NCBI RefSeq assembly: GCF_030849025.1
Contig: NZ_CP118224.1
Span: 480,001 to 544,000, forward strand
From: Oceanimonas pelagia
Lineage (GTDB): Bacteria; Pseudomonadota; Gammaproteobacteria; Enterobacterales; Aeromonadaceae
Direction of reading: 5' to 3'
DNA length: 64,000 nucleotides
Shown here: positions 1 through 64,000 of the stretch, one piece after another
Position numbering within the stretch: the first letter of the stretch is position 1
How the letters are laid out: each line of letters begins with the position of its first letter
Translations under genes and position numbers: made by a program
The notes under the pieces: model-generated
Databases searched by the model: none
Told to the model about the DNA's origin: nothing
The model's input: only the letters and a program-made list of their open reading frames with translations

Positions 1-212
1 AGCAAGGATTCCACGGTTTTGCGGGTGAGCACCGCCATGGTGATCACCAGCGCCGCCGGCAGCAGGCTGAGCGCACCGTAGTCGCTGCCGGGCTCGTGGG
101 TAAAGCCGAGCCAGGCAAAGGCCAGACCGGCTATCACGGCCACCGCCAGGCCACGCCAGAGCGGTGGCCATTTGACACTGGGACTGAGGGCAAGGGTATT
201 GGGTTGTTCCAT
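1..212 (-). CDS. NhaC-family Na+/H+ antiporter, N-terminal fragment (partial)
   Basis: The gene runs off the left edge, so only about 70 N-terminal residues are visible. They hold a first membrane segment (around GLAVAVIAGLAFAWLG) and then LLPAALVITMAVLTRKTVESL, which resembles the start of NhaC-type antiporters. Three ATG codons lie in a row (218, 215, 212). An AAGGAAG Shine-Dalgarno just upstream is best spaced for the one at 212. It lies downstream of puuA on the same strand, so it may be an inner-membrane transporter cotranscribed with putrescine catabolism. The family call rests on a short fragment and is moderate. Confidence 0.5.
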   Translation of the reverse strand, partial: MEQPNTLALSPSVKWPPLWRGLAVAVIAGLAFAWLGFTHEPGSDYGALSLLPAALVITMAVLTRKTVESL

Positions 213-274
213 CATCATCTTCCTTTTTGGTCGAGGGGGACGCCTGCCGGCGCTCTTTTACCTGGTTGGTGAAA

Positions 275-1690
275 TCAGGCGTTTTTCAGCATCCATTCCA
301 GTTCGATATCGGTGATGCGCTTTTCAAATTCGAGCAGCTCATCCTGCTTGCAGATGCGGTATACCTCGATGAATTTGTCACCCAGGTAGCGCTTGAGCGG
401 GGTGGCCCCTTGCAGCCGGGCCAGGGCGTCGCTCTGGCGGGTGGGCAGGGGCAGGCCTTCCTGCTCCAGGCCGTTGCCCACCACCGGCTCCGGCAGCGGC
501 AGTGTGTTGTCGAGGCCGTGCAGCAGGCCGGCCAGTATGGTAGCCACCACCAGATAGGGGTTGGCGTCGGCGCCGGGCACCCGGTACTCGATGCGGCGGG
601 CCTCGTCGTCGCCGGCGGGAATGCGCAGGGCCACGGTGCGGTTGTTGTGACCCCAGGACGCCTGCACCGGCACATACATGCCCGGCTGAAAGCGGCGAAA
701 GGCGTTCATGTTGGGGGCCAGCAGCGCCATGCTGTCGGGCATCAGATCCAGCATGCCGGCCAGCGCCTGCCTGAGCAGCGGCGAGTCCTCGCCCTCGGCA
801 TCGGCAAACAGGTTGTTGCCCTGTTCGTCGGTGACGCTGATGTGCACGTGCAGGCCGCTGCCCGGATGTTCCTCGTAGGGCTTGGCCATAAAGGTGGCGT
901 CCATCTCGTATTGCTCGGCCACCAGCTTGATCAGCCGCTTCAGCGCCAGCGCCTGATCACAGGCGGCCAGCACGTCGCTGCCGTGGTGCATGTTGATCTC
1001 GAACTGGCCCGGCGCGGCCTCGGCCACGGCGCCGTCGGCGGGCAGCCCCTGCAGGGCGGCGATATTGTCGATATCGGCGAGGATCTCCGCAAAATTGTTG
1101 AGGTTGTCCACGGAATAGACCTGGCTGTAGGTGTCCCGTTTCTGGGTCAGCGGCGAGCAGGGAGGCTGCAGCCGGCCCTGCTCGTCCCTGTCTCTGTCCA
1201 CCAGATAGAACTCCAGCTCCAGGGCGATCACCGGGGTCAGGCCCCGGGCCTTCACCTGTTTCCACACCCGTTCCAGCACGTTGCGCGGTTCCAGGGCAAA
1301 GGGCTGCTCGTGTTCATCCACCATGGTCAGCAGCAACTGGGCCACCGCCTCCGCATCCGAGGCCGAGGGCACCAGGGTGCCGGCAATGGGGTAGCAGGGC
1401 AGGTCGGGCTCGCCGATGTCCTGGCCGATGCCGGTTTCCTCCACCACATTGCCGCGAAAATCCATGGCAAACACGGAAGCGGGAAAGAAACAGCCGTTTT
1501 CCAGCTTGTCGAGGGCGCTCACCGGCAGCCGCTTGCCGCGAAAAATGCCATTGAGGTCGGTCAACAGCACATCGACGTACTGGGTTTCGGGGTAGCGGGC
1601 AAGGTAGGCGGCCACCTCCTGTTCAAAGGGAGTAGAAGCGGGCTCGCTGGCCGAAGAAGGAAGAGTCGTTACCGCTGTGTTCGCTTGCAT
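275..1690 (-). CDS. puuA: Gamma-glutamylputrescine synthetase (glutamine synthetase family)
   Basis: This is a 471-residue cytoplasmic enzyme that would ligate glutamate to putrescine using ATP, the first step of the Puu pathway. The glutamine-synthetase fold shows in the N-terminal beta-grasp region (YVDVLLTDLNGIFRGKRLP, about residues 38-56) and the catalytic C-terminal domain, with ELEFYLVD, the GSGLHVHISV metal/ATP segment, NRTVALRIP and RRIEYRVPGADANPYL. Length is normal for PuuA. The ATG at 1690 faces the divergent puuDRCB operon across a 184-bp gap with two PuuR-box-like sites, so PuuR control is likely. Some GS-like proteins act on other amines, but the context with puuD, puuR, puuC and puuB makes PuuA the best call. 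Confidence 0.9.
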   Translation of the reverse strand: MQANTAVTTLPSSASEPASTPFEQEVAAYLARYPETQYVDVLLTDLNGIFRGKRLPVSALDKLENGCFFPASVFAMDFRGNVVEETGIGQDIGEPDLPCYPIAGTLVPSASDAEAVAQLLLTMVDEHEQPFALEPRNVLERVWKQVKARGLTPVIALELEFYLVDRDRDEQGRLQPPCSPLTQKRDTYSQVYSVDNLNNFAEILADIDNIAALQGLPADGAVAEAAPGQFEINMHHGSDVLAACDQALALKRLIKLVAEQYEMDATFMAKPYEEHPGSGLHVHISVTDEQGNNLFADAEGEDSPLLRQALAGMLDLMPDSMALLAPNMNAFRRFQPGMYVPVQASWGHNNRTVALRIPAGDDEARRIEYRVPGADANPYLVVATILAGLLHGLDNTLPLPEPVVGNGLEQEGLPLPTRQSDALARLQGATPLKRYLGDKFIEVYRICKQDELLEFEKRITDIELEWMLKNA

Positions 1691-1712
1691 GATTTCACCA
1701 CCATGTGACCGT

Positions 1713-1727
1713 TAAATATAATTTACG
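1713..1727 (+). promoter_or_regulatory. Putative PuuR operator 1
   Basis: TAAATATAATTTACG matches the E. coli PuuR recognition sequence AAAATATAATGAACA (recalled from the literature) at 11 of 15 positions. It lies 23 bp upstream of puuA in the divergent puuA/puuD gap. PuuR is encoded in the cluster, which supports the assignment. Confidence 0.5.
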
Positions 1728-1802
1728 CTGATAACTTAGGTGTGTTTATTTTGTTTTGCAAGTGTTAAAAAATATTGAGCTTTGAAAACGCCGGTGCTAG
1801 GG

Positions 1803-1817
1803 TTTTGGTTATATTTT
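1803..1817 (-). promoter_or_regulatory. Putative PuuR operator 2
   Basis: Read on the minus strand, AAAATATAACCAAAA matches the E. coli PuuR box at 12 of 15 positions. It lies about 60 bp upstream of puuD. Two boxes in one divergent gap would allow joint repression of both arms. Confidence 0.5.
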
Positions 1818-1874
1818 TTACGGATGTCCCGCCATCGGGGCAGAGTGTTCAAAATTTAGAGCGGTTTAAGGTGC

Positions 1875-2645
1875 ATGAATATGGTTCATATATTTAACAA
1901 GCCCTGGGTGGGGGTGATCCTGTGCCGGCAGCAACTGGGACCGCATCCGGGACTGGTCGTACAACAGAAATACCTGGATGCCATCGTGGCGGCCGGGGCG
2001 GTGCCGGTGCCTCTGGTGCACCAGCTGGGCGAGGATGAACAGGCCCTGGCGGCCATGCTGGCGCGGCTTGACGGCATTGTGCTCACCGGCAGTTACAGCA
2101 ACATGGAGCCGCACCATTACGGCGAGACCGGTGAAGAACCCCATACCGACGCCGGCCGGGATCGGCTCAGCCTGCAGCTGATCGCCGCCGCGCAAACCAT
2201 GAAACTGCCGTTGTTTGGCATTTGCCGCGGTTTTCAGGAGATGGTGGTGGCCAGCGGCGGCCGTCTGCACCGGCGCCTGCACGAGACCGGGCTGTTTGCC
2301 GAGCACAGGGAAAACAAGGAATTGCCCCTTGAAATGCAATACGCCCCGGCCCACGACATTCAGCCGGTGGCGGGGGGCCTGCTGGCGCAGCTGGCGGGCG
2401 AGGGCGTGCAGCAGGTCAATTCATTGCATATGCAGGGAGTGAAGGCACTGGGACCGGGCGTGCGGATGGAGGCCACCGCCCCCGACGGCCTGGTGGAAGC
2501 CATCAGCCTGCCGGACCATCCCTTTGCCCTGGGGGTGCAGTGGCACCCGGAATGGCACAGCCGTGACAACGCTCTGTCCCGGGCGCTGTTCGACGGCTTG
2601 GTGGCCGCCTGCCGGGATCATGCCCGGGCACGGGAGGCGGTATGA
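1875..2645 (+). CDS. puuD: Gamma-glutamyl-gamma-aminobutyrate hydrolase
   Basis: This 256-residue class I glutamine-amidotransferase-like hydrolase releases GABA and glutamate from gamma-glutamyl-GABA, the last Puu step. The nucleophile is C117 in GICRGFQ, and the His-Glu pair is in GVQWHPEW near the C-terminus. The oxyanion region LTGSYSNMEP is also typical. The ATG at 1875 has a TAAGGTG element before it; a second ATG at 1881 is possible. It is first in the plus-strand operon, and its stop overlaps the puuR start by 4 nt (ATGA), implying translational coupling. Confidence 0.9.
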   Translation: MNMVHIFNKPWVGVILCRQQLGPHPGLVVQQKYLDAIVAAGAVPVPLVHQLGEDEQALAAMLARLDGIVLTGSYSNMEPHHYGETGEEPHTDAGRDRLSLQLIAAAQTMKLPLFGICRGFQEMVVASGGRLHRRLHETGLFAEHRENKELPLEMQYAPAHDIQPVAGGLLAQLAGEGVQQVNSLHMQGVKALGPGVRMEATAPDGLVEAISLPDHPFALGVQWHPEWHSRDNALSRALFDGLVAACRDHARAREAV

Positions 2646-3202
2646 GCACCCATGGCGAGCTGGCGCCGGGCAGCCGGCTGGCGGACATTCGCCGGCGGCT
2701 GGGGCTCAGCCAGCGCCGGGTGGCCGAGCTGTCGGGGCTGACCCACGGCGCCATCTGCACCATAGAGCAGGACAAGGTGAGCCCGGCGGTGAGCAGCCTG
2801 CAAAAGCTGCTCAAGGTGTACGACATGTCGCTGTCGGAGTTTTTTGCCGAGCCCAAGGCCCCCGTGCGCAACAAGGTGGTGGTGAACGAAAACGAACTGG
2901 TGGAAATCGGCAGCCGGGGGGTGTCGTTCAGACTGGTGCACAACGGCAACCGTCAGCGGGCGCTGGGCTTTCTGATCGAGTGCTATGCCCCGGGCACCAG
3001 CACCGGCGGCCACCTCAAGCATCAGGGCGAAGAGGTGGGCACCGTGCTGGAAGGGGAAATCGAGCTGACGGTGGACGGTGAACATTACCGGCTCACGGCG
3101 GGTCAAAGCTATGTCATCGACACCGGGCTGCCCCATACCTTTACCAATACATCGGACCGGGAGTGCCGCATTATCAGCGCCCATACCCCGGCCAACCTGT
3201 AA
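2642..3202 (+). CDS. puuR: HTH-cupin transcriptional repressor of the putrescine pathway
   Basis: This is a 186-residue regulator. An N-terminal XRE-type helix-turn-helix (about residues 11-65, LADIRRRLGLSQRRVAELSG) is followed by a C-terminal cupin domain (about 110-180, with GGHLKHQGEEVGTVLEGEIEL and GQSYVIDTGLPHTF). That is the PuuR architecture, in which the cupin is thought to sense putrescine. It overlaps puuD by 4 nt and precedes puuC by 18 nt. It probably represses both divergent arms through the boxes at 1713 and 1803. Confidence 0.9.
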   Translation: MSTHGELAPGSRLADIRRRLGLSQRRVAELSGLTHGAICTIEQDKVSPAVSSLQKLLKVYDMSLSEFFAEPKAPVRNKVVVNENELVEIGSRGVSFRLVHNGNRQRALGFLIECYAPGTSTGGHLKHQGEEVGTVLEGEIELTVDGEHYRLTAGQSYVIDTGLPHTFTNTSDRECRIISAHTPANL

Positions 3203-3220
3203 TCAAGGCGGAGACACATA

Positions 3221-4705
3221 ATGGAGTTCAGGAACCAGGCCTACTGGCAGGCCAAAGCGGACACACTGCAACCCGAGAGCCGGCTGTTTATTGAAGGGGA
3301 ATACCGCGAGGCGGTGGCGGGCGAGCGCTTTGCGGTGATCAACCCCGCCACCGATACTACCCTGGCCGAAGTCAGCCGGGCCCGGGAAGCGGATGTGAAC
3401 ATGGCGGTGGTCGCCGCCCGGGCCAGTTTCGAGGCCGGCGTCTGGTCACAAAAGGCCCCCGCCGAGCGCAAGGCGGTGCTGCTCAGGCTGGCGGCGCTGA
3501 TGGAGCGGCACGCCGAAGAGCTGGCGCTGCTGGAAACCCTGGATACCGGCAAGCCCATTCGCCACAGCCTGCGGGACGACATCCCCGGCGCGGTGCGCTG
3601 CCTGCGCTGGTATGCCGAGGCGGTGGACAAGATTTACGGTGAAATCGCCCCCACCGGCCCCGACGCCCTGGCGCTGGTCAGCCGCGAGCCCATCGGCGTG
3701 GTGGCGGCCATCGTGCCCTGGAACTTTCCGCTGCTGCTGGCCTGCTGGAAGCTGGGCCCGGCGCTGGCCGCCGGCAACTCGGTGATTTTGAAGCCCTCGG
3801 AAAAATCGCCGCTGACCGCCATTCGCCTGGCGGCGCTGGCCAGGGAAGCGGGCCTGCCCGATGGCGTGCTCAACGTGCTGCCCGGTTTCGGCCACGAAGC
3901 GGGCAAGGCCCTGGCCCTGCACGAGGATGTGGACTGCCTGACCTTTACCGGCTCCACCGGGGTGGGACGGCTGCTGATGGAATACGCCGGCCGCTCCAAC
4001 ATGAAGCGGGTGTGGCTGGAGGCCGGTGGCAAGAGCGCCAATATCGTGTTTGCCGACTGCCCGGATCTGGCCAAGGCCGCCCGGGCGTCCGCCGCCGGCA
4101 TTTTCTACAACCAGGGCCAGGTGTGCATCGCCGGCACCCGGCTGCTGGTGGAAAGCAGCATCAGGGACGAGTTCATGGCCGAGCTGAAAAAGGCCGCCGA
4201 GCACTTCAGGCCAAAGGATCCGCTGGATCCGTCGTCCACCATGGGCACCCTGATCGACAGCGATCATCACGGCAGCGTGTGCCGCTACATTGCCGAAGGT
4301 CTGGAAGAAGGCGCCGTGCTGGGCCTGGACGGCCGGGATCAGGCGGGCAACTTTATCGGGCCCACCGTGCTGGAACAGGTCAACCCGCATATGGCGGTGG
4401 CCCGGGAAGAGATCTTCGGCCCGGTGCTGGCGGTGACCACCTTTGAACGGGAAGAAGAGGCTGTGCAACTGGCCAACGACAGCCAGTACGGTCTGGGCGC
4501 CGGGCTGTGGACCTCGGATCTGCGCCGGGCTCACCGGCTGGCGCGGCAACTCAAGGCCGGCTCCGTGTTTATCAACAATTACAACGACGGCGACATGACG
4601 GTGCCCTTTGGCGGCGTCAAGCAAAGCGGCAACGGCCGCGACAAGTCACTGCACGCCTTTGACAAGTTTACCGAACTCAAGACCACCTGGCTGGCACTGG
4701 ATTAA
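3221..4705 (+). CDS. puuC: Gamma-glutamyl-gamma-aminobutyraldehyde dehydrogenase
   Basis: This 494-residue aldehyde dehydrogenase is expected to oxidise gamma-glutamyl-gamma-aminobutyraldehyde with NAD(P)+. Signatures are PWNFPLLLACWKLGPALAAGN (cofactor site), the catalytic Glu in LEAGGKS, the catalytic Cys in GQVCIAGTRL, and EEIFGPVLAV. Length is normal for the superfamily. It lies between puuR and puuB with short gaps, which sets the substrate; by sequence alone a broad-specificity dehydrogenase could not be excluded. Confidence 0.88.
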   Translation: MEFRNQAYWQAKADTLQPESRLFIEGEYREAVAGERFAVINPATDTTLAEVSRAREADVNMAVVAARASFEAGVWSQKAPAERKAVLLRLAALMERHAEELALLETLDTGKPIRHSLRDDIPGAVRCLRWYAEAVDKIYGEIAPTGPDALALVSREPIGVVAAIVPWNFPLLLACWKLGPALAAGNSVILKPSEKSPLTAIRLAALAREAGLPDGVLNVLPGFGHEAGKALALHEDVDCLTFTGSTGVGRLLMEYAGRSNMKRVWLEAGGKSANIVFADCPDLAKAARASAAGIFYNQGQVCIAGTRLLVESSIRDEFMAELKKAAEHFRPKDPLDPSSTMGTLIDSDHHGSVCRYIAEGLEEGAVLGLDGRDQAGNFIGPTVLEQVNPHMAVAREEIFGPVLAVTTFEREEEAVQLANDSQYGLGAGLWTSDLRRAHRLARQLKAGSVFINNYNDGDMTVPFGGVKQSGNGRDKSLHAFDKFTELKTTWLALD

Positions 4706-4720
4706 GGGAGCATTCACATC

Positions 4721-5995
4721 ATGGAACACGTCAACAGCTACTATGCGGCCACCGCCAACGAGCACGCGCCCTGGCCGCAACTGACCGAAAACATTCAGTG
4801 CGATGTGTGCGTGGTGGGGGGCGGTTACACCGGCCTCTCTACCGCGCTGTTTCTGACCGAGGCGGGCTTTGATGTGGTGCTGCTGGAGGCCGGCCGCATC
4901 GGCTTTGGCGCCAGCGGTCGCAACGGCGGCCAGATCGTCAACTCCTACAGCCGGGACATAGACGTCATCGAATCCCGCTACGGCGCCGATACCGCCCGCA
5001 TGCTGGGCAGCATGATGTTTGAAGGCGGCGACATCATTCGCGAACGCATTGAGCAATACGATATCAAGTGCGACTTCAGGCCCGGCGGCATTTTCGCGGC
5101 GCTCAACCGCCGCCAGCTGCACGAGCTGGAAAGTCAGAAGGGCAACTGGGAGCGCTACGGCCATGATGGCCTGGAGCTGCTGGATGCCGAGGCGGTGGCC
5201 CGGGAGATCGACACGGATCGTTATGTAGGCGCCCTGCTGGATCATCGCGGCGGTCATATTCACCCCCTCAATCTGGCACTGGGCGAGGCCGAGGCCATCC
5301 GCAAGCTGGGCGGTCGCATCTTTGAACAGTCGGCGGTCACCGGCCTGACGTACGGTGACCCGGCTCAGGCCAAAACCGACAAAGGCAGCGTCAGCGCCCG
5401 GTTTGTGGTGCTGGCGGGCAATGCCTATCTCGGCAACCTGGAGCCCAAGCTGTCGGCCAAGGCCATGCCCTGCGGCACTCAAATCGTCACTACCGAGCCG
5501 CTGAGTGACGAGCAGATCCGGCGGCTGATCCCCAACGGCTACTGTGTGGAAGACTGCAACTATCTGCTGGATTACTACCGGCTCACCGGCGACAACCGGC
5601 TGCTCTATGGTGGCGGCGTGGTCTATGGCGCCCGGGATCCGGACGACATCGACCGCCTGGTGTTGCCCAAACTGCTGAAAACCTTTCCGCAGCTGGAAGG
5701 GGTGAAGGTGGATTACCGCTGGACCGGCAACTTTCTGCTGACCCTGTCGCGCCTGCCCCAGTTCGGCCGGCTTGAGCCCAACGTGTATTACATGCAGGGT
5801 TACAGCGGTCACGGCGTGACCTGTACCCACCTGGCGGGCCGGCTGCTGTCGGAAGTGCTCAAGGGCCAGGCCGAGCGCTTTGACGCCTTTGCCCGCCTGC
5901 CGCACCTGCCGTTTTTCGGCGGCCGCCGCTTTCAGGTGCCGTTCAGCGCCATGGGCGCCGTCTACTACAGCCTGCGCGACAAGCTGGGGGTTTAA
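4721..5995 (+). CDS. puuB: Gamma-glutamylputrescine oxidase (FAD-dependent)
   Basis: This is a 424-residue flavoprotein of the DAO/glycine-oxidase family. The N-terminal dinucleotide-binding motif is VVGGGYTGLSTALFLTEAGF (about residues 30-49), followed by GASGRNGGQ, typical of PuuB/OrdL proteins. The C-terminal GYSGHGVTCTHLAGRLL closes the FAD site. It would oxidise gamma-glutamylputrescine to the aldehyde used by PuuC, releasing ammonia and peroxide. It is last in the puuDRCB operon, 15 nt after puuC, and a terminator-like hairpin follows. Confidence 0.88.
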   Translation: MEHVNSYYAATANEHAPWPQLTENIQCDVCVVGGGYTGLSTALFLTEAGFDVVLLEAGRIGFGASGRNGGQIVNSYSRDIDVIESRYGADTARMLGSMMFEGGDIIRERIEQYDIKCDFRPGGIFAALNRRQLHELESQKGNWERYGHDGLELLDAEAVAREIDTDRYVGALLDHRGGHIHPLNLALGEAEAIRKLGGRIFEQSAVTGLTYGDPAQAKTDKGSVSARFVVLAGNAYLGNLEPKLSAKAMPCGTQIVTTEPLSDEQIRRLIPNGYCVEDCNYLLDYYRLTGDNRLLYGGGVVYGARDPDDIDRLVLPKLLKTFPQLEGVKVDYRWTGNFLLTLSRLPQFGRLEPNVYYMQGYSGHGVTCTHLAGRLLSEVLKGQAERFDAFARLPHLPFFGGRRFQVPFSAMGAVYYSLRDKLGV

Positions 5996-6002
5996 GCCGA
6001 AT

Positions 6003-6050
6003 GTGAGGGGGAAGGGGGAGGAGAAAGATACTCCTCACCCCTCACGTTTT
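6003..6050. terminator. Terminator-like hairpin between puuB and phhB
   Basis: GTGAGGGG (6003-6010) pairs with CCCCTCAC (6038-6045), and an inner GAGGAG/CTCCTC stem closes on AAAGATA. A short T-run follows on the plus strand. It lies between convergent puuB and phhB. Confidence 0.55.
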
Positions 6051-6075
6051 TCCTCTTACGTTTTACGTCTCCGCG

Positions 6076-6417
6076 TCATTCGTCCAGCAACTGGTCCGTG
6101 CGCGCCGCCATAATAAAGTCGTTGCGGTGCAGGCCACCGATGGCGTGGGTCCACCAGGTGACGGTGACCTTGCCCCATTCCAGCAAAATGGCCGGGTGGT
6201 GAAACTCGCTTTCGGCCAGTTCTGCAACCTTGTCGGCAAAGGCCCAGGCCAGCCTGAAGTTCTTGAACCTGAATTCCCGCTCCAGCTGCAGCACGCCGTC
6301 CCGGACCTGAGGGGTCCAGTCGGGGATCTGGGTCATCAGCTCGGCCAGCTCGGCATCGCTGACTCGGGGGGCATCGGCCCGGCAGGCCTCGCATTGTTGT
6401 TGGGCCAGTTGGCTCAT
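6076..6417 (-). CDS. phhB: Pterin-4a-carbinolamine dehydratase
   Basis: This 113-residue protein dehydrates 4a-hydroxytetrahydropterin so the pterin cofactor of phenylalanine hydroxylase can be recycled. The family core is present: DWTP, FRFKNF, then [23 protein letters not shown] with the paired active-site histidines, and [11 protein letters not shown]. The length is typical. The start lies 9 nt after the phhA stop, so both are read from one transcript. An N-terminal pair of cysteines (CEAC) is seen in several proteobacterial members and has no assigned role here. Confidence 0.92.
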
Positions 6418-6426
6418 GAATTCTCC

Positions 6427-7221
6427 TTAAACGGCGGTTTGTTTGGGTGGAAAGGTGGGGGCGAACAGCCCAAGCCGCTGGGCCCGGCGCACCTCGGCCA
6501 TAATGTCCATGTCGGCGATGGCAAACAGATCGTCCAGGCTGTCCAGCACATAATAGATGGGCTGCATGATATCGATACGATAGGGCGTGCGCAGCACATC
6601 CAGCAGGTTAAAGGGGCGAAATTCGGGCTTATCCGATTCAAAGGCGTATTGGGTTTCACCCGGCGACGACAGTATGCCGCCGCCGTAAATGCGCCGCCCT
6701 TCCGGCGTGTTAAGCAGGCCGAACTCCACGGTAAACCAGTACAGCCGGGCCAGAAAACCGCGTTCTCTGGGGGTGGCGTCGCGGCCGAGTTGCCCATAGG
6801 TGTGGGTAAAGCGGGCAAAGGCCGGGTGGGTGAGCATGGCGCAGTGACCGAACAGTTCGTGAAAGATGTCCGGCTCCTGCAGGTAGTCGAGATCTTCCCG
6901 CCGGCGAATAAAGGTGGCCACCGGAAACTGCCGGCCGGCCAGCAGCGCGAAGAAGCGATCAAAGGAGATCAGTGCCGGCACCCGGGCCACGCGCCAGCCG
7001 GTGACGGGCTGCAAGACCCGGTTGATGTCGTCGAGTTGAGGAATACGGTCATGGGGCAGGTTCAGCCGCGCCAGCCCTGTCAGGTATTCGTGACAGGCGC
7101 GGTGCTGCACGCAGCCGAGCTGGCGGGTAATGAGTGTGTGCCAGATGGCGTGTTCTTCCTCGGTGTAGTGAATGGTGCCATCGGGCCCGGGGGGGCGGGC
7201 CACATAGGGAGAGGCGGTCAT
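6427..7221 (-). CDS. phhA: Phenylalanine 4-monooxygenase
   Basis: This 264-residue bacterial-type aromatic amino acid hydroxylase converts phenylalanine to tyrosine using O2 and tetrahydropterin. The Fe(II) ligands are H121 and H126 in HELFGHCAML and E166 in YWFTVEFGLL, matching the numbering known for the Pseudomonas enzyme. The N-terminal regulatory ACT domain of animal enzymes is absent, as usual in bacteria. It is the first gene of phhAB and has its own upstream gap of about 95 bp with a palindrome that may be an operator. Confidence 0.95.
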   Translation of the reverse strand: MTASPYVARPPGPDGTIHYTEEEHAIWHTLITRQLGCVQHRACHEYLTGLARLNLPHDRIPQLDDINRVLQPVTGWRVARVPALISFDRFFALLAGRQFPVATFIRRREDLDYLQEPDIFHELFGHCAMLTHPAFARFTHTYGQLGRDATPRERGFLARLYWFTVEFGLLNTPEGRRIYGGGILSSPGETQYAFESDKPEFRPFNLLDVLRTPYRIDIMQPIYYVLDSLDDLFAIADMDIMAEVRRAQRLGLFAPTFPPKQTAV

Positions 7222-7246
7222 TACAGTGCCCTTCGTCAGTGTCTGT

Positions 7247-7266
7247 TGTCTTTTAATCTAGAGACA
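7247..7266. promoter_or_regulatory. Palindrome upstream of phhA, possible operator
   Basis: TGTCT-N10-AGACA is a perfect 5-bp inverted repeat in the short gap between the end of pncB and the start of phhA. I cannot assign a regulator; it does not fit a TyrR/PhhR box of the TGTAAA-N6-TTTACA form. Confidence 0.3.
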
Positions 7267-7315
7267 CGAGCGAACGCTGAGAAGGGCGGAACGGCAGTCA
7301 GGCTTTACGTCTGTG

Positions 7316-8512
7316 TCAGCCCTGGTTTACGGCAGGGGCGGGCACGCCAAACACGTGAGACAGATAGGTCAGGTAGCCGGCGTCTTCGCACATGGCCTTG
7401 CCCGGGCTGTCGGAGAGTTTGGCCACCGCCTGGCCGTTGCAGCGGGTCATCTTGATCACCATGCTGAGCGGCTTGTCGTCGACCACGTCGTTGGTGAGAT
7501 GAGTGCCGATGCCAAAGGCCGGGCGGCACTGGCCGGCAAAGCGCCGGTAAAGGTCCAGCGCCTTGTCCACGGTGAGGGCGTCGCTGTACACCAGCCGCTT
7601 GCTGCAGGGATCGATCTTGAGCTTGCGGTAGTGGGCCAGGGCCTTTTCGGTCCAGATCACGGGGTCGCCGGAGTCGTGGCGCAGGCCGTCGAACAGCTTG
7701 GCGAAGTACAGGTCGAAGTCGCGCAAAAAGGCGTCCATGCCCACCACGTCGGTGAGGGCAATGCCCAGCCGGCCCCGGTATTCGCGCACCCAGGCGTCGA
7801 GCGCCGCCTTCTGGCTGTCAATCAGCCTGGGCCCCAGCGCCTGAAACGCCTGCAGAAACTCGTGGGCCATGGTGCCCATGGGCGGGCGGCCAATGCGGCG
7901 CGACAGTGCCAGGTTGCTGGTGCCGGAAAACTGCTCGGGCAGCTCACTGGCAAAGGTCTGCACCACTTCCTGGTGCCAGCGGGCGGAAAAGCGCCGGCGG
8001 GTGCCGAAGTCGGAAAAGCGAAAGCCCTCGCTGCCTTCGGCATGGGCCACCAGGGCGATTTTTTGCTGCAGCTTGGTTCGGGCATGTTGCCAGTCGGGGC
8101 GGGCATGGTGATGGCGGCAATACACCTCGCTGATGATCGCCAGCAGCGGTACCTCAAACAAAATGGTATGCAGCCAGGGGCCGCGAATGGCCAGCTCCAG
8201 CCGGCCGTCGATACACTCCAGGTACACAAAGCGCCGGTCCAGGCGGAACAGCCGTAAAAAGTGAATAAAGTCGGGTTTGAGGTAGTCGAGCCCGGCCAGA
8301 TAGTCGAGCTCGTCGTCGCTCAGCTGCAGGCTGCACAGGTGATCGATTTCCCGGCCGATGTCGTCAAAACAGCGGGAGAAGTCGACGTTCGGCGTGCGGC
8401 AGCGAAAGCGGTATTCCACCTCCGCCGCCGGGTGCTGGTGCAGCACCGCCTGCATCATGGTGTATTTGTACAGATCGGTGTCGAGCAGGGTGGTGATCAC
8501 GGGCTCAGTCAT
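7316..8512 (-). CDS. pncB: Nicotinate phosphoribosyltransferase
   Basis: This is a 398-residue enzyme of the Preiss-Handler pathway, joining nicotinate to PRPP with ATP hydrolysis. Family features are the N-terminal LLDTDLYKYTMMQAVL, FSDFGTRRRFS, GTSNLALSRRIGRPPMGTMAHEF and the PRPP region RHDSGDP. I chose the ATG at 8512 (MTEPVITTLL) rather than the longer frame from 8554, because conservation begins there and it overlaps the pncA stop by 8 nt (ATGACTGA). It is therefore probably coupled to pncA, which makes its substrate. Confidence 0.93.
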   Translation of the reverse strand: MTEPVITTLLDTDLYKYTMMQAVLHQHPAAEVEYRFRCRTPNVDFSRCFDDIGREIDHLCSLQLSDDELDYLAGLDYLKPDFIHFLRLFRLDRRFVYLECIDGRLELAIRGPWLHTILFEVPLLAIISEVYCRHHHARPDWQHARTKLQQKIALVAHAEGSEGFRFSDFGTRRRFSARWHQEVVQTFASELPEQFSGTSNLALSRRIGRPPMGTMAHEFLQAFQALGPRLIDSQKAALDAWVREYRGRLGIALTDVVGMDAFLRDFDLYFAKLFDGLRHDSGDPVIWTEKALAHYRKLKIDPCSKRLVYSDALTVDKALDLYRRFAGQCRPAFGIGTHLTNDVVDDKPLSMVIKMTRCNGQAVAKLSDSPGKAMCEDAGYLTYLSHVFGVPAPAVNQG

Positions 8513-9152
8513 CGGCATGCTCCAGCTCGCCGGCATCGTGCACAAAATGGGCACCCAGCTGGATCATCTCGGCAATGGCATGACGGCTGCTGTCGTCGGC
8601 CACGCCGCGAGTGGCGGCGCGGTTGACGATCACGTTAAAGCCGGCGGCCAGCAGCTGTTTCACCGTGTGAAACACGCAGTAGTCGGTGGCCAGCCCGCCC
8701 ACCAGCACGGTATCGACCGCGTGACCGCGCAGGTATTCAATCAGCCCGGTGCTCTGGCGCTCGGCCAGATCGTGGTAGCAGGCGCCGTAGGGGTGCATGT
8801 CGGGCTCTACTCCCTTCCACACGAAAAAGTCGTAGTCGGCGGGGTGGGGCAGGCCGTCGAGCAGCTCAAAGCCTCGAGTACCGGGCACCGCATGCAGGGG
8901 CCAGCGAATGTCGACGTTTGCCCCTTCGACCGGGCTGAAGGCGGGCTGGTCGTCACTGGCGACCCAGGTTGCCGAGGGTGAGTGGGCATCTTTCGAGCCC
9001 AGGCGGTGGCCGGCAAAGGCGGCCTGGCGGTTGAGCTCGGCGGCAATGGTATCGCCGCCGGCCACCGGCAGTTCACCGGGGCAGACGGGGGTAAAGGTAT
9101 ACTGGGCATCCACGTCGATACTGGCTACCCTGTGTTTGGCGGGCAATTTCAT
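8505..9152 (-). CDS. pncA: Nicotinamidase
   Basis: This 215-residue cysteine hydrolase deamidates nicotinamide to nicotinate. The triad reads D15 (DVDAQYTF), K113 (VWKGVEPDMHPYG) and C159 (GLATDYCVFHTV). Metal ligands are probably D55 and H57 in SKDAHS and H87 in RWPLHAVPGT. The start at 9152 follows an AGGAGGT Shine-Dalgarno at good spacing, so it is preferred over an upstream ATG at 9200. It forms a two-gene NAD-salvage operon with pncB. Confidence 0.92.
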   Translation of the reverse strand: MKLPAKHRVASIDVDAQYTFTPVCPGELPVAGGDTIAAELNRQAAFAGHRLGSKDAHSPSATWVASDDQPAFSPVEGANVDIRWPLHAVPGTRGFELLDGLPHPADYDFFVWKGVEPDMHPYGACYHDLAERQSTGLIEYLRGHAVDTVLVGGLATDYCVFHTVKQLLAAGFNVIVNRAATRGVADDSSRHAIAEMIQLGAHFVHDAGELEHADD

Positions 9153-9297
9153 ACGCCACCTCCTGTAAGTAACGTGCGGGCAAAGGGCACTGCGTAGCAC
9201 GGCTTTTAATATTGTTTTGATTGAGTCTAAGGTTAATTTGGTTCAGTATCGCCCCCATTCGGGGTGTCTTCCCCTCATTAAGCCAAAGGTGACCATA

Positions 9298-9639
9298 ATG
9301 AGCCAGCTCCACCAGCCAGAATACCAGCGTTTTATCGAACAAGTGAAAGCCAACCATGTGATGTGGGGGCTTCGCTTCGGAGACGAGTGGGTGGTGTGTG
9401 ATTCCACCGAGTTTCAGGATACCGAAGTGATGCCGCTGTGGTCCACCGAGGCCGAGGCCCAGGCCCAGTGTGTGGACGAGTGGGCCGGTTACGAGCCCTT
9501 TGAGATCACCCTGGCCGAATTTCTGGAAATCTGGGTGGAAGATCTGTCGGAAGACGGTGTGCGCATAGGCCCCAACTGGAACGAAGAGCTCGACGGCATC
9601 GAGCTGGACGTGCTGGAAATGGTGAAGGAATTCGCCTGA
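9298..9639 (+). CDS. DUF2750 family protein
   Basis: This is a 113-residue acidic protein of unknown function. It shows the DUF2750 pattern: YQRFIEQVKANHVMWGLRFGDEW, then CDSTEFQDTEVMPLWS, CVDEWAGYEP, LAEFLEIWVEDL and a GPNWNEELDG close. The ATG at 9298 has an AAAGGTGA element before it and begins where family similarity begins. No signal peptide or membrane segment is seen. It is a single gene with a strong terminator after it, and its neighbours give no clue to function. Confidence 0.8.
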   Translation: MSQLHQPEYQRFIEQVKANHVMWGLRFGDEWVVCDSTEFQDTEVMPLWSTEAEAQAQCVDEWAGYEPFEITLAEFLEIWVEDLSEDGVRIGPNWNEELDGIELDVLEMVKEFA

Positions 9640-9660
9640 GTCACTACAGGCTTCCGGCAC

Positions 9661-9690
9661 AAAACGGCACGCGACAGCGTGCCGTTTTTT
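9661..9690 (+). terminator. Rho-independent terminator after the DUF2750 gene
   Basis: AAAACGGCACGC pairs with GCGTGCCGTTTT around a GACA loop, followed by a T-run. Confidence 0.85.
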
Positions 9691-9754
9691 TGTGCCTTGT
9701 GCCCGGTGCAGCTAGAGTGTGAAAGGTGATATTCACAGACAAGGGAGAAGTGCA

Positions 9755-10354
9755 ATGAGCAAGTTGCTGGTGTTGTATCACTCCATGTACGGTCATATCG
9801 AAACCATGGCCAAGGCGGTGGCAGAGGGAGCCGGCGCGGTGGCCGGGGTGACGGTCACCATCAAACGGGTGCCGGAAACCATGGACGCGGAAGCCTTCAA
9901 ACAGGCCGGGGGCAAGACGGATCAGCAGGCAGCGGTGGCCAGCCCCGCCGAGCTGGCCGACTACGACGCCATTATCATTGGCACGCCCACCCGCTTTGGC
10001 AACATGAGCGGTCAGATGCGTAATTTTTTTGACCAGACCGGCGGGCTCTGGGTCAAGGGGGCTTTGGTGGGCAAGCTGGCCAGCGTGTTCAGCTCCACCG
10101 GTACCGGTGGAGGCCAGGAAACCACCATCACCAGCACCTGGAACACCCTGGCCCATCACGGCATGATTATCGTGCCAGTGGGTTATGGCACGGCGGAGGT
10201 GGCCGATATCTCCCGGGTGGGCGGCGGCACCCCCTATGGCGCCACCACCATTGCCGGCGGTGACGGTTCACGCCAGCCCGATGAGCGGGAGCTGGCCATC
10301 GCCCGTTACCAGGGCAAGACGGTGGCCGAGCTTTCGAAGAAGCTGTTTGGGTGA
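9755..10354 (+). CDS. wrbA: NAD(P)H:quinone oxidoreductase, WrbA type
   Basis: This 199-residue FMN flavodoxin-like enzyme reduces quinones by two electrons, avoiding semiquinones. It begins [20 protein letters not shown], the WrbA phosphate-binding loop, and carries [39 protein letters not shown] and the C-terminal [23 protein letters not shown] 9755 follows an AGGGAG element and fits the family start. It converges with the HAD gene, with only 1 nt between the two stops. Confidence 0.93.
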
Positions 10355-10355
10355 G

Positions 10356-11009
10356 TTACAAGGCCCAGTTCAGGAGCTGCCAGCCGCGCTCGGCGGCCAG
10401 GGCATTGAGACGGTCGTCGCCGTTGATCACCGTGGCTTCATCCACGTATTCCAATAGCGGCAGATCGTTGTGGGAGTCGCTGTAGCCGTAACAGAAGCCG
10501 GGCTCAAGGCCCTGCTCCCGCAGCCAGTGACCGAGGCGCACCACCTTGCCCTGCTGAAAGCTGAAAATGCCCTCGGGCCGGCCGCTGTAACGGCCCTGCA
10601 CGATTTCGGTTTGTACGCCAATGGCACTGGCCACCCCCAGGTGGTGCGCGATGGGGCGTACCAGGTGCTCGCCGGTGGCGGAGATGATCAGGCAGCGGTG
10701 CCCTTGCGCGTGGTGCCAGGCCAGCCGCTCCCGGGCCTGGGGGTAGATTATGGGTTCAATGCGTTCGCGAATAAAACGATCCACCAGCGGTGCCAGTTCC
10801 TCGGGCCGGTGCCCTTCGATGGGGGCCAGGGTCAGGGTCATGTAGGTGTGCATGTCGAGGGTGCCGGCGTAATAGTCTTCCATCAGCCGGCGTTCTTCCT
10901 TCAGCAGGGCGTCGCTTATCAGGCCTCGCTCGGCCAGAAAGGCCAGCCACAGGGTGGCAGAGTCGCCGGCAATCAGGGTTTCATCCAGGTCAAAAATGGC
11001 CAGTGTCAT
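10356..11009 (-). CDS. HAD-superfamily (SerB-like, HAD-IB) phosphatase
   Basis: This 217-residue phosphatase has the nucleophile motif DLDETLIAGDS at its start, the second motif in CLIISATGEHLV, and the acidic third motif in GYSDSHNDLPLL. That is the HAD-IB arrangement seen in phosphoserine and phosphocholine phosphatases. It is the last gene of the ABC operon; its start overlaps the ATPase stop by 1 nt (TGATG). It may therefore dephosphorylate the imported compound or its hydrolysis product. The substrate cannot be read from sequence. Confidence 0.85.
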   Translation of the reverse strand: MTLAIFDLDETLIAGDSATLWLAFLAERGLISDALLKEERRLMEDYYAGTLDMHTYMTLTLAPIEGHRPEELAPLVDRFIRERIEPIIYPQARERLAWHHAQGHRCLIISATGEHLVRPIAHHLGVASAIGVQTEIVQGRYSGRPEGIFSFQQGKVVRLGHWLREQGLEPGFCYGYSDSHNDLPLLEYVDEATVINGDDRLNALAAERGWQLLNWAL

Positions 11010-12025
11010 CAGGCAACCTCTTTCAGTTCATCTTGGGGCAACAGCAGCTCGACGGGGGTGCCGTCTGCCAGCAGCGAGCGGGGCCCCCGGTTGAGGGTAT
11101 CGACATCCAGGGTACCCTGCGCCAGCCGTACCCGGTAGCGAATTACATTGCCCAGCAGCTGGTGCTGTTCAATTCGGGCCGGCAGCGGTGCCGTCATGTG
11201 GGGGCCATAGTCGCGGCCCGGCTCACGAATATGAATGGCTTCGGGGCGAATGGCCAGCCGGCCGTGAATGTTAAGGCCGAACAGGGCACGGGCCTGTTCC
11301 TTGTCCAGCAGGTTATAGCTGCCCATAAAGCTCGCCACAAAGTCACTGGCCGGGCGGGTATACACCGCTTCGGCGGTGTCGGCCTGGACGATACTGCCCT
11401 TGTTCATCACAAAGATGCGGTCCGACAGGGTCAGCGCTTCTTCCTGATCGTGGGTTACAAAGACGGTGGTGAGGTTGAGCTGTTGCTGGATCTGGCGGAT
11501 CTGCTCGCGCAGCCGCTTGCGAATGGGGGCATCCAGTGCCGACAGCGGCTCGTCCAGCAACAGAATGCGCGGCTGCACCACCAGCGCCCGGGCCAGCGCC
11601 ACTCGCTGGCGCTGGCCCCCCGACAGCTCTGCAGGATAGTGGCGCTCGCGGCCTGTCAGGCCGACCAGTTCCACCGCTTCCGCCACCCGGCGTTCGGTCT
11701 CGCGCTTGTCCAGTTTCTGCAGCGCCAAGCCAAAGGCGATGTTGCCGGCCACGGTCAGGTTGGGAAACAGGGCATAGCTCTGAAACACCATGCCAATGCC
11801 CCGTTTCTGGGGCTTGAGGTGGGTGATGTCTTCGCCGGCCACGCGAATGTGGCCGGTATCGGGGCTTACCAGCCCGGCCAGGCTGCGCAGCAGGGTCGAC
11901 TTGCCACAGCCCGAAGGGCCGAGCAGGGTAACCAGCTCGCCCTGGCGAATGTCGAAGTTGATATCGCTGAATACATGGGTGTCGCCAAAGCGTTTGGCGA
12001 GATGAGCAACTTCCAGATAAAACAT
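11009..12025 (-). CDS. ABC transporter ATPase (PhnT/PotA-like)
   Basis: This is a 338-residue nucleotide-binding subunit with Walker A GPSGCGKST, Q-loop FQSYALFPNLTV, signature LSGGQRQRVALARAL, Walker B LLLDEPLSALD and H-loop VFVTHDQEEAL. A C-terminal TOBE-like domain (about 240-335) is present, as in the spermidine, iron and 2-aminoethylphosphonate importer group. The 1-nt overlaps with both neighbours indicate one operon. Substrate specificity lies with the binding protein and is uncertain. Confidence 0.9.
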   Translation of the reverse strand: MFYLEVAHLAKRFGDTHVFSDINFDIRQGELVTLLGPSGCGKSTLLRSLAGLVSPDTGHIRVAGEDITHLKPQKRGIGMVFQSYALFPNLTVAGNIAFGLALQKLDKRETERRVAEAVELVGLTGRERHYPAELSGGQRQRVALARALVVQPRILLLDEPLSALDAPIRKRLREQIRQIQQQLNLTTVFVTHDQEEALTLSDRIFVMNKGSIVQADTAEAVYTRPASDFVASFMGSYNLLDKEQARALFGLNIHGRLAIRPEAIHIREPGRDYGPHMTAPLPARIEQHQLLGNVIRYRVRLAQGTLDVDTLNRGPRSLLADGTPVELLLPQDELKEVA

Positions 12026-12807
12026 CAGGCTCTCCGGGATTGCAGGCGCAGCGCCACCCAGGTGGCGAGGCCGATAAACAGGAAGTAGGACATCACCATG
12101 GCACTGGTGAAGTGGCCGCTGGTGGTGCGCTGGCTGTACAGGTAAACCTGCAGGGTTTCAAAGCGGGTGCCCACCAGCAGGTTGGCGAACACGAACTCCC
12201 CGAACAGAAAGGAAAACGCCAGAAACAGGGCGCTGAGCAGGCCATTGCGAATATTGGGTAACACCACCTGCAGAAAGGCCCGGGTGGTGCCGGCTCCCAG
12301 CAGGTGGGCGGCGTCCATCAGATCGTGCAGATTGATGGCTTCCAGGTTGTTGGCCAGCGCCCGGTACATAAAGGGCAGGCTCAGGGTGAAATAGCACAGC
12401 ACCAGTATCCAGGGCGTACCGGCCAGGGGCAGCGGGCCGCCGGCATAGAGCTGTAGCAAACCCACCGACGACACCACGGGCGGCACCGCAAAGGGCATCA
12501 GCACCAGCAGGTTCATCAACCCCTTCAGTTTCGGAAAGTAGTAAAACACCACGAACAGTGCCGGCAGAATCAGCGCCAGGCTGAGCACCAGCGCCGCCAG
12601 GCACACCAGCAGTGAGCGGCCAAAGGCGGCCAGAAAGCGGCTGTCACTCCAAAGCTGGGCATACCACTGCAGGCTGAACCCCGAGGGCAGAATATGGGCC
12701 CCCCAGCTTGCGGCCAGGGAATAAACCAGGGTAACGGCAATGGGAGTGGCCAGCAGGGCCACCAGCACCCAGATGGTAAAGCGGGCGGAAAGCGGGGGCT
12801 TAGGCAT
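12025..12807 (-). CDS. ABC transporter permease (second)
   Basis: This is a 260-residue inner-membrane permease with about six membrane helices and the EAA-loop region NLHDLMDAAHLLGAGTTRAF. I chose the ATG at 12807 (MPKPPLSARF), which overlaps the stop of the other permease by 8 nt (ATGCCTAA), over a frame starting at 12822. It belongs to the same type I importer as the neighbouring ATPase and resembles PhnV/PotC-type permeases. Confidence 0.88.
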   Translation of the reverse strand: MPKPPLSARFTIWVLVALLATPIAVTLVYSLAASWGAHILPSGFSLQWYAQLWSDSRFLAAFGRSLLVCLAALVLSLALILPALFVVFYYFPKLKGLMNLLVLMPFAVPPVVSSVGLLQLYAGGPLPLAGTPWILVLCYFTLSLPFMYRALANNLEAINLHDLMDAAHLLGAGTTRAFLQVVLPNIRNGLLSALFLAFSFLFGEFVFANLLVGTRFETLQVYLYSQRTTSGHFTSAMVMSYFLFIGLATWVALRLQSRRA

Positions 12808-13735
12808 ATCGACTCCGGGCAATCAGCCATTGATTGATGCCGGTCACCAGCAACAGCAGGGCCATCAGCAGCAACGACAGCGCCGCCGCCAGCTGGGGCT
12901 CGAGGAAGATGTCGCCCGCCACCAGGCCGGCAATCTGAATGGTGACCAGGTTGTAGTTGCTGGTCATCAGTGCATAGGTGCTGGCATAGGCGCCGAGGGC
13001 GTTGGCCAGCAAAATGATAAAGGTGCCGAGCAGGGCCGGACTCAGCACCGGCAACGCCACTTTCAGCCAGTAGTGCAGCGGACCGGCCCCCAGCAGGGCG
13101 GCGGCGTCGCGCCAGTCGGGCTTGATGGCGTCAAAGGCCGGGTACAGCAGCAGTACCGCCAGCGGAACTTGAAAATAGGTGTAGAGCACCAGCAGGCCGG
13201 CCCGGGAGTAGAGGTGAAAGTCTTCCACCAGGCCCAGCTCCTGCAACAGCAGGGTCACGGCACCGTTCATGCCCAGCAGCACGATAAAGGCAAAGGCCAG
13301 GGGCACGCCGGAGAAGTTGCTGGCCATGGTGGTAAAGGCCACCACGGCATTTTGCAGCCGGCCCGGTACCTGGTGCAGGGCCGCGGTGCCGGCCAGGGCG
13401 ATGGTCAGCCCGGCCAGGCTGGACCAGAATGCCAGATCCAGGCTGTTGGCAAAGGACTGGCGATACCAGGGCGAGCCGAGGATCTCGGTGAAGTTGGCCA
13501 GGCTCCAGTCACCGCCGGCCTGAAAGCTGTTGACCAGCACCCAGATCATGGGGGCCAGCTGAAACAGCCCAAACACCAGGGCAAAGGGCAGCAGCAGGGT
13601 CAGCGGCAGCCAGCGGCGCCAGGGGGCGGGGCGGCTGGCCGCCCCCCGGGCCACGCTCGCCGCCCTGGGTTGGGCGGACGCCTTGGCCCGCAGCGTGGCG
13701 GTGTTACCGCCGGTGGGCAGGGTAGACTCGTTCAT
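12800..13735 (-). CDS. ABC transporter permease (first)
   Basis: This is a 311-residue permease with an unusually long, Ala/Arg-rich N-terminal tail of about 40 residues before the first helix (WLPLTLLLPFALVFGLFQLAP). The EAA loop is IKPDWRDAAALLGAGPLHYW. Start 13735 is set by a 4-nt ATGA overlap with the preceding phosphodiesterase-like gene. Together with the second permease it would form the importer channel. Confidence 0.88.
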   Translation of the reverse strand: MNESTLPTGGNTATLRAKASAQPRAASVARGAASRPAPWRRWLPLTLLLPFALVFGLFQLAPMIWVLVNSFQAGGDWSLANFTEILGSPWYRQSFANSLDLAFWSSLAGLTIALAGTAALHQVPGRLQNAVVAFTTMASNFSGVPLAFAFIVLLGMNGAVTLLLQELGLVEDFHLYSRAGLLVLYTYFQVPLAVLLLYPAFDAIKPDWRDAAALLGAGPLHYWLKVALPVLSPALLGTFIILLANALGAYASTYALMTSNYNLVTIQIAGLVAGDIFLEPQLAAALSLLLMALLLLVTGINQWLIARSRYA

Positions 13736-14535
13736 CGCAGCAACTCCCGGCACAGGGGCTTGTCGTGGGCAATGCCCAGCAGGCTGGCCACGGTGCCGCA
13801 CAGCTCGGTCTGGCGGGGGTGGGCCTGCGGATTGTGGCTGAAGGCCGAGCCCAGCACGAACAGCGGCACCTCGCGCTCTTCCGGCAGGTTGCCGCCGTGG
13901 CTGCGATCCCGGTTCATGCCGTGATCGCTGGTGATCAGCAGCTGATAGCCTGCTTCCAGCCAGCGGGGCACATAATCGGCCAGCAGCAGATCAAAGTGGC
14001 GGGCGCTGTTGCGGTACTGTGAGGAGTCCAGGCCGAACTTGTGGCCGGCATCGTCCACGTTCATCGGGTGGATCAGCAGCAGATCCGGATCCGCGCTTTG
14101 GCGCAGCCATTCGGCGTCGAGCAGCAGGTGGCTGTCGGGGTAGTGATCCAGATGATAGAAGGCGCCGTGCTGAATGGGCAGTGACTTGTCGCTGGTAAAG
14201 CGATCCCGCAGCGCATCGTAGGGCGCCCGGTTGTACAGCTCGCTCACCCAGTGGTAGGCCGCCGCCGCCGTGGTGAGGCCGGCCTGGCGCGCCAGGTGAA
14301 ACACACTGGTTTCATTGCTCAGGCGCACCACCTCGTTGTGCACCACACCGTGATCCACCGGCCGGGTGCCGGTGAGAATGGTTTCATAGAGCGGGCGCGA
14401 CAGCGAGGGCAGCTCGCATTGCAGCTTGTAGGCGGTGGCGCGTTCCGCTTCGGTCATGGCCAGCAGGTAGCCCAGGCTGTGCCGGGCTACCTCGTGGGCC
14501 AGACCGTCAATGATGATCAGTATGACCTTGTGCAT
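13732..14535 (-). CDS. Alkaline-phosphatase-superfamily phosphodiesterase or pyrophosphatase
   Basis: This 267-residue cytoplasmic metalloenzyme has metal sites LIIIDGLAHEVARH (Asp), LLIHPMNVDDAGHKFG (Asp and His) and LLITSDHGMNRDRSHGG (Asp-His). The nucleophile is probably a Ser or Thr in ETILTGTRPVDHG. The layout fits nucleotide pyrophosphatase/phosphodiesterases and phosphonoacetate hydrolases. It lacks a signal peptide, so it should act after uptake. It sits between the binding protein (2-nt gap) and a permease (4-nt overlap), implying action on the imported solute, perhaps a phosphodiester or phosphonate. Confidence 0.8.
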   Translation of the reverse strand: MHKVILIIIDGLAHEVARHSLGYLLAMTEAERATAYKLQCELPSLSRPLYETILTGTRPVDHGVVHNEVVRLSNETSVFHLARQAGLTTAAAAYHWVSELYNRAPYDALRDRFTSDKSLPIQHGAFYHLDHYPDSHLLLDAEWLRQSADPDLLLIHPMNVDDAGHKFGLDSSQYRNSARHFDLLLADYVPRWLEAGYQLLITSDHGMNRDRSHGGNLPEEREVPLFVLGSAFSHNPQAHPRQTELCGTVASLLGIAHDKPLCRELLR

Positions 14536-14537
14536 GC

Positions 14538-15584
14538 TTACCTCTGCTGGTGGATCTGCACCTGGCTTTGCCACTGGCGCGGCAGCCGTTTGGTGCTTTG
14601 CTCCCAGGTGTCGAAGTTTTCAATGGGGCGGGCGTTGGCGTACATTTCGTCGGGCAGCAGCTTGGCCTGCACATCGTCGGGCAGGGTGACATTGCTGCGA
14701 ATGGGGCGGGCATAACCCCGGGCCAGGTTGATCTGGCCGGCGTCGCTGAGAATGTATTCCCGGGCCAGTTTGGCGGCGTTGGGGTGTTTGGCGTACTTGT
14801 TGATGATGGTGGCATAGCCGGAGATCAGCGAGCCGTCGGACGGGATCACCACGGTAAAGCGGTCGCGATCGATCTGATCACGGTAGTTGAGGGCGTTGAA
14901 GTCCCACAGTATTGCCATTTCAATTTCGCCCTTTTCCAGGTTGGCGATATTGATGTCCACCGGCGACAACCGGCCCTGTTTGGCCAGATCCGCGAACAGC
15001 TCCAGGGCCGGGTTGAGGTTGGCCTCGTCTCCGCCCAGGGCAAAGGCGGCGGCCAGAATGGCGCTGTTGGCCTGGGCGGCCACGCCCACATCGCCCACCG
15101 CAACCCGATAGTCACCGTCGCGCAGTTCGGCCCAGGAGGTGGGGGCCTTGCTGACCAGCTCGTTGTTGACGATAAAGGCGATGGTACCGGTATAGCCCAG
15201 CATCCAGTGGCCGTCTTCATCCTTGGCCCAGTCGGGAATGTCGTTCCAGGTGCTGGGCTTGTAGGCCTGAGTCACGCCCTGCTGCACCGCAATGGGACCA
15301 AAGGCGGCACCCACATCGCCGATGTCGGCGGTGGCGTTGTCCTTCTCGGCGGCGAACTTGGCGATTTCCTGGGCCGAGCTCATGTCGGTGTCCTGATGTT
15401 CAAGGCCGTAACGGGTTTCGAGATCCCGCCAGGTGTCCTTCCAGTTGGCCCAGCTGTCGGGCATGCCGACGCTGTAAACCTTGCCTTCGGCCCGGGCCTT
15501 GGCTTCCAGCTCGCCGAGATCGGCGGCCTGGGCGGTGGCCGTCAGGGCCAGGGTCAGCAGACTTGCACTAAACAGGTGTTTCAT
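14538..15584 (-). CDS. Periplasmic solute-binding protein of the ABC importer
   Basis: This 348-residue protein has a clear signal peptide (MKHLFSASLLTLALTATAQA, cleaved before ADL). The mature part has the two-lobed binding-protein pattern, with ARAEGKVYSVGMPDSWANW, the central DIGDVGAAFGPIAVQQG and the hinge LGYTGTIAFIVNNELV. It resembles the iron/2-aminoethylphosphonate/polyamine binding group. It is first in the operon and faces the GntR-type regulator. The partner phosphatases suggest a phosphorus-containing ligand, but that is inference from context. Confidence 0.85.
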   Translation of the reverse strand: MKHLFSASLLTLALTATAQAADLGELEAKARAEGKVYSVGMPDSWANWKDTWRDLETRYGLEHQDTDMSSAQEIAKFAAEKDNATADIGDVGAAFGPIAVQQGVTQAYKPSTWNDIPDWAKDEDGHWMLGYTGTIAFIVNNELVSKAPTSWAELRDGDYRVAVGDVGVAAQANSAILAAAFALGGDEANLNPALELFADLAKQGRLSPVDINIANLEKGEIEMAILWDFNALNYRDQIDRDRFTVVIPSDGSLISGYATIINKYAKHPNAAKLAREYILSDAGQINLARGYARPIRSNVTLPDDVQAKLLPDEMYANARPIENFDTWEQSTKRLPRQWQSQVQIHQQR

Positions 15585-15782
15585 GAGTTGGTGTCCTCTG
15601 GACTAGGTCAGTGTCGGGGCTCATGCTATCGCGGATTTGTGACACTGATGTGTCGTTATTGCGACAGTAAAGTGGCGTATTCATGCGGTTTTTAGGAATG
15701 TTTACGCGGTTTTTGGTGATTAAACTGTCCCCTTCAGGCTGGTATAATCCGCCTTTACCATTTGTGGAATAGGCCAATAGAG
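15585..15782. promoter_or_regulatory. Divergent promoter region between the binding protein and GntR genes
   Basis: On the plus strand a good -10 (TATAAT, 15743-15748) lies 17 bp after a weak -35 (TTAAAC, 15720-15725). An inverted repeat TGTCG-N6-CGACA lies at 15651-15666, and GCGGTTTTT occurs twice at 21-bp spacing (15685, 15706). Any of these could be a site for the GntR protein encoded next to it. Confidence 0.45.
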
Positions 15783-16505
15783 TTGACTGCTTTACCTCAA
15801 ACACAGACATCCCGCATTATCAACACCCTGCGCCGGCAGATCGCCGGCGGCTCTCTGGCTCCCGGCCACAAGCTGCCCGCCGAGCGGGAGCTGGCCGTCC
15901 TGTTTGATACCACCCGCATCACGGTAAAAGACGCGCTGTCGATGCTGGAAGCCGAAGGCCTGATTTACCGGGAAGAGCGGCGCGGCTGGTTTGTGTCGCG
16001 CCCGCGGCTGATCTACAACCCGGTCAGCCGCTCTCATTTTCACCAGCTGGTGCACAGCCAGCAGCGTACCGCCGAGACTCAGGTATTGGCCTGTGAGTCG
16101 GTGGTGGCTTCCGGCGAGCTGGTGGCAGACATGGGACTGGCACCGCTCAGCCGGCTGATCCGCATCTGCCGGGCCCGGCGCATCGACGGCCGCACCGTGC
16201 TCTATGTGGAGCATTTCCTGCGCCCGGAGCTGTTTCCGGATATTGAGCAGCAGGATCTGAGCCGGTCGCTGACCGATCTGTACCGGCAGCAATACGGGCT
16301 GGAATATGGCCGTTCACGCTTTGATATCTGCCCCACGGCGGCCCGGGGCGAGGCGGCGCGGGTGCTCAACCTGGCCCAGGGCAGCCCGGTGCTGGCGGTC
16401 AGTCGCATCAATTACGATCAGTACGATCGGGTGATCGACTGCGACCGGGAAATCTGGCGCCACGACGCCGTGCGCATTCGGGTGGAAAGCCGTCATACCC
16501 ATTAG
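15783..16505 (+). CDS. GntR-family regulator with UTRA domain (PhnR/HutC type)
   Basis: This protein of about 240 residues has an N-terminal winged helix (RIINTLRRQIAGGSLAPGHKLPAERELA, then TTRITVKDALSMLEAEGLIYREERRGWFV) and a C-terminal UTRA ligand-binding domain (about 75-235, ending SRINYDQYDRVIDCDREIWRHDAV). No ATG start exists in this frame. A TTG at 15762 would leave almost no leader after the TATAAT box, so the TTG at 15783 is preferred. It probably controls the divergent importer operon in response to the solute or a metabolite. Confidence 0.85.
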   Translation: MTALPQTQTSRIINTLRRQIAGGSLAPGHKLPAERELAVLFDTTRITVKDALSMLEAEGLIYREERRGWFVSRPRLIYNPVSRSHFHQLVHSQQRTAETQVLACESVVASGELVADMGLAPLSRLIRICRARRIDGRTVLYVEHFLRPELFPDIEQQDLSRSLTDLYRQQYGLEYGRSRFDICPTAARGEAARVLNLAQGSPVLAVSRINYDQYDRVIDCDREIWRHDAVRIRVESRHTH

Positions 16506-16595
16506 CCGGAACGGTGAACTGCCCGGAATGAATCCGTTATGCTAGGATGCGGTGTCTGTACCGGCTTGGCGGGGCCTGAATGGCTTTTATCGAGA

Positions 16596-17294
16596 ATGCA
16601 TTTCATGCGTAAAGTGGCCACGGGCGTGACCTTGTTGTTGCTGCTGGGGGCGCTTTACCGGGTGGTGCCTTTTTCTTATGGCGCCATGGGCATCAGCGTC
16701 GACTTTTCCCGTATCCATCATTTAATGGACAGCCGTTATGGTCGCGAGCGGGGTGAGGTTTCCCGCCAGTGGGAACGCATGTTAACGGATGCCGGCTCCC
16801 TGCCGGAGCGCGACAAGCTGGAGCTGGTAAACCGCTTTTTTCATCGCCAGCTGAGTTATCAGCTGGATCAGGCCTTGTGGGGTCAGGAAGATTACTGGGC
16901 CACGCCGCTGGAAACCCTGGGGCTGGGCAGAGGAGATTGTGAAGACTACGCCATTGCGCAGTATCTGAGTTTGCGCATGGCAGGAATAAGTGATGAGCGC
17001 CTGCGGCTGATCTATGTCCGGGCCCGTATCGGTGGCAGCCGCAGTTCCATTACGCAAGCCCATATGGTGCTTGGTTATTATGCCACCCCGTCATCGGATC
17101 CCCTGTTGCTCGACAGCCTGATCCCCGACATTCTGCCGGGCGCTCAGCGCCCGGATCTGACCCCCGTTTTCAGTTTCAACAGCCAGGGCTTGTGGACCCC
17201 GGGCGCGGCTTCGTCGGCGGCCAATCCGCTTGCGCGGCTGTCGCGCTGGCGTCAGGTACTGGCAAAGGTTCGACAGGAAGGAGTGAGCTGGTGA
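16596..17294 (+). CDS. lapG: Periplasmic transglutaminase-like cysteine protease LapG
   Basis: This protein of about 232 residues has an N-terminal hydrophobic export signal (VATGVTLLLLLGALYRVVPF). The papain-like triad is visible: C115 in GDCEDYA, H156 in AHMVLGYY and D173 in LLDSL. LapG is a Ca2+-dependent protease that cleaves the N-terminus of a LapA-type adhesin and frees it from the cell surface. When c-di-GMP is high LapD holds LapG inactive. Starts at 16596 or 16605 are both possible. It lies 40 nt before lapD on the same strand, and a candidate substrate is encoded at 25411. Confidence 0.92.
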   Translation: MHFMRKVATGVTLLLLLGALYRVVPFSYGAMGISVDFSRIHHLMDSRYGRERGEVSRQWERMLTDAGSLPERDKLELVNRFFHRQLSYQLDQALWGQEDYWATPLETLGLGRGDCEDYAIAQYLSLRMAGISDERLRLIYVRARIGGSRSSITQAHMVLGYYATPSSDPLLLDSLIPDILPGAQRPDLTPVFSFNSQGLWTPGAASSAANPLARLSRWRQVLAKVRQEGVSW

Positions 17295-17334
17295 AAGACA
17301 CAATGCCCGTTCGGGCCGGCGCAGGGAGAACATC

Positions 17335-19260
17335 ATGTCGCTGAACAAACAGCTGTGGCTTGCCATTGCGGTGCTGATGATGCTGGCGTTTCTGAGCAGC
17401 TTTACCATCAGCACCCTGAGCGCACGTAATTATTATCAGGAACAGTTGCAGCAGAAAAACATCGATAACGCCAACTCGCTGGCGCTGACCTTGTCTCAGG
17501 TGGAAAAGGATGAGGTTACCGTTGAGCTGCTGGTGGCGGCCCAGTTTGATACCGGTCACTACCGGCGCATTGAACTGATTGCGCCGGACGGTGCCGTATT
17601 GCAGCGCAAGCGCCTTGAGCCGACGGCCCAGCCCGACGCCGTGCCCGCCTGGTTTATTGAGTTTGCGGCCCTGTCGGTGCCGGCGGGGGTGGCCCAGGTG
17701 CAGGAGGGCTGGCATCAGTACGGTACCCTTTATGTGGAAAGCCAGACCGAGGTGGCCTATGCCGCCCTGTGGCAGACCACGCAACGCTTGTTGGGGTGGC
17801 TATTGCTGGTGGCCTTGCTGTGCGGGGCCCTGGGCAGCTGGCTGCTGAAACAAATCACGCGACCGCTGGAGGACGTGGTGGAGCAGGCCGAAGCCATTGG
17901 TGGCCGCCGCTTTATTACCTCCAGCGAGCCGCGCACGCTGGAGTTTGGCCGCCTGGTGCGGGCCATGAACCTGTTGTCCGGCCGGGTGCGGGACATGCTG
18001 GAAAGCGAGTCCCGCCGGCTGGAGGCGCTGCGCTATCAGCACCAGCATGATGCCGTCACCGGGCTGGCCAATCGCGATACCGTCAACAGCCAGCTGGATG
18101 CGCTGCTGAGTGAAGAAGATGGCCATCATGGTGTTTTTCTGGTGCGGGTGCAGGCGCTGGCGACGATCAACCGGACGCTGGGTCGTGAAGATACCGACAG
18201 GCTGCTGCGTGAGCTGGCGGAGGCATTGTTGCAGTGGACGCCAGCCGAGCAGGCCCTGTTTGCCGAGGCCCATGGCGGCAGGCTCAATGGCAGTGATTTT
18301 CTGCTGCTGCTGACCGAAGCCGATGAACTGGCCACCCTGAGTGCGGCCCTGAACCGGCGGTTGCTTGCGTTGAGCGAGCGCTGGTCCCAGGCTGAGGTGC
18401 AACTGCCTCATGGCGGCTGTTATTTCCTCTGTGGCGAGCGTCGTGGCGAGGTGATGAGCCGGGTGGATGGTCTGCTGGCCACCGCCGAGCAGCGCTGTAT
18501 CACCTGCGGCGAGGTCAGGGAGGAGATCACCGGCAGCGACAGCCGGGGAGCTGGGGAATGGCGCCAGCTGCTGACTCAGGCGTTGGCGGCGCAGGCGGTG
18601 ACGGCGGTACGTTTTCCGGTGCTGCAGCTGGCCGATGGCGGCGTGCTGCACGAGGAAGCCATGATGCGCCTGCAATGGCAGGGCACCAGCTGGCGAGCAG
18701 GAGATTTCATGCCCTGGGCCCGTCGTCTGGGATTGTTGCCGGCCCTGGATGTGGCCATGGTGGAGCTTGTGCTTGAGGATTTGCGCACCGGCCTGCCTGG
18801 AGCGGTGGCCATCAACCTGTCGGTGGAGACGCTGCGCGACCCTGCCAGCCGCCAGCGTGTGATGGCCCTGCTCAAGGCCGCCCCCGAGCTGGCCCCCAGG
18901 CTGTGGCTGGAGTTCGCAGAGAGCCAGGTACTGCAGGAAGTGGAGCTGTTCCGAGAGTTTTGTGCGCAGGTCAAGCCGCTGGGGTGCCGGCTGGGCATGG
19001 AGCGGGCCGGGCGTGGCTTTGCCAAAATCACCCACTTGCAGGAGCTGGGGCTGGACTATCTCAAGGTGGATGGTGCCCTGTTGCGGGAGCTGGCTGCCAA
19101 CACTGGCAACCAGGGTTTTTTGCGAGGGCTCTGCACCCTGGGACATTCCATTGGCCTGAGCATGATTGCCGATGGGGTGCAGTCGGCAACTGAGCCGGAA
19201 TTGCTGCGCTCGCTGGGGTTTGATGCCGCCGGTGGGCCGGGCATACGCCAGGGCGGCTGA
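17335..19260 (+). CDS. lapD: c-di-GMP receptor LapD (degenerate GGDEF-EAL)
   Basis: This 641-residue inner-membrane protein has a TM segment (about 7-27), periplasmic domain (30-147), second TM (151-171), HAMP (about 170-225), GGDEF-like domain (240-400) and EAL-like domain (410-640). The GGDEF motif is replaced by NGSDF, and the EAL motif region reads HEEAMMRL, so it should bind rather than make or degrade c-di-GMP. W126 in EGWHQYG lies where P. fluorescens LapD has the tryptophan that contacts LapG. It pairs with the upstream lapG. Confidence 0.92.
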   Translation: MSLNKQLWLAIAVLMMLAFLSSFTISTLSARNYYQEQLQQKNIDNANSLALTLSQVEKDEVTVELLVAAQFDTGHYRRIELIAPDGAVLQRKRLEPTAQPDAVPAWFIEFAALSVPAGVAQVQEGWHQYGTLYVESQTEVAYAALWQTTQRLLGWLLLVALLCGALGSWLLKQITRPLEDVVEQAEAIGGRRFITSSEPRTLEFGRLVRAMNLLSGRVRDMLESESRRLEALRYQHQHDAVTGLANRDTVNSQLDALLSEEDGHHGVFLVRVQALATINRTLGREDTDRLLRELAEALLQWTPAEQALFAEAHGGRLNGSDFLLLLTEADELATLSAALNRRLLALSERWSQAEVQLPHGGCYFLCGERRGEVMSRVDGLLATAEQRCITCGEVREEITGSDSRGAGEWRQLLTQALAAQAVTAVRFPVLQLADGGVLHEEAMMRLQWQGTSWRAGDFMPWARRLGLLPALDVAMVELVLEDLRTGLPGAVAINLSVETLRDPASRQRVMALLKAAPELAPRLWLEFAESQVLQEVELFREFCAQVKPLGCRLGMERAGRGFAKITHLQELGLDYLKVDGALLRELAANTGNQGFLRGLCTLGHSIGLSMIADGVQSATEPELLRSLGFDAAGGPGIRQGG

Positions 19261-19267
19261 CCCGGCT

Positions 19268-19618
19268 TCAGGGCATGGGGATCTGCTCCTCGTCGCTGTT
19301 ATCGTCACCGAGCAGCTCCAGCCGGTGTTGCCGCCTCAGGCCCTGGCGGGACAGCAGTTTCTGCTGGGCCATGGGGGGCAGGTCGGTAAACTGGATCAGG
19401 TTTTTGTCGATCAGTACATCAATCAGATCCTCCAGTACCCGCACCAGCGCCAGGTCCGAGGCTTGCAGCGTGTCCAGATCTGTTTCGTGTGATTCCTCTC
19501 CGGCGCCAATAAACTGCCGCAATTCTGGCGAGTCGGCAGATATTTTTTCATGGATCTCTGCCGTCGGCTCCAGGCTGACGGCGCAAACCCGTCCCGCGGC
19601 GTTGCGTTTGACAAACAT
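19268..19618 (-). CDS. Small conserved protein of unknown function, end of secretion operon
   Basis: This 116-residue acidic protein begins MFVKRNAAGRVCAVSLEP and has a helical central part (DLALVRVLEDLIDVLIDKNLI) and a Lys/Arg-containing tail ending in Asp/Glu. No signal peptide or membrane segment is seen. Its start overlaps the stop of the LuxR-type regulator by 1 nt (TGATG), so it is last in the lapE-lapB-lapC-regulator operon. From memory, similar short proteins are sometimes labelled tryptophan-synthase-beta-like, but nothing here supports that activity. A role with the regulator or secretion system is inference. Confidence 0.65.
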   Translation of the reverse strand: MFVKRNAAGRVCAVSLEPTAEIHEKISADSPELRQFIGAGEESHETDLDTLQASDLALVRVLEDLIDVLIDKNLIQFTDLPPMAQQKLLSRQGLRRQHRLELLGDDNSDEEQIPMP

Positions 19619-20235
19619 CAGCTCTGCTCCTGTCCGTGAGCCAGCAGCATCAGATGCATGCGATCCCGGGCGCCGAGCTTTTCAAAGACCGAACTCAGGT
19701 GCGCCTTGACGGTTCGTTCGGTGATATTCAGCGTGAGGGCAATGCGTTTGTTGCTGGCGCCGCTGAGCACCTCTGCCATGACCTGGCGTTCCCGGTTGGT
19801 CAGCAGGCTCAGATCGTAACCATTCGGTCGGGCAGCGGGCGGAGTTTGTGCCAGCAGTGGCGAGAGCAGTCCGACCATGCGATTAACCAGCTCGGCCGGC
19901 AGCCACATGCCGCCGGCCCTGGTGGTGGCGGCGGCCTGAGTCAGGATGGCGGTGCTGGACATGGCCTCCAGATAGCCTCTGGCACCGGCCGTGAGCGCCC
20001 GGCGCAGCTCATCCAGTTGTGGACGGCGGGTCAGTGCCAGGACGGTTCGTCCCCGGGCTGACTGCCGGCGAATAAGCTGCTCCCAGCCGGGCTGGCCGGT
20101 CAGCACCCAAACCAGTCCATCGTGGTCAGTGTCGGTATTATCCTGTCCGGCTATGGCCAGAGTGGCCTCAGGAAAAGCCCGCCGCCAGCGGGGGCTGCTG
20201 AAATCCTTTTCGGTTATGAACAAAGTATTTGTCAT
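19618..20235 (-). CDS. LuxR/NarL-type regulator with degenerate receiver
   Basis: This 205-residue protein has a C-terminal LuxR helix-turn-helix (LTNRERQVMAEVLSGASNKRIA...ITERTVKAHLSSVFEKLG). The N-terminal 120 residues have receiver-like spacing, but where a phospho-accepting Asp is expected the strand reads GLVWVLTGQPG, so phosphorylation is unlikely. Unphosphorylated regulators of this kind (VpsT and CsgD) control biofilm matrix genes, which fits its place in the adhesin-secretion operon. It overlaps lapC by 4 nt and the next small gene by 1 nt. A c-di-GMP-responsive role is inference. Confidence 0.8.
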   Translation of the reverse strand: MTNTLFITEKDFSSPRWRRAFPEATLAIAGQDNTDTDHDGLVWVLTGQPGWEQLIRRQSARGRTVLALTRRPQLDELRRALTAGARGYLEAMSSTAILTQAAATTRAGGMWLPAELVNRMVGLLSPLLAQTPPAARPNGYDLSLLTNRERQVMAEVLSGASNKRIALTLNITERTVKAHLSSVFEKLGARDRMHLMLLAHGQEQS

Positions 20236-21548
20236 CGCTCGGTCATCGCTAGTGAAGTGGCTCGCAGGACGGGCTTGAGCAGGTACTCAAGCACGGTTTT
20301 CTTGCCGGTCAGAATATCAACTTCGGTGACCATGCCCGGAATGATCTCGAGATCCCGGGCAAAGCCGCTGCGGTGGGTGGCCAGTCGGACCCGATAATAA
20401 CTGTTGCCGTCGCCATCGTTGATGGTGTCGGCACTGATGTGCCTGACTTCGGCCTCCAGGCCGCCGTATATGGCAAAGTCGTAGGCGGTAAACTTGATCA
20501 TGGCGCTTTGCCCGGGCCGAATAAAGGCAATATCCCTGGGCTGGATTCGAGCTTCAATGATCAGCTCGTCATCCAGCGGAATGAGCTCGGCCACTTCGCG
20601 GCCGGGAGCCACCACACCGCCCACGGTGTTGGCAAACAAACGCTGAATGGTGCCGCGCACCGGTGCCCGGATTTCGGTCTGCTGTACCCGGTCTGCCAGG
20701 GCCGATTCGGCTTCGCTCAGGGCATCGAGCCGGGCTTTGGCTTCCAGATATTCCCGTCGCCAGCGGTTGGTGACGGTGAGCTCCACTTCCCGCAGCTTGT
20801 TGCGCGCCTCCTCAATGGCGGCCTGGCTGCGGCTGATGGCGGCCCGGGCCCGCTCGGCCTCTCCTTGAGCCCGGCTGATCTCCCGCTCAATGCGCAATAT
20901 GTCCACATCGGATACGGCGCCCAGCTCCAGTAACGGTCGGGTGACCCTCAGTTCTTTTCGGCTGAGTGCCAGCGACTGGGTGTGTTGCTTGAGATCGGCC
21001 TGCGCTTCCACCAGATCCTGTTGTCGCTGGCTGAGCTGATGATTGTAAATGGCCAGTTGCTCTTGCAGCTCTTCCTGGCTGGCCCGATACAGGCGTTGTT
21101 CCCTGCTGACCAGATCGGGCGCCTGCCGGCGCAGCGCATCGGTAAAGACCGGCTCGGTATTGTCGAGCAGGGCCTGCAGCCGGGCGACCTCGGCACTGGC
21201 GGAAAGATATTGTACCTGGCTTTCCTTCAGGCTGGACACGGAGCGGGTCGGATCGATGCGCAGCAGCACCTCGCCGGCTTCCACCGTTTGTCCTTCCTTT
21301 ACCAGTATCTGCTGTACCATGCCGCCGTCCAGGGACTGCACCACCTGCAACTGCCGGGAAGGAATGACCCGGCCTTCACCCCGGGTGACCTCATCCAGGG
21401 AGGCAAACGCCGACCAGAGCAGCAGGATTGCCAGGATCAGCACCATGCCATACAGCAAAGCGCGGGTGCGTACCGGCTCCTGCTGTAGCCGTGCCCATTG
21501 GGCGTCTCGCGCCCAGTCGCGACCGGTATGCGGCTCATGCTGATTCAT
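20232..21548 (-). CDS. lapC: Type I secretion membrane-fusion protein (LapC/HlyD family)
   Basis: This 438-residue adaptor bridges the inner-membrane ABC exporter and the outer-membrane channel. A short cytoplasmic N-terminus and one TM helix (about 29-49) precede a split biotinyl-lipoyl domain (GRVIPSRQLQVVQSLDGGMV and IRAPVRGTIQRLFANTVGGVV). Between them lies a long coiled coil (about 110-290, rich in Gln, Glu and Arg), then the beta-barrel and the C-terminal region IIPGMVTEVDILTGKKTVLEYLLKPV typical of HlyD. ATGA overlaps link it to lapB and to the LuxR-type gene. Confidence 0.92.
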   Translation of the reverse strand: MNQHEPHTGRDWARDAQWARLQQEPVRTRALLYGMVLILAILLLWSAFASLDEVTRGEGRVIPSRQLQVVQSLDGGMVQQILVKEGQTVEAGEVLLRIDPTRSVSSLKESQVQYLSASAEVARLQALLDNTEPVFTDALRRQAPDLVSREQRLYRASQEELQEQLAIYNHQLSQRQQDLVEAQADLKQHTQSLALSRKELRVTRPLLELGAVSDVDILRIEREISRAQGEAERARAAISRSQAAIEEARNKLREVELTVTNRWRREYLEAKARLDALSEAESALADRVQQTEIRAPVRGTIQRLFANTVGGVVAPGREVAELIPLDDELIIEARIQPRDIAFIRPGQSAMIKFTAYDFAIYGGLEAEVRHISADTINDGDGNSYYRVRLATHRSGFARDLEIIPGMVTEVDILTGKKTVLEYLLKPVLRATSLAMTER

Positions 21549-23686
21549 GCGGCACTCCCGATTTTACCCTGGCGCAGGGCGTCGAGCACTTCGGCCTTGG
21601 GGCCGTTGGCGACGATTCGGCCACCGTCGATCACGATAATGCGGTCCACCAGGCTCAGCAGCGAGCTGCGGTGGGTGACCAGCACCATGGTCCGCCCCTG
21701 GGCGCAGTGCTGCAGGGTGTGCTTGATCTGTTCCTCATTGCGCTGATCCAGTGCACCGGTGGGCTCGTCCAGCAGCAGCACCGGAGACTCCTTGAGCAGG
21801 GCGCGGGCAATGGCCACGGCCTGGCGCTGGCCACCGGACAGCAACTGACCACGTTCGCCTACCGGCATGTCAAAACCGGAGGGGTGAGTGTTGACAAACT
21901 CCGCCAGGCCGCTTTGCTCGGCGGCATGGACGATACGGGCATCGTCAACATGACCCATGCCCAGCACCAGATTGTCGCGCAGGCTGCCGTAGAACAACGA
22001 TACGTCCTGAGGCACATAGCCCATGCCGCGACGCAGCTCGGCCGGGTCGAGCTGGCGAATATCGGTGCCGTCAATCAGAATGCTGCCGGCGTCGGGCTCA
22101 TACAGCCCCAGCATCAGCCGCTCCAGAGTACTCTTACCCGAGCCGTTGCGGCCCAGTATGGCCACGTGCTCACCGGCCTGAATACGAAAACTGATGTCTG
22201 ACAGTGCCTGCTGCTCTGCGTTGGGGTAGGTAAAACTGACATGGCGAAATTCAATGTCGCCCCGTTGAATGGGGCGGCTGACCCGGTGACGATCATCGCT
22301 GCGCTCTAGCGGGCGCGCCATAATTCCGTTCAGGCTGTTCATGGCGGTGACCGCATGATGATACTGGGACAGCAAGGCGGCGGCCTGGCCGACGGGGCTC
22401 ATGGCCCGGGAGGACAGCAGATAGCAGGCAATCAGTCCCCCTTGCGTGAGCTGGCCGTCACGGATCAGGTAAACCCCGAGAATAATCAGGCTGACCGCCA
22501 CCACATGCTGGGCCCAGAGTGCGCCATTGGTGACGGAAGAGGCCAGCAGCCGCATGCGGGCGGTGAGGGTTGACAGATACAGAATGGCGCTTTCCCAGTT
22601 ACCTTGTATCTTGCTTTCGGCCCCCGTGGTTTTGATGGTTTCCAGATTGCCGAGGCACTCGATGAGGGTAGCATTGCGCATGGCGCTGGCGCGGTTCATG
22701 GTGTCGGACAGGTGGCGCATTTTACGCTGGGCCAGGGCGGCGTAGCAGAGTACCGCCAGAGCGCCAATGATGATGGGAATGACCAGCTTTACATTGATCA
22801 GCCCGATGATCAGGCAAAACAGCAGCATAAAGGGCAAATCCACCAGCGCCACCAGGGTGACCGAGCCAATAAAGCTGCGCAACGACTCAAAGGACTGAAC
22901 ATTGCTGGCAAAGGAGCCCGCCGAAGCCGGACGCTCCGACAATTTCATGCCCAGAATTTGTTCCATGATGGCGGCTGACAGCCTGACATCGGCCCGGCTG
23001 GCACCAAGATCGACAAACCAGCCACGCATCAGGCGTAGCCCCAGATCGGCACACAGTACCACCAGTACGCCCACTGCGAGCACCCAGAGGGTGTGGGTGG
23101 CATGATTGGGAACCACCCGGTCGTAGATATTCATGACAAACAACGGCATGGCCACCGCCAGCAGGTTGATCATCACGGCGGCAAACAGAATATCCCGGTA
23201 CAGGGGACGGTTCCTGGCGATGACGCTCCAGAACCAGTGCCCCTGCGCTCGGCGCCGGCTGCCGGGAGCCCGTTCGTCAAAATGAAACTCGGGCTGGGCA
23301 TAAATGAGGTGGCCCGTGTAACGTTGCTCGAGTTCATTGAGCGTTACCGTGACCTCGGCATCGGCCAGCTCCGGCCAGATCACCTGCGCCGTTTGCGGTT
23401 CGGTTCCAAGGGCGGTGATCACGCAGGCGTGATTGTTATCGAGCAGCAGTACGGCTGGCAGCAAGGACGGATTAAGGTGCCTCAGTTCATGATGCAGCAC
23501 TCGGCTGGCCAGTCCGGCGCGTCTGGCGGCCCGATGAAAGACCGATGGCGTGAGCATGCCATCAACCAGCGGCAAACCGGCCAGGGCGGCATCCCGGGTC
23601 AGCTTGCACTGATGAAGCCGGCACAGGGTCAGCAAGCATTCCAGCAGGGGACCACCAGCTTGTGAGTGGAGAGTATTTTTTTGCAT
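21545..23686 (-). CDS. lapB: Type I secretion ABC exporter (LapB-like)
   Basis: This 713-residue inner-membrane exporter has an N-terminal C39-like domain without an evident catalytic Cys-His pair (about 1-130), which in this family docks the unfolded substrate. The transmembrane domain follows (about 155-430), then a nucleotide-binding domain with GRNGSGKSTLERL, LSGGQRQAVAIARALL and VLLLDEPTGALD. The ATG at 23686 follows a GGAAG element and is preferred to a start at 23713. Its expected cargo is the LapA-like protein encoded divergently at 25411. Confidence 0.93.
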   Translation of the reverse strand: MQKNTLHSQAGGPLLECLLTLCRLHQCKLTRDAALAGLPLVDGMLTPSVFHRAARRAGLASRVLHHELRHLNPSLLPAVLLLDNNHACVITALGTEPQTAQVIWPELADAEVTVTLNELEQRYTGHLIYAQPEFHFDERAPGSRRRAQGHWFWSVIARNRPLYRDILFAAVMINLLAVAMPLFVMNIYDRVVPNHATHTLWVLAVGVLVVLCADLGLRLMRGWFVDLGASRADVRLSAAIMEQILGMKLSERPASAGSFASNVQSFESLRSFIGSVTLVALVDLPFMLLFCLIIGLINVKLVIPIIIGALAVLCYAALAQRKMRHLSDTMNRASAMRNATLIECLGNLETIKTTGAESKIQGNWESAILYLSTLTARMRLLASSVTNGALWAQHVVAVSLIILGVYLIRDGQLTQGGLIACYLLSSRAMSPVGQAAALLSQYHHAVTAMNSLNGIMARPLERSDDRHRVSRPIQRGDIEFRHVSFTYPNAEQQALSDISFRIQAGEHVAILGRNGSGKSTLERLMLGLYEPDAGSILIDGTDIRQLDPAELRRGMGYVPQDVSLFYGSLRDNLVLGMGHVDDARIVHAAEQSGLAEFVNTHPSGFDMPVGERGQLLSGGQRQAVAIARALLKESPVLLLDEPTGALDQRNEEQIKHTLQHCAQGRTMVLVTHRSSLLSLVDRIIVIDGGRIVANGPKAEVLDALRQGKIGSAA

Positions 23687-23745
23687 GTTCTGCTTCCGTC
23701 TGCTCCCCGGCACCGGGCCGGGGAGTGCAGTGGACAGGGCTGTCG

Positions 23746-25149
23746 TTACCGGGCCGGTATGTACCGGGCTGCCATGGTGCTGATTTCATCGGCCGGGCAG
23801 GCCGAGTCGGCGTCCACGCTGATGGGTTCCGCACCGAGTTCGCCTAGGGTGGGTAACTCGTCGCTGACCACGTTCAGTGCCGGCAACAGCTGACCCATGG
23901 CATTCAGGGTTCTGGCAATGGCAATACCCCGGTCATAGCTGGCGTTGGTGTAAGCCCGGCTGGCCTGAAAATATTCGTTTTCGGCATCGAGCACGTCCAG
24001 CAGGGTGCGCTCGCTGATGCCGAACTGCCCTTTGTAGGCGGCCCGAACCCGGTTGGATGATATCCGGTGTTGATTCAGAATGGGCAGTTGCTGATCCAGC
24101 TTTTGTACATCGTTATAGGCAATCTGCAGGGTCTGGCGCATGTCGGTGCAGGCCTGAGCCCGTAAATCCCGAGCCTTGTTAAGCTCTTCATGAGCCTTGT
24201 TCAGGCTGGCCTGATCCCGGCCTCCGCGATACAGGTTATAACGCAGGTCAACGCCAATGCGGCCTTCGGTGCGGCGTTCATCGACGTTGCCGTTGACGTA
24301 ATCCTGGGCGCCGTATCTGGCGTTGAGATTGAGCTCCGGATGAAAGGCGGCTTCTTGACTGTCGACGGCGGCATCCTGGGCATTGATATTACGCAGGGCG
24401 GCGTGAAACGCGGGGTTACCCTGATAGGCAAGCTTCATGGCTTCCTGCAGGCTCAATGGCAGTTTGCTGTCGTTCAGCTCCAGTGGCGCCAGTTCGGACG
24501 CAGGCAGTTCGCCGACAATGCGCAAATAGCGGGCACTGACATCATGCAGGTTGGCCATTTCCGTGAGCAGGTTGGACTCGGCCAGCGCTACCCGTCCGTT
24601 GGCTTGTTCAAGATCGGCCCGTCTGGCCACGCCTGCCCGGGCGCTGGTTTCAATTTGCTCATACACGTCAAGGTGGCTGGCGAGGTTGTCCTCTGCCAGT
24701 TTAACCAGTTCCCGATAGCGCATGACATCCTGATAGGCACGCAGAGAGGAGAGGGCGGTGTCTTCAAGCTGTGTCAGCAATTCGAAGTAGCGCACCAGCT
24801 GGGCGTTCTCAAAGCGCTTTACATCGCTGGACGTCTTAAAGCCGTCGTACAGCATTTGCACCAGGGATATTTCTCCTGCTGCACCGCTGAATTCTCTGGG
24901 GTCGTCATAGTTGCGCCATTGCTTGCCATAGCCGGCGGTGGCATCCACCGTGGGCAGATAGCCACCCTTGGCAAAATCGATATCGTATTCGGCGGCACGA
25001 AAGGTGCGCCAGCTGGCCTGCACTTCAGGGTTGGTGGCCAGGGCTTTTTGAACCACCTCGGCCGCGTTGGCTGCCGGTTGCTGTGCCCAGGCAACACTGG
25101 TCAGCAGGCTCAGACCTGCCATTAGTGAATATGATTTTAATCTGTTCAT
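23746..25149 (-). CDS. lapE: TolC-family outer-membrane channel of the type I system (LapE-like)
   Basis: This 467-residue protein has a signal peptide (MNRLKSYSLMAGLSLLTSVAWA, cleaved before QQ). Two repeated OEP domains with long helices follow, including ALATNPEVQASWRTFRAAEYDID, YLPTVDATAGYGKQW, the strand-turn LRYNLYRGGRDQASL, and GQFGISERTLLDVLDAENEYF, a TolC-family signature. The ATG at 25149 is chosen because the signal peptide starts there; the longer frame from 25170 needs a TTG start. It is first in the secretion operon and divergent from the adhesin gene. Confidence 0.92.
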   Translation of the reverse strand: MNRLKSYSLMAGLSLLTSVAWAQQPAANAAEVVQKALATNPEVQASWRTFRAAEYDIDFAKGGYLPTVDATAGYGKQWRNYDDPREFSGAAGEISLVQMLYDGFKTSSDVKRFENAQLVRYFELLTQLEDTALSSLRAYQDVMRYRELVKLAEDNLASHLDVYEQIETSARAGVARRADLEQANGRVALAESNLLTEMANLHDVSARYLRIVGELPASELAPLELNDSKLPLSLQEAMKLAYQGNPAFHAALRNINAQDAAVDSQEAAFHPELNLNARYGAQDYVNGNVDERRTEGRIGVDLRYNLYRGGRDQASLNKAHEELNKARDLRAQACTDMRQTLQIAYNDVQKLDQQLPILNQHRISSNRVRAAYKGQFGISERTLLDVLDAENEYFQASRAYTNASYDRGIAIARTLNAMGQLLPALNVVSDELPTLGELGAEPISVDADSACPADEISTMAARYIPAR

Positions 25150-25410
25150 AGATAAAGGCCTGGTTGGCAAAGGGTGTTTTTTTGAGTGTGCCGTTCCGCC
25201 ATGAGGGAGCGGGCATGATTGTTATGTGTCAGAAGGCGCCAGAACACGCAGTGATCTCCATATCGAAAAGTTTACGTCTGGTGACATATCATCCCATATA
25301 AGGGCTCCAAGTAAAAACATCCCCCTGTACTTCAGTCCAATTTTCTTGTGCCGGTCATTGAGGGAAGATGCCATCAATAGAAAATTCACAAGGCAAGGAT
25401 CGAAGAGAGC

Positions 25411-28400
25411 ATGAGTATTCCAATTGCGGTGGTAACGGATATCAGTGGGACTGTGACGGCGCAGGCAGCCGATGGTTCCGTGCGTGAGCTTGTGCCTGGA
25501 GACACTCTTTTCGCCGGTGAGCTGCTGATAACCGGTGACAATGCCCGTGTTGTGCTTGATTACGGTGATGGTGAAACCGTACCACTCGGCAGTAACCAGT
25601 TTCTGCAAATGACACCGAACATGCTGGCATCGGCCGAGCCCAATGCGCAGGAAAATGCGGTTCTTGATCCCAGCGTAGAAGCCGTGCTGGCCGCCCTTGA
25701 GAATGGGGATGATCTGCTGGATGAACTGGAAGCACCTGCTGCGGGCCTGGCCGGTGCGCCAACAGGAGGTGGCAGCTCGATTGTGACACTGACCCGTGTT
25801 GCCGAGATTGTCGATCCCCTTGCATTTGATTTCGATATCGAACCAGTTGATCCCTTTGAAACACTGGTGGGTGCCGGAACCGCTTTTGATGATACGGACG
25901 CCGACGCCGACGCCGATGCGGATGCGGATGCCGACGCGGATGCAGATGCTGACGCGGATGCTGATGCCGATGCCGATGCCGATGCTGACGCGGATGCCGA
26001 TGCTGACGCGGATGCGGATGCAGATGCCGATGCGGATGCAGACGCGGATGCGGATGCGGATGCGGATGCGGATGCCGATGCCGACGCGGATGCCGATGCC
26101 GACGCGGATGCCGATGCCGACGCGGATGCCGACGCTGACGCTGACTCAGATGCCGATGCTGACGCGGATGCGGATGCCGACGCGGATGCAGACGCGGATG
26201 CAGACGCGGATGCAGACGCGGATGCCGACGCCGATGCCGATGCGGACGCAGATGCCGATGCGGATGCAGATGCGGATGCCGATGCCGATGCTGACGCGGA
26301 TGCGGATGCGGACGCCGACGCCGATGCGGATGCCGACGCGGATGCAGATGCTGACGCGGATGCTGATGCCGATGCCGATGCCGATGCTGACGCGGATGCC
26401 GATGCTGACGCGGATGCGGATGCAGATGCCGATGCGGATGCAGACGCTGATGCGGATGCGGATGCGGATGCAGACGCTGATGCGGATGCGGATGCCGACG
26501 CGGATGCCGATGCCGACGCGGATGCCGACGCTGACGCTGACTCAGATGCCGATGCTGACGCGGATGCGGATGCCGACGCTGATGCAGACGCTGACTCAGA
26601 TGCCGATGCGGACGCGGATGCAGATGCTGACTCGGATGCCGATGCCGATGCCGACGCCGACGCCGATGCGGATGCGGATGCAGATGCCGATGCGGATGCC
26701 GATGCCGACGCGGATGCCGATGCGGACGCGGATGCCGATGCGGATGCCGATGCCGATGCGGATGCCGATGCCGATGCGGATGCCGATGCCGATGCGGATG
26801 CCGATGCCGATGCGGATGCCGATGCGGATGCTGATGCCGACGCGGATGCCGATGCCGATGCCGATGCTGACGCGGATGCGGATGCGGATGCGGACGCCGA
26901 CGCTGATGCGGATGCGGATGCCGATGCCGATGCCGATGCTGACGCGGATGCCGATGCCGACGCGGATGCGGATGCGGATGCAGACGCCGATGCCGATGCC
27001 GACGCGGACGCTGACGCGGATGCCGACGCCGACGCCGATGCGGATGCGGATGCCGATGCCGATGCCGACGCGGATGCCGACGCCGATGCCGATGCTGACG
27101 CGGATGCCGATGCTGACGCGGATGCGGATGCAGATGCCGATGCGGATGCAGACGCTGATGCGGATGCGGATGCGGATGCGGATGCAGACGCTGATGCGGA
27201 TGCGGATGCGGATGCCGACGCTGATGCAGACGCTGACTCAGATGCCGATGCGGACGCGGATGCAGATGCTGACTCGGATGCCGATGCCGACGCCGACGCC
27301 GATGCGGATGCGGATGCAGATGCCGATGCGGATGCCGATGCCGACGCGGATGCCGATGCGGACGCGGATGCCGATGCGGATGCCGATGCCGATGCGGATG
27401 CCGATGCGGATGCCGATGCGGATGCCGATGCCGATGCGGATGCCGATGCCGATGCCGATGCCGATGCGGACGCGGATGCCGATGCCGATGCCGACGCGGA
27501 CGCTGACGCCGATGCTGACGCGGATGCGGATGCGGATGCGGACGCCGACGCTGATGCGGATGCGGATGCCGATGCCGATGCCGATGCCGATGCCGATGCC
27601 GATGCCGATGCCGATGCCGATGCCGATGCTGACGCGGATGCCGATGCGGATGCGGACGCCGACGCCGACGCCGATGCGGATGCCGACGCGGATGCTGACG
27701 CGGATGCTGATGCCGATGCCGATGCCGATGCCGACGCGGATGCTGACGCGGATGCTGATGCCGATGCCGATGCCGATGCTGACGCGGATGCAGATGCTGA
27801 CGCGGATGCTGATGCCGATGCCGATGCCGATGCCGATGCTGACGCGGATGCGGATGCGGATGCGGATGCGGATGCAGATGCCGATGCGGATGCAGACGCT
27901 GATGCGGATGCGGATGCAGACGCTGATGCGGATGCGGATGCGGATGCCGACGCGGATGCCGATGCCGACGCGGATGCCGACGCTGACGCTGACTCAGATG
28001 CCGATGCTGACGCGGATGCGGATGCCGACGCTGATGCAGACGCTGACTCAGATGCCGATGCGGACGCGGATGCAGATGCTGACTCGGATGCCGATGCCGA
28101 CGCCGACGCCGATGCGGATGCGGATGCAGATGCCGATGCCGATGCGGATGCCGATGCCGACGCGGATGCCGATGCCGATGCGGACGCGGATGCCGATGCG
28201 GATGCCGATGCCGATGCGGATGCCGATGCCGATGCGGATGCCGATGCCGATGCCGATGCCGATGCGGATGCCGATGCCGATGCCGATGCGGATGCCGATG
28301 CCGATGCCGATGCGGATGCCGATGCCGATGCCGACGCGGATGCCGATGCCGATGCCGATGCCGATGCTGACGCGGATGCTGACGCCGATGCTGACGCTGA

Positions 28401-31119
28401 CTCAGATGCCGACGCGGATGCCGATGCTGATGCTGACTCGGATTCTGATGCGGACGCCGATGCCGATGCGGACGCTGATGCCGATGCGGATGCGGATGCG
28501 GATGCCGATGCCGACGCGGATGCCGATGCCGACGCGGATGCCGATGCCGATGCCGACGCGGATGCCGACGCTGACTCAGATGCCGATGCGGACGCGGATG
28601 CAGATGCTGACTCGGATGCCGATGCCGACGCCGATGCGGATGCCGATGCCGATGCCGATGCCGATGCGGATGCCGATGCCGATGCCGATGCGGATGCCGA
28701 TGCCGATGCCGACGCGGATGCCGATGCCGATGCCGATGCCGATGCTGACGCGGATGCTGACGCCGATGCTGACGCTGACTCAGATGCCGACGCGGATGCC
28801 GATGCTGATGCTGACTCGGATTCTGATGCGGACGCCGATGCCGATGCGGACGCTGATGCCGATGCGGATGCGGATGCGGATGCCGATGCCGACGCGGATG
28901 CCGATGCCGACGCGGATGCCGATGCCGATGCCGACGCGGATGCCGACGCTGACTCAGATGCCGATGCGGACGCGGATGCAGATGCTGACTCGGATGCCGA
29001 TGCCGACGCCGATGCGGATGCAGATGCCGATGCAGACGCTGATGCGGATGCAGATGCTGACGCCGACGCGGATGCCGATGCCGATGCCGACGCGGATGCC
29101 GATGCCGATGCCGATGCCGATGCTGACGCGGATGCTGACGCCGATGCCGACGCGGACGCGGACGCTGATGCCGATGCGGATGCCGATGCGGATGCCGATG
29201 CGGATGCAGATGCTGATGCCGATGCGGATGCCGATGCGGATGCAGATGCAGATGCCGATGCGGATGCAGATGCCGATGCAGACGCTGATGCGGATGCGGA
29301 TGCGGATGCGGATGCGGATGCAGATGCTGACGCCGACGCGGATGCCGATGCCGACGCTGACTCGGATTCTGATGCGGACGCTGACTCGGATTCAGATGCG
29401 GATGCCGACGCAGATGCCGATGCCGACGCGGACGCCGACGCGGATGCAGACGCGGACGCCGATGCGGATTCTGATGCTGATGCGGACGCTGACGCCGATG
29501 CGGACGCTGACGCCGATGCTGATGCTGACTCGGATTCTGATGCGGACGCCGATGCCGATGCGGATGCCGATTCGGATCGATCTGATGATGAATCAGATAA
29601 GTCCGACGACGAATCGGACAAGTCCGATGCCGGCAAACCGGGCGATGAATCCGACCAGTCCGACGACGAATCGGACAAGTCCGATGCCGGCAAACCGGGT
29701 GATGAATCCGACCAGTCCGACGACGAGTCGGACAAGTCCGATGCCGGCAAACCGGGTGATGAATCCGACCAGTCCGACGACGAATCGGACAAGTCCGATG
29801 GCAAGCCGGGCGATGAATCCGACCAGTCCGACGACGAGTCGGACAAGTCCGATGGCAAACCGGGCGATGAATCCGACCAGTCCGACGACGAATCGGACAA
29901 GTCCGATGCCGGCAAACCGGGTGATGAGTCCGACCAGTCCGACGACGAGTCGGACAAGTCCGATGCCGGCAAACCGGGCGATGAATCCGACCAGTCCGAC
30001 GACGAATCGGACAAGTCCGATGCCGGCAAACCGGGTGATGAATCCGACCAGTCCGACGACGAGTCGGACAAGTCCGATGCCGGCAAACCGGGTGATGAAT
30101 CCGACCAGTCCGACGACGAATCGGACAAGTCCGATGGCAAGCCGGGCGATGAATCCGACCAGTCCGACGACGAGTCGGACAAGTCCGATGCCGGCAAACC
30201 GGGCGATGAGTCCGACCAGTCCGACGACGAATCGGACAAGTCCGATGCCGGCAAACCGGGTGATGAGTCCGACCAGTCCGACGACGAATCGGACAAGTCC
30301 GATGGCAACCCGGGCGATGAGTCCGACCAGTCCGACGACGAATCGGACAAGTCCGATGGCAAACCGGGCGATGAATCCGACCAGTCCGACGACGAATCGG
30401 ACAAGTCCGATGCCGGCAAACCGGGTGATGAGTCCGACCAGTCCGACGACGAATCGGACAAGTCCGATGGCAAACCGGGCGATGAGTCCGACCAGTCCGA
30501 CGATGAATCGGACAAGTCCGATGCTGGATCGAATAGATCCGATGATTCGGATAAATCTGATGACGTATCAGATGGCGAAAGTAATTCCAGCAAGAAGGAT
30601 TTTTCTGGTGAGGGTAACTCTGATACTGAAAACAGCCCCAGTCACGTAAAAGACGACTCTAAAGGCAGCCAGGGTAAGGGATCCCAAGGCAATAACGGGC
30701 ATGGTAATGGCGATCAGGATGCGCCAGGTAACTCAGCCGGTAACACCAACGCCGAGAACAGCCAGAATTCGGGCCTGGGCAACAGTGGTAAGGGGGGCGG
30801 CAAGGACAAGGCATTGAGTCTTTTCTCGGATGGGGAAGATGAGCTGGTGCCCATGCCCTCGAGCCAGGGCCCGGCACAAAAATCTGCTTCGGGCAGCTCT
30901 GGTGAGAGCAAAGGCAAAGCGCTGGATATGGGCAGCCTGCTGTCAGACGATAACAATGACCTCGGCTTGGGCGACTCCGGCGTTTCTCACAAGAAGTCGG
31001 CAAATAGTTCGGGTGAGCCCGATTCATACGCAGGAGATGGTTATGGTGAGGCTCTTGAAAGCCCTCAAGCGGAAGACCCGTTTGACCTGTCCAGCAAGCC
31101 GGGAAGTATTGAGCATTAA
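25411..31119 (+). CDS. Giant acidic LapA-like surface protein with Asp-Ala and Ser-Asp repeats
   Basis: This 1902-residue protein starts with a LapA-type retention module (about 1-108, [41 protein letters not shown]). A linker contains PAAG (109-112), which fits the LapG site pattern [TAP]AA[GV]; P. fluorescens LapA is cleaved in a TAAG at nearly the same position. Then come 1227 residues of Asp-Ala (163-1389), 16 Ser/Asp repeats (1407-1704) and a Ser/Gly/Asn-rich tail. I see no adhesive beta-sandwich domains and no RTX nonapeptides near the C-terminus, both usual in LapA proteins. With LapG, LapD and a type I system beside it, it should be a c-di-GMP-controlled anchored stalk or matrix protein, probably binding Ca2+. 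Its Ser residues lie in CK2-type contexts, and a CK2-like kinase is encoded downstream. Confidence 0.85.
25897..29577 (+). repeat. 3.7-kb GAYGCN hexanucleotide tract encoding (Asp-Ala)n
   Basis: A run of 3681 bp is built almost entirely of GAT/GAC followed by GCN. It encodes 1227 residues of alternating Asp and Ala, with Ser replacing Ala 27 times by hand count, always as D-S-D. Third-base variety (GCC, GCG, GCT, GCA; GAT, GAC) shows it is not a simple recent expansion, although large internal duplications exist. Assembly of such a tract from short reads would be unreliable. Confidence 0.97.
28321..29021 (+). repeat. Tandem duplication inside the Asp-Ala tract, 378-bp period
   Basis: Bases 28321-28643 are identical to 28699-29021 when compared row by row (323 bp, offset 378 bp or 126 codons). 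The unit carries both DSD and DSDSD positions. It indicates recent expansion by unequal exchange. A second long similarity links blocks near 26547 and 28002 (offset about 1455 bp). Confidence 0.9.
29629..30522 (+). repeat. 16 tandem Ser/Asp repeats (54 or 57 bp)
   Basis: Sixteen units of [19 protein letters not shown] (19 residues, 10 units) or the same without the leading Ala (18 residues, 6 units) fill exactly 894 bp. One unit has Asn for Lys (GNPGDES). Every unit contains S-D-D-E, a canonical casein kinase 2 site, and two more S-D-D-E occur just upstream. Third-base changes (GAA/GAG, AAA/AAG) separate the copies. Confidence 0.97.
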
Positions 31120-31159
31120 TTAGATTCGTCTGTACGGTAGTCTGGCGTAATTATTTTAT

Positions 31160-31185
31160 GGCCCTCTTATAGAGGGCCTGTTTTT
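31160..31185 (+). terminator. Rho-independent terminator after the adhesin gene
   Basis: GGCCCTCT pairs with AGAGGGCC around a TAT loop, then TGTTTTTG. It lies 40 nt after the adhesin stop and 27 nt before the next start, so the downstream ligase and kinase genes depend on read-through or a promoter I do not see. Confidence 0.85.
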
Positions 31186-31211
31186 GTCTCTGAGTTCGAT
31201 AGGTATGAAAA

Positions 31212-34200
31212 ATGCTCAATGCATTACTGGAGCAGGCGAACAGTGAGCTGTATCGCCTCTTTGAAGGGAAACCGGTCATCAAGGTTGAAAGTACTGGCTT
31301 GTTAAGTGATGTACATCAACCTGCTTTTCCGGGCGTGGTATTGTTTTTCTCTTTGAGCAACGGGCATGAAAAGGCTAGCGTGATCACCGCTGCCGGAGAT
31401 GACTTTGAAGAAGCCTGGAGCAAAGGCTGCGATAAATGCTGGAAAGCTGGAATAAATAATGACTTACCAACGAAATGGTTGCGGATCGACTGGGTCACCA
31501 GAGTGCAGTCCATGCACCAGAGGGCCCTGCATGATCTGCTGAGAAGAACCAAGAGAAACTACTTTCGTTATGGTCTTTCCTTCTCGAGTGACTTTGGTCA
31601 GGCGTTATTGGAGCAGGAGCTGAATGCCAATGCCATTCTCTATGCCGGTAGTGAGGTACCTCATGCTAGCCTGAATCTGAAAAACCTGGCCGCTTATACC
31701 AAGAAGCGCTTTGGTGAGCCCCTGGTCCTGAATAATGATGCTCCTGCGTATGTGTTTTCTACCCGAGGGCGTTTTTATGCGTGCGACCCGGACCTTGATG
31801 ATTTACCGGGTAGCAGCAAGAGCATTGCACTGGCAGGACCTGGACGTAATGGCGGCCGGCGTCAGCCAGGGCCGCTGAACGCGGAGCAAGTATTCAGCCT
31901 GGTGAATCGCGGTGCTTCCTTTCTTGCCAGTCAGGTACAGCCATCGGGCAGGTTCATTTATGGCTACTTTCCCTGCTTTGGTCGCCGAATTGCCAATTAT
32001 AATGCACTGCGTCACGCCAGTACCACTTATGCCATGCTGGAAGCTTGGGAGCTGACAAAAAGCGATGAGCTGAAGGCCGCCATCGATCGTGCTCTCGAAT
32101 ACCTTGCTAGTGAGCTTATCCATACTTACTCGCTTAACAGCTCACAGCAGGCGGCCTTTCTGGTAGACACCGGTAACGAAATCAAGCTTGGTGGCAACGC
32201 CGTCTGTCTGCTGGCAATGGTAAAGTATACCGAGTTAACCAGTGATGAACGCTATTTGACACTTATGGAGTCATTGGCGGTAGGCATTGAGCTGATGCAA
32301 CACACCGATAGCGGACAGTTTGTACATGTACTGCATGCTGCCGATCTATCCATTAAAGAGCTGTTTCGTATTATTTACTACGATGGTGAAGCCGCGTTTG
32401 GGTTAATGCGGTTGTATGGGTTAACAAAAAACGAGCGCTGGCTGAAGCTGGTTGAGCGTGCTTTTGATTATTTTATTGATAACGAACACTGGCAGGCGCA
32501 TGATCACTGGCTGTCTTACTGTGTCAATGAATTGACGCGTTATCGGCCTAAAGAGAAATACTTCCGCTTTGCCGTACAAAACATTGCCGGCTATCTCGAC
32601 TTTATAAAAAATCGAAGAACCACCTACCCGACGCTGCTTGAACTGAGCATGGCCTTCCATCATACGCTGGGTCGCATCAAGCAGTTGCCTGAGATGCAGC
32701 ATCTTCTTCAAGAACTCGACGAAGAAGAGTTTTATACGGCTTTGCATACCCGGGCCAACTATCTGATGAATGGCTTCTTCTGGCCCGAGTTTGCCATGTA
32801 TTTTGCCGAGCCCAGTATCATCCTGGGCAGCTTTTTTATTCGGCACCACTCATTTCGGGTAAGAATTGATGATGTTGAGCACTATCTTTCGGGTTATGTG
32901 GCTTATTATACATTGCTTAATAGTTATTGTTCAAAATCAGAAGAATACTCCCTTCGTGATGAAACAGGAGTGAACTGGACAGCAGAACGTCTTATAGAAG
33001 CAACCCAAGGTAAATGGTTGACTAAACCAACAGTAATGAAATGGGTTGCTACAGGCTTATGCATCTCTGAGAGTACAATGAGACCTGGTTGTGTGGTAGT
33101 GACTAAAGGTGAGAATGATAAAGCATTTATAAAACACGATAGAGTAAATTTTCTTCCTTTTATACCACAAGCTTTACTAGTCAGTGATGATAGTTTGTTA
33201 GGTGAAACGAAGATTCCCTTGTTTCTGGTTGATAATATAAGACAAGCTGTCATGGATATGGGAGCTTATGCCCGCTCCAAAATAAAGGGGAAGGTGATAG
33301 GCGTAACAGGTAGTGCCGGGAAAACCACCACGGTCGCCATGCTCCAACAGGTATTAAAGCCATGGGGCACTGTTGCTTCAACAGCACATAATGCCAACCT
33401 TCCGTTAGGCATTGCGTGGAACCTGGCCTCGGTGCCCTGGAGTTCCGACTATATCGTGATGGAAATGGCTATCGGTCAGATGCAGCGTAATGCCAGTCTT
33501 GCTCGGCCTCATGTCGCGGTTGTTACCAATATTCAGGCCGCACATCTTGAGTATCACGGCACAACAGAAACGGTTGCCCGTAAAAAATCTCTTATATTTT
33601 CTGCGATGCCTTTTGGTGGCGTTGCTGTGATTAACCGGGATATGGACGAATGGGATATTGTAGAGGGGGCTGCACAGCATTATGGTATAAGTGTTATTAG
33701 TTTCGGAACACACCCGGAAAGCAACATAAGGCTGGTGAATTTTAAACCTGAAAACAATGAGGTTGTTGCCGAATGTGGCGATGGAATATTACTGTCTTTT
33801 ATACTCGGTGCCCCCGGTAAACACATGGCAATGAATGCTCTTGCATGCCTGGCAGTGATTAAGGGGTTGAAGCTTGATGTAAGACCTGCACTTTCCATGA
33901 TGCCATTATTCAAGGCGGTGAGCGGAAGAGGGGAAATACTGAGGCTTCATTTCAATGGTATACCTTTTTATTTGATTGATGATGCCTATAATGCCAATCC
34001 TTCCTCGATGAAATCGGCAATTGAGATGGCTAACACTGTGAGTTGTGATCCTCGATATGGAAGGAGGATATTTATCCTGGGGGATATGCTTGAGTTGGGT
34101 GTGCAGGCGCAGCAGTACCATTTTGAACTGGCTGCGGAAATAATAAGGAGCTCTCCCGATAAGGTATATCTTGTTGGGGATTATATGAAAGCTGTTTCCG

Positions 34201-34388
34201 AGCGGTTACTTGAGGAAGGTATATCATGTTGCTGGTTTGAACATGCTGGAGCTGTGATGAGTAGCCTGCAACAGGATTTTCAGGAAGGAGACTTGCTATT
34301 GGTAAAATCATCTAACGGTATTCGTTTGTGTGAAGTTGTTAGTGCGCTTAAGAATTTTTCACAGTCTTCTTCATTGAAAGAGCTTTGA
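31212..34388 (+). CDS. Three-part protein with C-terminal MurF-like ligase
   Basis: The protein has 1058 residues. Residues 1-205 match nothing I recognise. Residues about 215-595 are helix-rich and resemble an alpha/alpha-toroid (QVFSLVNRGASFLASQVQPSGRF, LGGNAVCLLAMVKYTEL, YYDGEAAFGLMRLYGL). Residues about 600-1045 are a complete MurF-type ligase: P-loop GVTGSAGKTTT (near 697-707), DDAYNANPSSMKSA (from 923) and RRIFILGDMLELG (near 950-962). MurF joins an amino group to a carboxyl with ATP; the housekeeping enzyme is about 450 residues and is not fused like this. No signal peptide is seen. G+C falls from 62% in the row at 31861 to 30-33% at 32881 and 33181. It lies between the acidic adhesin and the CK2-like kinase, 6 nt before the latter. 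A role in modifying the adhesin or making a surface polymer is inference. Confidence 0.75.
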   Translation: MLNALLEQANSELYRLFEGKPVIKVESTGLLSDVHQPAFPGVVLFFSLSNGHEKASVITAAGDDFEEAWSKGCDKCWKAGINNDLPTKWLRIDWVTRVQSMHQRALHDLLRRTKRNYFRYGLSFSSDFGQALLEQELNANAILYAGSEVPHASLNLKNLAAYTKKRFGEPLVLNNDAPAYVFSTRGRFYACDPDLDDLPGSSKSIALAGPGRNGGRRQPGPLNAEQVFSLVNRGASFLASQVQPSGRFIYGYFPCFGRRIANYNALRHASTTYAMLEAWELTKSDELKAAIDRALEYLASELIHTYSLNSSQQAAFLVDTGNEIKLGGNAVCLLAMVKYTELTSDERYLTLMESLAVGIELMQHTDSGQFVHVLHAADLSIKELFRIIYYDGEAAFGLMRLYGLTKNERWLKLVERAFDYFIDNEHWQAHDHWLSYCVNELTRYRPKEKYFRFAVQNIAGYLDFIKNRRTTYPTLLELSMAFHHTLGRIKQLPEMQHLLQELDEEEFYTALHTRANYLMNGFFWPEFAMYFAEPSIILGSFFIRHHSFRVRIDDVEHYLSGYVAYYTLLNSYCSKSEEYSLRDETGVNWTAERLIEATQGKWLTKPTVMKWVATGLCISESTMRPGCVVVTKGENDKAFIKHDRVNFLPFIPQALLVSDDSLLGETKIPLFLVDNIRQAVMDMGAYARSKIKGKVIGVTGSAGKTTTVAMLQQVLKPWGTVASTAHNANLPLGIAWNLASVPWSSDYIVMEMAIGQMQRNASLARPHVAVVTNIQAAHLEYHGTTETVARKKSLIFSAMPFGGVAVINRDMDEWDIVEGAAQHYGISVISFGTHPESNIRLVNFKPENNEVVAECGDGILLSFILGAPGKHMAMNALACLAVIKGLKLDVRPALSMMPLFKAVSGRGEILRLHFNGIPFYLIDDAYNANPSSMKSAIEMANTVSCDPRYGRRIFILGDMLELGVQAQQYHFELAAEIIRSSPDKVYLVGDYMKAVSERLLEEGISCCWFEHAGAVMSSLQQDFQEGDLLLVKSSNGIRLCEVVSALKNFSQSSSLKEL

Positions 34389-34394
34389 GTCATT

Positions 34395-35396
34395 ATGTAT
34401 AAGAAAGGTGCTGGCAAGAAATCAATATCCAGGAGCTATCAGAATGTTAACTCTTCTGTGAATGAAGCAGAGTGGAATTACAAAGATAAAAAAATCAACT
34501 GGGGTAAGATTGAAGATTATGAATTAGGCAAGAAGCTTGGCGAAGGAACCTTTTCTGAGGCGTTTAAAGGTATGCATAAGAAAACAGAAACCAATGTTAC
34601 TGTGAGGAGGTTGGTAAAAAACAGGGCTGAAAAGATAAAAAGAGAGGTCTCTGTGCTTAAGCGAATAAAGGGAAGTAAAAATAATGCACATATTTTTGAT
34701 GTTGTGAAAGGTGGGGTTGCCAATGAAAAGTATATCATCATGCACTATTATGCGAATGATGGGTTAATAAAAAGAAACACGGAAGTTTCTGAGTTTGACA
34801 TGAAATGCTATATTCTTCAGTTGCTTAATGGGCTTGATGAGGCTCATAGTAGAGGGGTTATGCATAGAGACATTAAACCCTCTAATATTGTTATTAATAA
34901 TAAACGAAAACGCCTGAAAATTATTGACTGGGGAATGGCTGAGTTTTATCACCCTTATAAAGAATACCACCTTAGAGTTAGCTCTCATTACTATAAAGCA
35001 CCTGAGTTGTTGCTTGGTATGAAACAATATGACTACTCTCTGGATATGTGGTCTTTTGCTTGCTTGTTTGCTGGTGTTGTTTGCAATGATTTTCCCTTCA
35101 TGAAAGGGAAAAAGGAAGTTGATTTACTTCGTAACATGTCAGGGTTATTCGGGGAAGGTGAGTTTTGGGATTACATTGAAAAGTATAATATAAATGATGT
35201 GGATAAGGTGAGCCTTGAAGCTATTGCCACTCCCAGAGAAGATAGTAAATTGGCCTTGGCGCAAGCAGAGTCTGTGTTTAAATCAGAGTTGGCTTTGGAT
35301 TTGCTTGCTAAAGTATTGAAGGTAGATCACCAGGAAAGGTTAACGGCAAGAGAAGCTATGGAACATCCTTACTTTGATGAAGTTAGGGATATATAA
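34395..35396 (+). CDS. Casein kinase 2 alpha-like protein kinase
   Basis: This 333-residue cytoplasmic kinase aligns with eukaryotic CK2 alpha along its whole length, including the N-terminal segment (YQNVN...EWNYKDKKINWG...DYELGKKLG). Signatures: G-loop GEGTFSEAF (49-57), alpha-C E84, MHRDIKPSNI (D159, K161, N164), the CK2-specific DWG (178-180) with IIDWGMAEFYHP, YDYSLDMWS (212-220) and DHQERLTAREAMEHPYF (311-327). Of the CK2 residues that read acidic substrates, R194 and K201 are kept and one Arg is H198. The ATP-anchoring Lys is Arg (R71), an ungapped match to CK2 K68, so activity may be weak or unusual. Sampled rows are 28-30% G+C against 65% in the next gene, indicating transfer. The acidic Ser repeats of the adhesin upstream are the obvious candidate substrate. 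Confidence 0.9.
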   Translation: MYKKGAGKKSISRSYQNVNSSVNEAEWNYKDKKINWGKIEDYELGKKLGEGTFSEAFKGMHKKTETNVTVRRLVKNRAEKIKREVSVLKRIKGSKNNAHIFDVVKGGVANEKYIIMHYYANDGLIKRNTEVSEFDMKCYILQLLNGLDEAHSRGVMHRDIKPSNIVINNKRKRLKIIDWGMAEFYHPYKEYHLRVSSHYYKAPELLLGMKQYDYSLDMWSFACLFAGVVCNDFPFMKGKKEVDLLRNMSGLFGEGEFWDYIEKYNINDVDKVSLEAIATPREDSKLALAQAESVFKSELALDLLAKVLKVDHQERLTAREAMEHPYFDEVRDI

Positions 35397-35457
35397 GTCA
35401 GTTATTTTTTATTTTACATATTTAATGTAGTTTTTTACTTTTTAAACCGGTGCCACA

Positions 35458-36603
35458 ATGAACCCTTTATCCCCCTATTCTGCCTGGCTTTCCGCGCTGG
35501 AATCCGGGTTTGCCGACGATGCCGCCCAGCACCATGCCGTTGAGTGGCTGGAAGGCTGTTATCGCGGTGTGCTGGCGAACGAGCCGGGAGCTCGGGGCGT
35601 GTATTTATGGGGGCCGGTGGGACGGGGAAAAACCTGGCTGATGGACCAGTTTTTCACCAGTCTGCAAGGCGCTGGCGTTCCGGCCCGGCGGCTGCATTTT
35701 CATCATTTTATGCAGCAATTGCACAAGCGGTTGTTTCAGCTCACCGGCACCGAAGATCCGTTACAGGTGCTGGCCCGGGAGCTGAGCGCCGAGATACGGG
35801 TGCTGTGCCTGGACGAGCTGTTTGTGAGCGACATTGGCGATGCCATGTTGCTGGGTCGGCTGCTGCGCCACCTGTTTGAGCAGGGGCTGGTATTGCTGAT
35901 GACCTCCAATCAGTCGCCTGAAAGCCTGTATGAAGATGGTTTTAACCGGGAGCAGTTTTTGCCCGCGGTGGCCGCCATCACCCGGCATATGCGCGTGGTG
36001 CCGGTGCAGGGTGAGCAGGATCACCGCCTTCATCCGGGCCGGCTGCATCAGCGTTATTGGGTGAATGAGCCCGAAGCCCTTGCCACTCTGTTTGAGCAAC
36101 TGACCGGTACCGCCAAGAACACCGAGCCACTCACGCTGGGTAACCGGCTTATCCCCGTGCTGGGGCGCAATAAGCGGGTGCTCTGGTGCCGTTATGCCGA
36201 GCTGTGCGAGCAGCCCCTGGCGGCCCAGGACTTTATTGCCTTGTGTGATCGGTTTGACCACGTGTTGCTGAGTGAGCTGCCCCGGCTCAGCTGTAACAGC
36301 CGGCAAGCCGCCATTGCCCGGGGTACCGAAGACGGTGCTACTCAGGTGGCCGCCGGTGATCGCATTCTGCCGGTGCTGTCGCGTCAGGACGACGGCGTGC
36401 GCCGTTTTATCGCCCTGGTGGATGAATGCTACGACCGCGGCATTCCCCTTTATATTGACGCGGCGGTAGCCATGGATGAACTCTATGCTGACGGTGCGTT
36501 GGTCTTTCCGTTTCGCCGAACCCTGAGCCGGCTGAAGGAAATGCAATTGGTGCGTTTTGGGATGAGTAGTAACGGGGGTATTACCGGTGGGGGAGACCTG
36601 TAA
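35458..36603 (+). CDS. AFG1/ZapE-family ATPase
   Basis: This 381-residue AAA-type ATPase has Walker A GPVGRGKTW (about 53-61), FHHFMQQLHKRL, Walker B VLCLDELFVSDI, sensor region LLMTSNQSPESLY and DGFNREQFLPAV, all typical of the family whose E. coli member ZapE acts at the division septum. The C-terminal third (HQRYWVNEPEAL onward, with ending RRTLSRLKEMQ) also fits. G+C returns to about 65%, so the foreign segment ends before it. I leave the symbol blank because another family member may exist elsewhere in the genome. Confidence 0.85.
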   Translation: MNPLSPYSAWLSALESGFADDAAQHHAVEWLEGCYRGVLANEPGARGVYLWGPVGRGKTWLMDQFFTSLQGAGVPARRLHFHHFMQQLHKRLFQLTGTEDPLQVLARELSAEIRVLCLDELFVSDIGDAMLLGRLLRHLFEQGLVLLMTSNQSPESLYEDGFNREQFLPAVAAITRHMRVVPVQGEQDHRLHPGRLHQRYWVNEPEALATLFEQLTGTAKNTEPLTLGNRLIPVLGRNKRVLWCRYAELCEQPLAAQDFIALCDRFDHVLLSELPRLSCNSRQAAIARGTEDGATQVAAGDRILPVLSRQDDGVRRFIALVDECYDRGIPLYIDAAVAMDELYADGALVFPFRRTLSRLKEMQLVRFGMSSNGGITGGGDL

Positions 36604-36657
36604 CACAGGCCCTGCCGGTTAAAGCGGTAGCGACAAGATACTCACCACTCACTTCAC

Positions 36658-36772
36658 GAAGCAGCAGCAGGGATTGCCGGAGCCGACCGCCACATGCCAG
36701 GGAAGGCATGTGCCGAGCGTCCCAAGGATGGGCTCGAAGCGTGTCGGCGGAGTGCACCCCTGCTGCTGCTTC
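36658..36772 (+). repeat. Structured 115-bp intergenic repeat, copy A
   Basis: This sequence closely matches the reverse complement of 62317-62436. Its ends are inverted repeats (GAAGCAGCAGCAGGG / CCCTGCTGCTGCTTC), and inside is a perfect hairpin CACATGCC-AGGGAA-GGCATGTG. The central blocks CATGTGCCGAGCG and GGATGGGCTCGAAGCGTGTCGG are shared by both copies. It lies between convergent genes, and its last two bases overlap the stop of the HTH gene. It looks like a dispersed non-coding element rather than a simple terminator. Confidence 0.85.
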
Positions 36773-37205
36773 AGTCTTTATAATGCTTTCGCATCTCCGC
36801 CATATAATGCAGGCTGGCTTCGGTAGCCGGGGCTAACGCGCCGGTGGCCTGAGGGGTTACCAGCAGGTTGCCGTTCGCTTCACGGGTAACCAGCCCCATG
36901 CGTTCCAGTTTGCTCACCTTTCTGCGTACCGTCTCCCGGGCAATGCCGCTGCACTCCGCCACCGACTGGATATTAATGGGCCGTCCTGCCGGCACCGGCC
37001 GATTGCCTGCCATAAACTGGCCATAGGTCATGGCACTGGCCTGGCGCGCCGGCAGCACCCTGGTGCCGATAATACCCAGGATCAACATCAGGTCGAGATC
37101 GCCGTCAAACTGCTGCCGCAGTTGGATCAGCAGTTCGGTCAGTGCCTCCACATGAGCCGGCCAGATGCGCCCGAAATGGGTGGTGAGATGATCGTCCATC
37201 GCCAT
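36771..37205 (-). CDS. Winged-helix DNA-binding protein of unknown role
   Basis: This 144-residue protein has a C-terminal helix-turn-helix (INIQSVAECSGIARETVRRKVSKLERMGLVTREANGNLLVT, about 77-117) in the style of MarR/Crp winged helices. The N-terminal half is helical and hydrophobic (EALTELLIQLRQQF...LMLILGIIG), perhaps for dimerisation. It starts at 37205 or 37199; neither has a convincing Shine-Dalgarno. It is transcribed away from a decayed GGDEF fragment and umuDC. I do not recognise a specific family or target. Confidence 0.75.
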   Translation of the reverse strand: MAMDDHLTTHFGRIWPAHVEALTELLIQLRQQFDGDLDLMLILGIIGTRVLPARQASAMTYGQFMAGNRPVPAGRPINIQSVAECSGIARETVRRKVSKLERMGLVTREANGNLLVTPQATGALAPATEASLHYMAEMRKHYKD

Positions 37206-37330
37206 ATTTTTTATATCTTAATGAAATAAAAGAAAAAAGATGACTCATTCTGTGGGTTTCCGGCGCCGTTGGCAAATGCCAGGGCCGGCTTCGGATTATT
37301 CTTGAAAACGACATGGAGTGGCGTTTTACC

Positions 37331-37483
37331 ATGTTATTTGGGAGCCATTTTGCCGAGCCGCATGCCGGCATCAAGGCCGTGCCGAAAGCCGCCGATCATG
37401 CCCTTTACCAGGCCCGGCAATCCGCTTGCCACCGGGCGGGCGTGGTCTTATGGAAACATGGGCGGGGCCATTTTGATATTTGA
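37331..37483 (+). pseudogene. Decayed C-terminal end of a GGDEF (diguanylate cyclase) domain
   Basis: A 50-codon open stretch reads HAGIKAVPKAADHALYQARQ followed by SACHRAGVV. This matches the end of GGDEF domains (kAAD.ALYqAKq.GrnRV). No GGDEF signature or earlier part of such a domain precedes it, so it is a remnant. It occupies most of the otherwise gene-free stretch between the HTH gene and umuD; the rest of that stretch holds only the LexA site. Confidence 0.6.
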
Positions 37484-37510
37484 ACATTGCGCCTGGCAGA
37501 ATTCGAAATA

Positions 37511-37530
37511 TACTGTTTTTATATACAGTG
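37511..37530. promoter_or_regulatory. LexA (SOS) box upstream of umuD
   Basis: TACTGTTTTTATATACAGTG fits the LexA consensus TACTGTATATATATACAGTA closely, with the invariant CTGT-N8-ACAG. It ends 15 bp before the umuD ATG, so umuDC should be DNA-damage inducible. Confidence 0.92.
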
Positions 37531-37545
37531 ATTTGGCGGATAAAT

Positions 37546-37970
37546 ATGGCAACTTTAATGGGGCCGATGCAGGCGCACCGGCATTTCTTGCTGCCGCTGC
37601 TGGCGGAGCGGATTTCCTGTGGTTTCCCAGTCCGGCCCGGGATTACGTGGAGCAGGGCATCGATCTCAACGACTACTGCATTCGTCATCCGGCGGCCACC
37701 TATCTGGTGCAGGCCGCCGGTGACAGCATGATCAACGCCGGCATTTATCCCGGCGATCTGCTGGTGGTGGATCGCAGTCTGGAAGCCTCTCATGGCCGCA
37801 TTGTGATTGCCTGCGTCAACGGTGAAATGACCTGCAAGCGGCTGGAGCTTCACCCTGAGGTACGGCTGGTGGCGGAAAACTCACACTATGCGCCGCTGGT
37901 ACCGGGCGAGGGGACCAGCCTCGAGATCTTTGGCGTGGTCACCAGCGTGGTGCGCAGGCTGGTGCCATGA
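37546..37970 (+). pseudogene. umuD: UmuD, SOS mutagenesis protein, with an apparent -1 frameshift
   Basis: UmuD is cleaved under RecA control to UmuD', the partner of polymerase V. The N-terminus (MATLMGPMQAHRHFLLPLLAERISCGF) is in one frame, and the rest (PSPARDYVEQGIDLN, RHPAATYLVQAAGDSMI, GDLLVVDRSL, TCKRL) is in the -1 frame. Joined at 37623-37629, they give CGFPSPARDYVEQ, matching E. coli UmuD at its Cys-Gly cleavage site; the product would be 141 residues. The catalytic Ser (GDSM) and Lys (TCKRL) are intact. The junction TTTCCCA in phase T TTC CCA could be a lost C, a sequencing error, or a -1 slip site. It overlaps umuC by 4 nt. Confidence 0.85.
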
Positions 37971-39229
37971 ACCTCCTGTTTGCACTGGTGGACTGCAACA
38001 ACTTTTACGTGTCCTGTGAGCGGCTGTTTCGCCCTGATCTGGCCGGCCGGCCCATAGTGGTGTTGTCCAACAACGACGGTTGCGTGGTGTCCCGCAGCGC
38101 CGAGGCCAAAGCTCTTGGCGTGCCCATGGGAGCACCCTGGTTCAGGGTGAAGGCGCAGTTTGAACGCGCCGGCGGTGTGGCGTTTTCCAGCAACTATGCA
38201 CTCTATGCGGATATTTCCGCCCGGGTGATGAGCGTGCTGGAACAACTGGCGCCGCGGGTGGAGGTGTATTCCATTGACGAGGCCTTTGCCGATCTGTCAG
38301 GTATTCAGGCGCCGGCCGCCCTGGGGGCGCATGTTCGTGCCACCGTGCAACGCTGGACCGGCATCACGGTGGGGGTGGGCGTCGCCCCCAGCAAGACCCT
38401 GGCCAAGCTTGCCAATTACGCCGCCAAACGCTGGCCTGCCACCGGCGGTGTGGTGGATCTGACGTGCCCGCAGCGCCGGCAGCGGCTGTTGCAACGGGTG
38501 CCGGTGGATGAGGTGTGGGGGATTGGCCTCCGGCTGGCCCGTCGGTTGCGGGGGCTTGGCATTCACACCGCCGGGCAGCTGGCCCAGGCTAATGCCAAGG
38601 TCATGCGCCGGCACTTTTCGGTGGTAATGGAACGCACCATCTGCGAGCTCAACGGGGAAAGTTGCCTGGCGCTGCATCAGTTGCCCGAGCCTAAACGGCA
38701 AATCATCAGCTCCCGCAGTTTTGGTGGGCGGGTGAGCGAGTGGCAGCCGTTGAGGGAAGCGGTCAGCCAGTATGCCGGCCGGGCGGCGGAAAAACTGCGG
38801 GAGCAGAAGCAATACTGCCGGCTGGTGCGCGTAGCGGTGCGCACCAGCCCCTTTGCCATGAACGAGCCCTTTTACGGCAACAGCGCCATGGCCGAGCTGC
38901 CGTTGCCCACCGACGACAGTCGAGAGCTGGTGCAGGCGGCCTGCCATTGTCTGCTGCATATCTGGCGGCCCGGGCTTGTCTACCAGAAGGCGGCGGTCAT
39001 GCTGACCGACTTCTGGCCGCCGGGCAGTTTTCAGCCCGGCCTGTTTGAGGTGCATGAGAGCAAACCCCGCAGCCGGGCGCTGATGCAGGTCATGGACCGT
39101 ATCAACCGTTCCGGTAAAGGGCGCGTATTTCTGGCCGCCGAAGGCACCCGGCAAGGCTGGCAAATGAAGCGGGCATTCCTGTCACCTGCCTACACCACCC
39201 GCATCGGCGATCTGCCCAGAGTGTACTGA
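37967..39229 (+). CDS. umuC: DNA polymerase V catalytic subunit
   Basis: This 420-residue Y-family translesion polymerase begins ALVDCNNFYVSCERLF, with the first catalytic Asp, and carries VEVYSIDEAFADLSG with the second acidic pair. Little-finger and C-terminal regions follow, ending with the extension typical of UmuC (SRALMQVMDRINRSGKGRVFLAAEGT...WQMKRAFLSPAYTTR). The start overlaps the umuD stop (ATGA), so it depends on umuD translation reaching that stop, which makes the umuD frameshift relevant. It is induced through the upstream LexA box. Confidence 0.93.
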   Translation: MNLLFALVDCNNFYVSCERLFRPDLAGRPIVVLSNNDGCVVSRSAEAKALGVPMGAPWFRVKAQFERAGGVAFSSNYALYADISARVMSVLEQLAPRVEVYSIDEAFADLSGIQAPAALGAHVRATVQRWTGITVGVGVAPSKTLAKLANYAAKRWPATGGVVDLTCPQRRQRLLQRVPVDEVWGIGLRLARRLRGLGIHTAGQLAQANAKVMRRHFSVVMERTICELNGESCLALHQLPEPKRQIISSRSFGGRVSEWQPLREAVSQYAGRAAEKLREQKQYCRLVRVAVRTSPFAMNEPFYGNSAMAELPLPTDDSRELVQAACHCLLHIWRPGLVYQKAAVMLTDFWPPGSFQPGLFEVHESKPRSRALMQVMDRINRSGKGRVFLAAEGTRQGWQMKRAFLSPAYTTRIGDLPRVY

Positions 39230-39349
39230 GCCAGGCAAGGCGGGAACAGCAACTGGCGAGTACGCCAAAGCCGGCTCAAGGTTTTCCGCCAAACCGATAC
39301 GTGCGAAGATGCGCCCCGTGTTTTGCTGTGACCTTAAGGCTTTCTTCTC

Positions 39350-39931
39350 ATGCTGCTGATGATCGACAACTACGACTCCTTTACCTGGAATCTGGTGCAG
39401 TATTTTGGTGAACTGGGGCAGGAGGTGGTGGTGCGCCGCAACGACGACATCGGTCTGGATGAAATCGCCGCCCTGGCGCCGGCGGGGCTGATCATTTCCC
39501 CCGGTCCCTGCACGCCCAACGAGGCCGGGGTATCACTGGCGGCCATTGAGCGCTTTACCGGCGAGCTGCCGATACTGGGGGTGTGCCTGGGTCATCAGGC
39601 CATTGCCCAGGCCTTTGGCGGCCGGGTGGTCCGGGCCCGGCAAGTGATGCACGGCAAGACCTCGGCCATTCGCCACAGCGGCACCGGCCTGTTTGCACAA
39701 CTGCCCGATCCGCTGACCGTCACCCGCTACCATTCCCTGGTGGTTGAAGCCGGCAGTCTGCCTGCCTGCTTTGAGATCACCGCCTGGAGCGAACAGAAAC
39801 CGGGTGAGCGCGACGAGATCATGGGCATGCAGCACCAGAGTTTGCCGGTGCATAGCGTGCAGTTTCACCCGGAAAGCATTCTCACCGAAGGTGGCCACCA
39901 GTTGCTGCGCAATTTCCTTACTCTGCTGTAA
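39350..39931 (+). CDS. pabA: Aminodeoxychorismate/anthranilate synthase glutaminase subunit
   Basis: This 193-residue class I glutamine amidotransferase begins [19 protein letters not shown], has the nucleophile C79 in [15 protein letters not shown] and the His-Glu pair in [13 protein letters not shown]. It supplies ammonia for 4-aminobenzoate (folate) and, in bacteria with one shared subunit, for anthranilate. It stands alone here with no trpE or pabB, and the arginine genes follow it, the usual placement for PabA. Confidence 0.88.
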
Positions 39932-41611
<1,680 letters not shown>

Positions 41612-41675
41612 GGTCGCCACCGTAGTTACCGGCGGGGCAGGGGTGCCCCGCCAACATCGTCATAAGGAGTGCTGC

Positions 41676-44166
<2,491 letters not shown>

Positions 44167-44189
44167 GGAACACAAGGAGAGTGAGTGCC

Positions 44190-44993
44190 ATGCATACGTC
44201 AGTCAACGCATTGTTCGAGGCCCTGTGGCAGCATTACCTGGCCGTGACCCCCAGCGCGCTGAAAATTCACCAGTTGCTGGGCGGCGGTGAGGCCATCGTC
44301 AACGATCATGTGGCGTTTCGCACCTTTAATCATCCCAGGCTGGGCCTGGACAAGCTGGCGGCCCATTTTCTGGCGCTGGGCTACGAGCAAAAGGGCGAGT
44401 ACCACTTTGAGGCCAAGAAGCTTTACGCCCGCCACTATGAGCACCCGGACCCGACGGTGCCCAAGGTGTTTATCAGCGAGCTGTTGCTGGAGCAGTGCTC
44501 ACCGGAATTGCAGCGTATTGTGGCCGGGCTGGTCGCGCAGGTGGATGACGGCCTGACCGCACGGGAAGACTTTCTCTATTCCGGGGCGCCCTGGCGCCTG
44601 TGCTACGCCGACTACCAGACCCTGGCCGCGGAAAGCGAATATGCCGGCTGGCTGGCGGCCTATGGGTATCGCGCCAACCACTTTACCGTGAGCGTGAACC
44701 ACCTCAAGGATTACGACAGCCTGGAGGCGGTGAACAGTGCCCTCAAGCAGGCGGGATTCCGCCTCAATGACGCCGGCGGCGAGATCAAGGGCTCGCCCGG
44801 GGTGCTGCTGGAGCAGTCGTCCACCCTGGCCGACACCGCCCTGGTGCAGTTTACCGACGGTGAAGCGGCCCTGCCCAGCTGCTTTTACGAGTTTGCCCTG
44901 CGCTATCCCAAACCCGACGGCGAGCTCTATACCGGCTTTGTGGCGGCCTCGGCGGACAGGATCTTTGAAAGCACCGATGCCGGTCGTGGATGA
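44190..44993 (+). CDS. DUF1338 family protein (2-oxoadipate dioxygenase/YdcJ-like)
   Basis: This is a 267-residue protein with the DUF1338 metal-site pattern: H40 in VNDHVAFRTF, a second His in YRANHFTVSVNH and a Glu in FYEFALRY. Longer family members are iron-dependent 2-oxoadipate dioxygenase/decarboxylases of lysine catabolism. This shorter form commonly sits at the end of ast operons, as far as I recall, but its reaction there is not known to me. The start at 44190 follows AAGGAGAG, 23 nt after astD. Confidence 0.8.
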   Translation: MHTSVNALFEALWQHYLAVTPSALKIHQLLGGGEAIVNDHVAFRTFNHPRLGLDKLAAHFLALGYEQKGEYHFEAKKLYARHYEHPDPTVPKVFISELLLEQCSPELQRIVAGLVAQVDDGLTAREDFLYSGAPWRLCYADYQTLAAESEYAGWLAAYGYRANHFTVSVNHLKDYDSLEAVNSALKQAGFRLNDAGGEIKGSPGVLLEQSSTLADTALVQFTDGEAALPSCFYEFALRYPKPDGELYTGFVAASADRIFESTDAGRG

Positions 44994-45002
44994 GTAACGG
45001 CC

Positions 45003-45040
45003 ATGCTTCCCCTGCTGGCTGACGCAAAGGCAGGGGGCAT
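45003..45040. terminator. Possible bidirectional hairpin between DUF1338 and MFS genes
   Basis: CCCCTGC (45009-45015) pairs with GCAGGGG (45030-45036), with flanking ATGC/GCAT extending it. There is no clear T-run. It lies between two convergent genes. Confidence 0.4.
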
Positions 45041-45041
45041 G

Positions 45042-46247
45042 TCAGGGCAGCGGGGTTTCCGGCGCCGGAGTGCCGGGAACCACTGCAGAGCCCCTGGCCC
45101 ATATCCAGCCTGCCAGCAGCACCGGTAAAACTGCGGCTCCCGCCAGAGCAACGAAAACCGCATCCAGTGAGCCGGTGGCTGCACGCAGGTAACCGGCCAG
45201 CAGGTTGCCCGCGGTGCCGCCCAGGCCGAAGGTGACCATGCAGGCTCCGCTTATCTGCATGGTGGCCGTTGCGCAATAGTGCCTGCCCACCCAGCCCGCC
45301 AGAATGCCCCACATGGGAAAATACATCAGGCCATAGCCAAAGCCGGCCACCAGGGCAAACCGGGCGGGATTATACACAAACGCCAGCATACCGAGGGCAA
45401 AGCCGCTGAAGATCACCAGCAGGGCCAGGCCGTGGCCATGCCGGTCGGCCAGCCTGCCGGTGAGCAGGCCGGCTACCATGCCGGTAACGCCCACCGTGGT
45501 CCAGGTATAGCCGCCGAGGCTGGCGGGCAGGGCCAGCTGGTCCAGGTAGGTATTGAGCCAGCTGGAAAAAGGCATGGTGGTCAGGCCGGCGAGAAAACAG
45601 ATCAGGCAGGCCAGCAAGGCGGTGCGTTCACGGCAAATGACCACAAGCAACCGTGACGCGGACATGCCGGGAGCGGCAATGGCAGCGGCGGCAACGGGCT
45701 TTTTCAGGCCTTTCAGCAGTTGCCAGGTCAGCAGTACCACCAGCAGGCCGGTTCCGCTCGCCAGTAACCAGGCCTGTCGCCAGCCCAGCACCGGCACCAC
45801 CAGCAGGATCAGCAGGCCATTCAGTCCATAGCCCCAGGCGGTGCCGCTTGAGACGGTGGACAGGCAGGTTGAGCGTTGGTTGGGCTGAACATGGCGGCTG
45901 ATAATCTCCACCAGGGTGCCCCAGCTGATGGCCGCGCTGGCCGCCAGGCAGGTGAGTACCGCTATGATCACCTGCGGGCGCTCAAGGCCGGCCATGATCA
46001 GCAGCAACACCGACGTCAGCCCTCCCGTGAGCAGTGCCAGCCGCTCCGTGCCCAGGCGATGACCAAACACACCAAGCAGCATGGCGCCGGTGAGGTAGGC
46101 CAGCTGGGTAAGCGCGCCGATGGCGGCCAGGTGCCAGTGGCTCAGTGCCAGGGTGTCCCGCATCAGCGGCACCAGAGCGGCAAACAAAAACATGCCAAAG
46201 CCATGACTGACCACCTGATTCATGCCAAATACAACGGCCATTTTCAT
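45042..46247 (-). CDS. MFS transporter (CynX/YbfB-like)
   Basis: This is a 401-residue inner-membrane transporter with about 12 helices, in two halves split by a cytoplasmic loop (WQLLKGLKKPVAAAAIAAPG). MFS motif A in the second half reads GLLTGRLADRHGHGLALL. I chose ATG 46247 (MKMAVVFGMNQVVSHGFGMF), preceded by AAGGAG and at the first helix, rather than more distant upstream codons. It is divergent from a LysR-type gene that probably regulates it. The substrate is unknown. Confidence 0.82.
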   Translation of the reverse strand: MKMAVVFGMNQVVSHGFGMFLFAALVPLMRDTLALSHWHLAAIGALTQLAYLTGAMLLGVFGHRLGTERLALLTGGLTSVLLLIMAGLERPQVIIAVLTCLAASAAISWGTLVEIISRHVQPNQRSTCLSTVSSGTAWGYGLNGLLILLVVPVLGWRQAWLLASGTGLLVVLLTWQLLKGLKKPVAAAAIAAPGMSASRLLVVICRERTALLACLICFLAGLTTMPFSSWLNTYLDQLALPASLGGYTWTTVGVTGMVAGLLTGRLADRHGHGLALLVIFSGFALGMLAFVYNPARFALVAGFGYGLMYFPMWGILAGWVGRHYCATATMQISGACMVTFGLGGTAGNLLAGYLRAATGSLDAVFVALAGAAVLPVLLAGWIWARGSAVVPGTPAPETPLP

Positions 46248-46321
46248 CCTTGACGCTCCTTGATCCTGTGATGAACCGCTCATGCTCACATCCTGACCAC
46301 TTGCCGGCTTTCGGTAAATTG

Positions 46322-46333
46322 ATGAATATTCAT
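46322..46333. promoter_or_regulatory. Perfect palindrome in MFS/LysR divergent gap
   Basis: ATGAATATTCAT is a perfect 12-bp palindrome between the divergent MFS and LysR genes, 30 bp before the LysR start. It is a good candidate binding site for that LysR protein. Confidence 0.5.
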
Positions 46334-46362
46334 ATCTTCGTTCAACAAGGTTGAAATCTGCC

Positions 46363-47250
46363 ATGCGTGATTTGCCCATTGCTCTGCTGCGGACCTTTGT
46401 GGTGGTGGCGGAAACCCTTAATCTGACGGTGGCCGCCGGTCGCCTGCACCGGGCGCCGTCGACCATCAGCATGCAGTTAAGCCGGCTGGAAGATCTGGTG
46501 TCCACCGGCCTGCTGGAGCGGGGCCAATACGGCGTTCGGTTAACGCCGGCAGGGGAGCAGTTGCGCTCCCATGCCCAGTTGCTGCTGAACCAGCATGATC
46601 AAATACTGGGATCCTTTCTGAACGCGGACATCGGCGGTAAGGTGCGCTTCGGCACTCATGATCAATACGCCACCCGCAGCCTGCCGCCCTTGCTGGAAAC
46701 CTTTGTCGTCAATTACCCCGAAGTGCGGCTGGAGGTGCAGTGCGATCATCGTCCCCGGCAGCTGGTGACGCTGGTGCAGCAGGGCAAGCTGGATCTGGCC
46801 CTGGTGGAGATGCCGCTGCACTCACATGACGGCCAGCGTCTGGGCCGTGACGAACTGGTCTGGGTGCGCTCAGCCGTGCACTCGGCTCATTTGCGGGAGC
46901 CCCTGCCACTGGCGGTGTTTGTGGAAGGCTGTTATCACAGGGACGCGGCGTTGCAAGCGCTGGCGCAATGGGAAAAGCCTTGCCGCATTGCCTTTACCAG
47001 CCAGAGCCGGGCCGGAGTACTGGCGGCGGTGCGGGCGGGCATTGGCGTGGGTATTGTTCCCCGCAGCACTCTGGAAGAGGGGTTGGTGGTGGAGCCGAGC
47101 CTGCCACCCCTGCCCGGAACCCACACCAGCCTGTTTGTGGCCGAGCGGCTCAATGAGGCGAGCGCCCGTCTGGCGCAGATCATTCGGGACAGCCCGCAGT
47201 TTGCCCGTGCCGGCCACGACGACAGTCAACTGCTGCGCCAGTTTGGCTGA
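46363..47250 (+). CDS. LysR-family transcriptional regulator
   Basis: This 295-residue protein has an N-terminal winged helix-turn-helix (LRTFVVVAETLNLTVAAGRLHRAPSTISMQLSRLED) and a C-terminal substrate-binding domain (about 90-290, KVRFGTHDQYATRSLPPLLETF). The start at 46363 is where the LysR fold begins. It is divergent from the MFS gene and is its likely regulator; the dehydrogenase downstream may also be a target. Confidence 0.88.
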   Translation: MRDLPIALLRTFVVVAETLNLTVAAGRLHRAPSTISMQLSRLEDLVSTGLLERGQYGVRLTPAGEQLRSHAQLLLNQHDQILGSFLNADIGGKVRFGTHDQYATRSLPPLLETFVVNYPEVRLEVQCDHRPRQLVTLVQQGKLDLALVEMPLHSHDGQRLGRDELVWVRSAVHSAHLREPLPLAVFVEGCYHRDAALQALAQWEKPCRIAFTSQSRAGVLAAVRAGIGVGIVPRSTLEEGLVVEPSLPPLPGTHTSLFVAERLNEASARLAQIIRDSPQFARAGHDDSQLLRQFG

Positions 47251-47329
47251 GGGGCCGGTCCGTCTTGTTCCTCAGGGCGAAAGCATGGGATCATGCTCGC
47301 CGATGACATTCATTCAAAGGAGCCGAACC

Positions 47330-48193
47330 ATGAAACTGGCATTTATCGGACTGGGCGTAATGGGCTTTCCCATGGCCGGCCATCTGCAGCAGGCCGGGCA
47401 TCAGGTGTGCGTGTATAACCGTAATTCAGCAAAGGCGGCGGACTGGGTAGCCCGTTTTGGTGGTACCAGTGGTGCTACCCCGGCCGAGGCGGCACAGGGC
47501 GCCGACATGGTGATGCTGTGCGTGGGTAACGACGACGACGTGCGTTCCGTTGTCTACGGCGACGAGGGCGTGCTGGCGGGCATGCAGGCCGGCGCCCTGC
47601 TGGTTGATCACACCACTACCTCGGCCAGACTGGCGGAAGAGCTGGCCGAGGCTGCCGGCAAACGGGGCGTGCGCTTTATCGATGCGCCCGTGTCCGGCGG
47701 CCAGCTGGGGGCGGAAAACGGCGCCCTTACCGTGATGATCGGTGGCAGTGAGGCCGATGTGGCCGAGGCGGCGCCGGTGCTGGCGGCCTACGGCAAGAAG
47801 GTGACCCGGCTGGGCCCGGTGGGCGCCGGCCAGCGCTGCAAGATGGTCAACCAGATCTGTGTGATCGGCGCCGTGCAGGGCATCGCCGAGGGGCTGATGA
47901 TCGCCAAAAAGGCCGGCCTGGATATTCCCACCCTGATCGAGGTGCTGGCCGGCGGTGCGGCCCAGAGCTGGCAGTTGCAGAACCGGGCGCAGACCATGGC
48001 GGAAGACCAGTTCGACTTCGGTTTTGCCGCCCAGTGGATGCACAAGGATCTGGGCATTTGCCTGGACGAGGCTGCCCAGCAGGGCCTGACCCTGCCCCTG
48101 ACCGAGCATGTGCACCAGGTCTATGAACGCCTGCTGGCCGAAGGCATGGGGCGCTGCGATTCCACCGTGGTGATTCGGGCTCTGGAGTCCTGA
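47330..48193 (+). CDS. 3-hydroxyisobutyrate dehydrogenase-family oxidoreductase
   Basis: This 287-residue NAD(P)-dependent beta-hydroxyacid dehydrogenase has the Rossmann motif FIGLGVMGFPMAGHL, substrate-site DAPVSGGQLGAENGALTVMIGG and the catalytic Lys in GQRCKMVNQICV. ATG 47330 follows AAAGGAG. The family includes 3-hydroxyisobutyrate, tartronate-semialdehyde and related dehydrogenases; the sequence does not settle the substrate. It follows the LysR gene with an 80-nt gap. Confidence 0.85.
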   Translation: MKLAFIGLGVMGFPMAGHLQQAGHQVCVYNRNSAKAADWVARFGGTSGATPAEAAQGADMVMLCVGNDDDVRSVVYGDEGVLAGMQAGALLVDHTTTSARLAEELAEAAGKRGVRFIDAPVSGGQLGAENGALTVMIGGSEADVAEAAPVLAAYGKKVTRLGPVGAGQRCKMVNQICVIGAVQGIAEGLMIAKKAGLDIPTLIEVLAGGAAQSWQLQNRAQTMAEDQFDFGFAAQWMHKDLGICLDEAAQQGLTLPLTEHVHQVYERLLAEGMGRCDSTVVIRALES

Positions 48194-48412
48194 GCCGGGC
48201 CGCGGGTCTTGGCAGAGGCCGTGCCGCTCGGCTATGCTGAGCACTGCTCCGGCCTTACCCGGAGCGTTGCTCTCGCGGTTATGTGATGTTTTCCGCAGTT
48301 TCCGCACAAAACAACGGCACTTGATGTGAGGGCTTGAGCCAAAGGCTTTGCTTGAGCCTGGAATTTGAATAGAGTGGGCAACCGCTTAATGCCAAGTGAG
48401 AAAGGATACCCT

Positions 48413-48685
48413 ATGAACAAGACTCAGCTTGTCGATGCAATCGCCGCCAAGGCCGATCTGAGCAAGGCTCAGGCCAAGGCTGCCCTGGAAGAAGTACTCA
48501 ACGGTATCACTCAGAGCCTGAAAGAAGGTGATCCTGTTCAGTTGGTGGGCTTTGGTACCTTCAAGGTAAACCACCGCGCCGCCCGCACCGGTCGCAACCC
48601 GCAAACCGGCAAGGAAATCCAGATTGCAGCGGCAAACGTGCCCGCCTTTGTGGCCGGCAAGGCGCTGAAAGACGCGGTCAACTAA
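48413..48685 (+). CDS. hupA: DNA-binding protein HU
   Basis: This 90-residue histone-like protein starts [22 protein letters not shown] and has the DNA-binding arm [28 protein letters not shown]. It is a complete HU of normal length. ATG 48413 follows an AAAGGA element. The alpha form is favoured by its N-terminus, but the two HU forms are similar. It is a single gene followed by a strong terminator; the 220-bp gap before it holds no other gene. Confidence 0.9.
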
Positions 48686-48705
48686 GACTCAGTCAGAACA
48701 CATCC

Positions 48706-48730
48706 AACCCGGCCCAGGCCGGGTTTTTTT
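48706..48730 (+). terminator. Rho-independent terminator after hupA
   Basis: AACCCGGC pairs with GCCGGGTT around CCAG, followed by a run of T. Confidence 0.88.
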
Positions 48731-48805
48731 AACCCTGCGCTTGCCCCGGCGATCATTAGGTTGTTATAACTGAAGCAGGTCCTGTCCCGAACCAGGGAGG
48801 CTGTT

Positions 48806-49225
48806 ATGGAAGTGAACGCAATTCGTCAGGTCGCCGTGCCATGGGCCGGAGCCCGCGGACTGACCACGGGGCTGATGCTCACCGAGCTGCATCAGGATGT
48901 CTGGAGCGGCTGCCTGGAGCTGGCCATGGGGGTACCGTCCGACATGGACACCCCGCCACACATTGTTTACTGGCTCAGTTTTGGTCATCTCTATGGTTAC
49001 CGCGTGCTGGAAGGGGCCGATGTGCCCGAGCTGCTTGAAGACGATGGCGACATCGACAGCCAGGTTCAGCTGATCACCCCGTCCCGCTTTCTCACCTGGT
49101 TTCACCAGGAAACCCAGGGGGCCCACCTGGACGAAGACATACAGCACTACCGCATTGCCTGCTGGGACTTTTGTGTGGACGTGCTGGCGGCCCAGCCGCC
49201 GGATGTGTGTATCAACAAGGAGTAG
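48806..49225 (+). CDS. Hypothetical protein
   Basis: This 139-residue acidic protein is not a family I recognise. It has no signal peptide or clear membrane segment. Notable stretches are TPPHIVYWLSFGHLYGYRVL, an acidic patch ELLEDDGDIDS and two Cys near IACWDFCVDV. The start has an AGGGAGG element. It ends 1 nt before the chelatase-like gene and is probably cotranscribed with it. Confidence 0.65.
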   Translation: MEVNAIRQVAVPWAGARGLTTGLMLTELHQDVWSGCLELAMGVPSDMDTPPHIVYWLSFGHLYGYRVLEGADVPELLEDDGDIDSQVQLITPSRFLTWFHQETQGAHLDEDIQHYRIACWDFCVDVLAAQPPDVCINKE

Positions 49226-49226
49226 C

Positions 49227-49598
49227 ATGAAAGGCTTTATTCTGGTCGCCCACGGCAGCCGGCGGGCGGCCGCCAACGAGGAGATTGCCGGGTTTGCCCA
49301 GCGTATGATGGCCGCCATGAATGGCGGCTTTGATTTGGTGGGCTACGGCTTCTGGGAGCTGGCGGAGCCGTCTCTGGCCCAGGTAATCGACGCCCAGGTG
49401 GCGGCCGGCGCCCGGGACATTACCCTGTTCCCCTATTTTCTGGCGGAAGGCAAGCACGTGGTGAAGGATCTGCCCTCGGTGCTGGCGGAGAAAAAGGAAC
49501 AATATCCGGGGGTAAAGTTCACCCAGTTGCCGCATCTGGGCGCCGTGCCCGGTTTTGACCAGTGGCTGGCGGCGCAGTTGCAGGGTGGGGACGACTGA
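49227..49598 (+). CDS. CbiX/SirB-type single-domain chelatase-like protein
   Basis: This 123-residue protein has the CbiX start GFILVAHGSRRAAANEEIAGF with the metal-binding His, YGFWELAEPSLAQVIDAQVAAGA, and the second His region FPYFLAEGKHVVKDLP. Small CbiX/SirB proteins insert cobalt or iron into sirohydrochlorin. Single-domain versions work as dimers. No tetrapyrrole gene is nearby. It has an AAGGAG site overlapping the end of the preceding gene. Confidence 0.8.
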   Translation: MKGFILVAHGSRRAAANEEIAGFAQRMMAAMNGGFDLVGYGFWELAEPSLAQVIDAQVAAGARDITLFPYFLAEGKHVVKDLPSVLAEKKEQYPGVKFTQLPHLGAVPGFDQWLAAQLQGGDD

Positions 49599-49631
49599 CT
49601 TTCCTTCGCCGGCGCGATCACCGGACAATAA

Positions 49632-49658
49632 AAAACGGGGCCAAACTGGCCCCGTTTT
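49632..49658. terminator. Bidirectional terminator between cbiX-like gene and purD
   Basis: AAAACGGGGCCA pairs with TGGCCCCGTTTT around AAC, giving A- and T-runs on both sides. It serves two convergent genes. Confidence 0.88.
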
Positions 49659-49676
49659 ACTTTCGGCTTCCAGCTT

Positions 49677-50963
49677 TTATTTTGCCTGTTCCCGTGCGAT
49701 CGCCCGCCAGGCGATGTCGTTGCGGAAGAACACGCCGTCCCATTTAATCTGGCGGGTCAGCTCATAGGCCTTTTGCTGGGCCTGGCTGACGCTCTCGCCC
49801 AGGGCGGTGGCGCACAGCACCCGGCCGCCGGCGGTGACCACGTCATCGCCCCTGAACTGAGTACCGGCGTGGAACACCTTGGCACCTTCGGCCTCGGCGG
49901 GAATGCCGGTGATGGCGTCACCCTGACGGTAGGCGCCGGGGTAACCGCCGGCGGCCAGCACCACGCCCACGGCAGCGCGCGGGTCAAACTCGGCGGTGGC
50001 CTGGTCCAGTTCACCCTTGCAACCGGCCAGGCACAGCTCCACCAGATCGGACTTCAGCCGCAGCATAATGGGTTGGGTTTCCGGATCGCCAAAGCGGCAG
50101 TTGAACTCGATCACCTTGGGCTGACCTGACTTGTCAATCATCAGGCCGGCATAGAGAAAGCCCTTGTACACATGGCCTTCTTCCGCCATGCCGCGCACCG
50201 TGGGCATGATCACTCGCTCCATGATGCGATCATGGATTTCGGCGCTCACCACCGGGGCCGGGCTGTAGGCACCCATGCCGCCGGTGTTGGGGCCGGTATC
50301 CTGGTCGCCCACGCGTTTGTGATCCTGGCTGGTGGCCATGGGCAGCACGTGCTCGCCGTCCACCATCACGATAAAGGAGGCTTCCTCACCCTCGAGGAAT
50401 TCCTCGATCACCACCCGGCTGCCGGCGTCGCCAAAGGCGTTGCCCGCCAGCATGTCGCGCACCGCATCTTCGGCTTCTGCCAGGGTCATGGCCACGATCA
50501 CGCCCTTGCCCGCGGCCAGGCCGTCGGCCTTTATTACGATGGGGGCACCCTGCTCACGCAGGTATTCCAGCGCCGGCTCCACCTCGGTGAAGTTCCGGTA
50601 GGCGGCGGTCGGGATGTTGTGGCGGGCCAGGAAGTCCTTGGTAAAGGCCTTGGAGCCTTCCAGCTGGGCCGCACCGGCGGTCGGGCCGAAAATGGCCAGG
50701 CCGTCGGCTTCAAAGGCGTCAACCACGCCGGCCACCAGGGGGGCCTCGGGGCCGACGATAGTCAGCTCAACCTGCTCCTGCTTGGCAAAGGCCAGCAGGG
50801 CCGGAATGTCGGTGGCGGAAATGGCCACGTTGGTCAATGCCGGCTCAAGCTCGGTGCCGGCGTTGCCCGGTGCCACAAACACTCGGCTGACCTTGGGAGA
50901 CTGGGCGGCTTTCCAGGCCAGGGCGTGTTCACGGCCGCCTCCGCCGATAACCAATACGTTCAT
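49677..50963 (-). CDS. purD: Phosphoribosylamine-glycine ligase
   Basis: This is a 428-residue ATP-grasp enzyme of purine synthesis. It begins MNVLVIGGGGREHALAWKAAQS and carries GPEAPLVAGVVDAF, the ATP-grasp segment PIVIKADGLAAGKGVIVAMT, GEEASFIVMVDG, PNTGGMGAYSPAP and VIEFNCRFGDPETQPIMLRL. The ATG at 50963 is the family start; the frame is open further upstream without homology. It follows purH by 19 nt in a purHD operon. Confidence 0.95.
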   Translation of the reverse strand: MNVLVIGGGGREHALAWKAAQSPKVSRVFVAPGNAGTELEPALTNVAISATDIPALLAFAKQEQVELTIVGPEAPLVAGVVDAFEADGLAIFGPTAGAAQLEGSKAFTKDFLARHNIPTAAYRNFTEVEPALEYLREQGAPIVIKADGLAAGKGVIVAMTLAEAEDAVRDMLAGNAFGDAGSRVVIEEFLEGEEASFIVMVDGEHVLPMATSQDHKRVGDQDTGPNTGGMGAYSPAPVVSAEIHDRIMERVIMPTVRGMAEEGHVYKGFLYAGLMIDKSGQPKVIEFNCRFGDPETQPIMLRLKSDLVELCLAGCKGELDQATAEFDPRAAVGVVLAAGGYPGAYRQGDAITGIPAEAEGAKVFHAGTQFRGDDVVTAGGRVLCATALGESVSQAQQKAYELTRQIKWDGVFFRNDIAWRAIAREQAK

Positions 50964-50982
50964 GCTTGTTTCCTCGTTCCGA

Positions 50983-52566
50983 TTAGTGGCGGAAGTGGCG
51001 CATGCCGGTAAATACCATGGCCATACCGTGCTCGTCGGCGGCCTGAATGACTTCTTCGTCGCGCATGGAACCACCGGGCTGGATCACGCAACTGATGCCG
51101 GCGGCGGCGGCGGCGTCGATGCCGTCACGGAAGGGGAAGAAGGCATCAGAAGCCATCACCGAGCCTTCCACCTGCAGACCTTCGTCGGCGGCCTTGATGC
51201 CGGCGATCTTGGCGGAGTACACCCGGCTCATCTGGCCGGCGCCCACACCTATGGTCTGGCTGCCCTTGGCATAGACGATGGCGTTGGATTTGACATACTT
51301 GGCCACCTTCCAGCAGAACAGCAGATCTTTCAGCTCTTCCTCGGTGGGCTGACGCTTGGTCACCACCTTGAGGTCGGCCAGGTCCACCATGCCCTGATCC
51401 CGGTCCTGCACCAGAATACCGCCGTTCACCCGCTTGATGTCGAGGCCCTTGGTCTTGCCGGCCCACTGGCCGCATTCCAGCAGGCGCACGTTCTTCTTGT
51501 CGGCCACGGCGGCTTTCGCCTCGGCGCTGATGGACGGGGCGATGATCACTTCCACAAACTGGCGCTCGATAATGGCGCGGGCGGTGGCTTCGTCCAGCTC
51601 GCGGTTAAAGGCGATGATGCCGCCAAAGGCGGAAGTGGGATCGGTCTGGTAGGCGCGATCGTAGGCTTCCAGCAGGTCCTTGCCCAGGGCCACGCCACAG
51701 GGGTTGGCGTGCTTGACGATGACACAGGCCGGCTCATCGAATTCCTTCACGCACTCAAGTGCCGCGTCGGTGTCGGCGATGTTGTTATAGGACAGTTCCT
51801 TGCCCTGCAGCTGGGTGGCGGTGGCCACGGACGCTTCGTCAACGTTGTTTTCCACGTAGAAGGCGGCGCTCTGGTGACTGTTTTCGCCGTAGCGCAGATC
51901 CTGCTTCTTGGTGAACTGGTAGTTGACGGTGCGCGGGAACTTCGAGCCTTCGGCGGCCTGGTGGTAGGCCGGTACCATGGTACCGAAGTAGTTGGCGATC
52001 ATGCCGTCGTACTGGGCGGTGTGCTCAAAGGCGGCAATGGCCAGATCGAAGCGGGTGGCCTGAGTCAGGCTGTTGCCGTTGGCATCCAGCTCGGCCAGCA
52101 GGCGATCGTAGTCGGAGGCGTTGACCACAATGGCCACGTCGTTGTGGTTTTTGGCCGCGGCGCGCACCATGGTGGGACCACCGATGTCGATGTTCTCGAT
52201 GGCGTCTTCCAGGCTGCAGTCGGCCCTGGCAACGGTGTTGGCGAAAGGATAGAGATTGACCACGACCATGTCGATGGGCGCAATGCCGTGCTCGGCCATG
52301 ATGGCGTCGTCCTGGCCGCGACGACCCAGAATGCCGCCGTGTACCTTGGGATGCAGGGTCTTGACGCGACCGTCCATCATTTCCGGAAAGCCGGTATAGT
52401 CGGATACTTCGGTCACGGGCAGGCCTTGTTCCGCCAGCAGGCGGGCGGTGCCGCCGGTAGACAGCAGCTCCACACCACGGGCGTGCAGCCCCTGGGCGAA
52501 TTCCACAATGCCTTGTTTGTCGGACACACTCAGCAGAGCACGGCGAATGGGTCGGGCAGTTTCCAT
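50983..52566 (-). CDS. purH: Bifunctional AICAR formyltransferase/IMP cyclohydrolase
   Basis: This 527-residue bifunctional enzyme performs the last two steps to IMP. The N-terminal cyclohydrolase (about 1-200) has [18 protein letters not shown] and [15 protein letters not shown]. The formyltransferase domain has [11 protein letters not shown] and ends with [18 protein letters not shown] and [11 protein letters not shown], all standard. Length is full. It is first in purHD, and a long inverted repeat lies in its leader at 52599-52643. Confidence 0.96.
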
Positions 52567-52598
52567 TATGTTCTCGTTCCTTTAACGATTCATCGGGG

Positions 52599-52643
52599 GG
52601 TTTGGTAAAATCGGCGAAAGGACGCCACCGGCTTTACCAAACC
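52599..52643 (-). promoter_or_regulatory. Long inverted repeat in the purH leader
   Basis: GGTTTGGTAAA and TTTACCAAACC (11 bp each) enclose a 23-base centre containing a smaller CGCC/GGCG pairing. In the purH mRNA this would fold into a stem 30-75 nt before the start codon. There is no U-run after it, so it is not a simple terminator, and it does not match the PurR box. Its role is unknown. Confidence 0.5.
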
Positions 52644-52762
52644 GCCTGGTACGCCAGAACAGAAGGCGGCATATTCTACCCGTTTTTGCCGCGTCTTGCC
52701 GGACTATTTGGTTTGGTGTCGAGAGGCTTCACGTCTAATCAATCCAGCTTCAAGGGGGTCGA

Positions 52763-53191
52763 ATGTATCGCATCGGCGAGCTGGCCAGGGCCTTCGGCAT
52801 CAAAACCGATACCCTGCGCTTTTACGAAAAGGAAGGGCTGCTGGTGCCCAGTCTGCGTACGCCTACCGGCTACCGGCAATACAGCGAAGACGATAAAAAA
52901 CGGCTGCATTTTATTCTGCGCAGCAAGAAGGTGGGTTTTTCCCTGAAGGACATCGAGGAGCTGCTGGCCCTGCGCATCAGCAGCTGCCAGGTCACCTGCC
53001 GCGAGGTGAAGGCGGTGGCCGACAGCAAGCTGGCCGAGGTGGAAGAGCGCATTCGCGAACTGGAGCATTTTCGCCGCTCGCTGCACCAGCTGTCCGAGGC
53101 CTGCTGTGGCGGGCTGGAAAGCGCCGAGCACTGCTCCATTCTGGAAGCGCTGGACGGCAAGCTTGAGAATACCGACAATAACGCCCGTTAA
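52763..53191 (+). CDS. zntR: Zn-responsive MerR-family regulator ZntR
   Basis: This 142-residue protein starts MYRIGELARAFGIKTDTLRFYEKEGLL (MerR winged helix), then a long dimerisation helix. Metal ligands fit ZntR: C79, C114, C115 and C124 (ACCGG...HCSILEAL). The ZntR His119 position is Glu here and a His lies at 123 instead. ZntR activates zinc-export ATPases by untwisting a promoter with a long spacer. No zntA is nearby, so its target is elsewhere. Confidence 0.87.
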   Translation: MYRIGELARAFGIKTDTLRFYEKEGLLVPSLRTPTGYRQYSEDDKKRLHFILRSKKVGFSLKDIEELLALRISSCQVTCREVKAVADSKLAEVEERIRELEHFRRSLHQLSEACCGGLESAEHCSILEALDGKLENTDNNAR

Positions 53192-53292
53192 TGCCCCCTG
53201 AAAGGGCCGCCTGCCGCGGCCTGTCTGGTCATGCCCGATAGCGGCAGGCTGGTGCCTGCCCGCGTTTCATCTTTTCAACATGGGAGACATCC

Positions 53293-54576
53293 ATGCGACA
53301 CCACCTGGGGTGGGGGCTGAGCGTGACTCAGTGGTTTGTGTTTTTGCTGGCCAATGCCCTGGCGTTGCCCATTGTACTTGGCCAGGCCTTTGGGCTCGAC
53401 GGTACCGAGGTGGCCGGACTGGTACAGCGTACCCTGCTGGTGGTGGGGTTAAGCTCGGGACTGCAGGCCTGGCTGGGGCACCGTTATCCGATTGCCGACG
53501 GGCCCGCCGGCTCCTGGGCCATCGTGTTTGTGGTGATGGCCTATATCGGCCGGGAGCAGGGGCTGAACAGTTTTGACACCCTGCAATTGCTTTCCGGCGG
53601 CGTGCTGGTGGCCGGCCTTATCATGCTGGTGCTGGGACTGGCGCGGCAGGTGCACCGGCTGCTGTTTTTGTTCACGCCGCTGGTGACCGGCTGTTTTATT
53701 CTGCTGCTGGTTATTCAGCTCGCCGGGGTGTTTGTGCGCGGCATGGTCACGGATCCGCGCACCGGCACCATGAGCCTGCCGGTGCTGCTGATTGGCCTGC
53801 TGGTGTTTCTCGGGGTGTTGCTGTGCTCCTTCAGCCGCCACAACCTGTTGCGTACCTATGCGGTGCTGGTGGGCATCGTGCTGGGCTGGGCGGCGTTCTG
53901 GCTGTTCGGGTTGTCGCCGCTGGCGGTGGCAGCAGAAGCCGGCCTGGCGTTGCCGGCGCTGTTTGCCTGGGGCCTGCCGCGGCTGGATGCCGGCATGCTG
54001 GTGGTGGCGGTGCTGTTCTCGCTGCTGTTGTTTTCCAACCAGATTGCGGCGGTCACCGCGGTGTCGGCGGTGGTGCGTGAGCGTCAGAAAGACGAGCACG
54101 CCGTGATCAACCGCAGCAGCCGGATATCGGGCGTCAGCCACGGTCTGGCCGGCTGCTTTTCCACCATTGCCGTGGTGCCGCTGCCGGTGACCGCCGGCTT
54201 TATTCAGCTCAGCGGTGAAGACAGGCGTGGCCCCTTTCTGCTGGCCTGCGCCCTGCTGGCATTGGTGGCGCTGTTCCCGGGAGCGGTGGGGGTACTGTCA
54301 CTGTTGCCGGCGCCGGTGGCCAATGCGGCGCTGCTGGCCACCTTTATCAAGCTGGTGAGCCTGGCGTTTCAGCTGCTGACCAAAAACGGTCTCGACAACC
54401 GCGCCAGCACCATTATTGGCGTGGCGTTGTTGCTGGGCGTGGGCTGCATGTTCCTGCCCGCCGGCCTGTACCGTCATTTTCCCAGCATGGCGCAATACCT
54501 GCTGGGCAACGGTTTGCTCACCGGCACCCTGCTGGCGCTGGCCATGGAGCAGCTCTGGCCGAAAGGGAAGGGGTAA
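53293..54576 (+). CDS. NCS2-family nucleobase permease (xanthine/uracil type)
   Basis: This is a 427-residue inner-membrane protein with about 12-14 hydrophobic segments and NCS2 features: an N-terminal TQWFVFLLANALALPIVLGQAF and, near residue 283, GLAGCFSTIAVVPLPVTAGFIQLSG, in place of the usual substrate motif. It resembles the YbbY-like branch more than UraA, with degenerate motifs, so the substrate is unclear. It is single, with a REP-like element just after the stop. Confidence 0.8.
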   Translation: MRHHLGWGLSVTQWFVFLLANALALPIVLGQAFGLDGTEVAGLVQRTLLVVGLSSGLQAWLGHRYPIADGPAGSWAIVFVVMAYIGREQGLNSFDTLQLLSGGVLVAGLIMLVLGLARQVHRLLFLFTPLVTGCFILLLVIQLAGVFVRGMVTDPRTGTMSLPVLLIGLLVFLGVLLCSFSRHNLLRTYAVLVGIVLGWAAFWLFGLSPLAVAAEAGLALPALFAWGLPRLDAGMLVVAVLFSLLLFSNQIAAVTAVSAVVRERQKDEHAVINRSSRISGVSHGLAGCFSTIAVVPLPVTAGFIQLSGEDRRGPFLLACALLALVALFPGAVGVLSLLPAPVANAALLATFIKLVSLAFQLLTKNGLDNRASTIIGVALLLGVGCMFLPAGLYRHFPSMAQYLLGNGLLTGTLLALAMEQLWPKGKG

Positions 54577-54596
54577 TCAACAAAGGCTAGGCTGGC

Positions 54597-54668
54597 TGTA
54601 GGCCCCAATTTATTGGGGCAAACCGTGTGACATATAGATATATTTGCCCCGTTAAAACGGGGCCTACA
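54597..54668. repeat. REP-like palindromic element
   Basis: TGTAGGCCCC and GGGGCCTACA form the outer ends of a 72-bp imperfect palindrome. Inside are two hairpins, CCCCAATTTATTGGGG and GCCCCGTTAAAACGGGGC. The form is that of a paired REP element (BIME), often dispersed in intergenic DNA of gammaproteobacteria. It may also act as a terminator for the permease gene and the convergent stress-protein gene. Confidence 0.75.
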
Positions 54669-54673
54669 GAATA

Positions 54674-54727
54674 CCAGTCCCCAGTCCCCAGTCCCCAGTC
54701 CCCAGTCCCCAGTCCCCAGTCCCCAGT
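54674..54727. repeat. Heptanucleotide array (CCCCAGT)7
   Basis: Seven exact CCCCAGT units follow a partial one (CCAGT), from 6 bp after the REP-like element to 3 bp before the stop of the stress-protein gene. Being outside coding sequence, copy change would not shift a reading frame unless the stop codon is affected. Confidence 0.95.
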
Positions 54728-54729
54728 CC

Positions 54730-55152
54730 TTACCGCACCACCAGCACGGCACAGTCGGCGTGGCGCACCACCTTGGAGGAGTTGGATCCCAGCAGGTAGG
54801 TTTTGGCGCCCGGACGGGAGGCGGGCATGATGATCAGGTCGGCCGCCAGCTTCCTGGCCCGGGCCAGTATGGTGTCGTACACCACGCCGTGGCGAATTTC
54901 CAGCCGGCCGCGGTACTCGGCCGGAACATGGCTTTGCATAAACTCTTCCAGCCGGGCCCGAATGGCCTGATCCTGCGCTTCCAGCTGCTCTTGCGAATAA
55001 AAGGGCGCGGCGGCGTGGTGTACCCGGGCCGGGTTCACATACAGCAGGTGAATGTGCCCTTGTGAATGACACAGCCGCAGCGCCGACTCCACCACCCGGG
55101 TATATAAATCCTCGTGCTCAAAGTCGAGCGGCAGCAGTATTTCCTTGAACAT
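54730..55152 (-). CDS. Universal stress protein (UspA family)
   Basis: This 140-residue protein has the Usp fold: MFKEILLPLDFEHEDL, HLLYVNPA, and the nucleotide-binding end ADLIIMPASRPGAKTYLLGSNSSKVVRHADCAVLVVR. The G-rich loop suggests an ATP-binding type. It lies 6 nt after the TRAP large-subunit gene on the same strand; Usp proteins are often encoded with TRAP transporters and may regulate them. Confidence 0.88.
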   Translation of the reverse strand: MFKEILLPLDFEHEDLYTRVVESALRLCHSQGHIHLLYVNPARVHHAAAPFYSQEQLEAQDQAIRARLEEFMQSHVPAEYRGRLEIRHGVVYDTILARARKLAADLIIMPASRPGAKTYLLGSNSSKVVRHADCAVLVVR

Positions 55153-55158
55153 GAGTCG

Positions 55159-56475
55159 TTACCCCATCAGTTTGTTGGGCAGCCAGGTCACGATTTCCGG
55201 CACCAGCATGCACAGGATCAGTACGCCCAGCTTGAGCATCACAAAGGGCAGAATGGACTTGTAAATATCCATCATGGTCACCCCGGGCGGGGCGATGCCC
55301 TTGAGGTAGAACAGCGCAAAGCCGTAGGGCGGGGTCTGCACCGCGATCTCGATATTCAGAATCATCAATATGCCGAACCAGATGGGGTCGTAGCCCAGGC
55401 CTACCGCAATGGGGGTGAACAGGGGCGCGCAGATCAGCACGATGATCATCTCGTCGATGATAAAGCCGAGCAACAGCATCACCACCTGCATCATGATGAT
55501 GATGGCGATGGGGGGCAGATCCAGGCCGGCGGCAAAGTCTGCCACCATGCCCTGTACGCCCATCAGCAGGTGAAAGTTGCTGAACACCGAGGCGCCCAGC
55601 ACAATCCAGATGGCCACGCTCACCAGCAGCGCGGTTTCGGCGCCGGAGCGTTTCATCATGTTGAGCTTGAAGCGCTTGTAGACAATGGCCAGCAGCAGGG
55701 CGCCGACCACGCCGATGGCGCCGGACTCGGTGGGGGTGGCAATGCCGCTGATGATGCTGCCCAGCACCAGCACGATCAGGCCCAGGGCCATAAAGCCGTC
55801 GCGCAGGGTGATGAGTTTTTCCCGCCGGTTCTTGGGCGCATCCAGGGCATGGCCGAGGGGAGCCCGTTCCGGGTTCAGCCTGCAGGAGATCACCACATAG
55901 AGCATCAGCACGGTAATGGAGATCAGTGCCGGCACCAGGGCGCCGATAAACATCTTGCCCACCGAGTTCTGGGTGGTGGAGCTGAACAGAATCATGGGAA
56001 TACTGGGCGGAATAAGAATGCCCAGGCCACCGCCGGCCATGATCACGCCCAGCGCCAGCTTCTTGTCGTAGCCGCGCTCCAGCATGGGACGCAGGGCAAT
56101 GCTGCCCGAGGTCATGATGCCGGCGCCGATAATGCCGACCATGGCACCGATCATGGAGCAGACGCCGATCACGCTGATGGCAAGCGACCCGCGAATGCGG
56201 CCAATCACCAGCTGGCTGGCCTTGAACATGGCATCGCCAATGCCGGAGCGGGTCAGCAACTGGCCCATGTAGATGTACAGGGGAATGGCCAGCAGCACAA
56301 AGCTGAACAGGGTGCTTTCAATGGTGGTTGGCACGATATTGAAAATGCCTTCGCCCCAGGTGGCATAGCCCAGCAGCATGGCCACACCGCCGAGCGCCAG
56401 GCCCACCTGGGCACCCATGATAAAGGACACCAGCACGCCCAGCAGCAGCAGGCCGGTGATCAGTTCAATACTCAT
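55159..56475 (-). CDS. TRAP transporter large permease subunit (DctM)
   Basis: This 438-residue inner-membrane protein has about 12-13 helices and typical DctM segments: LLLGVLVSFIMGAQVGLALGG, IPLYIYMGQLLTRSGIGDAMF, GGLGILIPPSIPMILFSS and TPPYGFALFYLKGIAPPGV. With the small subunit it forms the Na+-driven channel. A 4-nt ATGA overlap joins it to the small subunit. Confidence 0.92.
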   Translation of the reverse strand: MSIELITGLLLLGVLVSFIMGAQVGLALGGVAMLLGYATWGEGIFNIVPTTIESTLFSFVLLAIPLYIYMGQLLTRSGIGDAMFKASQLVIGRIRGSLAISVIGVCSMIGAMVGIIGAGIMTSGSIALRPMLERGYDKKLALGVIMAGGGLGILIPPSIPMILFSSTTQNSVGKMFIGALVPALISITVLMLYVVISCRLNPERAPLGHALDAPKNRREKLITLRDGFMALGLIVLVLGSIISGIATPTESGAIGVVGALLLAIVYKRFKLNMMKRSGAETALLVSVAIWIVLGASVFSNFHLLMGVQGMVADFAAGLDLPPIAIIIMMQVVMLLLGFIIDEMIIVLICAPLFTPIAVGLGYDPIWFGILMILNIEIAVQTPPYGFALFYLKGIAPPGVTMMDIYKSILPFVMLKLGVLILCMLVPEIVTWLPNKLMG

Positions 56476-57005
56476 TGTTGTTCTTCCTCGCTCAGCAGCG
56501 GCTCACCGGTGACCAGTTGCCAGGCATCCCTGATCATGTCGGCAGACAGCTGCAGCAGAAACAGCACGGCGGCGGCGGTGACCATGATCCAGAAATGGGA
56601 AATGGACGGGGCCCACTCCGACTGGCGGGTATAGCCGAATTCCATGGCTTCCACCGCCTTTTCCCAGCCCTTGCTGGCGATCACCAGCAGGAAAAAGCCG
56701 CCCAGGGTGTTGGCCAGCAGGTCAAAGGCGTTTTTCCAGCGCTGGGATACCGCCAGATAGACGATGTCGACGTTGATATGGGACTTTTTCAACTGGGCGT
56801 GGGCACCGCACAGGGCACCGATATAGCCGAACAGAAACAGCGACACGTCGTAGGCCCAGAGGGTGGGACGGTCGAGTACATAGCGGGAGAACACCTCAAA
56901 GGCGACGGTGCCCGCCAGTAGCGGCAGGGCCAGGGAAATGGTGTGGCTGGTGGCCGATACCAGCCAGCCGGTGGCCCTGCACCAGATACTAAGCAGTGTT
57001 TTCAT
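56472..57005 (-). CDS. TRAP transporter small permease subunit (DctQ)
   Basis: This is a 177-residue protein with four predicted membrane helices and the DctQ pattern (FEVFSRYVLDRPTLWAYDVSLFLFGYIGALCGAHAQLKKSHINVDIVY). It lies between the binding protein (52-nt gap) and the large subunit (4-nt overlap). Confidence 0.9.
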   Translation of the reverse strand: MKTLLSIWCRATGWLVSATSHTISLALPLLAGTVAFEVFSRYVLDRPTLWAYDVSLFLFGYIGALCGAHAQLKKSHINVDIVYLAVSQRWKNAFDLLANTLGGFFLLVIASKGWEKAVEAMEFGYTRQSEWAPSISHFWIMVTAAAVLFLLQLSADMIRDAWQLVTGEPLLSEEEQQ

Positions 57006-57057
57006 GATACATCCGGGTCATGCAGACTGCCCCGCGAAGCGGGGCAGTGGTGGGGGC

Positions 57058-58065
57058 TTACTTCAGCAGTTCTACCAGACGGGCGCTGTACTGGTCGGTC
57101 TGGCCGTAATGAGCCCAGACCGCCTCGGCGGCGTCACGCCACTTATTCTTGTCGGCTTCAGACGCTTCCGGGCTCCAGGTCATGCCCAGTTTTTCCATGT
57201 CGGCCACGGCTTCCTGTTCCCACAGGGCGGATTTCTCGGCCTGTTGCTCGGCGTGCCACTTGGCGGCGTTGCGCACCACTTCCTTCAGATCGTCCGGCAG
57301 CTTGTTCCAGGCGTTCTTGTTCACCAGCACCGGCAGGGCCTGGGCGCTGGATACCGGCAGCGGATACATGTACTTGGCCACTTCGGCGAAGTTGCCGTCG
57401 CGATGGTCGATCAGGTTGGAGCCAATGGTGCCGTCGATCACGCCGGTGGCCAGGCTGGTGTAGGTTTCCCCCCAGGCCAGGTTGACCGGAGAGGCCCCCA
57501 GCTCGCGGAAGAAGCGGCCGTAGGCGCCGGGCGCCCGTATCTTCAGGCCCTTGAAGTCCTCGATGGACTCGATTTTCTTCTTGGTGATGACATATACACC
57601 GGGCTGAAAGTAGGGATCCAGCCACACCAGGTTGTGACGGTCGTAGGCTTCGGTCAGCACCTGGCTCCAGCCTTTTTCATGGAACAGGGCGTTCAGCTCT
57701 TCCAGGGTGCCGTCGGAGCCGGGCAGGCCCACTTCCACCACGCCAAAGGGAATCTCACCGGCGTGCATGGGCTGGAAGGGGGCGGCCATGTCCAGCAGGC
57801 CGGACTTGGTGGCGCTGATAATGCCCTTGGTGTCGACGCCTTCGCCGGCGTAGAGCATGTTGATCTTCATGCGGCCGTCGGAGTCGGCTTCAATCTTGTC
57901 GGCAAAGGCCTGGTAAACATCGCCAAAGGCGGTGCCGCGGGAGTAGAGGTTGGTAAAGCGCCAGGTAACATCGGCGGCCATGGCTTCCATGGCGGCACCC
58001 ATGCCGGCAACGGCAATCAGTGAAGCGGCGATCTTGGTCCGGGCAGAGCTCCAGAGTCTGGTCAT
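57058..58065 (-). CDS. TRAP transporter substrate-binding protein (DctP)
   Basis: This 335-residue periplasmic protein has a signal peptide ending AMEAMAADV. The DctP fold shows in FADKIEADSDGRMKINMLYAGE, IESIEDFKGLKIRAPGAYGRFFRELGASPV (with the Arg that binds a substrate carboxylate) and EVAKYMYPLPVS. The ligand is therefore probably a carboxylate. The adjacent LysR and gabDT genes might point to a C4 acid or amino-acid-derived acid, but that is weak inference. It is first in the TRAP operon. Confidence 0.9.
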   Translation of the reverse strand: MTRLWSSARTKIAASLIAVAGMGAAMEAMAADVTWRFTNLYSRGTAFGDVYQAFADKIEADSDGRMKINMLYAGEGVDTKGIISATKSGLLDMAAPFQPMHAGEIPFGVVEVGLPGSDGTLEELNALFHEKGWSQVLTEAYDRHNLVWLDPYFQPGVYVITKKKIESIEDFKGLKIRAPGAYGRFFRELGASPVNLAWGETYTSLATGVIDGTIGSNLIDHRDGNFAEVAKYMYPLPVSSAQALPVLVNKNAWNKLPDDLKEVVRNAAKWHAEQQAEKSALWEQEAVADMEKLGMTWSPEASEADKNKWRDAAEAVWAHYGQTDQYSARLVELLK

Positions 58066-58215
58066 TGTGTGCGTCCCTTGTTTATCACATTCCGTCTGCT
58101 TCGGCCCGGCGTGAGTGCCGGACGCGAAGTCGTGTATTTGCTGTATCCCCGGGGGGCGGCTGGCAGTCTGCGTCAGGTTAACGTCCGGTTAAATACACGA
58201 ACATTCAACTTAGGA

Positions 58216-58229
58216 TTGATGGTAATCAA
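58216..58229. promoter_or_regulatory. Inverted repeat upstream of the TRAP operon
   Basis: TTGA-TGGTAA-TCAA lies in the 295-bp gap upstream of the binding-protein gene. It resembles the TTGAA-ATGC-TTCAA repeat next to the LysR gene, so both could be sites for that regulator. Apart from this and the hairpin at 58331, I see nothing else in the gap. Confidence 0.3.
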
Positions 58230-58330
58230 ACAAAAAACGTAAAAGCCTTATATATACAGCAGTTAGCACCACTGTCAGCTTTTGGGTCAGCATAACTGTT
58301 GGCATAAATTGTGAGTATGATCATATTGTT

Positions 58331-58355
58331 ACGGCCGGCACCCGCCGCCGGCCGT
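58331..58355 (-). terminator. Hairpin after the LysR gene
   Basis: ACGGCCGGC pairs perfectly with GCCGGCCGT around a 7-nt loop, just after the LysR stop on the minus strand. The following AACAATAT is a poor U-run, so termination may be incomplete. Confidence 0.6.
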
Positions 58356-58360
58356 GAGAC

Positions 58361-59290
58361 TCAGGGGCGGTTCAGCTGGTTTTTCAGCAACTGCAGAAAC
58401 AGCTGGCGCAGCCGGCTCTGGCGGCCGTGGCTGCGGGTAATGGCGGAAATGCCGAGCAGGTGGGTTTTCTGCCGGGGCAGCAGCGGGCGCAGGCGTCCGC
58501 CGTCCACCCAGCGGCGGGCATAGCTTTCCGGCAAAAAGCCGATGTACTGGCCCGACAGGATCAGCGCCGCCCGGGGCTCGTAGTGGTAGGCGCGGCCGGC
58601 CAGCTTCAGGCCCGCATGCTGGGCGCTGGTTTCCGGATTGGTGTGAATGCCGGGGTGAATGAGCTTGAACTCGGGCAGGCGCTCGGCAATGACGGTGTCG
58701 TCCTGCTCGGCAAACAGCGGGTGGCGGTCGCTGCAATAGAGAAAACAGCGCACCTGGTAGAGGTGATGGTAATCCAGCCCTTCCAGATCCCGGTGGTAGT
58801 GAATAAAGCCCACATCGGCCTCATCGCTCAGCACCCGGCGCTCGATCTCGCCCATGTAGGCCACATCCACGCTCACGTTCACGTCCGGCGCCTGTTCACC
58901 CAGGGCGGCGAACACCTCCACCATGGAAAACTCGTCTTCCAGCCAGATGTTGTCACTGGAGATGATCTTGAGTTCGCCGCTCAGTTGCTCGTGCAGCTCG
59001 TTCACCGTATAGCGAAATTCCTCCAGCCGGCTGAACAGCCGCTTGGTGGAGTCGTAAATCACCTCGCCGTCGTCGGTGAGGGAAAATCCCGAGCGGCCAC
59101 GGTGGCACAGCTTGAGCTTGAGCCGGCTTTCCAGGTTGGCCATATGCACGCTGATGGTGGAGCGGCTGATGTTGAGTTCGGTTTCCGCCGCCGAAAAGCC
59201 GCCGCATTCCACCACCGTCTTGAACAGCTTCAGCAGGCGAATTTCATAATCACCGATCTGGCCCAGCACGGGCCGGTTGGTCTGGCTCAT
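58361..59290 (-). CDS. LysR-family transcriptional regulator
   Basis: This 309-residue protein has a winged HTH (LLKLFKTVVECGGFSAAETELNISRSTISVHMANLESRLKLKL) and an effector domain (about 100-300). It lies between the TRAP operon (same strand) and the divergent gabDT genes. It is the likely regulator of one or both, with candidate sites at 59294 and 58216. Confidence 0.88.
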   Translation of the reverse strand: MSQTNRPVLGQIGDYEIRLLKLFKTVVECGGFSAAETELNISRSTISVHMANLESRLKLKLCHRGRSGFSLTDDGEVIYDSTKRLFSRLEEFRYTVNELHEQLSGELKIISSDNIWLEDEFSMVEVFAALGEQAPDVNVSVDVAYMGEIERRVLSDEADVGFIHYHRDLEGLDYHHLYQVRCFLYCSDRHPLFAEQDDTVIAERLPEFKLIHPGIHTNPETSAQHAGLKLAGRAYHYEPRAALILSGQYIGFLPESYARRWVDGGRLRPLLPRQKTHLLGISAITRSHGRQSRLRQLFLQLLKNQLNRP

Positions 59291-59293
59291 AGT

Positions 59294-59307
59294 TTGAAAT
59301 GCTTCAA
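59294..59307. promoter_or_regulatory. Inverted repeat in LysR/gabD gap, candidate LysR site
   Basis: TTGAA-ATGC-TTCAA is a perfect 5-bp inverted repeat 4 bp before the LysR start codon, in the 167-bp gap shared with gabD. Confidence 0.4.
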
Positions 59308-59457
59308 TGTGTATGTTGAAAGGGCATCATTTACCGGACTTTGCGCCCGGGGCTAGCATGTTGTCAAACCATGGCCCGTGCCGTTGTGGCGCCGCTCACG
59401 GCAAAGCCGGAATTTTGGACTCACGGGCGCGGATGGAATCAACATGAGGCAGCCAAT

Positions 59458-60921
59458 ATGAGCATTTCTGCAGTCAACAGCACCCTGGTAAGAGAAAGCG
59501 GCCATATCGACGGTCGCTGGTGTCAGGCCGAGAGCGGCGCCACCATTGCCGTATACAACCCCGCCAACGGTGAACAACTGGGTCAGGTGCCCGACATGGG
59601 CGAAACCGAAACCCGCGCCGCCATCGACGCCGCCAGCCGCGCCCTGCCGGCCTGGAGCGCGCTCAACCCCAAGGAGCGCGCCCGCCTGCTGCGCAACTGG
59701 TTCGATCTGGTGATCGAGCACAAGGAAGACCTGGCCCGGCTGATGACCCAGGAGCAGGGCAAGCCGTTGTTCGAAACCCGGGGCGAGGTGCTCTACGGCG
59801 CCTCCTACATCGAGTGGTACGCCGAAGAAGCCAAGCGTGCCTACGGCAAGGTGTTCTCGGCCCCCACCGGCGACAAGCGGGCCCTGAGCATTCAGCAGCC
59901 CATCGGCGTGGTGGCGGCCATCACCCCCTGGAACTTTCCCAACGCCATGATCACCCGCAAGCTGGCCCCGGCGCTGGCGGCGGGCTGCACCACCGTGGTG
60001 AAGCCCTCGGAAGAAACCCCGTTCTCCGCCCTGGCGCTGATGGCCCTGGCGGAGCAGGCGGGCATTCCCAATGGCGTTATCAACATGGTGACCTCCAGCC
60101 AGGCCGCCGCGGTGGGCAAGGTGCTGACCAATGACGCCCGGGTGCGCAAGCTGTCGTTCACCGGCTCCACCCGGGTGGGCAAGCTGCTCTACGCCCAGAG
60201 CGCCGATACCGTGAAAAAGCTCAGCCTGGAACTGGGCGGCAATGCGCCCTTTATCGTGTTTGACGATGCCGATCTCGACGCCGCCGTCACCGGCGCGGTG
60301 ATCTCCAAGTTCCGCAACGCCGGCCAGACCTGCGTGTGCGCCAACCGCATTCTGGTGCAGGATGGCATCTACGACGAATTCATGGCCCGCTTCAAGGCCG
60401 AGGTGGAGAAGTTCATGATCGGCAACGGCCTGGATGATGCCACCACCCTTGGTCCGGTGATCAACAAGGCCGCCGTCGACAAGATTGCCGGCATGGTGGA
60501 TGCGGCCCTCACCGAAGGCGCCACCCTGGTGACCGGCGGCCGCCGCCACGAGGCCGGCGAGCTGTTCTATGCCCCGACCATTCTGGGTAATGTGACTCAG
60601 CAAATGGCCATTGCCAATCAGGAGATTTTCGGCCCGGTGGCGCCGGTCATTCGCTTCAAAGATGAGGCCGAGGCCGTGGCCATCGCCAATGATACCCCCT
60701 ACGGCCTGGCCGCCTATTTTTATACCGAGAGCCACAGCCGCATCTGGCGCGTCGCCGAGCAGCTGGAATACGGCATGATCGGCATCAACGAGGGCATTCT
60801 GTCCAACGAGATCGCCCCCTTTGGCGGCGTGAAGGAATCGGGCCTGGGCCGGGAAGGCTCCGCCGAAGGCCTGGCCGATTACATGGAAACCAAATACCTG
60901 TGCATGGGCGGCATTCGCTGA
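59458..60921 (+). CDS. gabD: Succinate-semialdehyde dehydrogenase
   Basis: This 487-residue aldehyde dehydrogenase has WNFPNAMITRKLAPALAAGCT, LSLELGGNAPFIVFDDAD (catalytic Glu), NAGQTCVCANRILVQ (catalytic Cys) and NQEIFGPVAPVIRF, the GabD signature set. Start 59458 (MSISAVNSTLV) is chosen because homology begins there. It oxidises the semialdehyde made by GabT. The puu cluster at the left of the window makes GABA, so the two modules would together carry putrescine to succinate. Confidence 0.92.
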   Translation: MSISAVNSTLVRESGHIDGRWCQAESGATIAVYNPANGEQLGQVPDMGETETRAAIDAASRALPAWSALNPKERARLLRNWFDLVIEHKEDLARLMTQEQGKPLFETRGEVLYGASYIEWYAEEAKRAYGKVFSAPTGDKRALSIQQPIGVVAAITPWNFPNAMITRKLAPALAAGCTTVVKPSEETPFSALALMALAEQAGIPNGVINMVTSSQAAAVGKVLTNDARVRKLSFTGSTRVGKLLYAQSADTVKKLSLELGGNAPFIVFDDADLDAAVTGAVISKFRNAGQTCVCANRILVQDGIYDEFMARFKAEVEKFMIGNGLDDATTLGPVINKAAVDKIAGMVDAALTEGATLVTGGRRHEAGELFYAPTILGNVTQQMAIANQEIFGPVAPVIRFKDEAEAVAIANDTPYGLAAYFYTESHSRIWRVAEQLEYGMIGINEGILSNEIAPFGGVKESGLGREGSAEGLADYMETKYLCMGGIR

Positions 60922-60944
60922 ACAGCAAGAAAAGGAGAAACATC

Positions 60945-62225
60945 ATGAGCAAGAACCAGCAACTTCAGCAGCGCAAGGATGCCGTCTTTGCCCGCGGCAT
61001 GGGCAACATGGCCGCCGTGTATGTGGATCACGCCAAGAACAACGAAATCTGGGACGTGGACGGCAAGCGCTTTATCGATTTCGCCGCCGGCATCGCCGTG
61101 GTCAACACCGGCCACAGCCACCCGCGCATTGTGGCGGCGGTGAACGAGCAGCTGCAGCGTTTCAGCCACACCTGCGCCATGGTCACCCCTTACGAAAGCG
61201 CCGTTGAACTGGCCGAGCGGCTGGTGAAGCTGGCTCCGGGTAACAGCCCGAAAAAAGCCATTTTCGTTACCACAGGTGCCGAAGCGGTGGAAAACGCGGT
61301 GAAAATTGCCCGCGCCCACACCAAGCGCAGCGGTGTCATTGCCTTTAACGGCGGTTTTCACGGCCGCACCAACCTGGCCATGGGTCTGACTGGCAAGGTC
61401 GCGCCCTACAAGGCCGGTTTCGGACCTTTTCCCGGCGAGATCTACCACCTGCCGTATCCGAACGCCTACCACGGTGTGACCGAGGAGCAGTCCCTCAAGG
61501 CCCTGGACGAGCTGTTCCACTGCGACATCGAGCCGGGCCGGGTGGCGGCGCTGATCATCGAGCCGGTGCAGGGCGAGGGCGGTTTCTACCCGGCGCCGCC
61601 GTCTTTCCTGCAAAAGCTGCGTGCCATCTGTGATCAGCACGGCATCGTGCTGGTGTGCGACGAAATCCAGACCGGTTTTGCCCGTACCGGCAAACTGTTC
61701 GCCACCGAGTACGCCGGCATCGAGCCGGATCTGATGACCATGGCCAAGGGCATTGCCGGCGGTTTCCCGCTGTCTGCCGTGGTGGGCAAGGCCGACATCA
61801 TGGACGCCGCCAACCCGGGCGGCCTGGGTGGCACCTATGCCGCCTTTCCGCTGGCCTGCGCCGCCGGCCTGGAAGTGCTGAACATCATTGAAGAAGAACA
61901 GCTGTGCGACAAGGCCCTGGCCCTGGGCGAGCTGATGAACAAGCGCCTGCACGCGCTGCAGGCCAAGTATCCTCACCATATCGGCCAGGTGCGTAACCTG
62001 GGCGCCATGGTGGCGATGGAGCTGGTGCACAATGGGGATGTGGACCAGCCCAACCCGGAACTGACCAGGGCCGTGGTGGCCAAGGGGATCGAGAAAGGGG
62101 TGATTTTGTTGTCCTGCGGTGTGCGCGGCAACGTGATCCGCTTCCTGCCCGCCCTGACCTCACCACTGGAGGTGGTCAGTGAAGGTCTGGATCTGCTTGA
62201 GCAGGTGCTGACCGAGCTCATCTGA
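60945..62225 (+). CDS. gabT: 4-aminobutyrate aminotransferase
   Basis: This 426-residue class III PLP aminotransferase begins MSKNQQLQQRKDAVFARGMGNMAAVY and has FVTTGAEAVENAVKIARAHTKR, FNGGFHGRTNLAMGLTGK, LVCDEIQTGFARTGK and the PLP-lysine region MTMAKGIAGGFPLSAVVG. ATG 60945 follows AAAGGAG. It lies 23 nt after gabD and ends in a strong terminator. Confidence 0.93.
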   Translation: MSKNQQLQQRKDAVFARGMGNMAAVYVDHAKNNEIWDVDGKRFIDFAAGIAVVNTGHSHPRIVAAVNEQLQRFSHTCAMVTPYESAVELAERLVKLAPGNSPKKAIFVTTGAEAVENAVKIARAHTKRSGVIAFNGGFHGRTNLAMGLTGKVAPYKAGFGPFPGEIYHLPYPNAYHGVTEEQSLKALDELFHCDIEPGRVAALIIEPVQGEGGFYPAPPSFLQKLRAICDQHGIVLVCDEIQTGFARTGKLFATEYAGIEPDLMTMAKGIAGGFPLSAVVGKADIMDAANPGGLGGTYAAFPLACAAGLEVLNIIEEEQLCDKALALGELMNKRLHALQAKYPHHIGQVRNLGAMVAMELVHNGDVDQPNPELTRAVVAKGIEKGVILLSCGVRGNVIRFLPALTSPLEVVSEGLDLLEQVLTELI

Positions 62226-62255
62226 GCCGGTGAATACGTCGATGTCAAATCATTT

Positions 62256-62284
62256 GGCGGGCCTTGTGCCCGCCTTTTTTGTTT
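62256..62284 (+). terminator. Rho-independent terminator after gabT
   Basis: GGCGGGC pairs with GCCCGCC around CTTGT, followed by TTTTTTGTTTT. Confidence 0.9.
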
Positions 62285-62316
62285 TAAACCAGGCAAAACC
62301 TGTGGTGCCGGAGTGT

Positions 62317-62436
62317 CACAAGGCATCAGCAGGGTTGCCTCCACCGACACGCTTCGAGCCCATCCATGGGGCGCTCGGCACATGCCTTCCCTGGCATGTG
62401 ACGGTCGGTTATGGCAAGCCCTGCTACTGCCTTGTG
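62317..62436 (-). repeat. Structured 120-bp intergenic repeat, copy B
   Basis: This is the second copy of the element at 36658, in the opposite orientation. The ends CACAAGGCATCAGCAGGG and CCCTGCTACTGCCTTGTG are inverted repeats. The inner hairpin CACATGCC-AGGGAA-GGCATGTG and the block with GGATGGGCTCGAAGCGTGTCGG are the same as in copy A. Paired changes in the end stem (GAAGC/GCTTC against CAAGGC/GCCTTG) keep base pairing, suggesting that the fold matters. Confidence 0.85.
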
Positions 62437-62507
62437 CAGCAGGGCCGTAGACATGGCTATGAGCGAAGTGAATTCACAGCATTTCATAACCAGCATCAAT
62501 TCGAAGC

Positions 62508-62538
62508 TTGACCTTCCCCCTGTGTCAGGGTTCAAAGT
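62508..62538 (+). promoter_or_regulatory. CueR-type copper-responsive promoter
   Basis: A -35 TTGACC is followed by a 19-bp spacer with TTCCCC and AGGGTT, then a weak -10 CAAAGT. The E. coli copA promoter has the same TTGACCTTCCCC start and a 19-bp spacer, the layout needed by MerR-family activators. It lies 32 bp upstream of copZ. Confidence 0.75.
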
Positions 62539-62569
62539 AAGGGCGTCAAACTTAATCAGGAGATAAACC

Positions 62570-62761
62570 ATGCTGACCCTTACCGTACCCGAAATGGCCT
62601 GCGGCCACTGTGTGGGCGTGATTTCCGGCATTCTGACCGAGCTGGATCCGGACTGTGAACTGAACTTTGAGCTGGCCACCCGCAAGGTGAGCATCAGTAC
62701 TCACTTGCCCCGGGAACAGATTGTCGCGGCCCTGAGCGACGCCGGCTACGACTGCGAATAA
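62570..62761 (+). CDS. copZ: Copper chaperone (heavy-metal-associated domain)
   Basis: This 63-residue protein is a single HMA domain with the metal-binding motif MACGHC near the N-terminus and the typical ending [10 protein letters not shown]. It would carry Cu(I) to the CopA ATPase encoded 13 nt downstream. The start follows an AGGAG element. The overall charge is acidic, and it is a little shorter than classical CopZ. Confidence 0.88.
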
Positions 62762-62774
62762 CACGGAGGCGGCC

Positions 62775-64000
62775 ATGACCACAAAAACAGCGGAACTGCG
62801 TCTGCCCATCGAGGGCATGAGCTGCGCCTCCTGCGTGTCCCGGGTGGAAAAGGCGCTGGGGGCAGTGGAAGGCGTGCGCTCGGCCAGCGTCAACCTAGCC
62901 ACCAACAGTGCCGAGCTGGAAGTGGCACAGAGTGCCGCCACCGCCGAGCTGGTGGCGGCGGTGGAAAAGGCCGGCTACCAGTGCCCGCTGGAGCAGGTGG
63001 AGCTGGTGATTGAGGGCATGAGCTGCGCGTCCTGCACCGGCCGGGTAGAAAAGGTATTAAGCCGGCTGCCCGGGGTGCTGTCGGCCAATGTGAATCTGGC
63101 CGCCGGCCGGGCGTATGTGGAGCTGCTTGTCGGCAGTCAGGATGTCAGCGCCCTGAGCGCCGCGGTGGCAAAGGCCGGCTTCAGCGCCGAGGCCGCCGAC
63201 GATGCCCCCAAAGCCGATGAGAACGATGGCCGTGAGCGGGAGCAACAGTCACTGAAACGCTCCCTGCTTGTTGCTGCCGTGCTTACCCTGCCGGTGTTTG
63301 TGCTGGAAATGGGGGCCCACTTTGTGCCCGGCATGCATCACTGGGTTGAAGCCACCCTGGGCCAGACGCTGAACTGGCAGCTGCAGTTTGTGCTGGCCAC
63401 CCTGGTGCTGTTTGGTCCGGGTTTCCTGTTTCTGAAAAAAGGGCTGCCGGCACTGCTGAAGGGCGCGCCCGAGATGAATTCCCTGGTGGCGCTGGGTGGC
63501 CTGGCGGCCTGGGGCTATTCCACCGTGGCCACCTTTGCCGGCCACTGGCTGCCCGCCGGCAGCCGCCAGGTGTATTTCGAGGCGGCGGCGGTGATCGTCA
63601 CCCTGATTTTGCTGGGGCGCTTTCTCGAGGCTCGCGCCAAGGGCCGCACCGGCGAGGCCATTAAAAAGCTGCTCAGCCTGCAGGCGCCCACCGCCCGGGT
63701 GGAGCGCGACGGCCACAGTGAAGACGTGCCCCTGGAACGGGTCAGGGTCAAGGACCGAGTGCGGGTGCGCCCGGGCGAGCGCATACCGGTGGACGGCACC
63801 GTGATTGAAGGCAGCTCCTGGGTGGACGAGTCCATGCTCACCGGCGAGCCGGAGCCGGTAGAAAAAGGCAAGGGCAGTGAGGTCACCGGCGGCACCGTCA
63901 ACAGCAAGGGCTCCCTGCTGGTGGAGGTGACCCGGGTGGGCAAACAGACAAGGCTTTCGCAAATCATTCGCATGGTGGAACAGGCCCAGGGGGCCAAGCT
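62775..64000 (+). CDS. copA: Cu(I)-exporting P-type ATPase, N-terminal part (partial)
   Basis: The gene runs off the right edge after about 408 residues. Two HMA domains each carry GMSCASC (about 14-20 and 83-89). Membrane helices follow ([51 protein letters not shown]), then the actuator domain with MLTGEP. The CPC transport site, the DKTG phosphorylation site and the ATP-binding domain lie outside the window. It is cotranscribed with copZ from the CueR-type promoter. Confidence 0.93.

Follow-up and report, generated by a model that had tools for sequence, protein, structure and literature searches.

By sequence comparison, we confirm that the chromosome of Oceanimonas pelagia encodes a full-length homologue of CK2α, and we find its gene to be the last of a Lap-type adhesin locus. 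To our knowledge, CK2 is regarded as a eukaryotic kinase; among the matches listed in the open-access literature (titles and openings of abstracts), there was no bacterial CK2 member. As its most likely role, at roughly even chances, we propose that this eukaryote-derived CK2-family kinase phosphorylates serines in the Ser-Asp/Glu repeats of the adhesin. In a few marine bacteria, the gene of this kinase thus lies next to that of a giant acidic surface adhesin with repeats resembling CK2 targets, and the adhesin, a bacterial glue protein, may be decorated by an enzyme borrowed from eukaryotes. The window, i.e., the whole 64,000-nucleotide stretch analyzed, covers positions 480001-544000 of one 3.59-Mb contig (99.98% complete) and contains the following features, in window coordinates:

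16539-17294, forward strand: LapG-like periplasmic protease (Peptidase_C93, 2e-9)
17335-19260, forward strand: LapD-like c-di-GMP receptor (LapD_MoxY_N, 9e-38; GGDEF; EAL)
19618-20235, reverse strand: LuxR-family regulator (GerE, 5e-19)
20232-21548, reverse strand: LapC-like membrane-fusion protein (HlyD_3, 1e-20)
21545-23713, reverse strand: LapB-like ABC exporter (ABC_tran, 4e-35; ABC_membrane, 7e-19)
23746-25170, reverse strand: LapE-like outer-membrane channel (PF02321, 6e-49)
25411-31119, forward strand: LapA-type adhesin, the proposed substrate (NF033682 retention module, 5e-32, 111 bits against a cut-off of 50)
29572-30582, forward strand: Ser-Asp/Glu-rich repeat segment of the adhesin, residues 1388-1724 (16 copies of a 14-residue unit)
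31160-31178, forward strand: terminator-like hairpin separating the adhesin gene from the fusion/kinase pair (consensus match only)
31212-34388, forward strand: fusion of a glycosidase/epimerase-like part with a MurF-like Mur ligase (Mur_ligase_M, 5e-36; Mur_ligase_C, 5e-13)
34395-35396, forward strand: CK2α-like protein kinase gene (phmmer, 3e-83; PF00069, 1.1e-53; trees)
35458-36603, forward strand: zapE, the downstream chromosomal neighbor, outside the module (NF040713, 4e-111)

Assignment of the Kinase to the CK2 Family

The kinase ORF begins with ATG and encodes 333 amino acids. In a phmmer comparison with PDB sequences, the top match was CK2α (6ise, E = 3e-83), with kinase residues 7-332 aligned to 6ise residues 3-328, and the best 60 of the 2245 sequence matches were all CK2 catalytic subunits; PF00069 covers the entire domain. 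The kinase core scores 196-254 bits against five CK2 sequences, compared with 109 for CDK2, 98 for ERK2, 74 for GSK3B, and 57 for DYRK1A among other CMGC kinases and 23-67 for 15 bacterial Hanks kinases. The four Oceanimonas copies (in the window, O. smirnovii, O. baumannii, and O. sp. CHS3-5) are 35-41% identical to three eukaryotic CK2α sequences over 318-326 positions, the window copy being 39% identical, and the three eukaryotic sequences are 70-80% identical to one another. The extent of the alignment and this identity bear out the original prediction of a full-length CK2α homologue. The CK2 motifs that it had named, together with the N-terminal segment, were likewise all found in the alignment of the window kinase: the N-terminal YQNVN...WNY...WG, DWG, AEFYHP, YDYSLDMWS, and DHQERLTAREAMEHPYF. 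The CK2-type N-terminal segment is present by alignment, and DWG replaces DFG, in 4/4 copies. No match to PF01214, the CK2β partner, was found in the window genome, and the control genomes were equally without one. An AlphaFold model of the kinase, built from three sequences, had a mean pLDDT of 39 and was set aside.

Phylogenetic Placement

To place the kinase, we computed three trees, of 26, 20, and 28 rows, the second of which differs from the first by an added yeast and a second human sequence and by fewer Hanks rows. The Oceanimonas kinase joins CK2 with support of 100/100, 98/96, and 100/99, respectively, and none of the three trees places the bacterial Hanks kinases within the CK2 group. 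The eukaryotic CK2s (3, 5, and 5 rows) form a separate group in each tree (99/98, 81/94, and 93/98), and the bacterial branch is therefore sister to the sampled CK2s. The expectation that it would branch inside CK2 thus held for the grouping with CK2, and for "inside" only as this sister position. Placement with other CMGC or Hanks kinases, named beforehand as the result that would speak against CK2, was not obtained in any of the three trees. An AU test of the arrangement with Oceanimonas outside all eukaryotic CMGC kinases gave p = 0.156 with the 20-row tree and 0.041 with the 28-row tree; the trees by themselves therefore do not firmly reject this arrangement. The trees hold few CK2 and CMGC rows, with the CK2 N-terminal segment left out and without broad protist CK2. 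On this modest tree signal, alongside the shared CK2 N-terminal segment, the DWG motif, and the bit scores, the kinase groups with CK2 and not with the other sampled CMGC or Hanks kinases.

Active Site, Specificity Residues, and Selection

The residues Glu81, Asp156, Lys158, Asn161, and Asp175-Trp176-Gly177 (CK2 numbering) are kept in all four copies. In the window and O. smirnovii kinases, Arg replaces the VAIK lysine (Lys68 of CK2), which is retained in those of O. baumannii and CHS3-5. Because of this Arg, the window protein is classed by descent, as a CK2-family homologue, and not as a proven CK2 enzyme; both Arg68 kinases may be weak or inactive owing to the substitution. Arg80, the P+3 site of CK2 (PMC9608649, in excerpt), is kept in every copy. 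Arg191 and Lys198, residues of the P+1 loop (PMC9014129, in excerpt), are kept in the three intact copies and are replaced by Thr and Arg, respectively, in the broken CHS3-5 copy. All four copies have His or Tyr in place of the P+1 residue Arg195, the Lys74-76 cluster is mostly lost, Lys83 is Ser, and the hinge and gatekeeper residues of the Oceanimonas kinases differ from those of CK2α.

Differences per codon position amount to 0.21/0.13/0.50 between the window and O. smirnovii kinases, 0.23/0.20/0.51 between those of the window and O. baumannii, and 0.27/0.21/0.55 between those of O. smirnovii and O. baumannii. The NG86 values of dS for these three intact copies were 3.3, 3.6, or undefined and are therefore taken merely as "saturated". 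Codon comparison indicates that the three intact copies are under purifying selection, and the Arg68 proteins therefore probably retain some role.

Distribution and Origin of the Gene

We scanned one genome per species across 84,980 species using six exact 8-residue patterns, which, being exact, reach close relatives only, and recovered three further kinase loci, all in Oceanimonas. Their products are 73% (O. smirnovii), 65% (O. baumannii), and 70% (CHS3-5, best segment) identical to the window kinase, and mutual identity among the four copies is 61-73%, i.e., 27-39% of residues differ. In all three relatives the kinase lies between the Mur-ligase fusion gene and the zapE orthologue, as in the window. 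The CHS3-5 gene (locus L006, 9001-10009) carries a frameshift near the activation loop that splits it into ORFs of 188 and 159 aa; this could reflect either recent decay into a pseudogene or an error in sequencing.

The kinase is present in 4 of the 23 genomes of the genus. Across the family, 26 of 75 genomes gave some match at E 0.001, the best outside the four scoring 37.6 bits. At E 1e-15, a sample of 369 genomes of the class yielded, besides the window's own, eight genomes that matched partially, at 59-70 bits, and a sample of 398 genomes of the phylum gave no match apart from the window's own. There was no further CK2-grade match in the samples searched, with other bacterial phyla covered by the pattern scan alone. 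A viral origin was considered and rejected: two scans of viral contigs found no relative of the kinase, and none of the matches in plasmids (175 records) and phages (25 records) spanned 80% of the query.

The G+C content of the kinase gene is 37.3% (37.5% at third positions), compared with 60.3% (69%) for zapE, in agreement with the low G+C relative to the next gene noted in the original prediction. This low G+C might point to contamination or an assembly artifact, which the prediction had raised as an objection; that explanation is refuted by the sharing of the locus with three other Oceanimonas assemblies, in which the gene has the same neighbors, and by its position within a single 3.59-Mb contig, and we regard its probability as practically negligible.

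The composition had also been read as a recent transfer from an AT-rich source, perhaps a protist, and neither part of that reading is supported. Against a recent transfer stands the divergence of the kinase, which four species share at 61-73% identity and in which synonymous change is saturated among the three intact copies; kinase residues differ by the 27-39% given above, compared with 15-22% for zapE among the same four species. Nor can composition point to a protist donor, because the C-terminal half of the adjoining bacterial-type Mur-ligase fusion gene has a comparably low G+C: at third positions, it is 0.38-0.41 in the window and lower still, 0.22-0.32, in O. smirnovii; O. baumannii (0.44-0.48) and CHS3-5 (0.54-0.62) are less AT-rich there, and the kinase-less genome G042 has 0.73-0.85. 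Since CK2 branches within a group of eukaryotic kinases, what can be argued is transfer from a eukaryote to a bacterium, not a recent one. The best reading is that CK2 would have entered an Oceanimonas ancestor from a eukaryote before these species split; no donor lineage could be identified among the sequences compared.

The Lap-Type Locus and the Mur-Ligase Fusion

The retention module and the homologues of LapB, LapC, LapE, LapD, and LapG beside the adhesin are all present in the window. The fusion stop codon and the kinase start are six bases apart in the window, and in O. baumannii the two ORFs overlap. Terminator-like sites, of which the hairpin upstream of the fusion gene is one, numbered 7, and shuffled sequences gave 4.7 (sd 2.4). 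In O. baumannii, the last 538 aa of the adhesin, searched for RTX repeats or a type I secretion signal, had no Pfam match.

Residues 201-580 of the fusion were modeled from four sequences, yielding a nearly all-helical structure with a mean pLDDT of 62. Foldseek searches with this N-domain model returned GH88/GH76-type enzymes as the best matches (E 1e-4, TM about 0.5), and on this model the N-domain appears to resemble (α/α)-barrel glycosidase/epimerase-type enzymes; a PDB profile search by sequence returned nothing useful for it. A comparison of fusions (window 31212-34388; L005 4181-8992; L006 4177-8991) distinguishes two forms, one of 1603-1604 aa with a CapA/PgsA domain (O. baumannii and CHS3-5) and one of 1058-1063 aa without it (window and O. 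smirnovii). Arg68 in the kinase coincides with the latter form.

Within the genus, 5 of the 23 genomes encode the fusion N-domain. A search of 369 class genomes at E 0.001 matched 7, among them that of the window, and most of the other matches were distant; in a second family, 7 of 121 genomes matched at E 1e-30. In four genomes of this second family (G439, G871, G926, and G910), the fusion accompanies LapE-LapB-LapC, a LuxR gene, and an (Asp-Ala)n adhesin, and two other genes occupy the kinase's place. An (Asp-Ala)n retention-module adhesin lies beside the fusion in nine loci of two families (window, L004, L005, L006, L032, L043, L120, L121, and L122), which makes the Asp side chains of the (Asp-Ala)n tract a possible target of the Mur ligase. 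Because fusion and adhesin are also paired in second-family loci without the kinase, the partnership of the fusion with the (Asp-Ala)n adhesin appears to predate the kinase, which would have been added later in Oceanimonas; the Ser-rich repeats would have come with the kinase or after it.

Several loci without the kinase differ in their gene content. In L043 (3298-6161), L120, L121, and L122, the fusion is followed by a HEXXH-containing protein and a probable membrane protein of ~600 aa, the latter 55-68% identical between second-family genomes. We considered this ~600-aa protein of the G439-type loci as kinase-like and rejected the idea, which neither Pfam nor the PDB profile search backed. 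The fusion loci of G823, G857 (two), and G891 (L116-L119) have no (Asp-Ala)n adhesin within 19 kb, and in one of them (L117 7373-13523, G857) the fusion gene faces that of a protein of 844 aa that combines Hanks-type kinase, TPR, and glycosyltransferase-9-like regions.

Adhesin Repeats and Their Association with the Kinase

The window adhesin consists of the retention module, an (Asp-Ala)n tract from ~25897, and then Ser-Asp/Glu/Lys tandem repeats. It contains 54 [ST]xx[DE] sites, which means that, before any phosphorylation, 54 of its 159 Ser/Thr are followed by an acidic residue at P+3. The acidic Ser repeat differs among the kinase-bearing genomes: the 14-residue unit in the window, KSDDDKSDGG in O. 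smirnovii, SDGESDKG in O. baumannii, and SDSDADAD in CHS3-5. The CHS3-5 adhesin is without the Lys/Glu-containing Ser repeats seen in the other three.

To compare adhesins, we counted the maximum number of S-[DE] pairs per 100 aa. The kinase-linked adhesins reach 22 (window), 16 (O. smirnovii, with 200 unread residues), 25 (O. baumannii), and 18 (CHS3-5). The corresponding values for kinase-less (Asp-Ala)n adhesins are 1 in G042 (same genus, read in two frames), 8 in G439 (complete, 3388 aa), 6 in G910 (with unread residues), and 3 and 4 in G871 and G926 (both cut at a contig end). A further 25 retention-module proteins of the genus, 9 of them incomplete, reach at most 5, and none of the 25 has an (Asp-Ala)n tract. 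Dense Ser-Asp/Glu repeats, partly CK2-type sites, go with the presence of the kinase. This is an association and not a test, because the measure was picked after the repeats had been seen and the four adhesins are orthologues, for which reason they do not count as four independent events. Codon variation between repeat copies was discounted as evidence, since the copies had been selected by a motif already requiring Ser.

Proposed Function and Alternative Explanations

In our preferred reading, the kinase would act in the cytoplasm, where ATP is and where the type I substrate is still unfolded; a cytoplasmic location is suggested by its near end-to-end alignment with CK2 without an added secretion domain. 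Type I secretion substrates cross unfolded, so the adhesin repeats should be open to a cytoplasmic kinase before export. Serines in the acidic repeats of the adhesin, encoded two genes upstream, would be phosphorylated at this stage. After export of the resulting polyanion through LapB-LapC-LapE, the retention module would hold it at the outer membrane until LapG, controlled by LapD, released it. Phosphate on the repeats could serve metal binding, surface charge, or protease resistance. The activity of the kinase, the adhesin as its substrate, the action of the Lap parts, and the effect of the phosphate are inferred here. In favor of the reading as a whole are the CK2 similarity, the trees, the kept catalytic residues, Arg80, the Arg191 and Lys198 of the intact copies, the close spacing of the fusion and kinase genes, the Lap flank, the S-[DE] density, purifying selection, and a precedent in staphylococci, where SdgA and SdgB modify the Ser-Asp-repeat adhesins whose genes lie next to theirs (PMC3794999). 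Weighing against phosphorylation of the repeats are Arg68 in two of the four copies, the changes at Arg195, Lys74-76, and Lys83, the CHS3-5 frameshift, the orthology of the adhesins, the post hoc measure, and an acid at P+3 of only 54/159 Ser/Thr. A bolder form of the proposal, possible but doubtful in our estimate, is that a captured CK2 makes the adhesin a phosphorylated surface polyanion while the Mur fusion modifies (Asp-Ala)n, yielding a doubly modified, encoded acidic polymer; we know of no description of a genetically encoded surface polymer of this kind.

In the Arg68 lineage, the protein could instead be a CK2-family pseudokinase that transfers hardly any phosphate, if at all, and works by binding the acidic repeats, and possibly ATP, whether as a chaperone, as a scaffold, or as an allosteric partner of the Mur-ligase fusion. 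The glycine loop, which we take to be the site of a WNK-type replacement lysine, keeps Ser51 and offers no such lysine; the gene in the window and O. smirnovii is nonetheless under purifying selection, and the Arg68 copies are those found with the fusion type lacking CapA. We consider this explanation unlikely, because the remaining catalytic residues tested are kept in both Arg68 copies, where a mere scaffold would not need them, and because O. baumannii and CHS3-5 retain Lys68. Rather unlikely, too, is an active CK2-like kinase with its main substrate elsewhere (LapD, LapG, the Mur-ligase fusion, or a general cytoplasmic protein), the repeats having evolved independently for calcium or surface binding. 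The kinase gene is indeed coupled directly to the fusion gene and not to that of the adhesin, with the terminator-like hairpin between adhesin and fusion, and Ser-Asp repeats elsewhere have a different modifying enzyme (staphylococcal Sdr proteins; PMC3794999, in excerpt); on the other hand, several acidic-site determinants are kept, and high S-[DE] density is found only in the adhesins beside the kinase. The eukaryotic ancestry indicated by the trees also invites comparison with host-directed effectors, since other bacteria use eukaryotic-like proteins in this way (review, PMC7542358). We consider action in or on a eukaryotic partner highly improbable for a protein that aligns with CK2 nearly end to end and has no added secretion domain; its gene adjoins an adhesin locus, and no injection-system part was found among the eight proteins scanned (two of them from locus L043).

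Significance and Comparison with Known Systems

If phosphorylation of the adhesin repeats proves true, a eukaryotic signaling kinase would have been reused to modify a bacterial structural protein, chromosomally in four related species, and would represent a new route to phosphorylated surface polymers. The natural pair of Lys68 and Arg68 enzymes raises the question of how much that lysine matters. Among the matches listed in the open-access literature, no title concerned phosphorylated Lap adhesins or a Mur ligase with such an (Asp-Ala)n adhesin, and we found no phosphorylation data.

The kinase resembles CK2α over its full length, including the N-terminal segment, DWG, FYHP, the C-terminal DHQERLTA, and, with Arg80, the Arg191 and Lys198 of the intact copies; it differs in being bacterial, encoded in an adhesin operon, and only 35-41% identical, with Lys74-76, Arg195, the hinge, and the gatekeeper changed and with Lys68 replaced by Arg in the window and O. 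smirnovii. Bacterial Hanks kinases share the kinase fold, but the 15 sampled score at most 67 bits with the window kinase, compared with 196-254 for CK2. The locus has the retention module, the exporter trio, and the LapD and LapG homologues beside the adhesin that characterize the Lap system (LapA/B/C/D/E/G); unlike that system, it has an adhesin of (Asp-Ala)n and Ser-Asp/Glu repeats and additional genes for a Mur-ligase fusion and a kinase. Dentin phosphophoryn and similar Ser-Asp phosphoproteins likewise present acidic Ser-Asp repeats as kinase targets, although they are proteins of the eukaryotic secretory pathway. The staphylococcal Ser-Asp-repeat adhesins also combine long S-D repeats with modifying enzymes encoded nearby, SdgA and SdgB, whose genes lie beside sdrCDE; there, glycosyltransferases add GlcNAc (PMC3794999), whereas in Oceanimonas a kinase would add a putative phosphate to a Gram-negative type I substrate.
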